From Tricholoma matsutake (taxonomy: Eukaryota > Basidiomycota > Agaricomycetes > Agaricales > Tricholomataceae): 64,000 bases of DNA. The notes under the pieces are model-generated. The model was not told where the DNA came from. It searched no databases and saw nothing but the letters and a program-made list of their open reading frames with translations. Shown here piece after piece: positions 1 to 64,000 of this stretch. Within the stretch, counting starts at the first letter, position 1; the number at the start of each line of letters is the position of its first letter. The position numbers and the translations under genes are program-made. Location: contig AP026550.1 of the NCBI GenBank assembly GCA_026075535.2, forward strand, positions 4,278,001 through 4,342,000. Direction: 5' to 3'.

Positions 1-1953
1 TGATCTTGCCCGGGCGCAATTTACATTCTGGGATGGCGATGACTCAGAGGGTGAGGGTGGAGAAAGCCAAGAAACTGGGCACGACTTGCGGTTCATGTGT
101 GGCAGTCTGGCGAAATTTACAAGAAATTTAGTTGCTGGCGTTCCCCAGAACCAAACTCGAGCAATGTGTGTATTCCTAGAATCCGGGAGATATTCTCTTT
201 CGTTTATTTTATCTTCCAGTGAAAATGAACCAGATATTCGGCGACTTCTGCATTATCACACCTCATGGACTGCAATGGAAGACGAACAGTGTGAGCGCAA
301 TCATGTCGCCCACATGATCTCTGCCCTTATTGGTGTCTGTTAGCAATCGCAATAGCCCGGACGCTAGCCCAGGCCTTATCGAATATCGTGACAACTAATG
401 AGCCCCTCATGTCGAACTTATGGAACATTTATATGGACCTCCCCGAAGATCAAGTGATTCTAATGTATGATCGCCCCTTGCTCAGTCCGGTGTTCCTTTC
501 CATCTGACCGACCTGCGGACCAGAGCAGTCGGTTACTCGCGTCTCCAGATCCTCGCACCTTATTGACTGTCTTCATTTTTATCCTAAATTGCATCCATGG
601 TAGTAGAAAGCGCGCGTGAGTGTAATTCCTCCCTCATCACTGGTAGAAAGCTATATCTCTACAAGCAAGATGCTCACCAGGACAACCGTTGGTGCACGAG
701 TGTGTATATCTCTGTTAGATGACATGCTCAAGCTCTATGACGCGGAGGAATCCAGCGAGGGTGCTCAGGCGTTCGATGTCGGGTAAGGAATATCGTTCTG
801 CTAACACTTGATACTCACCGAATACAATGGAAAAGGTACGACATCTTGACTCACTTAATCGAACAGGGTCTTGTCCCTGATCTCTACAGCAAGTTCATAA
901 TGTGAGCCTCATTTTCAGGAAGCTTGCACCGCAAATACAGGATTGATCCACTGCAGTCCTGATGAAATAGTGACACCGCACCAAACTACCCTGCTGAAAA
1001 TTGTGGACTCTTATCTACAGTCGGTACAGATGAATGCGACATTGCCAACACCACAGGGAGTTCTCAAGACACAGAGGAAGATCAGCCCCATGCTTGCCAG
1101 TTGTTTCCTTGAACTTTCAACATACGCCCGTTTAGCAGTCGAGCGTGCCCTTGTTGTACCACCATCTACGGCATCTAATCCGTCAACGGGCTTTTCCGCT
1201 ATAGAGTTAGAAAACGGCCAGGAATCTTCACAGCCTCTTCCCCCTGCGGACCTCGATGTCATGCTACCAAAAGTGTGTGAAGCCCTTGTCCTAGTGACAC
1301 AGTGTATTGTCACCATCACTCTCGGAGCCGACGAGCCGGAACACACAGACCAGGGTGTCAAATCCGAATATAATTTGAAAAGTTTCTTCAATGAAACACG
1401 ATCGAATGATCGCGGTTTGGTGGAGAGTTTAATAGGTGTGTTCATTTGGCCTTGCTTTCGCGCTAGCTTACGCATGTGCCTTCCCACCCGCTAGAACTTC
1501 TGCGCTTACTAGATTCATTCCTTCCACGGATAAACTTTGGAAAGCCCGTCACAAACTCGTCCGGCACGCCCACGCCGACACAGCAATTCACGGCTGACGG
1601 AACGGGCTTTCAATATCTTAAAAGGGATCTCGTCCGACTACTTGGGGTTTTATGTCACGGTCGTAAAGCAGTGCAAGACCGGACACGAGATTGCGGGGGC
1701 ATTGAAGTAGTCATGAACCTGTGCGTTGTTGATGAGAGAAATCCTTGTGAGGAATCCTTGGTTATCTCCTCCCGAATTTCGCCATTTATCCACATATCTA
1801 GACTTACGCGAGCACGCTATCTTCACGCTGCGTTGTTTGCTAGAGGACAACCGGGAGAACCAAGCTGTGGTGGATGCGATCCAACCTAGAGAACAGTGGG
1901 ATGAGGACGGCGTCCTGCGAGACACACCTCGCCCTCGCGCTGTACATAAGTAG
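1..1953 (+). CDS. CTR86: Ataxin-10 homolog (CTR86-like), 3' part of gene
   Basis: Nine exon segments join into one open frame: 2-165, 220-290, 344-464, 529-615, 651-782, 836-901, 957-1435, 1495-1746 and 1802-1953 (TAG). All introns are GT-AG, 35-64 bp, and phases agree at every junction (1,524 nt, 508 codons). The start lies upstream of the window. The C-terminal part reads REHAIFTLRCLLEDNRENQ, the signature of the Ataxin-10 C-terminal domain; upstream stretches such as LARFTRNL-like and RLLHYHTSW fit the helical-repeat body of the family. Known family members are armadillo-like cytoplasmic proteins; the yeast homolog is called Ctr86. Exact cellular role in fungi is poorly defined. It converges on Leo1 with 96 bp between stop codons. 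The 35-bp intron (616-650) is the least certain junction. Confidence 0.9.
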
Positions 1954-2049
1954 TTTGGGGTGAACCAATCGTTATACATACAGTTACTTAAGTGGTATAG
2001 GATAGGGAGACAAGCATTGCAGAGTGATTTTATAATAAATTGTCGACAA

Positions 2050-3843
2050 TCACTCGTCATCTTCGTCTTCAAAAACGGCTGCTCGTTTTCGCGTGCCACT
2101 CCCGCCTATCTTGCGCACCTTCAACTCTTCTTCTTCTTCTTCTTCTTCCTCCTCCTCCTCGCTCTCGATGTCCATTGCTTCCCCCCTCCCATCCTCTGCT
2201 CCTGCAGACTCTCTACTGTTTGATCCCTTCCCACCCGGTCCTCGTTTTCTCTTCTGAGCATCCTGCTGTTCAATTTTAGCGTCGATTCTGTCCAGAGGGT
2301 CTTCATCCATCATTTCCTTCCTGGCGCCACGCCGGCCTGCCTCCTCGTCGGAAGAATCAGGGACCACAAAATCATCTTCCTGGTAATCTTCAGGCCCTTT
2401 ACCCTCGTCAGCCGCCCTTCTTTTCGATTTCCGTCCTGAACTACCAACGCCAGTGCCATCGTCTTCCTCATCCGAGACGGCGTACCCTCCCTCAGCATCG
2501 TCACCTTCATCGTCGCTCCACATCATGTCACGGCCACTAGCTTTTCTCGAATGTCTCCTTTTCCGTGCTCCGCCCAGGACATCGTCTGGGTCGTTTTTTC
2601 TCCTCGATTTTTTGGCATTCTGCTTCATGAGTTCCATCTTTTCACGCTCAGGATCCATGGTGGGGTCAGGTGCCATGCGTAGACGTGCAACCTTGTTATG
2701 CTTCTGTTCCACAGCACGGACCAGCATCCTATGGGTCTGAGACTGCATCCCAGTGGGCCGCAAAGTCATGTAACCCGTGATTACAGTTTCGGATTGTAGG
2801 ACTTGAGAACGCTTATGTTGAGCTACAAGGTATGTAAGTCCCTGTGACCTATTATTTGACCCATCAAGCTGTGGTTGTGACGCGGGTGGTTGGGAGGAGT
2901 GAGGGCCGATGTGTTGTCGCGGAACGCCGGCAGAGGTGTCGCGATTTTCTGTGATGTCAAACAGCTCTTTACCTAACCGCAGGCTTAAAGTACCATCAGA
3001 CCATCGGATCACTCGACTGTTAGATTGTCTGCGCTGTGCTAATGGTGAGTTTTTAGTTGATAAAAGAAAGACTAAGAAGCACTTGCGTCTTGGCCCGATT
3101 CATCCTTTGTCCATCTCCAGCGAACGGTGTTTTCTACCTTGAGTTTGATAGTCATACTTTTTTCACGAATGTTTTCGGTTTGTTGCGCATCTTCATCATC
3201 GTGCTCTGGACCTATGTAGGTGTCTGGATGAAAAGGCTTGGAGTCGACTTTCACGAAGTTAGGTAATCGCATAACCCAGTTCTAAGAAAAGACGTGGTGG
3301 AGGCCAATTCAAGGTGGCTTCCAGCGAATTTAGACCATGTTGACTCACATTGCCGTCGGAACTTCTGGGGACAGGTAGATTCGGGAAAGAAACTTCTGCC
3401 TCCTTCACCTCAATAGCAAAATCAGGTGGTATTTCCTCTTCCTCGTACTCGAGAGCTTGCCGACGTTCCCTCTCTGGAGGAGGTAATCCATCTGAGTCAG
3501 GTGCTGAAGCAGATGGGGAAGTAGCAGTCCTAGAGGCGATAATGAAGCGTAATGACCACGATACACCATTGAGGAAGACGCACACTAATGGCTGAACCTC
3601 TTCGACATCCTCATCATGTCCAAAGAGATCGTCCATTTCCGCATCTTCTCCTTGAATTTTTAGTTTTAAGTCTTCCTGCTTGACTGACTGCTCCTGTTTG
3701 ACTGGCAGTTCTTGCTTCACCTTATGTGTGGGTGAGTACATCTCGACATCTTGAAGATCATGACTAGAGCTGTTGTCCTCCCGTTTTAGCGGATTTTGTG
3801 AACTCGTTGAGTAGTCATCGAGGGCGCCGGCAAGACTGGACAT
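2050..3843 (-). CDS. LEO1: Leo1, subunit of the Paf1 transcription elongation complex
   Basis: Exons on the minus strand are 3843-3567, 3503-3349, 3281-3083 and 3038-2050 (540 codons). Introns at 3282-3348 and 3039-3082 are clear GT-AG introns. The one at 3504-3566 is optional because it is 63 bp and open in frame. The central region carries the Leo1 core: LPNFVKVDSKPFHPDTY, then RVIRWSDGTLSLRLG, then LTYLVAQHKRSQVLQ and ITGYMTLRPTGMQSQTHR. An acidic N-terminus and a long Lys/Asp/Glu-rich C-terminus with a run of Glu residues are normal for Leo1. I start at the Met of MSSLAGAL rather than 12 codons earlier because the family starts close to its acidic segment. Leo1 acts in the nucleus with RNA polymerase II and promotes histone modification and elongation. 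No disabling change is visible. Confidence 0.93.
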
Positions 3844-4782
3844 GCCTTTAAGCAGTGCCACTAAGTAAATTGAGAGCAAGTACCGGAAAAGGCAATTCGG
3901 ATGCTGTTGAACGCGCCTACTAAGTGCGTATACACAGCTCTATCTAGCACTGTACGCTCTCCATCTACATCTGATTGCCCGACTGTAAACTTATGATATG
4001 AAATCCATCATCGTTGCCGTTTGTTTCAGTCTACATTTCAATGTTACAATCCTGATCACAACAACCTGCCAGAAGTATGTACTGTCGTTTCAGTGTACTG
4101 TCGTTTCAGTGTCTTGTCAACCTCTGAATCCAGAAGGCTGTGCGCAACTTCTCATGCTCAGGTCTTCCGCCAATGCAGCCGTATTAACAACACGCAACTC
4201 TTCCTGAAGGGGAACCCTTTTTTGCTCAGCCTCCATCTTCTGTGCAGCCCTTTCTGGAAAACCATCGCCACCCTGAGTCAGTCAGAAACGAGTCAGAAAT
4301 AGACAGACTTGTGGCTTGACCATTGCTGTGGCCAATCTGCGAGCCTGAATTTCCTCACAGCACTGCGAATGGGGTCGTTCTAAAGGTCAAATGATAAAGT
4401 TCGTAAATATCACTCGGAGGGCCTAAACTTCTCCGGCCTGTCAGTCCAGCCTCGGAGGTCGTGAAAAATGCACTCCACAGCAATCATGCATATGTGGACA
4501 TGTAATTCATTTTTCGAATTCCAGAAACTCGGCATTGTTCCCCGACTATCGAGGCACGAGGCCGTAAGCTGTAGGACCTATATAAATCTTCCTGATATCT
4601 TTCCTGGCTTTTTCCCGCAACCAAACTCTGAGATGTTACCAGTCGAGTGGGTCATCCCATCCCTTATATCTGGACTCCACTTGATCTGAACGTCACTTCG
4701 CAGTGTGCTACCTAGTCGCCAATTGTTCCGATCCAACGTACCTGCAGTGACCATTCAATACCCTCGCTTCTTCGCTCAGTTC
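3844..4782. other. Intergenic region between divergent Leo1 and the unnamed gene
   Basis: About 940 bp without a supported gene. Small open frames at 3998-4302 and 4468-4689 have no recognisable similarity and look like chance. The region must hold both promoters (Leo1 leftwards, the 4783 gene rightwards). A possible TATA-like stretch, CTATATAAAT, sits near 4578-4587, about 200 bp before the start chosen for the next gene. Confidence 0.5.
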
Positions 4783-6114
4783 ATGACCCCTCGCAGTATG
4801 AGCGAATTTGACCCCTTGGACCCCCACGAGAATCCTCAACCCGACAATGGCATAGACCATTTCCAAGGTTATGGTTCTAACATCCATCAAGGAAGCACAT
4901 ATAGTGTCCAGCCTGGGACCATGGGTGAAGTGTCGCCCTCCTACAGCCCCAGCCCTCAAATTCAAATTTATCATCCAATGTGGCGACCCAAGTCTCCTAG
5001 TGATTTCGTCGACATCCAGATCGAAACTCCAGAAGATCAAACGTATGCAAACCCAAGCGCGTCCACCTCATATAGTGTCGCCACTTGGACAGGTTCTTCT
5101 TCATCAGACTCTGCTGGAATTGCGGGCCCCTCAAACTACTACAGCTTACCTAGCTATCCAGCTCAAGTTTCACAAAGCTTACCTAGCTATCCAGCTCAAG
5201 TTTCACAACTGTTTACTCAATTTCCGACTGTTGAACCACCAGGGAGCCCATCTTCCATGCTTCCATCTCCATGTGTTCCGTCCACCACCCCCACCTCATT
5301 TTACAGCGTGTCGCCATCCCCTTCGCTACTCTCATTCCCTCCTCAGGTCTTTGCGTATCTTCTATCGCTTATACTCGTTGTGCTCATTTTATTTGAAACT
5401 GCTCCAGGATCAGGGCACGTCACAATACTCATATCGCGATCAAATTCAGTTCTTTAGGGATGCACTCGATCTTCCGATGTCATCCGGCGTGGGCGACTTT
5501 GTACCCCAGCAGATGTACAGACCACACACCAACAGTGACCGGCGACGATACGTAGAAGAAGTTCATTTGGAACAGCCAATTTACTTCTGGATGGAGAATC
5601 CGGTCGAATGTGGGATACCACTCATAGATGCATTGCAATCTCGTGTAAGACGCTTACAAAACCGTGATGAGACCGTCTTCGCAGGGCGAGGACCAAGTAT
5701 TTCGGTCCGAATTCAAGTGAGTGATAACTTAACCTGGTTCCTCGGCACGTTAGGTCCTCATGGTTACTGTTAGTGGCCTGGTTATCGTCAATGGAGCAGG
5801 CAGATACCAACAAAAGATTTTCGCAGTCCCCCTGGACCCATCACACGAGCAAAACTGGCGAAAAATGTCGCCAAGTGTGTGCAACGTTTCATTGATGTAG
5901 GATATGCGATGTTTACAATGTACTTATACATCTGATGATTTTGCAACAGGCGAAGAAAAATAATTTGCTCGAGGATGACACAGACGTCAAGTGGAAAGTT
6001 GGCACGCGGCAAAACGAGATCAAACTTGATGATCTCCTCCTTGTCAGTATGCATCACGTCTCGATGGGAAGCTGGCAACCTCAGTTAAGACTGCGCCGCC
6101 CATTCTCGTCTTGA
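4783..6114 (+). CDS. Conserved fungal protein of unknown function, 386 residues
   Basis: Four exons, 4783-5346, 5408-5716, 5774-5896 and 5950-6114 (TGA), all in phase 0 with GT-AG introns of 53-61 bp; 1,161 nt in total. The first ATG in the open frame (MTPRSMSEFD) is taken as start; a second Met lies five codons later. The N-terminal half (about 190 residues) is Pro/Ser/Tyr-rich and looks disordered, with an exact 11-residue tandem repeat SLPSYPAQVSQ. The C-terminal half is better ordered: VEEVHLEQPIYFWMENP, then WPGYRQWSRQIPTKDF and ITRAKLAKNVAKCVQRFI across an exon junction. I recall this C-terminal pattern from unnamed agaricomycete proteins but cannot give a function. The low-complexity N-terminus plus compact C-terminus could suit a regulatory protein; that is only inference. 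Confidence 0.8.
5143..5208 (+). repeat. Exact 33-bp tandem duplication inside exon 1
   Basis: Two identical 33-bp units, 5143-5175 and 5176-5208, each coding for SLPSYPAQVSQ. The unit is a multiple of three so the frame is kept. Identity is complete, so the duplication is recent. Confidence 0.97.
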
Positions 6115-6330
6115 CGCTATCAATCAAGCGCACCTCCCAAACTAGACTTCGTCGTAGCTTCCATAACTCTCTCTCCATTGCTTTCTCATCCTCTCATATC
6201 CGCTCGCGTGTCGTTCAAGTTTGATAAATCCGCTGCACCTTCTTTCCCCTTGTCCATTTATTCGTGCCAGTTATAGACTGAATTATTCTGTCCCTCTCGC
6301 CAAGCCCCCAGCGTTGTGCGTTGCTTCATC

Positions 6331-7192
6331 ATGGCTACAATCTCTATATACCCCTACGTGTACTTAATGGAAGTAATCTCAATACCCTTTAAAGCTCGGT
6401 ATCGATGCTTACCTTTCTGATTGATTTCCCCTGTGATGGCATCTCTTTGGCGACTAACAGGTCACTTCTTGTATAGCGTGCTTATCAGCTCATGCCATCT
6501 ACTGACCGGGACTATCCAAATTGTTTCATTCAACAGCAGAACGTAAGTGAAAGAAGGCCTTGTCCACTTTCGCGGTTTCATGTAACTATTGAGGTGTTTG
6601 TTCTCATCTTGCGGCGGCCTACAGGCATTCAAAGCCATGGTCGGAAACTTGATCCTGCAAAATGTATCAGATGGAACAGGAGCTGGAATGACTAGAAGAT
6701 CTATTCAAAGCCCGCGCATTGATCGGGGCTAGTTCCAGAGCTCGTCGGTTGTTGCAGTCCTGCGGACCAAGCAAAATCCTTTACAACGACAGTCCAGGAG
6801 ATGTGGTTTGCAAAAAGATCTCTGCAAGAGAAGCTTGCTAAGGATGAGTTTGAAAAGAAATGGAAAGGACTTTACAACGAAGAAAGAGGGGCGTTTAACG
6901 TTTATTCCCGAAGGCATTTATCACGCCTTTTGGGTTGGTCCTAACATGGAGAACCATAGAAGATGGTGGCCAGAGATGACCATCGATTATGTAGTAGGAC
7001 AACTGAAGACGGGCAGGGGTTCATAGACTAAAACAACCCGTCGCTTTTAGGTACAACCAATGGCCAGGGCCTGTTATCGGAAAGGTACTTTCACTCGAAG
7101 AGAAATTCGGCTAAAATATTACAGAAGGTGGAGGAAATGTGGGGCAATGAAACAGCGAAAACAAATATATGGAGAAGACGAATTCGCGTCAT
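6331..7192 (+). pseudogene. Weak multi-exon gene or gene remnant, unrecognised
   Basis: Signs of a gene: an ATG at 6331, a second open stretch from 6492 (MPSTDRDYPNCFIQQQN), a consensus donor GTAAGT at about 6543 with an acceptor near 6624, and coding-like stretches ELEDLFKARALIGASSRARR (interrupted by one TGA), WFAKRSLQEKLAKDEFEKKW and RWWPEMTIDYVVGQLK. Plausible introns at about 6896-6958 and 7085-7124 allow a frame ending at TAA 7192. I cannot build one model without a stop or a forced junction, and I recognise no domain. It may be a real gene with exons I have misplaced, or a decayed copy. Confidence 0.35.
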
Positions 7193-7728
7193 AACGAGAC
7201 GGTCAATTGGAATTATGGGGAAAGTTCAACACAGTTGAGACTCGGACAAAGCTTCAGGAGGCCTGCTCTGTCTGTAAGGCGATTGTTTGATCAATACTGC
7301 TCCCCGTGAGTTGTCTATGCCATCAGAAAACTTGGCCGTAACCCTCTTGAAGAGGGTTACGGCCACAAGTTGAGGGCTATCCCAACTCTGTCCATCATCT
7401 CGCAATATCCGAGTCGATTGATGGCTACATAGATCATGTCAATATGTCTGAATGCATGCAGCGTCATTGGGTGACTCGGACACGTGCATACATGCTTGTC
7501 AGATCATTTGTTCTTTAAGTTCACTATCAGTTGGCTATGAGTTTCCCTGCTGGCAATTGACTGATCCCTGTACCTTAGTACATGAGCAAGCATCAATGTA
7601 TAGTAGGGATCTGTTCAGCTGAGTTTAAATCTCATTGCTACGATCGAAAAGAGATGTGTCAGCCACTCAACTTCGTAAATTAAAATAACCCTTTGGGAAG
7701 CCATCACGTTACTAGTATATCTATGCAC
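7193..7728. other. Non-coding region at the edge of the transposon compartment
   Basis: No supported gene. It contains a 31-bp perfect hairpin (7334-7364) and ends at the target site of the copia element (TGCAC, 7724-7728). Everything to the right is mobile DNA or genes broken by it. Confidence 0.6.
7334..7364. repeat. Perfect 15-bp inverted repeat with 1-nt centre
   Basis: Arm GGCCGTAACCCTCTT (7334-7348), one G, then its exact reverse complement (7350-7364). Four further bases each side (CTTG/CAAG) nearly continue the pairing. Confidence 0.95.
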
Positions 7729-8081
7729 TATAGAAAGTCGATCCTAGAATATACGAGGTAAACTCTTGGTATAAGAGACTATATATCATGCTAATAGTGC
7801 CTAGAATATACAAGGTAAACTATAGGCATAGTAAGTAAGCAATCAGATGATAGCTGTAGTGTAAATACTCACCTCAGTCTTGGTATAAGAGACTGAGGTG
7901 TCTAATCTAATGTGTCCAATATATATACATATCTAGTGGGATAAAGGGGGTGTTCATAAAGGTATCCATCAGGCATACACATCAAAGGGATGCACTAAAT
8001 ATAGTATGTGTGCCATACGTGCCGAGAGATGGTTGCATCAAATGAAGATACGGTGTTGTATTCATGGTGTGATTCTCAACA
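7729..8081 (-). repeat. 3' LTR of the copia element
   Basis: 353 bp, matching 13678-14058. On the minus strand it starts TGTTGAG and ends CTATA, so the usual terminal CA is missing, but the target duplication fixes the edge. The polypurine tract AGTGAGGAGGAG lies directly beside it (plus-strand 8082-8093). Confidence 0.93.
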
Positions 8082-8123
8082 CTCCTCCTCACTGTGAGTT
8101 GCTCCTCCTCGCATGGAATTGTA

Positions 8124-8651
8124 TTATCGAAGACCCAGGGAATTTTGGAGGTATGTGAATTGTTTTACGTCTAGGGCTTTTGTGAACATGTCCACAACAT
8201 TTTCGTGAGTATTGACATAAGTCAGATGAAGTTTGTTTGACTGTACATGTTCACGGAGGAAATGATATTTGATGTTGACATGTTTAACATGAGAGTGAAG
8301 GAGAGGGTCCTCGGACAGGGTCTTAGTAGCAGAGTTGTCACAATAGATAGTTGTTGGGGATGACTGTTGGTGGTTAATAGAATCGAGTAGTGTGCATAGC
8401 CAAATGCACTCCTTGGCAGTTTCAAAAGCAGCAACATACTCTGCCTCACATGAAGATGTGGCAACAACCTTCTGTTTGCACGCCATCCAGGAAATTGCAC
8501 CTGAGCCAAGTGAGCATATGTATCCTCCAACACTACGATGTGTGTCGAGACAGTTGGCCCAATCAGAATCACTGAAGGCATGGAGGACGAGAGGACGATC
8601 CCCACTGAGGTAAAGTCTGAGATCCTTTGTCCCCTTTAAGTAGCATACCAA
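8124..8651 (-). pseudogene. Copia RNase H domain (C-terminal end of pol)
   Basis: About 175 codons ending at TAA 8124-8126. Conserved RNase H blocks are visible: FSDSDWANC, SWMACKQKVVATSSCEAEY, IYCDNSATK and the terminal VDMFTKAL block of copia pol. The acidic residues Asp, Glu and Asp appear kept. It is separated from the reverse transcriptase by a stop and frame change near 8651-8697, so it is a fragment of one polyprotein, not a separate gene. Confidence 0.9.
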
Positions 8652-8696
8652 TCTGATAGCAGCAGCCCAGTGCTTGAAGGAGTAGCAGTCAAGATA

Positions 8697-10500
8697 TTAT
8701 GATAACTGTTGGACTGCATAGGCAATGTTGGGGCACGTAGATATGGCCAAATACAGCAAGCAGCTGACAAGAGATCGATAGGGAATTTTGTTGAGTTGTA
8801 GTTGGTTGTCAGAGGATAGGGATTGCCTGTTAGTGCAATGAAGTTTGGATCCAGGCTTGAGGGGAGCTGATACCGGGTGAGCATCCTTTTGACTGAACTG
8901 TTCTATGATCTTGTCAATGAGTGCTGATTGCGAAAGGGCAACTGTATGAGTAGTTCTGTCCCAGGTAATAGCAATACCAATGATAAAGTGTGCTGTACCA
9001 AGTTTGGAAATTGTCCACAGTTCCCGCATTTGATTCTTGAAGTGTTCATTCTTGGCTGGTGAGTCTGCGATAGAAAGATAGTTGTTGACATGAACAGCTG
9101 TAATAATAATCCCAGAATCAGTCTTGCGGTAGTATATGCAGGATTCACATGATAGACGAGTAAAACCCCAGTCAATCATCTGAGCATTCAGCATCTGATT
9201 CCATATGCATCTGCTCTGCTTCATACTGTATAACCTGCATTGAAGCTTCCATACCCAGTCTGCTTTCCCAGGTTCTTCGAAACCAGCAGGTTGTTGCACA
9301 TATTGTACTTTGTCATCTGGTAGTAGCCCATAAAGAAAAGTGGTCTTCACATCAATCTGCTGTGCATCCCAACATAGGGAAGCAGCAAGATGTAAGAGAA
9401 TATGCCAAGATTCCATGCATGCAGTTGGTGAGGTTGTTTTAGTGTAGTCTTTGCCATAAATCTGTTCAAAACCCTTAAAGATGAGATGTACTTTCCATCG
9501 AACTGCTTTCCCAGTCTTGTCCTGCTTAATATGGAAAACAGGTTTCCCCTTTCGGATATGTGTTCCCTGAGGTACATCATTCCAAGGAATGAGTTTATAG
9601 ATGCCCATGTCTTTTAGTGACTTGAGTTCTTTGAGATACCCCTCTTTCCACTTCTCAGCATCAACTGTTCCTCTTGCTTCCTCCCATGTCTTTGGTTCAT
9701 CCTTGAATTGAAGGGATTCCAGATCAAAATCAGTCATCTCCAAGATCAGGGCCTGGAACTGATGTGCCTGATCACTGAGATCAAGGCTATTAAAAGATTG
9801 CTGAAGTTCTTTGATGATGTCACAATCATGATTGAGTGTTGTGTCCGGTGTCGGGTTATGATCGGGTGTGTGTGCAGCTACAGTGGCAGCCCTATGTTCC
9901 CGCCATGGATCCTTGACATGGACAGTGCTTTCGTGTGATTCACAAATAGCATTATCAGTTCTGGTGATGATTGGTTGGCCATTGGAGTTCTTTTCTGTGG
10001 GAATGGGTATACGAGTGGAGCGATGTGGTTGTGCGGGTGCTGGCTGCTCATCAGTATTAGAAGGTATTTCATCACACTGGTTAGGGGTGTGGAATGACTC
10101 ATTGTCATCACTATCATCCCCATGTACAGGTGTGAAAACCGTCTGTCCACCGCTGAGCTCTGCTGAGGGTGTTTCCATACCCAAGACGGATAGGGTAGGT
10201 GGTTAGTGACCATCATGGCTTTTGAGGAATTTAACATGGTAGGAGCTATGTACTTTCCCTGTGGCACGGTTATAACAACAGTAGGATTTTGACCTTGGGT
10301 CATAGCCAATTAACATGCATTTGATAGATCACTCAAATATTTTTGGGTTATCCTTCTTGGGAATGAAAATGAAGGCACGGCAACTGATTTCACGTAGATA
10401 AGAATAATTGGATTTACATCCATACCACAATTCCCATGGTGTACATCTCTGTAGTGATTGTGTAGTAGTCTTGGCATGTAGGTGTGATGCCATCAGATAG
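8697..10500 (-). pseudogene. Copia reverse transcriptase with destroyed active site
   Basis: From the Ser/Thr-rich linker after integrase into the reverse transcriptase: WKVHLIFKGFEQIYGKDY, WDAQQIDVKTTFLYG (the Asp block), YSMKQS and the downstream IPYRSLVSCLLYLA block. The catalytic YVDD motif reads HVNN near 9085-9096; both Asp codons became Asn, G-to-A on the coding strand. That alone abolishes polymerase activity. A further frame change lies near 10190-10210. Confidence 0.92.
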
Positions 10501-10529
10501 AACTCATCCCAAAGGTAGGTTGGTAGGCC

Positions 10530-11367
10530 TAGTGTTTAAAGGTCCAGTCCGGTCTGGTTTTTGACTTCCAAATGGGGCAACCAGCAACCATAACTGGTCT
10601 AGGACTGACCCAGATATTGGAGGACTGCAACCGGACCCTTTAGGACTGGTCCTAATTGGTCCATGGACCGAAAAAAGACTGGTTTGGACCGGTCTTTTGT
10701 TGTAAAATCTATTGTGCCAAATAACCCATATGTATCTCAACAAATATGACCATCACCTCATATATATTATATTATTGGATAGAGATTGTAATGCTCCATA
10801 GACAAATCCAACATTTAAGCAATTCTGTCAAGATTTGACTGAGATATGGCCAAAACCAAAAGAACATGCATTCAAGTTGCAGTTTGTAGTTTGTAATTTG
10901 TAGTTTGTAGTTGCACTCATTTGGGCTGTTATATAAATAAAATCTTATGGTACAGATGATTAGGTGTGTTGTTGCTACTTTTATGATGTCATATAGCTGT
11001 ACAAAAAAAATTATAACTCAGGTAATAAGCAATGCAATCAAAATTGTTCTGATACAACAAAATACTCATACAAAAATGTTTTTGGTCATATCTCAACCAA
11101 TTCTTGACCGTTTTTGATGATCCAGGGACCGAAAATGAAGTAAATATGTGTGGGAGTAAGGTCTAACATACGTTGGAACAAAAGACCAGTTGCAACCAGT
11201 TTTAACCAGTTTTTCATCAGTCCTACTATATTTTTCAAAATGAAAGACCAGCAACTGGACTGAAAAAGACTGGTCCATAAATAGACCACTGGTCCGGTCC
11301 TAATCAGTCCAGTTCAGTTCAGTTTTGGTCTTTTTTTTGGTCCTACAGACTGGACCTTTAAATACTA
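10530..11367. mobile_element. hAT-like non-autonomous element, family 1 (copy 1a)
   Basis: 838 bp bounded by terminal inverted repeats TAGTGTTTAAAGGTCCAGTC and its near complement, and by the exact 8-bp duplication GGTAGGCC (10522-10529 and 11368-11375). Removing the element and one duplication restores an open copia frame (YSGLPTYLWDEFYLMA). The ends are packed with ACTGGTC/GACCAGT-like motifs. No transposase is present. Confidence 0.93.
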
Positions 11368-11375
11368 GGTAGGCC

Positions 11376-12225
11376 TGAATATATTCGCATTGTGCAAGCC
11401 TTGGCCATGAGTGTACGGTGCATGTGTTCCACTCAGCCAATATGTGCCGATGTATATGGAGATGTAAATCGCTGTTCCGTGCCTCGGGATTTAAGCCAGG
11501 CCTCTATCTCATGTGATTTCAATTCTCCGTTGTCGGTGATATAAGTTCCTACCTTGAGTCCAGTTTCATTCTCCCGGGCGAGTTCCCAAGCTTTAAGTTC
11601 ATAGAAAGAGTCATCTTTATTATGTAGGGGTATCGACCAAGGAAAGGAAGTGTAGTCATCGACAATATCCATGATATAAGAGTTCCCAGTATGGGATTTG
11701 ACAGCGTGGGGACCTGATAAATCCACCCACACCTTCTCTAGCTTTCTCGTTGCCTTATGACCTATCCCCTCCTCACGCTTCTTAGGGACAGGTGATTTTG
11801 TCTGTTTCCCGAGTATGCATGAGTCACATTTAGGCAGTTTGGAGGTGAATGAGGCAGGCGCACCTGTGAGCATCCCCTTTTTTGCCATATCCCACAGGGA
11901 TTGGTAGTTTGCATGACCAAGACAGTAATGCCATGTCTCCAAGTTGGGGGATTTATGTACTGTAAGGGCATGATCCAGGGATGCGGAATGAAGGTTAAGC
12001 ATGTAAAGCTTTTTAGAGAGTCGGGATCCATGTGTGATGTGTGCACCCATGGATTTGTCAGTGATCCAGCATGTAGCATTGTCAAAATGAGTGATAGCAT
12101 TTGAGTCGTCCACCAGTGTGCCCACAGATATGAGTCGGACTGCCGCATTTGGGATATAGAGCACATTACATCATAAGATTGATGCGCCCTGGGCGACTCT
12201 TGATTCGACCCAAATGGCAATAATT
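11376..12225 (-). pseudogene. Copia integrase
   Basis: The zinc-binding HHCC region reads HYCLGHANY then CDSCILGK. The catalytic core follows with VWVDLSGPH (first Asp) and YITDNGEL (second Asp), then a region where the Glu block should lie (SPYTSAHIG). The tail continues beyond the hAT insertion into 10500. Stops and a frame break near 11433 and 12164 divide it. Confidence 0.88.
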
Positions 12226-12266
12226 AAAGAGCCTCCAACACCTTTAACTGAGCAGGGCTGCATAGG

Positions 12267-13485
12267 TCATAGAGTGAGGAAATCTGACTTGTACGGAGAA
12301 ATATGTACAGTTGCTCCTGTGTTGACAATGAATGGGTGATCATTGATGGAGAGTGGGGAATGATGAGTTTGATTGAGAGGTTCAACTGAAAATGCGTCTT
12401 TGGCCTGAGCTGAGGTGTTGTGAGCCCAGTCGATAGTCGTGGTCGCCTCCTCCTCAATAACAATCCAACCTTCATATTCCATTTCCTCGACAGCGGCAAT
12501 AGGGATGGGATCAGTAGCTATACCTGCAAATGCTGTGGGTTCGCCTCGTGAAGGTGACATGTCGGCGGAGTCAACCATGACTGTGAATGCTTTGCTGTTT
12601 ACATCCTTCATAGTAACAGGGACTTTTGAGGTAGAATAGGATGTAGTACCAGATTTCTTCCCTTTGTCTCGTGCTGCCCTTCGAGCAGCTAAGGACTCCT
12701 TGATGGTCTTGCCAGCCATGCCCCCCCCCAATTTAATGCAATACTCAATGGTATGGCCCACTTTTTTGCAGATAGAGTTGGTACAAGTCAGCGAGCTTGT
12801 AGATCTAGTTGGCTTGGCGCTGGCTGAGAGGGCAATGGAGGGTTTGGAATCGTTGTGTCGACCATTCTCGAGAAGTGACTGTTTGTTTTTAAGAAACAGG
12901 TGAATGTCTTTGGAGGTGTAAGGGGATGTAGTGGTTGAAGCGGCGATGTCATGAGATATGATAGACCATGTATGAGGGAAATGATCACCAAGAGAGTTTA
13001 AGAGGGCAATACAGCAGAGTAGGTCCGCCTTGATATCCCCCATAGAGAAAGCTCAGTCAATAAGGGCACATATCTTGTCAGCAGTCTCAGGGAGAGGGGC
13101 ATCAGTGGTGCACTTGGTGGAGAGTGCCTGCTGCAGTAGCTGAACTTGTCGAACTGGGCCCTCAGATTGGTGGTGCCTCCCAATTACTGGTGGTACTTTC
13201 TTTCATGTTAATGAATGGTCATTCTGAGGAAGCCATACTGGATGCCAGGAATGTGTATGCGAGGCGGGAGTTTGCTTTCCAGTTGGATAGGGCATGGGCC
13301 TCCGAGGAACATGGCTCAGTAATAGTGCCAGTGACATATTCATAAAGGCTGTTCAGTGAGAGAGCAATGGTTATCTCCTTGCACCATTCTTTGTAGTTGA
13401 ATTTCAGCTTATCCAGTTTCTTGCCAGAGTATTGGACAGAGAGTTTGATCAAAGAGATCAAAGGTGGGATAGATTCAGCAGTCAT
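12267..13485 (-). pseudogene. Copia gag and protease
   Basis: Start Met at 13485 (MTAESIPPLI). Gag reads KLKFNYKEWCKEITIALS, with a break near 13219, then resumes at 13043. A zinc knuckle CTNSICKKVGHTIEYC (CX4CX4HX4C) lies near 12735-12785. The retropepsin motif reads VNTGATVHIS where DSGAT is expected, so the catalytic Asp is Asn. This fits the G-to-A pattern of the reverse transcriptase. Confidence 0.87.
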
Positions 13486-13663
13486 GGTGTCGAAGAAAAA
13501 AGTTCAGACAAAGAGTTACAAGGGGGAAGGTAGTTGGATGGATTCTGACAGGGGCTGATTGCACAAAGGACAAGTTTTTGATCCAACATGGGATAGTGAT
13601 CTGGGCAGTGGTCAAGAGTCCGAGTGGCTAGGATACTTTCTTCCATTGTCTAGAGGCGATGAG

Positions 13664-13677
13664 AGTGGCCCATAACC
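13664..13677 (-). other. Primer binding site, half-tRNA-iMet type
   Basis: Directly beside the 5' LTR the minus strand reads GGTTATGGGCCACT, complementary to the anticodon arm (GGGCCCATAACC) of initiator tRNA-Met, not to a tRNA 3' end. Internal priming from a cut initiator tRNA is known for copia and Ty5. Confidence 0.75.
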
Positions 13678-14058
13678 TATAGAAAGTCAATCCTAGAATA
13701 TACAAGGTAAACTCAGTCTTGGTATAAGAGACTATATATCATGCTAATAGTACCTAGAATATACAAGGTAAACTATAGGCATAGTAAGTAAGCAATCAGA
13801 TGATAGCTGTAGTGTAAATACTCACCTCAGTCTTGGTATAAGAGACTGAGGTGTCTAATCTAATGTGTCCAATATATCTAGTGGGATAAAGGGGGTGTTC
13901 ATAAAGGTATCCATCAGGCATACACATCAAAGGGATGTGCTAAATATAGTATGTGTATGCATCAAGGGGTGTGCTAAATATAGTATGCATGCCATACATG
14001 CTGAGATGGTCACATCAAATGAAGATATGGTATTGTACTCACAGTGTGATTCTCAACA
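13678..14058 (-). repeat. 5' LTR of the copia element
   Basis: 381 bp, matching 7729-8081 but with a few small insertions (one repeat of the short CATCAAGGGGTGTGCTAAATA-like segment). Flanked by TGCAC at 14059-14063. Confidence 0.93.
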
Positions 14059-14567
14059 TGCACAACTGACTTGGAGCGCGTTCAAGTATCCTCAACTCTA
14101 TGGCTAGTTTCAATGTACCTACTCTCAAAGTTCACCTCAACAAGATTCAGCTGCTGCCTGCTGAATAGATTTCTGAATTGCTTCTGCTGGAACACCTTCC
14201 CCTTGACTATCTCAGTGAACTGAGCAACAATGACCAGACTACCGCATATTGAGCATGTCTTCTAGCTTGGGCAGTCACTGGTGGAACTCAAGTACCTTGA
14301 GAACTACAGCCTTGTTCCCCTGTCTCACAACCCATAACGGATATGACTCTTTGATCAGCACTGGAACAGAAAGTGGAAAAACACTGCCAATTGCCCTGAA
14401 TCTGCTACTTGATGACCCAGCTGATGGTTTTATTTCTCGCCATTGAAGCGCCTTCAGATAACTCAAGTCAGTGAAATACTACTGCACATGGATATGTCTA
14501 CATTTACCTTTCGGCAGGGGAACGACTTCAATATCAAGCAATAATGACACACCATGAGAGGACATGT

Positions 14568-15264
14568 TGTTAAGAACTGATCCAAAAGGGCTCGTCGGAA
14601 TCCGGTTGGACCCGGCGGGTGTCTGAGAGCAGAAGATTGTCAGGTCATAGCAGATTATGCGGATGGGTAACGAAAAGGACTTGGCTTCAGCTTGTAAGAA
14701 GCTGCACCCTTCACCTCGTCTGGTGTCCTAATTTTGGGTAGAGGTTTTAGAGATAGGAGCGGGAGAGTGTGGGTAAATGCGGGAAGGAGTACGGAGGGAC
14801 TTAGGTTAAGTTCAGATGAGACTAGAACTTCAGAGGGGAACTAGAGGTTGAGTTGAATGGAGTTCAGACTCTTAGAGGTCAGGAGTTGGAGTAGAAGGAG
14901 GTTTTAGATTGACAGGGTAAAGTTGAGTCTATGTCGATATACGAACTGAGGAATACAAAGCGAAACTAACTAAGCTTAAATACTAGAGTCCGGAACAAGA
15001 GCAGAACGGAAACGGAAACTGCGGCAGTGTCTCAACTGCATAGATAAATTGCCTAGCGGAGGCTGCACAGGAATCCGTAGTCAAATTTGCAAAACTAGAC
15101 GGCAGCCTTGGAAGGCAGCTGTGGTTGCTGTACATGGCGGCCTGGTGCACAGCAGTGTGGACAGTGCAAGGGGGCCGGAACGAAGGCGGTAGGAGTTGAG
15201 TTAGGAAAAGTGGAAAAGATCGGAAGGTTGTGGGTTCTGAGCGGGTGAGGAATGGATTGTGACA
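14568..15264 (-). repeat. 3' LTR of chromovirus A
   Basis: 697 bp, exactly the length of its partner. The polypurine tract AAGGGGGAAATAC (minus strand) abuts it at 15265-15277. The plus-strand antisense gene begins 132 bp inside, so its promoter probably lies in or next to this LTR. Confidence 0.95.
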
Positions 15265-15396
15265 GTATTTCCCCCTTAGTGCCGAGCCTATGAGGCACGT
15301 GAAGGTTCAAGTCCAAATGAGGAAGTTGGTTGACTCCCAAATGCAGTAATTGGTTGAAAAATTTTGTTGTTTTCCTTCTTCCATCACCTATACAAA

Positions 15397-16411
15397 ATGT
15401 CCCCCCCAGCAGGCTCTGCTCAACTGAAATTGGCTGCAATGAAGGCTCAGTACAAACAGAGGGAGCGGGAGATGAAAGAACAGATGGAGCGGGAGGTGAG
15501 AGAATTGGAGGAGGCGGCAAGGGAGGAGGAACGTTGGGCGCAGGAGGCACAGAAGGCATCAGAGGAGGCTGCAAAGGCAGAGGAGGCGCGCCAGGCAGCG
15601 GCACAGAAAAAAGAGGCTTCGGCCGCAAAACATGCGGAGAAGAAGCGGGCGGCTGCGGCTGCGGGTTTGGAGGATGAGGCCGAGGGGAGCAAGTCCCCAA
15701 AGAAGAAGAAGATTGCCACGTCAAGGGTGCGGGTGGGGTCAGAAGAATCGGCAAGTCTGGTGTGGGTGCAGGCTGCCTTGCCCTGCAAAAGGTGCGTAGT
15801 TGGTTTTCTTTCAATGTTTTCGGACTGACAAGTGGCTTAGGTGCCAATATCAAAAAATTTCATGCTTCAAGATGGGTGCGAAGGGACGCGTGTGCGATAA
15901 CTGCACGCACATTAAGCACAAGTGTGAGGAGGTCATGTGGGAGGGGCAGGAGGCCCCAACAGTAAGAAAAGCGAGGTCCGGAGCGGGAACAGCGGGCCCG
16001 CCGGAAAACAGCGGAGAAGTGGTGGAGCTGCTACGGCAGCTGGTGAAGGTGGTGAGGAAAGGGTTTGGGGAGGTGGCGACAGCCGTGAGGGAGTCGATGG
16101 AGGAGATCCGGGATGCAATGGACCCGGAGTGGGAGGCAGATGAAAGTATCGAAGGGGAGAGTGACGAGGACGAGGAGGAAGTGGAGCAGGCAGTACGAGA
16201 GTCCCGATGGGAGAGGCACGGGATCCACCAGTCTGGAGACGACTGGGCGGGTTTCCAAAGATATTTGGAAAAAAGGCGGGCAGACAATGTGGAGGAGGGC
16301 AAGGGTGAGGAAGAGGAGGGTGAAGGCGGGGAAGGTGGAGAAGCGGAGGAAGGTGGTGAAGTCAGAGGAGAGGATGACGAAGATGGAGAGGGAGAAGCAG
16401 AGGTAGTGTAG
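15397..16411 (+). CDS. Antisense retrotransposon gene: spliced Zn2Cys6-like protein (element A)
   Basis: Exon 1 is 15397-15791, the intron 15792-15840 (GTGCGT to GGCTTAG), exon 2 is 15841-16411 (TAG): 322 codons with stop. Residues about 8-90 are a highly charged, Ala/Glu/Lys-rich predicted coiled coil. SPKKKK near residue 98 is a candidate nuclear signal. Splicing joins CKR to CQYQK, giving cysteines at 130, 133, 140, 150, 153 and 160: CX2CX6CX9CX2CX6C, which fits the fungal Zn(II)2Cys6 consensus. The C-terminal third is strongly acidic. A polyadenylation signal AATAAA follows at 16445-16450. The gene is convergent with pol (stop at 16497). A DNA-binding regulator of the element or its host is inferred, not shown. 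The frame is fully intact although pol is not. Confidence 0.8.
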
Positions 16412-16496
16412 GGATCCAGTTGGATCCAAAAATTTTTTTTTTTCAATAAAGTTTGTTCTGAGTTTGGACTGAGTGAATAAGTAACGTGAATCATCT

Positions 16497-19400
16497 TTAA
16501 GCGGGTAACGGTCCGATTTTCTGTGGGTAGCGGGTGTGAAAATCTGCAAGGAGTTCTTGGGCATGGTCAAGTTCTGTAACAGGTAGCCAGGAAGTCTCTT
16601 CGTCGGTTCCCTGGTAACCTTCCCATTGGATGAGGTAGAGAATCTTGCAGTGACGTCGGTTGTCAACTTTGGAGTCGAGGACTTCGGCGATCTCATATTC
16701 AAGCTTGTCATTGATGGTGATCAGAGGAGGTGGAGGTTGTACTTGATTTGGAATTGTGTTCGGGGAGTGTATCTCTAGTTGAGAGACATGGAAAACAGGG
16801 TGAATAGCCTGCATGTGATCCGGGAGCCACAGGGTGACTGAGTGAGTTCCCGGGCGGGCGATGATTTCAAAAGGACCATGGTTCTTTTCGGAGAGCTCTT
16901 GGAGGGACGGGTGGTGCAGATATTTTCTGCAGTGACATAAGCGAAATCACCAATGTTGAAGTCAGGTGTGGGTGCCTGATGTTTATCCGCAGGACCTTGA
17001 TAACGTTCTTGAGCGGCCGCAAGTTGTTTCCGAAGTTCCTGGTGAAGGTCATCTAAATCGACGATGAATTCGCGGGCGCGCTGTGAAGCTAAGTCGTGCT
17101 CTGGAAAGATGGAAATGTTCGGGTGGTAACCTTTATTGGCAAAGAAAGGTGATACGCCTGTAGAGGCAGAAGGAGCATTGTTGTAGGCAAATTCGCCCAA
17201 GGGCAAGAGGTGAGACCAGTCGTCCTGCTGATAGTTGCAGAAGATCCGGAGGTACTGTTCCAAGGTCTGGTTAAGTCGTTCTGTCTGACCATCACCTTGC
17301 GGATGATAACCGGAAGTGAAGTGGATCCACATGTCGAGTGCTTTTCCAAGAGAGTGGAAAAAATGAGAGACAAACTCAGATCCCCAGTCGCAAGTGACGT
17401 GCGATGGAACACCATGTTTGGAGAAGACGTGGAGGACAAACAGGTTGGCTAGTTCTTGGGCTGTGATTTCATTGACAGTTGGAATGAAGATGCCCTGTTT
17501 GGTGAGGCAGTCAACAATGACTAGGATAGCAGTGTGACCAGCGGAGTCAGGTAGTTGTTCAATGAAATCCATGGAGATGGAATTCCAAGGTCGTTCCGGA
17601 ACCAGAAGTTGCTTTAGGAACCCGTAGGGCCTGTGTCGAGGCAATTTGGATCGTTTGCAAGTCATACAGGATTTGCAGAATTCCTGGACGAAGGTGCAGA
17701 GGTTTGGCCAGACGTATTCCTGGCGGACAAGCTGCTGGGTTTTGTTTTGTCCGAAGTGGCCAGAGAGGATATGATCATGTTTGTATTGGAGGACTTTGAG
17801 GTGGAGATCCACAACATCCGGAACATAAATCCGGTCGAAGTGGCGGAGAAGTCCTGCCTCATCTATGGTCCAGTTGGGGTCAACAGGTGTCGGGAGATGA
17901 ACGGAAGATATAGGGTCAAGGGGAAGAGAGGTGCGGATGTCATTGTGGAGTTTCTCAACGTCCATGATTACTGCTTGTCGAAGGATGGGTGTGGTGAGAT
18001 AAGTGGCGCAGAGGGAAGAGGAGAGTTGTTCCTGTGTGAATACAGGTTGGAAGTTGGTTGGGTTTACAGAGGCAAAGTCGCTATTTCCCCCTTTGCGGTA
18101 GATGTCCCAACGTCTAGTGAGTGCGTCTGGCTTGGCCCCTAGTTTCCCGGGGCAGAAGCGGATGACGAGATTGAACTGGGAAAGGTACTCAGACCAACAG
18201 GCCTGGTGGTGGGTGAGCAACTTGGTAGTGCTGAAGTACTCAAGATTTTTGTGGTCCGTGACCACATCAACTGGGTTTGCAGAACCCTTGAAGTACTGCC
18301 TCCAGTGTTTGAAGGCTTCGAAAATGGCCAAGAGTTCCTTGTCATGTGTGTCGTAATTTAGTTCAGCGGGATTGAAGGAGCGGGAATGAAAAGCGACCGG
18401 ATGGATTTCTCCATCTGCAGTGTAAACCGAAAGGATAGCAGCTAGGGCATAGTCAGAAGTGTCCGTTTCGAGTACCATTTGTGAGTCGGGTACCCATTGG
18501 GTTAAGACGGGTGTGTGAGTGAATTCTTGTTTGAGCCTTTCAAAGGCGTCACAGCACTTCTTGTTGAAGTCCCAAGGTGCAGATTTCCGTGTCAAGCGGG
18601 TAAGTGGGATGACAATGTCTGAATAACCATTAATGAAATGGCGGTAAAAATTGCAGAAGCCTAAGAAGGATTGGATGTCCTTAACTTTCCTAGGCTCAGG
18701 CCAGTCAAGCATGGTTTTGACTTTATCCTCAGACATCCGAAGTCCATCTGGTGAAAGGATGAAACCTAAATATTCAACGGTGTCTTTGTGGAACTCACAT
18801 TTCTGTGGGGAGGCGTAAAGTCCATTTTTCTGGAGACGGCGGAGGACTTCTTTAATGTGAGTCCCATGCTGGGACTTGTCATCTGAATAGATCAGGATGT
18901 CGTCGAGGTACACGATGACACAAACATCCAGCATGTCACTGAAGATGTCGTTCATAAAACGCTGGAATGCTGCAGGTGCATTAGTGAGTCCAAAGGGAAC
19001 CACCAACCACTCGAAGGATCCGTAGCGGGTGTGGAAAGTAGTTTTCCATTTGTCACTGTCTGTGATGCAGACTAGGTGATAAGCATGCCGCAAGTCTATC
19101 TTGGTGAACAAGCGGGCTTTTTGGGGAGAGTCAAGGAGGTCGGAAATAAGAGGAAGGGGATAGCGGTCTTTCTTCATAAGACGATTGAGTCCTCGGTAGT
19201 CGACACAAAGTCGGAGGCTACCGTCCTTCTTTTTGACAAAAAGTATAGGAGCTCCATGCGGAGACTTAGAAGGATGGATGAAGCCTGAGCGGACGTTTTC
19301 ATCAATGAAGACTCGTAGGGCTTCTAATTCGGAGGGAGAGAGGGAGTACATGCGACCCAGAGGAGGAGGAGCATTATCCTCCATCTCTATCTTGAGGTCG

Positions 19401-20125
19401 TAAGGACGATGTGGAGGAAGGGTGTCTGCCTTATTCTTATTAAAGACATCGGCGAATTCATGATACTCGGTGGGAATGTCAGATAAATCTGGCGGGATTG
19501 AGGATTGGGTCGAGCGGGCAGATAACCCTTCTGGAGCGAAGGTCATCTGGAAGGCTACTGCCCCAGGGAGTTTGCTAGCACGTGCATAAGCGGCAGCATT
19601 GATGAAAGAGATGTCGGGAGGTGTAAACTTAGGAGGAATGGGGGGTTCGGAAAATGCGGAGGATTCAAGGATTTCTACCAGAAGGTTCAGGGACAAAGGA
19701 GATGTCTGGGGTGCTGAACCTCTATGATCAGCAGAGCGGAAAGTGATTTGGCTTGAAGACCAGTCAATCAACGGATTGTATTGCTTCAGCCAGTTATGAC
19801 CAAGTACTGCGGAACAGGAAGAGTCTAGCGAGGTTACATAAAATGACAGATTGAATATTTCACTGGTAGGAAAGGTGACTGGAAGTTGGGCGACTTGAGT
19901 TATGGTGGAGTTGCAAGATCCATCAAAGAGTTGCAAACCGATCGGGTTAATGGATTCCATGCTGAGTTGGTTATTCAACACGAAAGAGGAGTCAAAAAAG
20001 CAGTGGGATGAACCGGAATCAATGAGGGTTCGGACAGGGGCGGGAAGGTCAGGAATAGTTAAGAGGATGATTAGGGAGTCAGGGTCGGAAAGAGCGGACG
20101 CGTTGAGATGGACGTAGGCAGCCAA
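16497..20125 (-). pseudogene. Pol of chromovirus A: PR-RT-RNase H-IN-chromodomain, one frameshift
   Basis: Open from about 20180 to 16775 in one frame, then a 1-bp deletion near 16910 (compare element B) moves the last 105 residues to another frame ending at TAA 16497. Protease DSGSSHCF; reverse transcriptase with intact YLDD (VIVYLDDILIYS); RNase H (LETDTSDYALA); integrase zinc region (HDHILSGHFG to CKSCMTCK) and catalytic blocks (MDFIEQLP, CDWGSEF, DGQTERLNQTLE); chromodomain YEIAEVLDSKVD to WEGYQG and SWLP. The frame lies -1 relative to gag, whose TAG overlaps an A-rich run (GGAAAAATAG). Apart from the frameshift the catalytic residues look intact, so this copy died recently. Confidence 0.92.
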
Positions 20126-20181
20126 GTGGGTAAGGTCAACGCAACCCCCAGCCCCAATGGCTGTATCCTGAGGGTTGTGGA

Positions 20182-21561
20182 CTATTTTTCCGAGTCCGCA
20201 GAATCGGGAATTACAGTGGATGCACGGGCTTTTGCGGCTTTAGACTTCAGGCAGTTTCCTGCTACGTGCCCTTCTTCACCGCAGTAGAGGCAAAGTCTTT
20301 CCCGCATGTGATGTTCTCGTTCATCCGCAGTAAGTTTGCCGTTCTTTCCCAACTTGTCAGAGATGGACGCCTTGGAAGTGTTCTTTGTCGTGGAGGGCTG
20401 CTGGTTGGAGGAGTTTCCCTGAGGGGAGCTCAACGAGGATTGATTGGTGGACTGGGAGGAACCTTTGGGGTTGTCCTTCTTGACAGGGTTAGAAGAGTTC
20501 CAGGAATTCTTAGTTTTGAACTGGGTTTCATCTTCCTGCATCCAGTAGATATTGTCACAGTCCTGCGCTTTCAAGCGCAGTCCTGCAAGGGTGTCGGGTT
20601 TACCACCCCAAAGGACTTCTATACAAAGTCAGAGTGGAAGACCATGGAAATAGCGGTCACAGAGGGCTGCCTCATTCCAGTTGACCCTAGAAGCTAATTC
20701 CCAACAGTCAATGTTATACTTTGTGATGCGACCACTTTTCTTCATTGCTAAATCGGAAAGAGCTTTTTCCGCATCCCCGAGCGGGTCGTGCAGGCTGAAG
20801 TTACTCTCTAGTTCGGCGAGAAAAGCCTCATAATCCCACATCCAGTGTGCGGAATCGGTCGGGTCGTTAAGACCGGGCTCAAACCAGCTGAGAGCTGATC
20901 CCTTGAGATAAGAAAGGATAAATATGATCTTTTTCTCATCAGAAGAAAATACGTGTGGATGGTTGCGGAAATGAAGGTTACACGAGACTAGGAAGTCTCT
21001 AAGTTTCTTTGGGTTGGAGCCATTGAAGGTGTCGGGGTCGCAAACTTTGATTTTCTTGGTCTTGGGTGCGTTATTTTGTCGGAGGGTGCGGATACTCTCT
21101 GAGAGGTTGTAAAGAACATCTATGAACCTATCCCCTGGATCAGGGTTTCCCCCCATGGGAGGTTGATCATCAGGATCATTGGGATCGGGGTCACCCCCAG
21201 GGCCGTCCGGACCACTAGGGTTGTCAGGTCCACCGGGAGGTCCGTCCTCTAGACCACGATCTTCCAACCCATAGGGTTCAGGCTGGTTGATGCCCCCTAT
21301 GTACTCAAGGGGAGTCGTGGGTCAGGGTTCTTCCGGATTCACGGGAGATTGTTGAGCTTGAGTAGACATGAGGTTTGCACTGATTGATGGGGCTCCAAAA
21401 CCGATTTGTCGGAAAATGTTGGAAGGTCTGGAAGTTACTCCGAATGTTGAGGTGGGTTGTGGGCTAGGAAGTGTGGATCGCTGAATTGCAGAGATCCCTG
21501 GAATGGTACCAGCGCGCTGAGAGTTTCTGGTTGTGCGCTGGCGAGTTTCAGTTGGGGTCAT
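20182..21561 (-). pseudogene. Gag of chromovirus A
   Basis: Start MTPTETRQRTTRN at 21561; one frame to TAG at 20182 but with TGA at 21322-21324 and 20629-20631. Contains a Pro/Gly/Asp-rich segment, the capsid-like stretch FIDVLYNLSESIRTL to FILSYLKGSALSWFEPGL and a zinc knuckle CLYCGEEGHVAGNC (CX2CX4HX4C). The second stop replaces the CGG present in element B; the first TGA is shared with B at the same codon. Confidence 0.9.
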
Positions 21562-21598
21562 AGGAGAAGAGACGAGTGAAGTGTGAGTTCGTATATAC

Positions 21599-22295
21599 TG
21601 TTAAGAACTGATCCGAAAGGGCTCGTTGGAATCCGGTCGGACCTGGCGGGTGTCTGAGAGCGGAAGATTGTCGGGTCGTAGCGGATTATGCGGATGGGTA
21701 ACAAAAAGGACTTGGCTTCAGCTTGTCAGAAGCTGCGCCCTTCACCTCATCTGGTGTCCTAATTTTGGGTAGAGGTTTTAGAGATAGGAGTGGGAGAGTG
21801 CGGGTAAATGCGGGAAGGAGTACGGAGGGACTTAGGTTAAGTTCAGATGAGACTAGAACTTCAGAGGGGAACTAGAGGTTGAGTTGAATGGAGTTCAGAC
21901 TCTTAGAGGTCAGGAGTTGGAGTAGAAGGAGGTTTTAGATTGACAGGGTAAAGTTGAGTCTATGTCGATATACGAACTGAGGAATACAAAGCGAAACTAA
22001 CTAAGCTTAAATACTAGAGTCCGGAACAAGAGCGGAATGGAAACGGAAACTGCAGCAGTGTCTCAACTGTGTAGATAAATTGCCTAACGGAGGCCGCACA
22101 GGAATCCATAGTCAAATTTGCAAAACTAGACGGCAGCCTTGGAAGGCAGCTGTGGTTGCTGTACACGGTGGCCTGGTGCACAGCAGTGTGGGCAGTGCAA
22201 GGGGGCCGGAACGAAGGCGGTAGGAGTTGAGTTAGGAAAAGCGGAAAAGATCAGAAGGTTGCGGGTTCCGAGCAGGCAAGGAACGGATTGTGACA
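21599..22295 (-). repeat. 5' LTR of chromovirus A
   Basis: 697 bp. In the first 165 bases, 11 of 12 differences from the partner LTR are CG versus TG or CA; one is an A/C transversion. Confidence 0.95.
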
Positions 22296-22508
22296 CGTGT
22301 ATTGGAATGCAAGTCATGTTTTGTCTTATTTGTGCTTTTGTGAGATTATTTCCAGGAATATATTCATGATTTGAAGGCCTGGAAAGCTGGAACGGTGCAA
22401 CATATCATCACTACAGTGGAGCAGTTGTTCAAGACATCAGAAGGACACCTCCCATGTCTTGTGATCCTTGTTCAAAACCCTAAGTTTCAGAAATGAATCA
22501 AGAGCATC

Positions 22509-23099
22509 TAGTGCTTAAAGGTCTGGTCAATGTGACCAGAAAATAACTGGAACCTGACTGGACTGTGACCAGAAAAAACTGGACTATCAGTTGCAGTCTT
22601 TCAGTTCTCAGATTCAGAAAACTGCAAAAAACTGGTTAAAAAGACCAGTTATGACCAGTTTATGACCAAAATGACACAGCCACATGATACTTTTGTAAAT
22701 CCCTTCAAACTGACCAAATATTTAACCAAATTGGTCAAGAATTGAGTAAGATATCATTAAAACTGAGTTTGATACCAAGTTTTAGGTGGTTAAACTCAGT
22801 TTTGGTGATATCTCACTCATTTCTTGACTGATTTGCCTAAATTTTTGGTCAGTTTAAAGGTAATTGGTAGGGAAAGGTGCTTCACATGTTGTCATAACCA
22901 GTTGTAACCAGTATGAACTGGAATTTTAACTGGTCTTTATGCAAACCAGTTACAACTGATTGTGACCAGTTTTTTGCAGTTTTTTTTTCAGTTTCAGTTT
23001 GGTTATTTGGCTATTTCCTTTTATGGTTAACCAAGTCATGGTCATGGTCTTTCCAAAATGGGCCCAAAAACCATGACTGGACTGGACCTTAAAGCACTA
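22509..23099. mobile_element. hAT-like family 1 element (copy 1b) inside the helicase
   Basis: 591 bp with ends TAGTGCTTAAAGGTC and GACCTTAAAGCACTA and the exact 8-bp duplication AGAGCATC (22501-22508, 23100-23107). Internal sequence is a dense array of AACTGGTC/GACCAGTT motifs. Excision rejoins the helicase just before its DEAQ motif. Confidence 0.93.
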
Positions 23100-24570
23100 A
23101 GAGCATCAACATTGATGAAGCCCAGTTCATCCATGTAGCAGGGCTTCTGCGTTATAGAGATCGCACCTTTCAGCCAGCCTGGGGTTGGCTGGATGAGCTA
23201 AAAGCTATGCTTCCCAACACTGTTCCTTGGAGGGCCTTGTCAGTTACACTTCTGCCTCACATCTTGAAGACTGTTGAAGCCAAAATCCCCTGCCCCATGT
23301 ATATCACTATCAACTCCTCCTCCAATCAGCTGAACACAACATATGCGACACACCAGCTTGCCTCATGTCTTGAAGATTCCAAAAACTATGAGTGTTTTCT
23401 CACCAAGCCTGTTGACCTTAGTGCTCAGCCTTGCATCCTGATCTTCTTTGACAACAAAACTCTTGCCAGCAATGTTGTGAAACACCCAGATAAACAGCTG
23501 CCTACTGAATACCAGTCAACTGGGATTGTGCGCCACTACCATAGTGGTATGTCTGATGCCTACCTTCAAATGGTTCATACTGCATTCACTGAGTGTGAGG
23601 GACAATGTAAGACTCTTTGTGTGACATCTGGAGAGTCCATGGTAAGTGTTCTTCAATTATCCACCTGTTCAAGCTACTCATGATATAACAACATCAAGGG
23701 AGTTGACTTTCCAGATGTCCAAATTGTTTGTAATGCTGGACCCCCAAGCAACATTGTGGAAGCACTTCAACATGGGGGGTGGGTTGGGCAGCATGAAGGT
23801 GATAAAGGACTGTTTGTCATCTTCTATGAGCCTTGGGCACTTGCTATTTCACCATCACTAGTGACGTTGGTGATCCTGACTGACCATGAAAAAAACACAT
23901 GCTTACTTCTCATACATGGGATTGCGTGTCATATTCATCAATCAAACTTGTGCAATGCAAGACATGCATGCGGAAATATTTTGCATTATACCTCAATGAT
24001 ACATCAATGAATGGTAGTTCTGAGTTTGGTCCTCTATAACATGGGCCTCAATGTCACTATTTTAGCTCTTGACTGCACAAATGAGTTCTGTTGTGACTGC
24101 CATGATGACAATGTCTTTGACCTTGATGAGTTCCTTCCTGCTCCAATGCATGCCAGTGGGCCTAAGAATCTCGCTTGACCAAAATGCAAGGCATGGCCCA
24201 CATACTGCCCAAAAGCTGATAGACTAGCGCTTGACTTTCGCATCACCACCTGGCTAACCTCAGCCAGTGAAAAATATGACCTGCATGGTGTCCAAACTAC
24301 ATATGATATCCTCTCTTTCAGACAACACACCAAACTTGTCTGTGCACAGCCAAAATTGGTACCCTCTGCTGATGATATCATCAGATTATTAGAGGAAAGC
24401 AAAGAATGGGGTGCAGAATGGGCAGCATTGTTAGCTGAGTTGATTTCAACATATGATAATGACTGGGCTGTGCTTGCATCTGGGGCAAATGGCAATGGCA
24501 ATGCCTCGCAGTGTAAAAAGGTAAAGCTTACACATAACTGTTACTTGATACTGGATTAGAGCATAGAATG

Positions 24571-27500
24571 TTATACAAATTTGCCTGATTCCCTGCTATC
24601 ATCATCACCATTCCCCGACTCCAAGACCACTTTGAAATCAGCTGGTGGCAAATCATCCTGTTCATCCACTACATCCTTTCCTGCGACCAACTCGTGAATC
24701 TTCTTGTTGAAAATCACCAATGATGATGATGCAAATTTCTCTCTTCCCAAGGCACATAAATCTGGGATTGAGTGACATCAAGAGTTACCCTCTCTATTTG
24801 GGATGAAATCCTGCAGTTGGAGGTCATGAGCCTTGTTGGCAATCCACCAGACAAGTTCATTGGTGTTGATGTCCTTATGTATTGAGCCTTGGTAGTTTGT
24901 CTCCATTGTTTGAGTGACTTGTGTTTTAATTTTCTGCAAGTGGTTGGTTGTAGCAGAAAGATTTCCAAGATGATCCCAATTTGCATAGATTCCTTTTGAA
25001 GCAAAGAGGGCCTTCAGACTTCCAATCAGGTGTTCAATATTGAGGTCGATTGCCATTGCATGACCAGGTAGGCCTGATATGTTGACCAGCATCATGTTCC
25101 AGACTGCATTACTGTCAAATGGCAAGTCAAATGGTAGGTATATTTGGGGGTTAGATAAGTGTAACATATGCAAATTGAGGTGTCCAAACCTCCTTAATGT
25201 TGAAGAGGAGATGTAAGATTTTGGTAGAATAATTGTTGGAGCCTGCCCTCTGGAAGATACATGCAATGTCAGGTAGAATATCTTCAATCCAACCAAAGTC
25301 ACCCTCAGAAGTGTGCTGGTGAGTTCTGTCATGTAAAGCAAATCTCAAATCAGCTGGACAATGTTTTCTTGAGTGACATCAGGAAGGATGCCAGTGGTTG
25401 GATTGTCAGGTAGCTCATCTTCAGAATCTGAACATTCTGACTCTAGTTCTGCCACCTGTGGCATCCAAGATTCCTTGGTGCTTGGCTTGGCAGTCGGCAG
25501 CATGGTCTCAATCAGGGTGGCATACTTTTTCATGATCTTCTGGGCTGACTCAAGAAGCTGTTCAGGTGGGGGCTGGGATACAGCAAATTCATCCAAGGAA
25601 TCAAATCCACATTCTTTTTGCCAGGCATTGAGGATGAATCCCTTGAGAACCTGAGTGAGCACTGCCAAGAGTGTATGGAAATTGGGATGATTAGCACCAA
25701 GGCAAACCTTCTCCAAGACAGCAAACAAGTGTGATCAGCTACCTTGTTGATTGATCGCACCTCTGTGGATATGAAGTAGTGCCCATATGAGGTTCATTGT
25801 CAGGTGAAAGATCCCAAAAGCAAGTTGAAATATCTCTTGGCATGTCCAGGACATAAGGTCTTGGTTCCTCATGGATTGGGCAGAGCAAATCTGGGAGTTG
25901 GTCAATTGATCATTGATAGCCAGGATCACCAGCTTATTCAGGTCATCTGGGTCATGAGCCAGTTGAACAAGATAAATGTCATCATGAGCAAGGAGGTTGC
26001 CTGTGATTGTTGCCTCTTCTATTGTGGAGGCTCAGAGAGTGGAAAACACCTTGAAGTTTTTGATGTGGTATGTTCTGAAGACAGGGATGTTGCTGCTGAT
26101 CGGCAATATGTCACAAAGTGCTCAATGTATTTGCAAAGGACCTTGCAAATATTTACAGTGGATTGCTGTGCATAAAATTGTATAGATGATCAAGATGGTC
26201 GAAGATCCAATATTGTGAGTGGGGATGCCTTGATTAGCTTCTGCATCATTGGTTCCACCTCCATGTCTGCAGTTTGTGCACTGGGCATCTCATATATCAT
26301 GGCAAATGTCCCAGTCTGGACATTGGTCATGCCACCTGGTGTTTGCTCAGCATAGATTGATCCAGTGAGGTTGATGTTGTCATATGTGAGAGTATGTGGC
26401 CTTGATGTGATCATACAAGCTTCTTCAATGACACAGTCCACAATAGTTTTGAGGATCTTGTTCAGTGTGGTGAGCAACATCAAAAGACAAGAATGATCCA
26501 AAACATTGATTAGTTGGCATGACACACCACTGGAGCATGCCATTAGGCTGATTCCTATCTGAACCTTACATGAATTGTACAATTGTAGAAAGTGAGCTTG
26601 TGCACTAATGACATTTCGTCCCTGGTGAGTGGGTTAGCCAAGAGAACCAACCCAATGAATGTCATTTCCTACCACATGCCAGTTGCATCACCCAGGACCC
26701 TTTTTGCATACCTTTGATTCTTGACCTTCTGTGGCTGCATCAAGGATTTCAGACCAGGCCGGCATTATGTTTTGAGAAATTGGGTCCATAAGTAGGTTGA
26801 TATCCCAATCAGAAAGAAAGCTGAGAGTCACTTCATTTGAGGACATGCAAAGGTAAGGCTTTGCACACTCCATTTCTGAGTGGACCAGTTCACACACGAG
26901 ATAAATGGCATTGGGTCAGAGCCAATCTTTCATGATGAGAGATCTATGTTCACTTTCCCAGAACAAGTTGAGAAGCTCTCTAAATTTTTCTGAGTTATAG
27001 AATGGCATGTGATATGATGCAAAGCAAGATTCATCCAAAATATGTAACAGAAAGTCGGCGGGTGTGATTTTTGCTTTTTTGAGTATGTTGAGGACATTTC
27101 TAATTGTTTCAACTTTTGATAAGCAAGGTGCATGAGAGTGGGGGGGAATAAGTTCTATTGGCTGATGAAGAGAGCCCATGTTCACATCAAGATCTTGCAA
27201 TGGTGACAGTGGCAAAGGGAAAGCATCTAATGATGATCCTTGAAAAAGGGTGCTGATAGTGCCACTAACAATATTGCTTCCACTCAACAAGGGAAGGGAG
27301 GTGTTCAGTGGTAGAAAGGAAGGTGCCATTGCAGCAGCTCCTTCAACAGAAGACAGAGAATCAAATAACAGAGAACCCATGAATGCAGGTGAATTGTCTG
27401 AAAGACCTTGTGGAGGTGAATGCAACGACACGCAGTGAAAGCTACAGCAAGTAATCAGGCTGAGGAATGGGACCGATCTGAGGATGTATGCACATGGTTC

Positions 27501-27880
27501 TGGTGTAAATGAGAGTGCATTAGCAATTCCATCATCACTTGGAGATAGTCCTTCTCCCCAATCTGTTTCCAGCTTGACATCCTTAGCAATATTCAAATTA
27601 GAGGGTGTTCAGGGTGTCAAGAGGGTGAAAGGCTGGCCTGCCATCAAGTTTTTCTTGCCAGACATAGGAGGTTTGTGTTTTTCATAGCGAAGGACAACAC
27701 ATTTTTGTTCCAGGATTGCTTCAGTGTATGAGCTCTGCCTTGAGGTTTTCATGTACCAAAAAATTCGTTTGGAAGGTTCAGGTTGGGCTTAGCAAGGAGA
27801 TTGACGTCTTGTGGTGCAGATCCAACATGACATTCCAACTGAAACAAGGTTTGGTATTCATTGTAGGTAGTAGGCGGCAT
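24571..27880 (-). pseudogene. DUF6589-type protein pseudogene
   Basis: Probable start Met at 27880 (MPPTTYNEYQTLFQLECHV); end TAA at 24571. Fragments in order: KVETIRNVLNILKKAKITPADF; FRELLNLFWESEH; DWDINLLMDPISQNI; HTLTYDNINLTGSIYAEQTP; NDQLTNSQICSAQSMR; FQLAFGIFHLTMNLIWALLHIHRG; VRLGAN-like HPNFHTLLAVLTQVL; LVNISGLPGHAMAIDLNIEHLIG; LKALFASKGIYANWDHLGNLSA. This series is what I know from the large agaricomycete family labelled DUF6589, of unknown function. Many stops and frame changes make it a pseudogene. It converges on the helicase with an 11-bp gap. Confidence 0.8.
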
Positions 27881-28199
27881 GATGTCCAGTGGACACATTG
27901 CAACACTGGTTCTGGATGACATCATGTGTTGTTCCCAAAAGGGTTATTTATGAAAAAAGGTTCTTGGAGAATGGTCCATGTTCTTTTTTTGGACATAAGA
28001 AATGGCAAGGAAATTAAAACTCAGCTTCACCAGTCCTTCTACATGCACTCAATGCTTGCTCATGCATGTATGAAGGAGTGGTTATGAGTCTAGCTGGCAA
28101 TGGGCATTCAAGTTTTGTGACTCACTGAGAGAGTCCAGCAACAAATTGGACACTGTGCAGATAATTCAGCAAAAAAAGAATGGTACACATCATTACTTC
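27881..28199. other. Spacer between divergent pseudogenes
   Basis: About 320 bp upstream of both DUF6589 (-) and the MYND remnant (+). No gene or repeat seen. Confidence 0.4.
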
Positions 28200-28925
28200 A
28201 TTCTAAAACCCTGATGAGAAAAGGACTGAAAGACCTCTGAAAAGACCTCATGCCAAATTGAAAGTCATGAAAGTTACTGAAAAGGAAAAGTCTGAAAAGG
28301 AAAAGTATTGAAAGGATCAAAAGCTCAAAGTCAAAGCTATGAAAGTATCAAAAAGTGTCAAAGTCCCAAAAAGTCAAAGACCTTGGAGTTTTCCTGATGT
28401 TTTGATAGTGAATATTTTAATGCCAGAACAACAACTGGAGGACTGAACACCGAGGGCTCACAAAATTATATGTGGAAAGACGCTGGTTCTGACCTAGAAT
28501 CTGATAAGTACTTACAAGGCAGCCACCTTATGAATAAGCCCAAGACATTACTTTAAGAAATAGATGTGGCCACAAGCAAGGTTTGCCAACTGCAACAAGA
28601 TTGTTGCAAGTATGCTGTATGACACATTACCAATGATGACTTTGTGGAACAGTGGAAAACTCTTCTGCAGCCTTGGTGGGAGGAACTAATCCATAATGCA
28701 CTCTTTCAAACATTGTCTGTTGAATCTAATGTAGAGAACTATCGACAAGGGTGTCCCAAGATGATAGCGTATCTGGCAACCAATAATGGATGAGGTCTAC
28801 TATCACTCCTCCTAGGCATCCTTCCAGAAGACTTACAGTAGACATTTATTGAGCTGATTGTCATCCACTATGCTGGGGTTGATCAGCTTAAGAATGAAAA
28901 GTTTTGTGCTAGTGCAATGAGATAC

Positions 28926-29525
28926 TGTTAAGGGCGAAGCCTCAACCACTCGATCTAGTTGATGTCGTTCAATGAGGTGCTTCCTCAACGAGTTGTTCGG
29001 CACTAGTCTTACTCAGAGCATCTGACATAAGATAGGTAGTGCACTCTAGCAGGGCTTCTGCGTAGAGTTGTTCAGGTTCATGCACTAAGGGGCTTCCTTA
29101 GTGGTTTTGAGTAAGTTCATGAGTTAAGGCTGTAGAATGCCTAGATCTAAACTAAGGACATCCCTACTACAAGTTGCAGTACTTATACTACAAGGGAGGT
29201 CCTTATCGTCCAATCAGAAAGATAGATGCGTATCAAGTAAGAATAGAAACAATAAGCCTTATGCCTTGCATGAGGCGTCCGATGTCAAGGATCCGATGTC
29301 AAGGACATGCTGCGGCGCAGCATGTCGATTGTGAGAGTCCGACGTCACAGACCTCATGTCAAGGGGCTGTTGTATCACAGCATGTGTGGGAATGGGTTCA
29401 GGTGCATGGAGTCACCATGCATCATGTGTGTGTCTGGTGTCAAGGACATGCTCTAAGTGTCTGGAGGGAATCATTGGATACATCGGGTCAGTTGGGTCTC
29501 ATGAGTTACAAGGAAAATTGTAACA
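28926..29525 (-). repeat. 3' LTR of chromovirus G
   Basis: 600 bp. Contains short palindromes, for example ACATGCTGC-GGC-GCAGCATGT near 29308. Shorter than the partner (679 bp) through indels in the palindromic part. Confidence 0.93.
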
Positions 29526-29786
29526 TTACCCCCTCGTTATGGTCGAAAGTTCCACACTTCGACCTAAATCTTTGTTCCTCCTCCGGGGTCAAATTGGTTG
29601 TGGTGTGGGTAGGTCATGGCGTTGGCATCTGGGTGTGGGATGGAGAGACCGTTCATGTCCAAGCTTGGACCGTGATCGGGTTCTTTTTGTTTTATACTGC
29701 CCCTAGCAATGGTGTCAAGGAGTCAGTGATGTCATCAGAAGGGGGGGGGGGTCTGTAGGGTCTGTGCAGTATCAAGGGCAATCACC

Positions 29787-29976
29787 ATAGTTTTACATCT
29801 TCGTGGATGCTTGGTAGTTTAACATCTCTGCAGATGGTCAGTAGTTTAACGTCTTTGCAGACGATCAGTAGTTTAACGTCTTTGCGGACAATCGATAGTT
29901 TAACGTCTTTGCAGACAATCGATAGTTTAACGTCTTTGCGGACGTTCGGTAGTTTTAACATCTTTGCAGACGATCT
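29787..29976. repeat. 27-bp minisatellite, about seven units
   Basis: Unit TAGTTTAACGTCTTTGCAGA plus CGATCAG, seven imperfect copies of 27-28 bp. Each holds a small inverted repeat (GTCT-TTGC-AGAC). Changes between units are mostly CG to CA/TG. Lies in the accessory region of G and is absent from F. Confidence 0.92.
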
Positions 29977-30062
29977 ATTTGCACCTAGTTGTGCTCAGTG
30001 GTTTGGGGTGTTGATGTGTGGGGGTGTCGGCTGGAACGCAGCAATGTCCCCAGTTCTCTGTG

Positions 30063-30590
30063 TCATCCAAATAAGAGCTGCCTTGCCAGCTCGAATCCAC
30101 TTTCTTCATCGTAGTGGGTGTTCCACTGAAGGTCTTTCCACAGTGATGGGTTAATCCCCGCCAGTGGTCTTCTGCCCAGGGTTAGGCCATCGCGGTCAAG
30201 GTAGAATTCTTTGGGGAAATAGTCGCCGTCGTCTAACTCTCCTTCGAAGCACCACTCTTCAAATTGTGCTCTTACCCAGGTCAAATCCATCTTTGTGCTC
30301 CTCCGCATATAGAGGCAGCATCTTGGGCAGGTCAAGGATACTCTTTTTATCCAGTTGTCTCTGTTTGTCCAGAATGTGATTCCGTGCAGGCATTCCCAAG
30401 AGGGTCGCCCCGGCAGTCTGTTTGTTCTTGGTGACTGGTCAATGACTTGTCATCCAGTTGCCATGTTCTTTTCATGTTTATCAATGGGGGGGTGAGGGCA
30501 AACGTGAAGGGCGTCAATGTTCAGTGGGTCAATCGTCATTTGGGGGGTATCAGGAGTGTTGTTTGGCTGGGGTTTGGTTCAGATAGTGGG
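30063..30590 (-). pseudogene. Accessory ORF of chromovirus G, not homologous to that of F after its start
   Basis: Begins near 30522 with MTIDPLNIDALHV, resembling the start of the F accessory ORF (NRLNADALHV), then diverges into LTCPRCCLYM, EEWCFEGELDDGDYFPKEF and LAGINPSLWKDLQW, ending at 30063. One CXXCC-type Cys pair is present, but no zinc knuckle pair like that in F. At least one stop or frame change lies near 30450-30340. Function unknown. Confidence 0.5.
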
Positions 30591-30608
30591 GGGTTTCTTG
30601 GGTTCTCA

Positions 30609-33600
30609 TCAGAGGTGGTACCTCTTCTTATATGACGTCAGGATATTGGGGGCATTCTTCAAGTTTGATTTGGGTTCCCATGTGTTCTCAGATGTCGGGT
30701 AGTCAACCCATTTCACGAGGTAACGGTGTGTCTTGCTGTGCTTCTTGTGTGCGATGATCGCTTCCACTTTGTATTCATTTTCTCCTTCCACAAGGTCGGG
30801 TGGTGGAGTCAGGAAGTTTTGCCCATGAGTGTCATTCTCATGGTATCACGTGAGTAAAGCCGCATGGAATACCGGGTGGATCTTCCATCACGAAGGGCCC
30901 TTCTCGTTTTGGCACCAATTTTCTCATTGGGTAGCCAATCTTCAGGTTCTTGGAGTCAAGCCATACTTGTTCTCCAACCTTGAATGGTTCGTATCGCCCT
31001 TTCATTCGGGCGGCCATAGCCTGTCTGGCTAGTTCATGTGTGGCAAGAGCTTCCCTTCTCGCAGAGAGAAGTTCTTGGATTCTCTGTTCAGCGGCCGGCA
31101 CATTCGTCTTTTCATAGGGGGTGGGGATAGTGCGTGGTTGATATCCCATCATCAAGTAAAACGGCGAGTGTTTTACTGCGGAGTGCGTCTTCTGGTTGTG
31201 CACAAATTCTGCCATTGGGAGATAACGCTCCCAATCTTTGGGTTTGTTCAAACAGAACATGTGGAGGTAAACCTCTAGCTCTTGGTTACTTGCTCCATCT
31301 CTCCATTGGTCTGGGGGTGATAGGCGGTGCTCATGGATAGCTTGATTCCAAGCAGTCGCCCGAGTTCTCGGAAGAGTTTGGACACAAATCAAGGGTCTCT
31401 GTCTGAGATGATTCTTCCGGGGAGTCCAAATCTTGTGTACACATGGCGCAGGTAGAGGTCTGCAGTGCCAAGTGCATTGATTGTCTTTGCACAAGGGATA
31501 AAAATTACCCTCTTTGTAAGACCATGGTCTACCATGACCATGATTGAGTCAAATCCGTTTATTATGGGCAGGTCCATAATAAAGTCTGTCATTACCAGCT
31601 CAAATGGTCTGCTGGCATCGGATGATATCGGTGTCAGGGGTGGGGTCGTCGGGTGGGTGTTGATCTTCATTTGCTGGCACTTTGTGCAGCCTTCCACATA
31701 TTTCTTTATGAAGTTGGCCATTCCTGGCCACCAGTAGTCTTGTCGGATCAGTTCAATCGTTTGCCATTGTCCAGGGTGCCCTGTCGTGATGCTGTCATGG
31801 TATTTCTGTATGATTGTTCGGCGGAGGGTTTCATCCTGTGGCACATAGCACCTGTCTTTGAAAAAGAGCAGGCCATCTTTGAATTTCCAGTCCTCCAATG
31901 CAGACTTGATTGGGGGAGTTCCGTTGTTCTTCAGGGCTCATAAAGCTTCATTTATGAGGTCATCCTTCATTATTGCTGAGACCAGGGCTCCCTGGAGTTC
32001 AGCATCAATCGTTTTCACGAATAGTTCATCGGTGAGGATGGTCTTGTCCTTGTTATCAGTGTCTTCTTCGGCTACATGATCTGCTCTTCTTGATAGGGTG
32101 TCAGATTGTACCATCTGTGATCTGGGTACGTGTTGTAGCTTCAGGTCAAATTGTGACAGGTAGATGCTCCATCTAGCCTGTCATCGGTTCAGTTTCTGTG
32201 CCTGATGGAAATACATCAGGTTCTTGTGATTGGACAGTACCATCACAGGGAACGGCGTCCCCTGTAGGTAGTGTCTCCATGTTTCTAGCGCTTGGATCAC
32301 TCCCAGTAGTTCCCTGTCATATATCTCATAATTTCTTTCCACTTCATTGAAAGAATGCAAGATATAGCCGCATGGGTGCCAGTCTCCATTGGCATCCTGT
32401 TGTCTGAGTACTGCGCCTGTCGCAAATTTCGAGGCATCAGATTCCACCACAAGTGGTTTCGTTGCATCTGGCATCAGCAGTACTGGGGCTTCATTGAATT
32501 TCCTTTTCAGCACATCGAACGACTGCTGGCAGCCATTCGTCCATTCGAATTTCTGGTTCTTCTTCGTCAAATCATTCAGTGGTCTGGCCAGATCCGCAAA
32601 GTGTCCGATGAATCTTCAATAGAAGTTCCCAAATCCTAGGAAGGATCTTACATCCTTCACTGTCCTTGGCGTGGGCCAGTCCTTGATCCCAGCCAGCTTT
32701 GTGTTGTCCATTGCAAGTTCGTTGGGCCTGATGATCATGCCCAAGAAGTCAACTTCTTGCACATTGAACTTGCACTTCTCTATCTTCAGGTAGAGATCAC
32801 ATTGTCGTAGTCATTCAAGGACCCTTTCGGTCCTTATCCAGTGTTCTTCTTCTGTTTTCGAGAAGATCAGGATGTCATCCATATAGATGATGAGCCATCC
32901 TTCATCTAGCATGTCTCGGAAGAGATCGTTCATCATTGCCTGGAATGTTGCCGGTGAGTTGCACAGCCCAAAGAACATCACCATTGGCTCGAATAGCCCT
33001 TGGTTAGTCTTGAATGCTGCCTTCCACTCATCTCCTTTCTTTATTTGTACGTTATGATATCCCCATTGAATATCAAGTTTTGTGAAAAATCTCGCTCCCT
33101 TCAGCTTGTCCAAGAGGTCTCCAATCAGTGGTAGGGGGTAGTTGTTCCAGATCGTTCCTTCATTCAGATAGCGATAGTCTTGGCAAGTCAGAGTCCTTCT
33201 TTGACACGAAGAAGAACGGGGATGCCATGGGTGATTTTGACAGTTGGATGTATCCTTTCTCCAGGTTTTCATCTAGAAACTCATTGAGTTTCTCTTGTTC
33301 TTTCGGTGTCAATGGGTAGACTTTGCAATCCTTTGGTACAAAGCCTTCCTTCAGATCAATCGTGTGATCCCACAGTCTTGATTCTGGGAATCATTCAGAT
33401 GCTGCCTTCTCAAATACCTGTCTGTATTTCTGGTATTCTGGTGGCAGTAAGTCATCCAGGGTCTGTTTGCTGGCCTCCCTCCCCTCATCTTGTTCATGCG
33501 TGAGTCGCTGGGAAATGGATGTCTTTGCTCTGATCCATGCACTTTTTGAGAATATATATTGTGGGGAGTCCTTGGCTTTTGTAATCCTGGAGATCGTGTT

Positions 33601-36600
33601 CGTTTTCCATATGTACGTATGGGTGGGCCCTCAGTGTTCCTTGGTCAGGGGTGGTTCTTCTGGTGGTTCAAATATGCCAATGACTGGTTCTCCTCGTACA
33701 TATGCAATCAGGAGGTCTGTCGCATCTTGTTCATAGGTTTCTCCCGTTCTTCATATTTCCATGCCGGTGTCTGTCAGTAGTTCCTCATCTGGTACTTCTT
33801 TGACCTTTACTTGAGGGGGAGTTTCCCTGGGCATAGGTACCTCAGCATTGATGGTACCATGATCTGGGGTCCTATAATCGTGGGTCGTGGTAGTCTTCTG
33901 TCGAGGGTCATTTGTCCTGTTTCGTGGTGTCATTTTCACGTTCCTTTTGCCAGTGCTTCCCTCCCCTGTGGAGGTTAGCAATTCCTTCATCTTTTGCATG
34001 ATTTGTCATGTCCTGTCGCATTCATTGTGTTTAGTGTTTTAAGGTCCAGTTCAGTCTGGTTTTTTGACCCCCAAGAGGGCAACCGTGGACTGCAACCGGT
34101 CCAAACTGTTGCCCAAACTTGGAGGACCGCAACCAAACCAAATAGGACCGGTCCTATTCAGTTCGGTTGCCCCAATAGACCAGTTTTGACCGGTTTTTTC
34201 TACTATTTTTACAGTCTAATTAAATTTTATTACAAAACAAATTACATCACCCTGCGAGCAGGTGCTCGCAGTGGTGGAGTTGCTAATAGAAAGAATAAAG
34301 AAAAAGACCAAAGAAAAAAAGAAAGAAAAAGAAACGACACCCATCTCACAATTGTTGCAAGAGTGGGCATCGTACGTTATCCCCCCGATATTCCTTGTTG
34401 TCGGCCCCACATTGTTGTATGTTGTTCCTCACATTGCTGTCCCCGCTGTCATTCGTCACCCTCACGTTGCCATCCCTGCATCATCATGCGTCATCCCCTC
34501 CCTGTTTTTGTCACCATCCTCCCCATTTTTGTCCTCGTTTGTTGTGTTCTCCCTGTCATTCGGGTCGTTCATTATCCCACAGGGGCTGGGTTGTCGTCAG
34601 CACCTCTATTGCCCCCTATGAGCAGTGGCTTGCAGGCGGGATGGTGGTGCTAAGTGACATGGCACCCATTGTGGTCCGGGAACAGAACCACCCTGTGAGC
34701 AGAGGCTTGCAGCGGCGGCGTAGGGCAGGTGGCAGCTCACAGGGGTGACGGAGGGTGAGGGGGTGTTGTCAAATCTAAAACAAAATCAAGTTGTTAGTAA
34801 AAAAAAGAATTCGACAATACAGAAGAATGCACCCGGGGCCCAAACGACACTAGTTTGTTTGGGCGCTTTGCATTCATTCGTTCGTGGTGGCGAGGCTCTG
34901 AGCTAGGCGGGGTGGGTGTCACTGGAGGGTCCCTGTTGGTGTTGGCAGCATCATTCCCATTGGCGTCGCTCCTGCTGGCATCGTCCCTGTTGGTGGTGTT
35001 GTGACGTGGCGTTGGCTGTGGTTAGAAACACAACCCGTTGCCACCCTGCGAGCAGAGGCTCGCAGGCGCAGCATAGGGTGTGGCGTCGTTGGTGGTGGGC
35101 AGCAAAAGATAGGAACCTAAAAAGAATAAATAACTATTAGGTAGTAGAAGTAATAAAGAAAGAAAAAGACACCCTACAGCCCAAATGACAAACTAGCATC
35201 GTTTGGGCCACTTTCGCCGTGTTTGTTCGTTGTTTGTGGGCTTGTGGTGGTCGTTCTCGGCATGGTTGTGGAAAGAACTGAAGTTGTGGCGTGATTGTGG
35301 TATCATGGGAAATGTCTAAATGGTGGTGCCACTTAATTTTTCTGCAGTGCAAGCACGACCAAATGGTCCGTGCACAGCCACGGGTATATAAGCACTTGTT
35401 TCACCAGTGCTTATTTCCCCGGCCTTGTTCCATTATCTGTTACAAGTAGTTTAAAGATAGTTATGTAGTAACTTTTGTAATAATATTAGTTCTTTTACAT
35501 GTAATGTATGTACTATTAGTTCTGAAGTATTATATGGGTAGAAGACCGGTTGCAACCGATTGCAACTGGTCTTCGAACGGTTTTCAAAGATTTCTAAAAT
35601 GAGGCAACCGGCAACTGGGCTGACCCCAAATGTGGGCAACCGCAACTGAAAAAAAGACTGGACCGAGGTTCGGTCCAGTTCGGTCCTATGGTCTTTTCCG
35701 GTCCTATGGACTGGACCTTGAAACACTAATTGTGTTTGCCCTTTTCCAGTTGCTTCTTCTTCTGGTTTTCTCGGGTCTTGGCAACAGCACGTCGTGCTGC
35801 TTCGAGGTTTCTGGCTTCTTTAGGAGTGCTGCTGCTCCTGGTCTTTGCGACAGCTATCTGGGCAGAATTCAGTTCTTTGGCTTTCTTTTTGGAAAGCCTT
35901 TCCTTTGTCTTTGCCACGGCTAGTCATGCTCAGGCAAGGTTTCTCTCCTTCTCTTCGGAGAGTCTTTCTTTTGTTTTTGCCACAGCCAGTCTGGCTCGGG
36001 CAAGGTTCTTCTCTTTCTCTTCAGAGAGCCTCTGTCTCATCTTGGCCATGATGTGTCGAATTTGTGCCATCTTGTCATTTGGTGCCTCTCTTCCAGTATC
36101 GACCCTGGGGAGGTTTACGGTATTAGGGAGGGCCCATTTGGCTCTTCTCATCTTCTCCAAGATTTGTTGGATTTGAGCCCGTCATTCTTCATCTTGGAAC
36201 TCAAGAGTTCCTTTCTTCCAGTCGATAACCAGGTTCACCTCCCACAGCCACGACAGGCCCAGGATTACCAATTCCTTGCCTAGTCCAGCGACTAGGTATT
36301 CCATTGGGTAGCTCCATCCATTGATGTGGAGCCTCCCTTTCACGTATCTTGTGATCATTCCCTGCTTATTTGGGGTTCCATCTACATTTGTGGCCCAGAT
36401 GGTATGGCCTAAGGGATATGTTCTGATCCCTTCTCGTTTGACAAAGTTCGAGTCGATAAAGACTCCTCCTGCTCCAGAGTCGAGGAGCGCGTTTGTTGCG
36501 ACGTCTTTCCCATTGTCTGACTCAGCTACCCAAATAGACAGGTGCATAGATTGTCTATTCATGGTAGCTAAGAGTACAGATCCTATGGAGACTTCAGCAG

Positions 36601-36627
36601 TGACTGGCATCATATCAGGTTGCTGTT
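30609..36627 (-). pseudogene. Pol of chromovirus G, frameshifted and split by a hAT element
   Basis: Minus-strand order. Protease 36613-36182 (LLDSGAGGVFIDS). Linker of repeated AVAKTKERLSEEKERNLA units (36160-35740), cut by the hAT at 34032-35728. Reverse transcriptase 33272-32811 with intact YMDD ([13 protein letters not shown]). RNase H 32570-32181 ([14 protein letters not shown]). Integrase 31898-30838: [35 protein letters not shown]; the Glu block is broken by a frameshift ([12 protein letters not shown] in place of [12 protein letters not shown]). Chromodomain 30791-30609 (HKKHSKTHRYLVKWVDYP). At least three frame changes. Confidence 0.88.
34032..35728. mobile_element. hAT-like family 1 element (copy 1c), enlarged to 1.7 kb
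   Basis: Ends TAGTGTTTTAAGGTCCAGTT and GACTGGACCTTGAAACACTA; exact 8-bp duplication ATTGTGTT (34024-34031, 35729-35736). Removal restores the G linker sequence seen uninterrupted in F (near 39860-39900). The middle 1.2 kb is unlike the other copies and holds four hairpin units of CTGCGAGCAGAGGCTCGCAG type. No transposase recognised. Confidence 0.92.
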
Positions 36628-37159
36628 CTAAAAACCCGATTCCTCCATAAGGTTGAGGGCTCGTTCCTTTTCTTCTTTGTCTAGTTCATCCAGCATTGTG
36701 CAGATCTTCTGGTAGGTGTCCACCCCAGTCTTCTTCTGGGTGAAGCGGTTTTGGTAGGGAGGGGGCGCTGACCCCGTCTGAGTGGGGTTCTTTCCATCCC
36801 TGTGGTCGGACAATCGGTGTCCCGGCTGGTGGCAGATGAAACATAATCCCTTTTGGAGGTGTTCCACGCATTCTTGGTTTGTCAGTCAGTTGATGTCAAG
36901 AGAGGGCTGTCCTTTCTTTGTCGTTTTGTTTGTCTTCTGGTTCTGCCTGGTCTTTCCCAGGATTGCCATGGCCCGTTTCCATTGGCCTTTGTATTTCAAA
37001 GCTGCCTTTATCCAGCCTTTGAGAGTGTTGGGTACCATCTCCATTGTGTGTACCCTCTTCAGTAATTTGGGGTGCAGTCCATCCATGAAGTACTCAATCA
37101 TGGCTGCATCTTCTGTGATTCCCGTCCTGTCTTTCAGGATGCAGAAGTTTGCCACATAT
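36628..37159 (-). pseudogene. Gag of chromovirus G, 3' part (5' part lies at 45335-45650)
   Basis: Reads LKDRTGITEDAAMIEYFMDGLHP, then a zinc knuckle CFICHQPGHRLSDH, where the last Cys of CCHC is replaced, and ends at TAG 36628-36630 after MEESGF. Element F interrupts it after NLEEYV; the 5' part (GGTAAAWAQAFVNQHQ) is at 45521-45335. The start region is deleted relative to F. The slippery heptamer GGGTTTT is present (minus strand, 36637-36631). Confidence 0.88.
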
Positions 37160-37769
37160 TGTTACAATTTTCCTTGTAACTCATGGAACCTGATGCACCC
37201 AACGATCCCCTCCAGACAGGAGGCACCCCTTGATTCATGCCTAGGGCATGTCCTTGACATCAGACACACACACGACGCATGCCGACTGCATGCATTTGAT
37301 CCCCTTCCCATGGAAGGCACCCTTGACGCATGGTGACTCCATGCACCCAAACCCACTCCCACACATGCTGTGATACGACGGCCCCCTGACATGAGGTCCA
37401 TGATGTTGGACGCCTCATGCAAGGCATGAGGCCTATTGTTTCTATTCTTACTTGATATGCATCTATCTTTCCGATTGGATGATAAGGACCTCCCTCGTAG
37501 TATAAGTACTGCAACTCGTAGTAGGGATGTCCTTAGTTTAGATCTAGGCAATTAACAGCCTTAACTTGCAACTCGCAAACTTACTCAAAACCACTAAGGA
37601 AGCCCCTTAGTGCATGAACCTGAACGACTCTATGCAGAAGCCCTGCTAGAGTGCACTACTTATCTTACGTTGGATGCTCCGAGTAAGACTAGTGCTGAAT
37701 GACTCGTTGAGGAAGCAACTCATCGAACGACATCGACTAGATCGAGTGGTTGAGGCTTCACCCTTAACA
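37160..37769 (+). repeat. 5' LTR of chromovirus F
   Basis: 610 bp, homologous to the LTRs of G in inverted orientation. The internal region begins TAAGATCTAAACTATCTGC; I could not assign a priming tRNA. Confidence 0.94.
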
Positions 37770-38085
37770 TAAGATCTAAACTATCTGCTAGCCCACCTAC
37801 CTAGGTGTAGGCAATACATCTCGATACACACCACAGCGACCCGGGTCTAGACAAACCCCAGACCAACCACCAAGAGAAGCGGAACCACAGCCAGGTTCAT
37901 CTTGGTACCGATACAATGGAAGACTAGTCCGTTACTCGACCCCAGCACAGCGTTGGTTCTACAGATCAACCGACAGACAATGAGGAGATTTCCTCACCGA
38001 CGAAGACTTTGAACAACTGCACACACCCCCACCTGAAACATCCACCCACTTCTTAACAGATGAAACTGACAACCTCTATAACGAG

Positions 38086-38982
38086 ATGTCCGAACCCGCA
38101 ACCATACCGATGACGTCCATGAAGGACATTCAAATCCGATCACCAACAGACTTCTCAGGAGAGCGGACCAAGACCGCCAAGTTCCTGCAGGAGATAGACC
38201 TGTACCTGCGAATCAATGACCAGGTCTATGACATGAATGACAAGAAGATTATCTTCATGCTGTCCTTCATGAATGGAGGGACAGCAGCTGCCTGGGCGCA
38301 GGCATTCGTCAACCAACACCAGTCTGAGGGACTCGGTGAATACGCAGACTTCCAACAGAAGGTCTTAGAGGCCTTCTTGCCAATCGATGACACCGGAACG
38401 GCAAAGACAGAGATCAAGAATCTCAAGCAAGGTTCAGGGAACCTTGAAGAATATGTGGCGAACTTCCGCATCCTGAAAGACAGGACAGGAATCACAGAAG
38501 ATGCAGCCATAATTGAGTACTTCATGGACGGACTGCATCCCGAATTATTGAAGAGGGTACACACAATGGAGACAGTGCCCAACATGCTCAAAGGCTGGAT
38601 AAAGGCAGCTTCAAAATACGAAGGCCAATGGAAACGGGCCATGGCAATCCTGGGAAAGACCAGGCAGAACCAGAAGACAAACGAAAGGACAAAGAAAGGA
38701 CAGCCCTCTCTTGATATCAACTGACTGATGAACCAAGAATGTGTGGAACACCTCCGGAAGGGATTGTGTTTCATCTGCCACCAACCAGGACACCGATCAT
38801 CCGACCACAGGGATGGAAAGAACCCCACTCAGATGGGGTCAGCACCCCCTCCCTACCGAAACCGCTTCACCCAGAAGAAGACTGGGGTGGACACCTACCA
38901 GAAGATCCACATGATGCTGGATGAACTAGACGAAGAAGAAAAGGAACGAGCCCTTAACCTCATGGAGGAATCGGGTTTTTAG
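38086..38982 (+). pseudogene. Gag of chromovirus F, one internal TGA
   Basis: Start MSEPATIPMTSMKDIQI at 38086; TAG at 38980-38982. One TGA at 38722-38724 is the only interruption of 299 codons. Capsid-like stretch TDFSGERTKTAKFLQEID, FMLSFMNGGTAAAWAQAF and NLEEYVANFRILKDRTG matches fungal gag (retrotrans_gag type). The zinc knuckle reads CFICHQPGHRSSDH (final Cys position occupied by His), also altered in G, so the variation may be ancestral. Confidence 0.92.
38973..38979 (+). promoter_or_regulatory. Gag-pol -1 ribosomal frameshift site (GGGTTTT)
   Basis: The gag codons GGT TTT TAG are preceded by G, giving the canonical X XXY YYZ heptamer G GGT TTT directly before the gag stop. A -1 slip reads GGG TTT TTA GAA and enters the pol frame, open from here. 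The heptamer and stop are conserved in G. Confidence 0.8.
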
Positions 38983-41900
38983 AACAGCGGCCTGATACAA
39001 CGCCAGTCACTGCTGTAGTCTCCCTAGGGTCTGTACTCTTAGCTACCATGAATAGACAATCTATGTGCCTGTCTATTTGGGTAGCTGAGTCAGACAACGG
39101 GAAAGACATTGCAACGAACACGCTCCTTGACTCTGGAGCAGGAGGAGTCTTTATCGACTCAAACTTCGTCGAACAAGAAGGGATCAGAACATATCCCTTA
39201 GGCCACACCATCCGGGCCACAAATGTAGACGGGACCCTGAACAAGCAGGGAACGATCACCAGATGCATGAAAGGAAGACTCCACATCAATGGAAGGAGCT
39301 ACCCAATAGAATACCTAGTCGCCAGGCTAGGCAAAGAATTGGTAATCCTGGGCCTGCCATGGCTGCGGGAGATAAACCCGATCATTGATTGGAAGAAGGG
39401 AACCTTTGAGTTCCGAGATGAAGAATGACAGGCTCAGATCAAACAAATCTTGGAAAAGACAAGAAGAGCCGAACGGGCCCTCCTGAACACCCTAAACCTT
39501 CCTAGGGTAGACACCGAAAGGGAGGCGCCAAATGACAGAATGGCACGAATTCGACACATCATGGCCAAAACAAGAAAAAGACTCTCCGAAGAGAAAGAGA
39601 GAAACCTTGCCTGAGCACGACTAGCCATGGCAAAGACAAGAGAAAGGCTCGCTGAAGAAAAAGAGAGGAGCCTTGCCTGAGCCTGATTGGCCATGGCAAA
39701 AACAAGAGAAAGGCTTTCAGAGAGGAAAGCAAAAGAACTAAATTCTGTCCAGATAGCCATCGCAAAAACCAGGAGCAGCAACACTCCTAAAGAAACCAGA
39801 AACCTTGAAGTGGCATGACATGCTGTCGCCAAGACCCGAGAAAACCAGAAGAAGAAACAGCTGGAAAAGGGCAAAAACAAAGAATGCGACAAGGCACAAC
39901 AAATTGTGCAAAGGATGAAGGAATTGCTAACCTCCACAGGGGAGGGAAGCACCAGCAAAAGGAACATGAAAATGACACTACAAAACAGGATAAACTACCC
40001 TTGACAACAGACTACCCTGACCCACGATGATAGGACTCCAGATCACGGTACCATCAACACTGAAATACCTATGCACAGGGAGACCCCCCCTCAGGTAAAG
40101 ATCGAAGAGGTACCCAATGAAGAACTACTGGCAGACACCAGCATGGAAATACGAGCAATAGAACCGGCCCCCGAACGAGATGTGATTGAGGACGACTCAA
40201 TACTGATTGCATACGTGCGAGGCAAACCAGTCATTGGCCTATTCAGACCAGCCATAGAACTGCCTCTGACAGAAGAACATCGAGAGCTGACACACAAATA
40301 CATCCGGAAGATGAACACCATCGGCAGACTCGTGAAAGGCAAGGGCTCCCCATGGTACCTACTCAACTCTGACATATGGATCAGAGCAAAGACATCCATA
40401 TCTCAACGACTGGCACATGAGCAAGAGGAGGGAAAGGAGACTAGCCAACAGACCCTGGACGACGTGCTGCCACCAGAATACCAGAAATACAGACAGGTAT
40501 TTGAAAAGGCCACATCTGAACGATTCCTGGAATCAAGACCGTGGGATCATGCAATTGACTTGAAGGAAGGCTTTGTACCAAAAGATTGCAAAGTCTACCC
40601 ATTGACACCAAAAGAACAGGAGAAACTCAATGAGTTTCTTGATGAAAACCTGGAGAAAGGATACATCTGACCATCAAAATCACCCATGGCATCCCCATTC
40701 TTCTTCGGGTTGAAGAAGGACTCCGATGCTCTACAACCTTGCCAAGACTATCGCTATCTGAATGAAGGAACGATCCAGAACAACTACCCCCTGCCACTGA
40801 TCAGAGACCTCTTGGACAAGCTGAAGGGAGCGAGATTTTTCACGAAACTTGATATTCGATGGGGATATCATAATGTATGGATAAAGAAAGGAGACAAGTG
40901 GAAGGCAGCATTCAAGACTAACCGAGGGCTATTCGAGCCAATGGTGATGTTCTTTGGGCTGTGCAACTCACCAGCAACATTCCAGGCCATGATGAACGAT
41001 CTCTTCCAAGATATGCTAGATGAAGGATGGCTCATCATCTATATGGATGACATCCTGATCTTCTCGAAGACGGAAGAAGAACACCAGATAAGGACCGAAA
41101 GGGTCCTCGAACGACTACGACAATGTGATCTCTACCTGAAAATAGAGAAATGCAAATTCAACGTACAGGAAGTCGACTTCTTGGGCATGATCATCAGGCC
41201 CGACGAACTCGCAATGGACAACATGAAGCTGGCTGGGATCAAGGACTGGCCCACGCCAAGGACAGTGAAGGATGTAAGATCCTTCCTAGGATTTGGGAAC
41301 TTCTATCGAAGATTCATCGGACACTTCGCGGATCTGGCCAGACCACTGAATGATTTGACGAAGAAGAACCAGAAATTCGAATGGACGAACGACTGCCAGC
41401 AATTGTTCAATGCGCTAAAAAGGAAATTCAACAAAGCCCCAGTACTGCTGATGCCAGACGCAACAAAACCATTTGTGGTGGAATCTGACGCCTCAAAATT
41501 TGCGACAGGTGCAGTACTCAGACAACAGGACGCCAATGGAGACTGGCACCCATGCGGCTATATCTTGCATTCTTTCAACAAAGCTGAAAGAAATTACGAG
41601 ATATATGACAGGGAACTACTGGGAGTGATCCGAGCACTAGAGACATGGAGACACTACCTACAGGGGACACCGTTCCCTGTGACAGTACTGTCCGATCACA
41701 AGAACCTGATGTATTTCTGTCAGGCGCAGAAACTGAACCGACGACAGGCTAGATGGAGCATCTACCTGTCACAATTTGACCTGAAGCTACAACACGTACC
41801 GGGATCACAGATGGTACAATCTGACGCCCTATCGAGGAGAGCAGATCACATAGCCGAAGAAGACACTGACAATGAGGACAAGACCATCCTCACTGACGAA

Positions 41901-43367
41901 CTGTTCATCAAAACGATCGACACCGAGCTCCAGGGAGCCCTGGTCTCAGCAATAATGAAGGATGACCTTGTAAATGATGCTTTATGAGCCCTGAAAAACA
42001 ACAGAACTCCCCCAATCAAGTCTGCATTGGAGGACTGGAAATTCGAAGACGGCCTGCTCTTTTTCAAAGACAGATGCTACGTGCCACAGGACGAAACCCT
42101 CCGCCGAGCGATCATACAAAAATACCATGATAGCATCACGACAGGACACCCTGGACAATGGCAGATGATTGAGCTGATCTGACGAGACTACTGGTGGCCA
42201 GGAATGGCCAACTTCATCAAGAAGTACGTCGAAGGCTGCGCAAAGTGCCAGCAAATGAAAGTGAATACACACCCGATGACCCCACCACTGACACCGATAT
42301 CATCCGATGCCAGCAGACCATTCAAGCTGGTAATGACAGATTTTATCATGGACTTGCCCGTGATAAACGGATTTGACTCAATCATGGTCGTGGTAGACCA
42401 TGGTCTTACGAAGGGGGTAATTTTTATCCCTTGCACGAAGACGATCGATGCACTTGGCACTGCAGACCTTTACCTGTGCCATGTATACACAAGATTTGGA
42501 CTCCCCAGGAGGATCATCTCAGACAGAGACCCTCGATTTGCATCCAAACTCTTCCAAGAACTCGGACGACTGCTCGGGATCAAGCTATCCATGAGCACTG
42601 CTTATCACCCCCAGACTGATGGAGAAACAGAGCGAGTAAACCAAGAACTAGAAGTTTACCTCCGCATGTTCCGTTTGAACAAACCCGAAGATTGGGAACA
42701 TTATCTCCCAACGGCAGAATTCACGCACAACCAGAAGACGCACTCCGCAGTAAAACATTCGCCATTTTACTTGATGATGGGATATCAACCACACGCTATC
42801 CCCACCCCTTATGAGAAGACGAATGTGCCAGCCACCAAACAGAGAATCCAGGAACTTCTCGCTGCAAGAAGGGAAGCTCTTGCTGCACACGAACTAGCCA
42901 GACAGGCTATGGCTGCCCAAATGAAAGGGCGATATGAACCGTTCAAGGTTGGAGAACAAGTATGGCTTGACTCCAAGAACCTGAAGATGGGCTACCCAAC
43001 GAGAAAATTGGCGCCAAAATGAGAAGGGCCCTTCTTGATTGAAGACGCCCTGTCCAGAACGACATACCGACTGAAACTGCCACTGAGATGGAAGATCCAC
43101 CCAGTATTCCATGCGGCCTTACTCACGCAATACCACGAGAATGACACTCATGGACAGAACTTCCTGACTCCACCACCCGACCTCGTGGAAGGAGAAAATG
43201 AATACGAAGTGGAAGTGATCATCGCACACAAGAAGCACGGCAAGACACGCCATTACCTCGTGAAATGGGTTGACTACCCGACCTCCGAAAACACATGGGA
43301 ACCCGAATCAAACTTAAAACATGCCCCCAAGATCCTGATGGCATATAAGAAGAGGTACCACCTCTAA
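38979..43367 (+). pseudogene. Pol of chromovirus F: single frame broken only by TGA codons
   Basis: One frame from the slippery site to TAA 43365-43367. Protease (LLDSGAGGVFIDS, about 39129); coiled-coil linker with repeated AMAKTRERL units (39540-39870); RT with [14 protein letters not shown] and intact YMDD (about 41037-41060); RNase H ([26 protein letters not shown]); integrase ([44 protein letters not shown]); chromodomain (VKWVDYPTSENTWEP). Internal TGA at 39426, 39612, 39678, 39684, 39816, 40002, 40668, 41985, 42180 and 43020; no TAA or TAG and no frameshift. Where G can be compared (for example 42180) it has CGA. All catalytic residues are kept. Confidence 0.94.
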
Positions 43368-43413
43368 CGAGAACCCAAGACCCCCCTTCCTTTCTACTAC
43401 AACACTCCCCAAT

Positions 43414-44139
43414 ATGCCTGCCGAACAACAATTCACCCGAGACTACCTATGAAACCGATTGAATGCTGATGCCCTTCACGTCCACCTCGCCCACGATCCA
43501 CCAAGATACCATCTGGCCAGGATGTGCTTCTACTATGCTAGCACTATCGAGCAGATGGAACAAAATCTAGAAGAAGCAATGAACGATGCAGCTGCCCTGG
43601 GGATCGAACAGACGATCCAGGAGATGATTGCACCACGGTCAGACAGACCGAGAATGACTGAGGAGAGACCTCACACCCCCTTAGATTGGCACAGATGACC
43701 ACCGACCTTGCCCTCGCCATTCGGCGAGCGGAGCGACAGAGACGAACAACAAGCTCCCTCTGGAGACTCCTCCCGTTCTATGAAGAACCTGGAGATCGTG
43801 CCTAGGGCACCTGAAGTAATTGATCTGACCACCCCTGAACCCGAACCGAAAACCACCCAACCGCCTTGGTCCCCCCCACACATGAGACATGCCAGATGTT
43901 TCATCTGCCAAGAGATAGGCCATTTCGGCCTGATTTGCCCACAATATATTTGCAAGTATTGCAAACAGCGAGGCCCTGGACACTATAGGATGAACTGCCT
44001 GGAGAAACCTCGGAAAGATCGAGAGACCAATCAAAGAGAAGCCGAACACAGACAGCGGCTCTTCTTTAACTCTGGATACGATGATTTTGATGACAACATG
44101 ATGGGAAACATGACAGGGGAGCCATATGGAAGGATTTAA
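43414..44139 (+). pseudogene. Accessory ORF2 of chromovirus F: double zinc knuckle protein
   Basis: ATG at 43414 (MPAEQQFTRDYL), TAA at 44137-44139, 241 codons with TGA at 43450 and 43696 as the only interruptions. The N-terminal half has a helical stretch (TIEQMEQNLEEAMNDAAALG). A motif EVIDLTTPEPEP resembles a SUMO-interaction motif. The C-terminus has two knuckles: CFICQEIGHFGLIC (CX2CX4HX4C) and CKYCKQRGPGHYRMNC (CX2CX6HX4C). Placed in sense orientation after pol, where an envelope would lie in a retrovirus, but it is not envelope-like. Nucleic-acid binding is likely; the rest is unknown. Confidence 0.7.
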
Positions 44140-44157
44140 AAGGCAGAGCTCAAGACG

Positions 44158-44547
44158 ATGGCATGACAAGACAGACCCATGCTCACAGGGATTACGATCC
44201 TTGCCATCGTTGTTGGCATGACCCTGGCTGCAGCGGCAGCCCTAACCTTCGCAGTCTGCCTCTACGCCATCCTCCGAACAGAACCCGAACCCCTGATTAC
44301 AGACATTGAATTTGCCATCCTGCAATGCCCCTCTTTCAACGATACTACCGACTCCTTGACACCGCTACCTAGGGCAGCGCGAACCAGAAGAACCCAATCA
44401 TGGTCCAAGTTCAGACATGAATTATTCCTCCATTGTACCCCTCGACCCCAACCTACCCACATAACCAGACCACGCCCGATCAGACCACGAAGGAGAGACG
44501 AAGATTTAGGTCGAAGTGTGGGACTTTTGACCATAGTGGGGGGGTAA
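44158..44547 (+). pseudogene. Accessory ORF3 of chromovirus F: small single-pass membrane protein
   Basis: ATG at 44158 followed by a TGA two codons later, or ATG at 44179 (122 residues, intact); TAA at 44545-44547, directly against the LTR. Residues 4-32 after the second Met form a hydrophobic helix (TILAIVVGMTLAAAAALTFA), followed by an Arg/Pro-rich tail. The C-terminal coding part overlaps the polypurine tract. A related but broken stretch is present in G near 29540-29740. Function unknown; a chance hydrophobic ORF is possible. Confidence 0.5.
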
Positions 44548-45334
44548 TGTTACAATTTTCCTTGTAACTCATGGAACCCGACGCACCCGACGATCCCCTC
44601 CAGACAGGAGGCACCCCTTGATTCATGCCTAGGGCATGTCCTTGACATCAGACACACACATGACGCATGCCGACTGCATGCATTCGATCCCCTTCCTGTG
44701 GAAGGCACCCTTGATGCATGGTGACTCCATGCACCCGAACCCACTCCCACACATGCTGTGATACGACAGCCCCCTGACATGAGGTCCGTGATGTTGGACT
44801 CTCACGATCAACATGCTGCACCGCAGCATGTCCTTGACATTGGATCCTTGACATTGGATCTGTGACATTGGATCTGTGACATTGGATCTGTGACATCGGA
44901 TGCCTCATGCTAGGCATGAGGCTTATCTCTTATTGTTTCCTGACATGCTGCGCTGCAGCACTCCGTGACATTGGACGCCTCATGCAAGGCATGAGGCCTA
45001 TTGTTTCTATTCTTACTTGATATGCATCTATCTTTCCGATTGGACGATAAGGACCTCCCTCGTAGTATAAGTACTGCAACTCGTAGTAGGGATGTCCTTA
45101 GTTTAGATCTAGGCAATTAACAGCCTTAACTTGCAACTCGTGAACTTACTCAAAACCACTAAGGAAGCCCCTTAGTGCATGAACCTGAACAACTCTATGC
45201 AGAAGCCCTGCTAGAGTGCACTACTTATCTTACGTCGGACGCTCCGAGTAAGACTAGTGCCGAATGACTTGTCGAGGAAGCACCTCGTCGAACGACATCG
45301 ACTAGATCGAGTGGTTGAGGCTTCGCCCTTAACA
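44548..45334 (+). repeat. 3' LTR of chromovirus F
   Basis: 787 bp, longer than the 5' LTR because of a 14-bp tandem array (44836-44904) and added palindromic segments (CATGCTGC/GCAGCATG). Confidence 0.94.
44836..44904 (+). repeat. 14-bp tandem array in the LTR
   Basis: About five copies of GACATTGGATCTGT, nearly exact; single or absent in the other three related LTRs of the window. Confidence 0.9.
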
Positions 45335-45650
45335 CATATTCTTCGAGGTTCCCTGAACCTTGTTTGAGATTCTTGATCTCAGTTTTTGCCGTTCCGGCAT
45401 CGTTGATTGGTGAGAAGGCCTCTAAGACCTTCTGTCTGAAGTCTGCATATTCTCCGAGTCCCTTGGATTGGTGTTGGTTGACAAATGCCTGCGCCCAGGC
45501 AGCTGCCGTCCCTCCATTCATGAAGGACAGTGTGAAGATGATCTTTTTGTCGTTCGTGTCATAGACCTGGTCATTGATTCGCAGGTACAGGTCTATCTCC
45601 TGCAGGAATTTGGCAGTTTTGGTTCTGTCTCCTGAGAAGTCTGTCAGTTG
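45335..45650 (-). pseudogene. Gag of chromovirus G, 5' part with deleted start
   Basis: Minus-strand coding reads TKTAKFLQEIDLYLRINDQVYDTNDKKIIF-like sequence and GGTAAAWAQAFVNQHQSKGLGEYADF, then NLEEYV at the F insertion. Relative to F about 170 bp, including the start codon, is missing between ACAGAC microhomologies (F 37971-38147). Confidence 0.85.
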
Positions 45651-45847
45651 ATCTGTAGAACCAACGCTGTGCTGGGGTCAAGTAATGGACTAGTCTTCCA
45701 TTGTATCGGTACCAAGATGAACCTGGCTGTGGTTCCGCTTCTCTTGGTGGTTGGTCTGGGGTTTGTCTAGACCCAGGTCGCTGTGGTGTGTTTCGAGACG
45801 TATTGCCTACACCTAGGTAGGTGGGCTAGCAGATAGTTTAGATCTTA

Positions 45848-46526
45848 TGTTAAGGGCGAAGCCTCAACCACTTGATCTAGTTGATGTCATTTGATGAGGT
45901 GCTTCCTCGACAAGTTGTTCAGCACTAGTCTTACTCGGAGCATCCGACGTAAGATAGGTAGTGCACTCTAGCAGGGCTTCTGCGTAGAGTCATTCAGGTT
46001 CATGCACTAAGGGGCTTCCTTAGTGGTTTCAAGTAAGTTCATGAGTTGCAAGTTAAGGCTGTAGAATGCCTAGATCTAAACTAAGGACATCCCTACTACG
46101 AGTTGCAGTACTTATACTACAAGGGAGGTCCTTATTGTCCAATCAGAAAGATAGATGTGTATCAAGTAAGAATAGAAACAATAAGCCTTATGCCTTGCAT
46201 GAGGCGTCCAATGTCAAGGATCTGATGTCAAGGACATGCTGTGGCACAGCATGTCGATTGTGAGAGTCCGACGTCATGGACCTCATGTCAAGGGGCTGTT
46301 GTATCACAGCATGTGTGGGAATGGGTTCGGGTGCATGGAGTCACCATGCGTCAAGGGTGCCTTCTGCGGGAAGGGGATCGAATGCATGTTGTTGACATGC
46401 ATCGTGTGGGTGTCTGGTGTCAAGGACATGCTCTAAGCATGAATCAGGGAGTGCCTCCTGTCTGGAGGGGATCTTCGGGTACATCGGGTCAGTCGGGTCT
46501 CATGAGTTGCAAGGAAAATTGTAACA
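45848..46526 (-). repeat. 5' LTR of chromovirus G
   Basis: 679 bp; partner of 28926-29525; followed by the duplication GATAC. Confidence 0.93.
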
Positions 46527-46967
46527 GATACTGTAAACACAGAACCTATTTTATATGGTGTTATTCCATGTCATGCTGGCTTTTGTACCTCTCATCTTTC
46601 TGTGTTTTGCTTTCCACGCATAACTTCACTGAATTGTACATTTAGAGGCAGGATATACTGCTCTGATGCATAGGCAAACATCATCACAAGATCCATCTAC
46701 AGACACAGATGAGATACTTATGGGCACAGATTGAGCAAGAGTCCAAGAAACAGTCAAGAAACTGGTGCAACCACAGTTGCAAATATTCCCTACAGTTCAC
46801 AAAGTTGAGGCCTCTTCAGATGAGGAGTTCATCAAATGCCTCAGCAGGAAGAAGGAACCACTCAGCCATTTTATGTCTGCCTCTGCTACTGTTGTTCCAG
46901 TGTCCCCTGTTGAGGACAAATCTCAGGGTGGGAGCAAAACAGAAAGAGGACATACTATCATTGGGTA

Positions 46968-48097
46968 GGTGTTTGAACAAATTTTGAAAATGTGTCTCAG
47001 AATTGTGGTTCCTGATGACTACTGGTCTTTGGCTTTCTTGAGGGTATATATGTGCTTCTTATCTAGACTTTCATGTAGTAAAAACATGAGTATAGCCAAA
47101 ATGTGATGCCAGTTATACCAAAAAGTAGGCTTTTGAACAGTTTCAGTCACATCAGTCATGGTTCCTGACATGCCAAATTCAATCTCAGCTCTGCAGTTCA
47201 ATGAGACCCAAATAGGACCCTGGAAGCTCCTGCAAAGGTTTCTCCAGGTTTTAGCATGTTTGAGGGGCAAAATTTTGACATATACATGTCTGGACTTTGC
47301 ATGATTCAGGCAACTTTCACTGTAGCTTTGTTCAGATTTAGCATGTTTGAGAGGTTGAGATTGTTGAAAAATTTAAATGTGCCTGCAACTTACTAGTGAA
47401 GAATATCATGATGTTCCTGCACACAGGCCATCTTGATGCTTTGATGTAGAAATAAAGTCCATGGTTGCGGCAAAAAAAATCCTCTTATGCTGGAGGGAAA
47501 ATGGGTAGAAGATGGACCCACTTTCACTGCTTATTGTTATGCTCACACATAACTTATACCTGTTCCCTATGTCTTGAATACATTTTTTTGACCTGTCACA
47601 CTGTATGGCTGTCACATCCTTGTCTGACTTAGCATGTTTGAGGCCAAAACTCTGCATGTTTGAGGGGTGTTTTTGGTGATTTTTCTGGACAAACCTTTGC
47701 AGGAGCTTCCAGGGTCATACCCAAATGCATATGCATTTCAATCTCCACTTCAAGAGATTGTCATGCTCAACACCTGGTTGCTGCAAATGCTCTATCCTGT
47801 ACACTAGCAGTTGTCTGTACCTGTAAATTGGTGGGAGGCTTCTCATATAGTTAGATTTCATCTGTATCAATTTTCTTTTAGAAATTTCAATTCATAAAAA
47901 CTATCCAGACACTGTTTTTTCCAAATCAAATCCAAATCTGGACCCTCAAAACTAAAATTCCTCAACAATGTGGCTTTCTTCTGCAAAATAAAATTTATAC
48001 ATTGTTTGATAGTTACAGTAACTACGTATCCCAAGAATACTGAGTGCTGAAGTGGATGGAAAGTGGTAGAAATATTGACTAGTACTGTTCAAACACC
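46968..48097. mobile_element. TIR element of about 1.1 kb in the MYND pseudogene
   Basis: Ends GGTGTTTGAACA and TGTTCAAACACC form a perfect 12-bp inverted repeat, each next to TA (46966-46967, 48098-48099), as for Tc1/mariner-type elements. The pairing continues past the TA (GGTA/TACC), so the true edge is uncertain. Inside are four copies of GCATGTTTGAG and a second inverted repeat (47216-47247 with 47685-47715). No transposase seen. Confidence 0.6.
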
Positions 48098-48720
48098 TAC
48101 CTGTGTTCAAACCCAGTGCCAGTGATAGTACATCACCATGCAATTCCTCAATAGAGGCTCCCCAAGAGTTATTTGAAACTTGAGAGCAGCCCAGCACAAA
48201 AGAAACACTGGAAATGTGAGAAACTTGCTGCACAACTGCTACCGGGTCAGGATTTGAAATTGTGCAGTAAGTGTGTGGCCATAGGACAAACCATCCAATA
48301 TTGCCACTCGCAGTGTGTACACTATTCTTTCTTACCACATCTCAGTCATTACACGGGCCACTAGTGAATGTCAGGAAGAAAGGATCTGCCATCCACTGTG
48401 CTCACAAGTGAATGTACAGAAACCTCTTATCCTAACTTTATGAAAATCCCCTCACCTGATCCAGAATTCAAAAGAAGTCAGGCACTTCATCTGATATCAT
48501 TCTTGAAACAGCCTAAGATAATAGACTACGTGGTGGGTCATCACTCATCACTATTTGTGGCTCCCTGATCCCTAGTCAGTTTATATGCCCCCACTCCCTC
48601 TGATGCAGAAAAACTGGTTGTCCCACCTTTCAGAAAGAGTTAAGTTTGTACAGATGTATATTCCAGTTGTTGATGGTTGAACAGAGTGGGTTTGGGAGCA
48701 GACAGAAACCTCTTTCTGAC

Positions 48721-49560
48721 CATGAGGCAATGAGATAGTGTAATGAAGTTACAACCACATTTGGATTCTTAGTCACCATCATGGTCACCTGACATAGATT
48801 GTTCTTGTACAACTTTGTATTATCATACTTTACACTTTTGAATTCATTCTTCATTCCTGTTCACTTGTCTTGACCTTAGTGTCAGAAGTCCCAGACTTCC
48901 TTCCACTTTTTTTTGAACACAAATATGGTAGGAACATGGGCATCTCACAGCCATGTCCTTTCCCCATCTTTTTTGCTGTTTGGGATGGCCCTGGACTGAC
49001 TTAATGCCATTTTGACACCCCCAAATATAAACTCTACCAAAATTGTCTTCCTATCGACCAAATCTAGCTACAACCAGAAATACCAAGGTTGTCTTCATAT
49101 CAATCAAATCTAGCCTTAGCCAGCCACATCTAACATTTTTGAAAGGGCAGAAGAACTGCCTGTGACAGCACATACGTCAGAATGGAGGTGTACTACTGAC
49201 ACCAAAAAGATATGTATGTAAAGACTCTCGCAACACAAGAACTTCCAGACCACTCTTATCTTGAACTGCCACTGCACCCTGACACTGTACCCAGAACCTG
49301 ACACTGTACCATACCCACCACACCCTGAACTCACTGCAACAGACCATACAAACTGTCTCAACACCCCTCACACCCCAACCCTTTGATGACATGCTCCCAT
49401 GCCCATCAAACAGCACATACAAATGTGCATATAGTCAACCCAACAAACTGTACCTCTCCTGCCCTTTCCCCATTGACCTCACTCAACTCCACCCCTGCAC
49501 CCCCAACATGATGTCCATCTACCAGTGACTCTGACTCATCAACACATGTTGCAACAAACA
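48721..49560. other. No supported gene
   Basis: About 840 bp between the last recognisable MYND sequence and the gag of element H. Short duplicated stretches (TTGTCTTC...ATC.A.CAAATCTAGC at 49042 and 49089) are present. An LTR of H may lie here, but I cannot define one without its partner. Confidence 0.4.
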
Positions 49561-49706
49561 TGTCCAATGCCAACAGTATCCCATATGCCGCTGCTGAAGT
49601 CATTCAATCAGGAAATGGTGGCCCTGTACTCTCCAGCGGCTGCCTAATGGTTGAGACCTTATGAGTCTTTGAGAATGCCTGTTAACACTACTTCTTACAC
49701 AAGGGA

Positions 49707-50464
49707 ATGGCTGCTGATGAATGTGTAGGAAAAATTATCTTTAACTTCAAATCAGCAGAAATACAGATGTGGGTTTATGCAGAAGAAGCACACTTGGTTG
49801 CCCTGGACTTCACAGCCTTTGTCACCAAACTGAAGAGGAAGTTTTTACCCCACACTTGGGAATGCTCCCTCATCTGGGATCAGATTGCCTTACAAGGGGA
49901 CATGGCCTTCCTCACTTGGGTGGAAAAAGTTATTGCTGCTAACAACAAACTTGGAGGCTCATCCTCACCATACCACATCACAGCAGATTGACTCCGTCTC
50001 CACCTCATTCCCTGCATGCGGCCTGCCCTCGAGCATGCTTATCATGCCAACAACCCTAAACTGAATGCCACTGGTGCTGCCACCAGAATCTTGGATGCCA
50101 TTGCAGACTTTGCGGATTGGAAAGAGCACATCAATGTCCTTGACCTCAAGATCACAGAGAAAAATGAAGAGTGGGTAAACCACCTTGCCAAACTGTCCCC
50201 CACCTCAACCACTCCCCATGCCCCTGGCTCCACACACTCGCCCAATATCCTCCATTCATCAAACACTGCCAACACATCTACTATGGGAACCAAAGAAAGC
50301 TATGCTGGGATCCTGAAGTTTATGTGCAAAGAAAAGGATATCCTGAAGGCCCACCTTGGCTGCTACAAATGCCAAACATTTTATGCAGGACACTTCTCCC
50401 TGGATTGTGACCAAGAGAAGCTCATGCCCAAAACGTGCAAGAAGATCACAGCCGCAAATGCTGC
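49707..50464 (+). pseudogene. Gag of element H
   Basis: Reads IIFNFKSAEIQMWVYAEE, DFTAFVTKLKRKFLPHTWE, a TGA at 49989-49991, then the same frame onwards to ILDAIADFADWKEHINVLD and a zinc knuckle CYKCQTFYAGHFSLDC (CX2CX6HX4C). It ends inside NAA at the 8-bp duplication of element D and continues exactly in frame at 60376 with KAKAAYEKMKTGNVV and an acidic stretch. Confidence 0.8.
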
Positions 50465-51475
50465 TAGTGTTTTAAGGTCTGGTCCTATGGACCAAAAAAA
50501 GACTGGAAACTGAACCAAACCTAACTGATGTTAACCAGACCATCGGTTATGGTTAACATCTGGTTATGGTCTTTCAGATCTCAAAAATATTGTTAACTGC
50601 ACAAAAACCAGTTGAGACTGGTTAATAGGTCATGCAAACTACACCCCCCTGTTTCCACACATATTCACTTCAATTTCGCTCCCTGGTTCATCAAAAACAG
50701 CTGAGAACTGAAAAAGATATGACCAAAACCATTTTATGACAGGTATTTTGTTGTGATTTGAATGACTTTGATTGTACTGCTTATAACTTGTGCTACAGAA
50801 ATGTTGGGTACAATTGGACATCATATGATCCATAGCAATAACACACATAAATATATGTACCATGTAGATTTCATTTATTTAACATCCCCAACAAGTTTTA
50901 ACTACATACTACAAATTATGAGTTACTAAGGCAAGGCAGGGGTATTAGTGTTTAAGGGTCCAGTCCAGTTCAGTTTTTTGACCCAAAAATGTAAAGACCA
51001 CAACCTAAACCAGTCCAGGACCGACCCAGATACTGCTAGAACCAAACTGGACCACCTAGGACTGGTCCTTTCTGGTTAAAAGACCGAAAAAGACCAGTTA
51101 AGACTGGTTCAGACTGATGTTTTGTCATGAAATTTGTTGTATTAATATAACCCATATGTATCTTAGCAAATATTACCCGGACCTTATAACCACTGTACAG
51201 ATAGATAGACATTGTAATTCCCCATCATTCGGTCTGACTTTTAAAACATTTCATCAAGATTTGACTTGGCTATGATCAATATAAAAATACATCTACTGAA
51301 TGACTCGTGCTGAACACCAAGAAATGTAATGTGACAACCATAAATTATGTGATGCATAGCATGCATTGACAAATGGTGGGAGTATTATTATACATGTTAG
51401 CCTTATGATCATTAATAGAATCAAGCAAATGATCAACATATGAGTAAGATGAAATGAAAATCAATCTGATACAAC

Positions 51476-52181
51476 TGTTAAGAACTGATCCTAGAGGCCA
51501 CTTCGGAATCCGACTGGACACTGCGGGTGATGATAGTGGGAGATTGTCAGGTTGATGCAGATTCTGCGGGAGGGGGAACGGAAAGGACTTGGCTTCAGCT
51601 TGTAAGAAGCTGCGCCCTTCACCTCATCTGGTGTCCTAATTTCAAGTCGAGGGTTTAGAGGTAGGAGCGGGAAAGTGTGGGTAAATGTGGGGAGGAGTAT
51701 GGAGGGACTTAGGTTGAGTTCAGATGAGACTAGAACTTTGGAGGGAGACTAGAGGTTGAGTCAAATGTAGTTCAGACTCTTAGAGGACAGGGGTTGGAGT
51801 AGAAGGAGGTTTTAGATTGGCAGGGTAAAGTCGAGTCTATGTCGATATATGAACTGAGGAATACAAGGCAAAACTAACTGAGCTTAAATACTGTAGTCTG
51901 GAATGATGCGGAACAGGAGCAAAGACTGTGGCAGTGTCTCGACTGCATAGATAAATTACCTATGGGAGCCGCACAGGAATCCATAGTCGGATTTGCAATA
52001 GAGATGGCAGCCTTGGAAAGGCAGCCATGGATGCTGTACAAGGCGGCCTGATGCACAGTAGCATGGGCAGTGCAAGGTGGCCGGGAACAAAATTGGGAGG
52101 CGTAGACAAAAGTCATGTTCGACGTGCGGGAAAGAGTTGGATGGATGCGGGTTCCGATCGGGCGAGCAATGGTTCTTGACA
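51476..52181 (-). repeat. 3' LTR of chromovirus B
   Basis: 706 bp; same length as its partner. In the first 160 positions every difference is explained by an ancestral CG now TG or CA. Confidence 0.95.
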
Positions 52182-52318
52182 GTATTTCCCCCTTAGTGCC
52201 GAGCCTACAAGGCACGTGAGGGTTTGAGTCTGAATGAGGAAGTTGGTTGAATTTTCTGAATGCGGTAATTGGTTGAAAAAATTTTCATGTTCTTTCCTTC
52301 CCCCATCAACTATCAATT

Positions 52319-53353
52319 ATGTCTGTCCCCTCCAGCAGTATCCGCGCAGATCAAATTGGCTGCGATGAGGGCTCAACATGAACAGAGGGAGTGGGCGATG
52401 AAGGAGCAGATGGAACAGGAGATGAAGGAGCTGGAGGAAGCAGCGAGGGAGGAGGAACACCGGGCGCAGGAGGCGCAGAAGGCAGCAGAGGAGGCTGCAA
52501 AGGCTGAGGAGGCTGCAAAGGCTGAGGAGGCTGCAAAGGCTGAGGAGGCACGTCAGGCAGAGGCGCGGAAAAAGGAGGCATCGGCCGCAAGACAAGTGGA
52601 GAAGAAGCGGGTGGCTGTGGCTGCAGGTTTGGAGGATGAGGCTGAGGGGAGCAAGTCCCCCAAGAAAAAGAAAGTTGCCAAGTCGAAGGCGCGAGTGGGG
52701 TCGGAGGAGTTGGAGGGTCCAGTGCGGGTGCAGGCCGCGTTGCCTTGCAAAAGGTACATACTTGTTTCCCTTTCCAGTCTCTTTTTACTGACAAGTGGCC
52801 TAGGTGCAAATATCAAAAGATCGCTTGTTTCAAGATGGGTGTGAAGGGACGTGTGTGTGACAACTGCATGCACGTCAAACATAAGTGCGAGGAGGTAGTG
52901 TGGGAGGGGCAGGAAGCCCCTGCAGCAAAACCGGCGGGAACGACGGGGGTGACCGGGGAAAACCCGGAATTAATGCAACAAATGATGAAGTTAATAAGGA
53001 AGGGGTTCGCTGAGGTGGCCACTGCGGTGCAGGAGTCAATGGGGGAGATTCGGGATGCTATGGACCCAGAGTGGGTGGAGGAAGAAAGTGCCGGGGAGGA
53101 GAGCGATGAGGGTGACAAAGAGGTGGAGCGGGCGGTGCAAGAGTCCCGGTGGGAAAGACGTGGGATCCAAAAATCCGGAGATGAGTGGGAGGCCTTCCAG
53201 AGATATCTGGAGAGAAGGTGAGCTGATGATGAGGAGGAGAGTGAGGATGAAGAAGAGGGTGAGGAGGGTGAAGAGAAGGATGAGGGCAGAGACATGGGCG
53301 AAGTTGGGGGAGAGGGAGATGAAGATGGAGAGGGAGAAGCAGTGGTAGTGTAG
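52319..53353 (+). pseudogene. Antisense Zn2Cys6-like gene of element B, damaged
   Basis: Exon 1 ends 52753, the intron is 52754-52803 (GTACAT to GGCCTAG), exon 2 starts 52804. The splice again creates CX2CX6CX9CX2CX6C: CKR joined to CKYQKIAC, then CDNCMHVKHKC. The coiled coil is longer than in A by a 12-bp repeat (GCTGAGGAGGCT-type, three units near 52496-52545), and PKKKK is kept. Damage: a 4-bp difference after the ATG at 52319 shifts the frame, and TGA at 53219-53221 replaces CGG/CGA of A. The old stop (TAG 53351-53353) and AATAAA (53385-53390) remain. A downstream start at 52365 could still give a truncated protein with the cluster. Confidence 0.75.
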
Positions 53354-53436
53354 GGACCCAGTCAGGTCCAAAAAATCTTTTTTCAATAAAATTTGTTCTG
53401 AGTTCGGACTGAGTGAATAAGTAACGTGAATAGTCT

Positions 53437-56400
53437 TTAAGCGGGTAACGGTCCAGGTTTCTGCAGGTAGCGGGTGTGAAAATCCGCAAGGAGTTCTTGG
53501 GCGTGGTCAAGTTCCATAACAGGTAGCCAGGAAGTCTCTTCATCGGTTCCCTGGTAACCTTCCCATCGGACGAGGTAGAGAATCTTGCAGCGACATTGGT
53601 TGTCAACTCTGGAGTCAAGGACTTTGGCGATCTCATATTCGAGCTCGTCATCAATGGTGATCGGAGGAGGTGGAGGTTGTACTCAATTTGGAATTGTGTT
53701 CGGGGAGTGTTTCTCTAGTTGAGAGACATGGAAAACAGGGTGAATGGCCCGCATGTGATCCGGGAGCTGCAGGGTGACTGAATGAGTGCCCAGGCGGGCG
53801 ATGATTTCAAAGGGGCCATGGTGCTGTTCGGAAAGTTTCTTGGAAGGACGTGTGGTGCGGATATTTTCCGCAGTGACATAGGCAGAATCACCAATGTTGA
53901 AGTCGGGTGCGGGTGCCCAATGTTTGTCCGCAGGACCTTGATAACGCTCTTGAGCGGCCACAAGTTGTTTCCGAAGCTCCTGATGAAGGTCGTCTAAGTC
54001 GACGATGAACTTGCGGGCACGCTGTGAAGCTAAGTCGCATTCTGGAAAGACGGAAATGTTCGGGTGATAGCCTTTGTTGGCAAAGAAAGGGGATACACCT
54101 GTAGAGGTGGAAGGAGCATTGTTGTAGGCAAATTTGCCCAAGGGTAAGAGGTGAGACCAGTCGTCCTGCTGATAGTTGCAGAAGACCTGGAGGTACTGTT
54201 CCAAGGTCTGATTAAGTCGTTCTGTCTGACCATCACCTTGTGGGTGATAACCGGAAGTGAAGTGGATCCGCATGTCGAGTGCTTTTCCGAGGGAGCGGAA
54301 GAAATGGGAGACAAACTTGGATCCCCGGTTGCAAGTGACATGTGATGGAATGCCATGCTTGGAGAAGACATGGAGGATGAACAGGTTGGCTAGTCCTTGG
54401 GCTGTGATTTCATTGACAGTTGGGATGAAGATGCCTTGCTTGGTGAGGCGGTCAACGATGACCAGGATAGCGGTGTGACTGTTGGAGTTGGGTAGTTGTT
54501 CAATGAAGTCCATGGAGATGGAGTTCCAAGGTCGTTCCGGAACCGGAAGTTGCTTTAGGAACCTGTAGGGCTTGTGTCGGGGTGATTTGGATCATTTGCA
54601 AGTGGTACAGGATTTGCAGAATTCTTGCACAAAGGTGCAGAGGTTTGGCCAGACATATTCCCAGCGGACAAGCTGCTGGGTTTTGTTTTGTCCAAAGTGG
54701 CCAGAGAGGATGTGATCGTGTTTGTACTGAAGGACTTTGAGGCGAAGATCCACGACGTCCGGAACATAAATCTGGTTGAAGTGGCGGAGAAGACCTGCCT
54801 CGCCTATGGTCCAGTTGGGGTCGGTAGGTGTCAGAAGATGTGCAGATGAAAAGGGGTCAAGGGGTAGGGAGGTGCGGATGTCGTGGTGAAGTTTCTCAAC
54901 ATCCATGATTACTGCCTGTCGAAGGATGGGTGTGGCAAAATAGGTGGCGCGGAGGGAAGAGGTGAGCTGTTCCTGTGTGAATACAGGTCGGAAGTTGGTT
55001 GGGTTTACGGAGGCCAAGTCGCTATTTCCCCCTTTGTGGTAGACGTCCCAACGTCTAGTGAGTGCATCTGGCTTGGCCCCTAGTTTCCCGGGGCGGAAGC
55101 AGATGATGAGATTGAACTGGGAAAGGTACTCAGACCAACGGGCCTGGTGGCGGGTGAGCAACTTGGTAGTGCTGAAGTACTCAAGATTTTTGTGGTCGGT
55201 GACCACATCAACTGGGTTTGCGGAACCCTCGAAGTACTGCCTCCAGTGTTTGAAGGCTTCGAAAATGGCCAAGAGTTCCTTGTCATGTGTGTCGTAATTT
55301 AGTTCAGCGGGATTGAAGGAGCAGGAATGAAAAGTGACTGGATGGATTTCTCCATCCGCAGTGTAAACCGAAAGGATAGCAGCTAGGGCATAGTCGGAAG
55401 CGTCGGTTTCAAGTACCATTTGTGAGTCGGGTACCCATTGAGTTAAGACGGGTGCATGAGTGAATTCTTGTTTGAGCCTTTCAAAGGCATTGCAGCACTT
55501 CTTGTTGAAGTCCCAAGGTGTGGATTTCTGCGTCAAGCGGGTGAGTGGGATGACAATGTCTGAATAGCTGTTAATGAAGCGGCGGTAAAAGTTGCAAAAG
55601 CCTAAGAAGGATTGTATATCCTTAACTTTCCTAGGCTCGGGCCAGTCAAGCACGGTTTTGACTTTATCCTCGGACATCCACAGTCCATCCAGTGAAAGGA
55701 TGAAACCCAAATATTTGACGGTGTCTTTGTGGAACTCACATTTCTGTGGAGAGGCATAAAGTCCATTTTTCTGGAGACAGTGGAGGACTTCTTTGATGTG
55801 AGCCCCATGCTGGGACTTGTCATTGGAATAGATTAGGATGTCGTCGAGGTATACGATGACACAAACATCCAGCATGTTGCTGAAGATGTCGTTCATAAAC
55901 CGCTGGAAAGCTGCGGGTGCATTAGTGAGCCCAAAGGGGACCACCAACCACTCGAAGGATCCGTAGCGGGTGCGGAAAGTAGTTTTCCACTCATCACCAT
56001 CAGTGATGTGGACTAGGTGATAAGCATGCTGCAAGTCTATTTTGGTGAACAAGCGGGCTTTGGGGGGAGAGTCAAGTAGGTCGGAAATGAGAGGAAGTGG
56101 GTAGCGGTCTTTCTTTGTAAGACGGTTAAGTCCTTGGTAGTCGACACAAAGTTGGAGACTACCATCCTTTTTCTTGATGAAGAGAATAGGGGTCCCATGC
56201 GGCAACTTGGATGGGCAGATGAAACCTGAGCGGACGTTTTCATCAATAAAGACTCGTAAGGCTTCTAATTCAGAGGGGGAGAGAGAATACATTTGGCCCG
56301 GAGGCAGAGGAGTATTGTCTTCTGTCTCTATCTTGAGGTCGTAAGACTGATGCGGAGGAAGGGTATCTGCTTTAGTCTTATTAAAGACATCAGCAAATTT

Positions 56401-57066
56401 GTGATACTCAGGCGGAATCTCGGAAAGGTCAGAAGAGTTAGTGGAATGGGCAGAGTGGGCGGATAACCCTTCTGGAGTGAAGGTCATCTGAAAAGCTACT
56501 GCCCCAGGAAGTTTGCTAGCACGTGCATAAGCGGCAGCATTGATGAAGGAGATGTCGGGAGGTGTAAACTTAGGAGGAATGGGGGATTCGGAAAATGCAG
56601 AAGAGTCGAGGATTTCTACTGGAAGATTCAGGGACAAAGGTGACGTCAGGGGTGCTGGACCTCTATGATCTGCAGAGTGGAAAGCGAGTTGGCTTGAAGA
56701 CCAGTCAATCAACAGATTGTATTGCTTCAGCCAGTTATGACCGAGTATGGCAGAACAGGAAGAGTCGAGCGAGGTTACATAAAATGACAAATTGAATACT
56801 TCACCGGCAGGGAAGGTGACCAGAAGTTTGACGATCTGTGTTATGGTGGAGTTGCAAGTTCCATCAAAGAGTCGTAAACTGATCGGGTTAATGGATTCCA
56901 TGCTGAGTTGGTTATTCAACACGAAAGAGGAGTCAAGGAAGCAGTGGGAGGAGCCAGAGTCAATAAGGGTTTGGAAAGGGGCAGAAGATTCAGGAAAGGT
57001 TAAAAGAATGGTTAAGGAGTCAGGGTCGGAAAGAGTGGACACGTTGAGACGAATGTAGGCAGCCAA
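53437..57066 (-). pseudogene. Pol of chromovirus B, two internal TGA codons
   Basis: Single frame from about 57120 to TAA 53437. TGA at 54592-54594 (CGA in A) and 53683-53685 (CAA in A). Protease DSGSSHCFLD; RT with intact YLDD; RNase H LETDASDYALA; integrase zinc region CKSCTTCK. The second catalytic block reads CNRGSKF where A has CDWGSEF, so the integrase Asp is Asn. Chromodomain YEIAKVLDSRVD. Its last part has no frameshift, unlike A. Confidence 0.92.
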
Positions 57067-57122
57067 GTGGGTAAGGTCAATGCAACCCCCAGCCCCAATG
57101 GCTGTATCCTGAGGGTTGTGGA

Positions 57123-58514
57123 CTATTTTTCCGAGTCTGTAGTCTTGGGAATGACAGTGGATGCACGGGCTTTTGCAGCTTTGGATTTCAGGCAGTTTCC
57201 TGCTACATGCCCTTCCTCACCGCAGTAGAGACAAAGTCGTTCTCTCATGCAACGTTCTCGTTCCTCCCCAGTAGGCTTGCCGTTCTTCCCCAACTTATCG
57301 GAGATGGACAACTTGGGCTTGTCCTGGGAAGTGTTCTTTGTTGCGGAAGACTGCTGGTTGGAGGTGTTACCGCGGGCGGAGTTTGAAGATGCTTGGTTTG
57401 TTGACAGGGAAGGGCTTTTTGAAGAGTCCTTACGACTAGAGTTAGTGATGTTACTGGAATTCTTTGTTTCGAAACGGGATTCATCTTCTTGCATCCAGTA
57501 GATGTCGTCGCTGTCCTGTGCTTTCAAGCGCAGTTCTGCGAGAGTATTGGGTTTACCACCCCGGAGAACTTCTATGCAAAGCCGGAGTGGAAGACTGCAG
57601 AAATAGCGGTCGCGAAGGGCTGCTTCATTCCAGTTGACCCTAGAAGCTAATTCCCAGAAGTCAACATTATATTTTGTGATACGACCACCTTTCTTCATTG
57701 CTAAATCAGAGAGAGCTTTTTCCGCATCTCCGACTGGGTCGTGCGGACCAAAGTTGCTTTCCAGCTCAGCGAGGAAAGCTTCGTAGTCCCACATCCAGTG
57801 TGCAGAATCTGTCAGGTCATTCAGACCAGGCTCAAACCAACTGAGAGCTGATCCCTCAAGATAAGAAAGGATGAATATGATCTTTTTCTCATCAGAGGAA
57901 AATACGTGTGGACAGTCGCAGAAATGAAGATTGCAGGAGACTAAGAAGTCTCTAAGTTTCTTTGGATTGGCACCGTCAAAAGTGTCGGGGTCGCAAACTT
58001 TGATTTTTTTGGTCTTGGGTGTGTTATTCTGATGAAGGGTGCGGATACTCTCCGAGAGGTTGTAAAGGACATCTATGAACCTATCCCCTGGGTCAGGGTT
58101 TTCCCCCGCGGGAGGTTGATCCTCAGGATCATTGGGATCAGGGTCACCCCCAGGGCCGTCAGGACCACTAGGGTCGTCGGGTCCACCGGGGGGTCCATCC
58201 TCTAGACCAGGATCTTCCAACCCGAAGGGTTCAGGCTGGTTGATGCCTCCTATGTACTCAAGGGGAGTTCTTGATCAAAAACCTTCTGGGTTGCCGGAAG
58301 GTTGCGGGGCATGGGCGGACATGAGGTTGGCACTGATTGAGGGAGCTCCTGAGCCGATTTGTTGAAAGATGTCTGAGGGTCTGGAAGACACTCCAAAAGT
58401 AGTGGCGGGTCGAGGGTCGGAAAGGGTGGATCACTGGATTGCAGAGATCCCTGGAATAGTACCAGCATGTTGGGAGTTTCTTGTTGTGCGCTGGCGGGTC
58501 TCGGTAGGGGTCAT
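57123..58514 (-). pseudogene. Gag of chromovirus B
   Basis: Start MTPTETRQRTTRN at 58514; TAG at 57123. TGA codons near 58431 (CGA in A) and at 58275-58277 (same codon as the first TGA in A); after that 365 codons are open. Zinc knuckle CLYCGEEGHVAGNC near 57190-57235. The stop overlaps GGAAAAATAG, with pol in the -1 frame. Confidence 0.9.
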
Positions 58515-58554
58515 AGAGAGGAAATGGACAAGTGAAGTGTGAGTTCATATATAC

Positions 58555-59260
58555 TGTTAAGAACTGATCCTAGAGGCCGCTTCAGAATCCGACCGGACAC
58601 TGCGGGTGATGATAGCGGGAGATTGTTGGGTCAATGCGGATTCTGTGGGAGGGGGAACAGAAAGGACTTGGCTTCAGCTTGTAAGAAGCTGCACCCTTCA
58701 CCTTGTCTGGTGTCCTAATTTCAAGTTGAGGGTTTAGAGGTAGGAGCAGGAAAGTGTGGGTAAATGCAGGGAGGAGTACGGAGGGACTTAGGTTGAGTTC
58801 AGATGAGACTAGAACTTTGGAGGGAGACTAGAGGTTGAGTCAAATGTAGTTCAGACTCTTAGAGGACAGGGGTTGGAGTAGAAGGAGGTTTTAGATTGGC
58901 AGGGTAAAGTCGAGTCTATGTCGATATACGAACTGAGGAATACAAGGCAAAACTAACTGAGCTTAAATACTGTAGTCCGGAATAATGCGGAACAGGAATG
59001 AAGACTGTGGCAGTGTCTCGACTGCATAGATAAATTACCTACGGGAGCCGCACAGGAATCCATAGTCGAATTTGCAATAGAGATGGCAGCCTTGGAAAGG
59101 CAGCCATGGATGCTGTACAAGGCGGCCTGATGCACAGCAGCGTGGGCAGTGCAAGGTGGCCGGGAACAAAATTGGGAGGCGTAGACAAAAGTCATGTTCG
59201 ACATGCGGGAAAGAGTTGGATGGATGCGGGTTCCAATCGGGCGAGGAACGGTTCTTGACA
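58555..59260 (-). repeat. 5' LTR of chromovirus B
   Basis: 706 bp; flanked by ACAAC. Confidence 0.95.
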
Positions 59261-60375
59261 ACAACAAAATACTCATACAAAAATAGATTTGGTTATATCT
59301 TGCTCAATTCTTAACCATTTTTTTATGAACCAGAGGTCAAATTCACCGGATTTTATGTGGGAACATGGTCCAATATATGTTCCCACGATAAAACCGGTCC
59401 TAATAAGTTTAGACCAGTTTTCTTCAGTTTTACAACATTTTTCAAAATGGAAAGACTGCTAACTGAACTGCAAAAGACCAGTCCATAAATAGACCACTGG
59501 TCCAGTCTTTTCCGGTCCAATTCAGTCCAATTTCAGTCTTTTTTTTGGTCCTATGGACTGGACCCTTCAACACTAAGGGGTATACCCTTGTGTTTTTGGG
59601 CTAAGGGTATGAGGGGTAAGGGTAGGGGTTTGGAAGTTCATACCCTTGCATACCCCTATGCCCTTAATAAGGGTACAGGGGTATGCCCATGGTATCCTTA
59701 TGTAAGAATATCATTTGATTTTTTCAGCTACAAACACTCATATTCAAGATTTTCATCAATTAAATTCAGATTTTGGGATTGTCCAACATGATAATGGCTT
59801 TCATATGTTAATAAGAGGTATTAATATGTGATATTAATACTAAATACAATAGTTATCAACACTTTTCAAATGAATTTTGCTCTAAATATGTTGATTTTGT
59901 GCCAAACCTTTGTATCCTTGACAAACCCTCCCATACCCTTGGCAACCCTTATATGTTTCCATGCCCTTACCCCTAAGGGTAGGGTGTTCAGGGGTAGGGG
60001 TAAGGGTATGAGATTTGACACCCAGGGGTAACCCCTGCCTTGCCCTATGAGTTACAGACACAACTTGAATGGAATGTACTTTGTTTGAACCATAACTAGG
60101 TCAAATCTTGATGAAATCTCTTAAAAGTTGAGCCAAACAATGGGGAATTACAGTACCTAACCCAACATACAATGGCTATACTGTCTGGATAATGGTCACC
60201 GAGATACATATGGGTTATATAAGTATGACAAATTTTACAACAAAAAACTGGTCTTAGTCGGTCTGGTTACAGTCCCCCAATATCTGGGTTGGTCCTAGAC
60301 TGGTTCTAGCCATGGTCTACCCATTTTTGGATCAAAAAACCGGACCTAACTGGACCTTAAATCACTAAATGCTGC

Positions 60376-60987
60376 TAAAGCCAAGGCAGCCTATGAGAAA
60401 ATGAAGACTGGCAATGTTGTTGCGGCAGCTTTTGAGGAGGATGAGGATAACAAAGAATTCACTGATGGAGAGCTTGGCTCAGAAGAGGGTGATGAGTATG
60501 TTCCCCATAAATCCTCATTCCCCACTCACTTGCAGTGGACATGCTGTGTGGATGCACCATTCATGTGTGGATGCACCATTCATGTGTGGATGCACCATTC
60601 ATGTGTGGATGCACCATTCATGTGTGGATGCACCATTCATGTGTGGATGCACCATTCATGTGTGCTCCCACCCTGGTGTCCACCCTTATTGACCATGGAT
60701 CTGCCCCAGTCTTGATATCTGAAGATCTCATCAGAATCCTCAGCCTACAACATCACAAACTATTCAAACCCATTACTGTTTCTGGTTCATTTGCAAAAAA
60801 AGAAGGACTCTAGCCTGATATCATCCAAGTATTGTAAATTACATCTGCAGTCTCCTGATTCTGCCTGGACGTTGCACGTCTTGAACATGATCATCTGTCC
60901 TGTGCTTCACACCAAACTCATCCTTGGCCTTGACTTCCTTGTTACAAATAAAATAGTTGTTGATGCTGAACTACATATCGCAATTGC
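60376..60987 (+). pseudogene. Element H, gag end and protease
   Basis: After the nest the gag frame continues (KAKAAYEKMKTG), becomes acidic, passes through a 19-bp tandem array and enters a retropepsin-like domain with LIDHGSAPVLIS as active-site motif. It then reads LHVLNMIICPVLHTKLILGLDFLV, the usual C-terminal block of this protease type. Confidence 0.7.
60547..60660 (+). repeat. Six perfect copies of a 19-bp tandem repeat
   Basis: Unit TGTGGATGCACCATTCATG, six identical copies with no substitution, ending exactly at 60660. All three plus frames stay open through it. Confidence 0.98.
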
Positions 60988-62020
60988 TAAGGCAGGGCAG
61001 GGGTACAGGTAACACCGTGATAATGTGGTCACAGGTATGCTTGGGTATGGGTATGGGTTCCAGATTGCCATATCCATGCAACACTGTACCCTTATCCCAT
61101 GGGTTTATGGGTATCCAGGTACCAAACTTCTGGTCAGGTGAGTGATCATATGACCTTGTTGATTCTCTTTTGAAAACCTTTTCTCACATCCTTCTAGGCA
61201 ACTACAAGCACCACCGTCCCCTCCCTTGCTGCAAATGTGAGCAGAGGGGTTCTTGACTCTGTTCTTGGCAACTATGGCTACCACCCCCTCTGTTGCCAGA
61301 GGGGCTTGTCTGGTCCACCAGCAGCAACCCCCCCCCCCCTCCACCACTTCAAACATGAGGAAGGGGCTTGTCTTGTCCACCAACAGCTACCACCACCCCC
61401 TCATCACCTCAAACATGAGGAGGGGGCTTGTCTCATCCACCAGCAGTGACCCCCCCCCCCCTCCATCACTCCAAACATGAGGAGGGGCTTCATCTCAACC
61501 ACTAACAGCCACACCGCCCTCTGTCACCTCAAACATGAGGAGGGGGCTTGTCTCATCCATCAGCAGTGACCACCCCCCCTCTGTCACTCCAAATGCAAGG
61601 AGGGGCTTCATCTCAACCACTAACAGCCACCACCCCCCCTCCGTCACCTCAAATGCAAGGAGGGGGTTCATCTCATCCTCTAACAGCCACCACCACCCCT
61701 CGTCACCTCAAATGCAAGCGGGGGATTTGTATCATCCTCCAATGGCCACCACTACCCCACCCTTACCCCAAACGTGAGCAGGTGGGGTACCCTTTCATAG
61801 ATAAATAGATGTATGACTATAATATATAATATATATCTATATTGTAGACTATGTACTTGGAAACCCACGGTACTAACCGTGGGTTTTGAGTAAACCCTTG
61901 AATCTCACAGGTAACCCACAAAAAACCATGGGGGACACCATACCCTTACCCAAAGGGGTGCGGTGTTCACAGGTACGGGTACCACAAAATTTACCCGAGG
62001 GTTACTCCTGCCATGCCCTA
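60988..62020. mobile_element. hAT-like family 2 element in H
   Basis: Ends TAAGGCAGGGCAGGGGTA and ACTCCTGCCATGCCCTA; exact 8-bp duplication GCAATTGC (60980-60987, 62021-62028). Shares ends and GGGTA-type motifs with element E. The interior is a degenerate tandem array; no transposase. Confidence 0.9.
61230..61790 (+). repeat. Degenerate tandem array of about 65-bp units
   Basis: About eight units of the type CACCTCAAACATGAGGAGGG, then GGCTTGTCTCATCCACCAGC and a C-rich block. Alternating versions (CTTGTCTCATCC and CTTCATCTCAACC) suggest a two-unit higher-order pattern. Poly-C runs vary in length. Confidence 0.85.
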
Positions 62021-62289
62021 GCAATTGCAAAAGAATCAAACTTTGACCTCCTCAATCCCCATGACCCCACTAAGAGCAGAAAATCAACCACAATCATGCC
62101 TCACCAACAGCAGAAGCAAGAAAAGCATGAGATTCATGAAGGACAAGGAAACTGAGAAGACTTGTCCACATGGAGCTCATGAATCTGTTTGCAGAAAATG
62201 AACACCGCTTTGACTTTGAGAGGCACTCAGTTGGTCCCCCTGACATTGTGGCTGTAATCAAAACCTGAATCACCCAGCTGGCTGCCAAA

Positions 62290-63665
62290 GTGGTCCTTCA
62301 CTGCTTGGATAAAATATTCAAGAACACATTCATGGACATGCAGCAGATCTCCCAAAGGACATTTATCACAACATTGAGCTCAAACTGGGAGCACCAATTT
62401 CCACAGCACAAGCCTACTCATGCCCTCACAAGTACCGAACAGGGCTGGAAGATGCTAATAGACCAACATTTTGCAGTGGGACACATCAGGCCATCATCCT
62501 CACCTTACACTTTGCCCTCTTTCATCATCCCAAAGTCAGACCCCTCCATACTTCCAAGGTGGGTCAATGACTACTGTCACCTAAACTGCCTTACAATACC
62601 TGACAACTATCCCCTCCCACAGATTGAAGATATTCTGGTGGACTGCGCAAAGGGAAAGGTCTGGGGGAAAATTGACATGACAAATTTATTTTTCCAAATG
62701 TTGGTAAATCCAGATCACATAAAGTACACAGCAACACTAACACCTTTTGGACTATGGGAATGGGTAGTCATGCCCATGGGGTTATGGAACTCAAATGCAC
62801 CAGTGCTGAGTGACATTGGCCCTGCAGGATCTCATCGGCTGAATATGCCATGTGTATGTGGACAACATCATTATCTGGTTGTCAACTCTTGCCAAACACA
62901 AACAGAATATTGTCCTGGTCCTAGAAGTGCTGTGGAAGGCAGAGTTATTCTGCTTGCTCAAGAAATCAAAACTGTTCATGACAGAAATTGATTTTCTTGG
63001 CCATCACATTTCAACATGGGGGATTGAAGTGGACTCCAGCAAGGTCGATCGTATACTGAAATGGCTGATGCCCAGATCCGCAAAACATGTCCACCAATTC
63101 TTGTGGATCATCAGATACATCTCCACATTCCTGCCACAATTAGCTGAACATACGACAGTCCTCACACCATTAACCAGAAAAGAATGCAATGCAAACTTCC
63201 CACTGTGGACAACAGATCACCAGTATGTTTTTGATGCTATAAAAGCCCTAGTAGCTGGGTGTGACTGCCTTACTACAATCAATCATGAAGACCCTGGTGA
63301 AAATAAAATCTTTGTTACCTGTGATGCTAGTAAGTGATGCACTGGTTGCTTTTGACAGCTGTGCCCTATCTGGCATGGAACTCAAATATCCAGTTCACAA
63401 ACAGGAAATGCTGGTGATTGTGTGCACATTGAAGAAATGGTGAGTGGACCTTCTTGGCTCTCATATCAAAATATTCACAGATCACCAAATGCTGCAAAAT
63501 TTTGATTATCAGAAAGACTTATCAAAACACCAAGCACATTGGATGGAGTACCTATCACACTATGAATACACCATCACTTACCCACCTGGTGAGGACAACA
63601 CCGTTGCTGATGCACTCTCATGGCTACCAGAAAGCCAGAACAATGGACAAAACACCATGAGATAG
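62290..63665 (+). pseudogene. Element H reverse transcriptase and RNase H
   Basis: RT reads LTIPDNYPLPQIEDILVD, GKIDMTNLFFQMLV (the first Asp block) and TPFGLWEWVVMPMGL. After a frame change near 62800 the active site is YVDN (expected YVDD), so the second Asp is Asn. EIDFLGHHIS, then IFVTCDASK, begins RNase H, a frame change follows near 63340, then YPVHKQEMLVIVCTLKKW, and HQAHWMEYLSHYEYTITYPPG and VADALSW close the domain at 63665. Confidence 0.85.
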
Positions 63666-64000
63666 CTTCAGTTTTCACAGATGAGAGCAACCCCAAGTTC
63701 CTCGTGAGCATCAAAAATGGATACAAAATTGATTCTTGGTGCACCAGAATTCTAGACAATCTTAAGCATGGCATACTTGATGAAAAGCTGGGAATCTCAT
63801 TCAAGAATGGGCTCTTATTTATAGGCTCATGACTAGCCATACCCAAGTACAAAACACTTTGTGAAGACCTTTTCGACTAGCTCATGACAACCTCAGGCAC
63901 TTTAAGGGCCTCAAATCCTACCTCTTGCTCAGAAACAAATTTTATTGGCCACACATGAGACATGATCTACTTAATGCATATGTACCTGCATGTTTTGATT
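63666..64000 (+). pseudogene. Element H integrase, N-terminal part
   Basis: Reads FLVSIKNGYKIDSWCTRILDNL, GISFKNGLLFIGS, a TGA, then LAIPKYKTLCEDLF, LAHDNLRHFKGLKSY and FYWPHMRHDLLNAYVPAC at the window edge, the usual start of a gypsy integrase zinc-binding region. The catalytic core lies outside. Confidence 0.7.

Follow-up and report, generated by a model that had tools for sequence, protein, structure and literature searches.

A chromovirus with an antisense gene flanked by pol and the 3′ LTR

The window analyzed here is a 64,000-nucleotide stretch of the Tricholoma matsutake genome, and it contains a Ty3/gypsy element that we call element A (Table 1). Its Pfam matches follow the gypsy pol order RVP, RT, RNase H, H2C2, rve, SH3_Tf2-1 and Chromo, with the rve match below its cut-off (27.7 versus 32.6 bits), and the chromodomain after the integrase marks the element as a chromovirus. 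The main pol frame overlaps the frame with the SH3-like domain and chromodomain, so that this copy has a broken pol. A predicted gene lies antisense to gag-pol in the interval that separates pol from the 3′ LTR, and its two exons join into a frame of 321 residues. The first-pass annotation had proposed an intact frame of this length and a 49-bp intron, and both lie exactly where it placed them; the PKKKK patch, acidic tail and separate AATAAA that it listed are all present as well. It had also described the intron as joining two halves of a six-cysteine motif, which was right only in part: the intron does interrupt the motif, at codon 132 (R), but it leaves the first cysteine in exon 1 and the other five in exon 2.

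Table 1. Features of elements A and B in the window.
Feature	Position	Strand	Remarks
Element A, Ty3/gypsy chromovirus	14568-22295	-	span 7.7 kb
3′ LTR of element A	14568-15264	-	95.3% identical to 21599-22295 over 697 bp
Leader, LTR to ATG	15265-15396	+	polypurine-like tract (minus strand), inverted repeat; presumed antisense promoter and 5′ UTR
Exon 1 of antisense gene	15397-15791	+	starts with ATG; Glu/Lys/Ala-rich, possible coiled coil (residues 1-95), PKKKK basic patch, first Cys
Intron	15792-15840	+	predicted spliceosomal intron, 49 bp, GTGCGT...TTAG
Exon 2 of antisense gene	15841-16411	+	Cys 2-6, WEGQEAP motif, helix (residues ~189-225, low-confidence model), acidic tail; ends with stop codon
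AATAAA	16445-16450	+	poly(A)-like signal of antisense gene
pol 3′ end, own frame	16497-16946	-	SH3-like Tf2-1 domain and chromodomain; Pfam PF24626 5.1e-12, PF00385 2.5e-07
pol main frame	16775-20239	-	protease, RT, RNase H, integrase; Pfam and ORF list
gag-like frame	20632-21321	-	Pfam DUF4939 7e-10; Ty3_capsid 1.5e-05, below its cut-off
5′ LTR of element A	21599-22295	-	697-bp partner of 14568-15264
Element B	51474-59260		same family and orientation as element A; LTRs 51474-52181 and 58553-59260, 95.3% identical over 708 bp
Antisense gene copy of element B	52323-53350	+	decayed; 67% identical in exon 2

The element B copy of the antisense gene has one in-frame TGA in exon 2, and its first stop comes after 20 codons. 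Two further repeats lie in the window. A copia-like element on the minus strand (7728-13956), assigned to copia from the look of its frames, has terminal repeats of ~285 bp that are 94% identical, and nested repeats at 28926-46534 hold another RT/integrase element (40671-43019, plus strand). Among frames of at least 180 aa, we saw no relative of the antisense gene 3′ of pol in this last element.

The antisense gene is a regular part of many copies of the family

We searched the T. matsutake genome (161,040,721 bases in 13 contigs) for further copies. A DNA search, in which the best 40 of 615 candidates were scored, returned copies 92-95% identical, the window copy aside, while a protein search with exon 2 reached down to 61% identity among the best 150 of 814 candidates. 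A 20-base marker from exon 2 (at most 2 mismatches) occurs 500 times in the genome, against 5 for a reversed control, and a 24-base chromodomain marker (at most 3 mismatches) occurs 445 times, against 0 for its control. On contig 1, among the matches listed, an exon 2 marker lies on the other strand within 0.75 kb of 12 of 14 chromodomain markers; the other two have none among the exact matches listed.

For closer comparison we assembled 70 copies: the window copy, 29 close copies located by the DNA search (L003-L031) and 40 diverged copies (L032-L071), the latter picked by hand, with and without stops, from exon 2 protein matches below the close group. All 70 show the same order of LTR, exon 1, exon 2 and antisense pol end, with only a partial LTR match in some. 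The copies were found through the antisense gene itself, so that the result here is the constancy of the LTR and pol flanks and not the presence of the gene. The antisense gene is a regular part of many copies of this chromovirus family.

Upstream of the gene, the leader carries an inverted repeat, GTGCC-N10-GGCAC (15279-15298), which is followed by GTG and adjoins the polypurine-like tract. If C/T and G/A changes and spacings of 8-12 are allowed, 65 of the 70 copies keep the repeat. The last 45 nt before the ATG are 62% pyrimidine on average, and leader divergence is 0.11, compared with 0.18-0.25 at codon position 3 in the gene (CpG columns masked). Downstream, the poly(A)-like hexamer reads AATAAA in 44 of 70 copies and AATGAA in 20.

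Splice signals are conserved while intron length shifts

The predicted intron begins with GT in 68 of 70 copies and ends with AG in 68, with both in 66; 66 copies also have a CTRAY-like branch site close to the AG. The intron length is 49 bp in 38 copies, 50 in 25, 48 in 3, 51 in 3 and 28 in 1, and the groups differ: 49 bp prevails among the close copies (28 of 30) and 50 bp among the diverged ones (25 of 40). In 64 of 70 copies this length is not a multiple of 3. Since it shifts from 49 to 50 while the frame is kept, exon 2 is in frame only if the intron is removed, which indicates that the antisense frame requires splicing. Between 10 close and 40 diverged copies, the intron interior has diverged by 0.35, compared with 0.19-0.21 in exon 1 and the first part of exon 2. 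We infer that the intron has persisted because the element's genomic RNA corresponds to the opposite strand, which lacks these splice signals.

The antisense frame is under purifying selection

We obtained dN/dS by simple counting over pairs of copies that are not independent, and we give the ratios without attached probabilities. For the whole frame, dN/dS is 0.41 within the close group (30 copies, 435 pairs), 0.24 within the diverged group (40 copies, 780 pairs) and 0.20 across the two groups (1200 pairs). At the end of pol (its last 149 codons) the same three comparisons give 0.43, 0.23 and 0.21, indicating that purifying selection on the antisense gene matches that on the pol end in strength. 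A ratio near 1 across copies had been set beforehand as grounds for rejecting the gene, and both diverged comparisons lie far below it. In these two comparisons, four of five control frames per exon gave 0.75-1.21 and the wrong frames of the pol end 0.77-1.24; the fifth control, the mirror frame on the minus strand, which shares third positions with the antisense frame, gave 0.31-0.43. The contrast is weaker among close copies (0.32-0.45 for parts of the right frame, 0.54-0.98 for wrong frames), as expected if close copies mostly decay.

Recent change in the close copies is almost all CpG decay, with transitions at 22.7% of CpG cells and at 0.38% of the remaining C/G cells (15397-16408). We therefore compared 15 close with 40 diverged copies after masking every column that is CpG in any copy. 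In exon 1, divergence at codon position 3 was 0.185 versus 0.086 and 0.054 at positions 1 and 2; the first 435 bp of exon 2 gave 0.246 versus 0.114 and 0.084, and the pol end 0.155 versus 0.057 and 0.044. In both of these exon regions, position 3 is thus 2.1-3.4 times more divergent than the other two positions. Over the last 132 bp of exon 2, which encode the acidic end, positions 2 and 3 diverge alike (0.222 and 0.231). Because the excess at position 3 persists with CpG masked, CpG decay is ruled out as the source of the dN/dS signal.

We separated the antisense frame from its mirror by counting changes per opportunity between 10 close and 40 diverged copies. Changes silent only in the antisense (plus) frame occur at 0.33 in exon 1 and 0.28 in exon 2, whereas those silent only in the mirror (minus) frame occur at 0.03 and 0.05; per opportunity, changes that are silent on the plus strand and replace a residue on the minus strand thus outnumber the opposite class by a factor of 5-11. 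These counts indicate that the antisense frame, not the mirror frame, is the one that codes, and they rule out sense-strand coding in the mirror frame. Of the 70 copies, 22 have no stop in the mirror frame of exon 1 and none has a stop-free mirror frame in exon 2, as against 43 and 48 for the plus frame.

In 29 of 70 copies, 19 of them close, the frame runs from the ATG for 300 codons or more without interruption. The antisense gene is stop-free in register in 33 copies and the shorter pol end in 36. Stops recur at codons 79, 112 and 251, as expected of CpG decay, because CGA is among the other common codons at these positions.

The gene goes beyond chance, because it recurs in many copies with the same neighbors and its codons are under purifying selection. 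At the level of sequence, this is a real, selected antisense gene in a T. matsutake chromovirus family. Conserved splice signals in a retrotransposon frame under protein-level selection also amount to evidence from nature for transcription and splicing of the opposite strand.

The encoded protein carries a conserved six-cysteine core

The protein has one match to CX2CX6CX9CX2CX6C, at residues 130-160. Each cysteine is kept in 68-70 of 70 copies, and all six in 63. The core consensus, LPCKRCxYQKxxCFKMGxxGxxCxNCxxxKHKC, contains two halves that both read CX2CX3KX2C, with lysine 137 kept in 66 of 70 copies and lysine 157 in all 70. The N-terminal stretch before the core is rich in E, K and A, and its coiled coil is judged from composition only. 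GSKSPKKKK precedes the core, and its PKKKK (residues 101-105) is among the best conserved segments of the protein. Beyond the core, WEGQEAP is nearly invariant across copies, and the tail (residues 282-321) has a net charge of -18.

The first-pass annotation had read the core as a Zn(II)2Cys6-like cluster, and the cysteine pattern agrees: its spacing of 2-6-9-2-6 falls within the family rule quoted there, CX2CX6CX5-12CX2CX6-8C, and the C2-C3 lysine and the repeated half-motif also fit. Family and structure profiles do not pick it up. The window protein has no hit to Pfam Zn_clus (PF00172) at E<=1 and does not reach the family cut-off; among nine family members only one matched, at E=6.1, and the 62 matches to PF00172 at E<=1 in the whole genome do not include the window copy. 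A PDB profile search gave 13 solved-structure hits at E<=10, all at chance level and none of them a Zn2Cys6 chain, with CCHC nucleocapsid proteins among them at E ~3. Aligned with hhalign to five yeast Zn2Cys6 domains (GAL4, PPR1, PUT3, HAP1 and LEU3), the core placed all six cysteines in register, with a probability of 43% and an E-value of 2.5e-4 for a single comparison.

A single-sequence AlphaFold model of exon 2, which lacks the first cysteine and was built without the acidic end, has a mean pLDDT of 58, with block means of 42-48 over model residues 1-50, where cysteines 2-6 lie; this low-confidence model places a helix at residues ~189-225, and we draw no evidence for the cluster from it. 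Outside the genome, searches of the protein collection gave no homologue of the whole protein at E<=0.001, nor of the nine-member alignment at E<=0.01, each among the nearly 8000 scored candidates with most shared words, and none of residues 108-285 at E<=1. A viral contig scan returned none either. These results say little about other mushrooms.

The spacing and pseudo-repeat suggest a binuclear zinc cluster, and the protein probably works like a Zn2Cys6 factor. We do not file it as one, because the Pfam model misses it and the structure search returned no Zn2Cys6 chain. Zn2Cys6 factors usually carry the cluster before the coiled coil, whereas here the presumed coiled coil precedes the cluster.

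A candidate regulator of the chromovirus family

Our preferred reading, held with moderate confidence, is that the antisense protein may be a nuclear DNA-binding regulator of its own chromovirus family, acting in trans through its coiled coil, zinc cluster and acidic tail. RNA polymerase II would transcribe the gene from the 3′ LTR or the leader towards pol, and the spliceosome would remove the 49-bp intron. The protein would enter the nucleus through PKKKK and pair through its coiled coil, and its six-cysteine, probably two-zinc cluster would bind element DNA, for which the inverted repeat beside the polypurine-like tract is a candidate site. The acidic tail would then alter transcription or silencing of the family in trans. 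We lean towards activation or anti-silencing on account of the acidic tail, within a regulatory role read only from the anatomy of the protein.

The most serious alternative, though an unlikely one, is that a real antisense-encoded protein works outside transcription control, for instance as an accessory protein that binds element RNA or cDNA or tethers the integration complex to chromatin. A cluster rich in cysteine and lysine with flanking basic residues, together with a possible coiled coil and an acidic tail, would suit RNA or chromatin binding. In its favor also count the lack of a usable HMM score to the DNA-binding Zn_clus family and a PDB profile search whose hits, all at chance level, include CCHC nucleocapsid proteins. 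The cysteine spacing, however, is that of binuclear clusters and not of CCHC knuckles, and the well-conserved basic patch is of nuclear type.

Less likely again is an anti-silencing factor that frees family copies from CpG methylation. VANC is an anti-silencing protein of plant transposons, and the role would be comparable. The excess of CpG transitions in the 30 close copies suggests that copies are methylated, and the ~500 exon 2 marker matches also speak for this reading; decay after silencing does not, however, show that a protein opposes it.

Retroelements can capture genes, and the antisense gene could be a host gene carried passively, a transduced cargo with no role for the element. We consider this very unlikely, since selection has matched that on the pol end in strength while the family diversified, distances between pairs of copies correlate for gene and pol end (r 0.53-0.58), and the exon 2 marker is so numerous. 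Slightly more improbable still is a function carried chiefly by the antisense RNA, which might for instance feed small RNAs directed at the element. Such a role has been proposed for noncoding spliced antisense transcripts of Ty3 elements in Blumeria hordei, where spliced antisense transcripts of transposable elements have been sequenced (PMC10648671). An RNA role would leave the selection on the protein frame unexplained, though it may exist in addition. An accidental open frame, from base composition or minus-strand coding, is hardly credible: the G-rich, E/G-rich sequence leaves several frames open in the window copy and the mirror frame has a low dN/dS, but that frame shares third positions with the antisense frame, the strand test and stop counts contradict it, and the splice signals are conserved.

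More tentatively than the regulatory reading itself, we propose that fungal chromoviruses may have independently evolved a dedicated antisense gene, as HTLV-type retroviruses and plant Retand elements possess, with an intron able to persist only through its place on the non-genomic strand. The gene would encode a divergent factor with a binuclear zinc cluster, acting in trans on family LTRs and perhaps on nearby host genes. If so, an element-encoded regulator over hundreds of copies would create a network of binding sites within a single fungal genome, and the origin and targets of retroelement antisense genes would become testable in fungi as in plants and retroviruses.

Comparison with known systems

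T. matsutake is also the host of marY1, a gypsy-type LTR element with hundreds of copies; as described, marY1 is ~6 kb long with 426-bp LTRs and is set apart by these descriptions from element A, with its 7.7 kb and 697-bp LTRs (PMC10211490, PMC10627285). The first-pass annotation knew of no fungal precedent for the antisense gene. We likewise found no coding fungal antisense gene of this kind in the open-access papers searched. The arrangement is nevertheless not without precedent, because antisense ORFs are known in plant Ty3/gypsy elements and spliced noncoding antisense transcripts in a fungus (PMC11963269, PMC10648671).

The plant Retand, Grande and RIRE2 elements carry antisense ORFs, including TRP28, between pol and the 3′ LTR, for which DNA binding (TRP28) or nuclear location (Grande) has been suggested (PMC11963269). 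The matsutake gene shares their position in the element, their strand opposite to gag-pol and their wide occurrence within a lineage. It differs in that the plant elements are not chromoviruses and their TRP28 domain (PF04195) is not found in the matsutake protein, being absent from the 18 families listed for nine members at E<=10. The matsutake gene also bears an intron, a word that the main text of PMC11963269 does not use.

In the powdery mildew B. hordei, Ty3 and copia elements give rise to spliced antisense lncRNAs that the authors call noncoding (PMC10648671). The likeness lies in fungal LTR elements and antisense splicing, the latter predicted from sequence in matsutake, and these transcripts make antisense splicing in fungal elements less surprising and transcription of the matsutake gene more plausible. 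As far as that article describes them, the B. hordei transcripts encode no meaningful peptides, whereas the matsutake frame is under protein-level selection. The new part is this selected protein frame.

With Zn(II)2Cys6 factors (PF00172; GAL4, PPR1, PUT3, HAP1 and LEU3) the protein shares the spacing class and the C2-C3 lysine; it differs in a cluster below Pfam detection that lies mid-protein, after the presumed coiled coil, and in being encoded by a retrotransposon. A looser likeness is to HBZ of HTLV-1, an exogenous retrovirus, in which a spliced antisense gene encodes a bZIP protein that acts as a nuclear regulator. HBZ is also named in PMC11963269. If our preferred reading is right, HBZ and the matsutake protein would both be products of antisense regulator genes of retroelements, a parallel that implies no relation in sequence.
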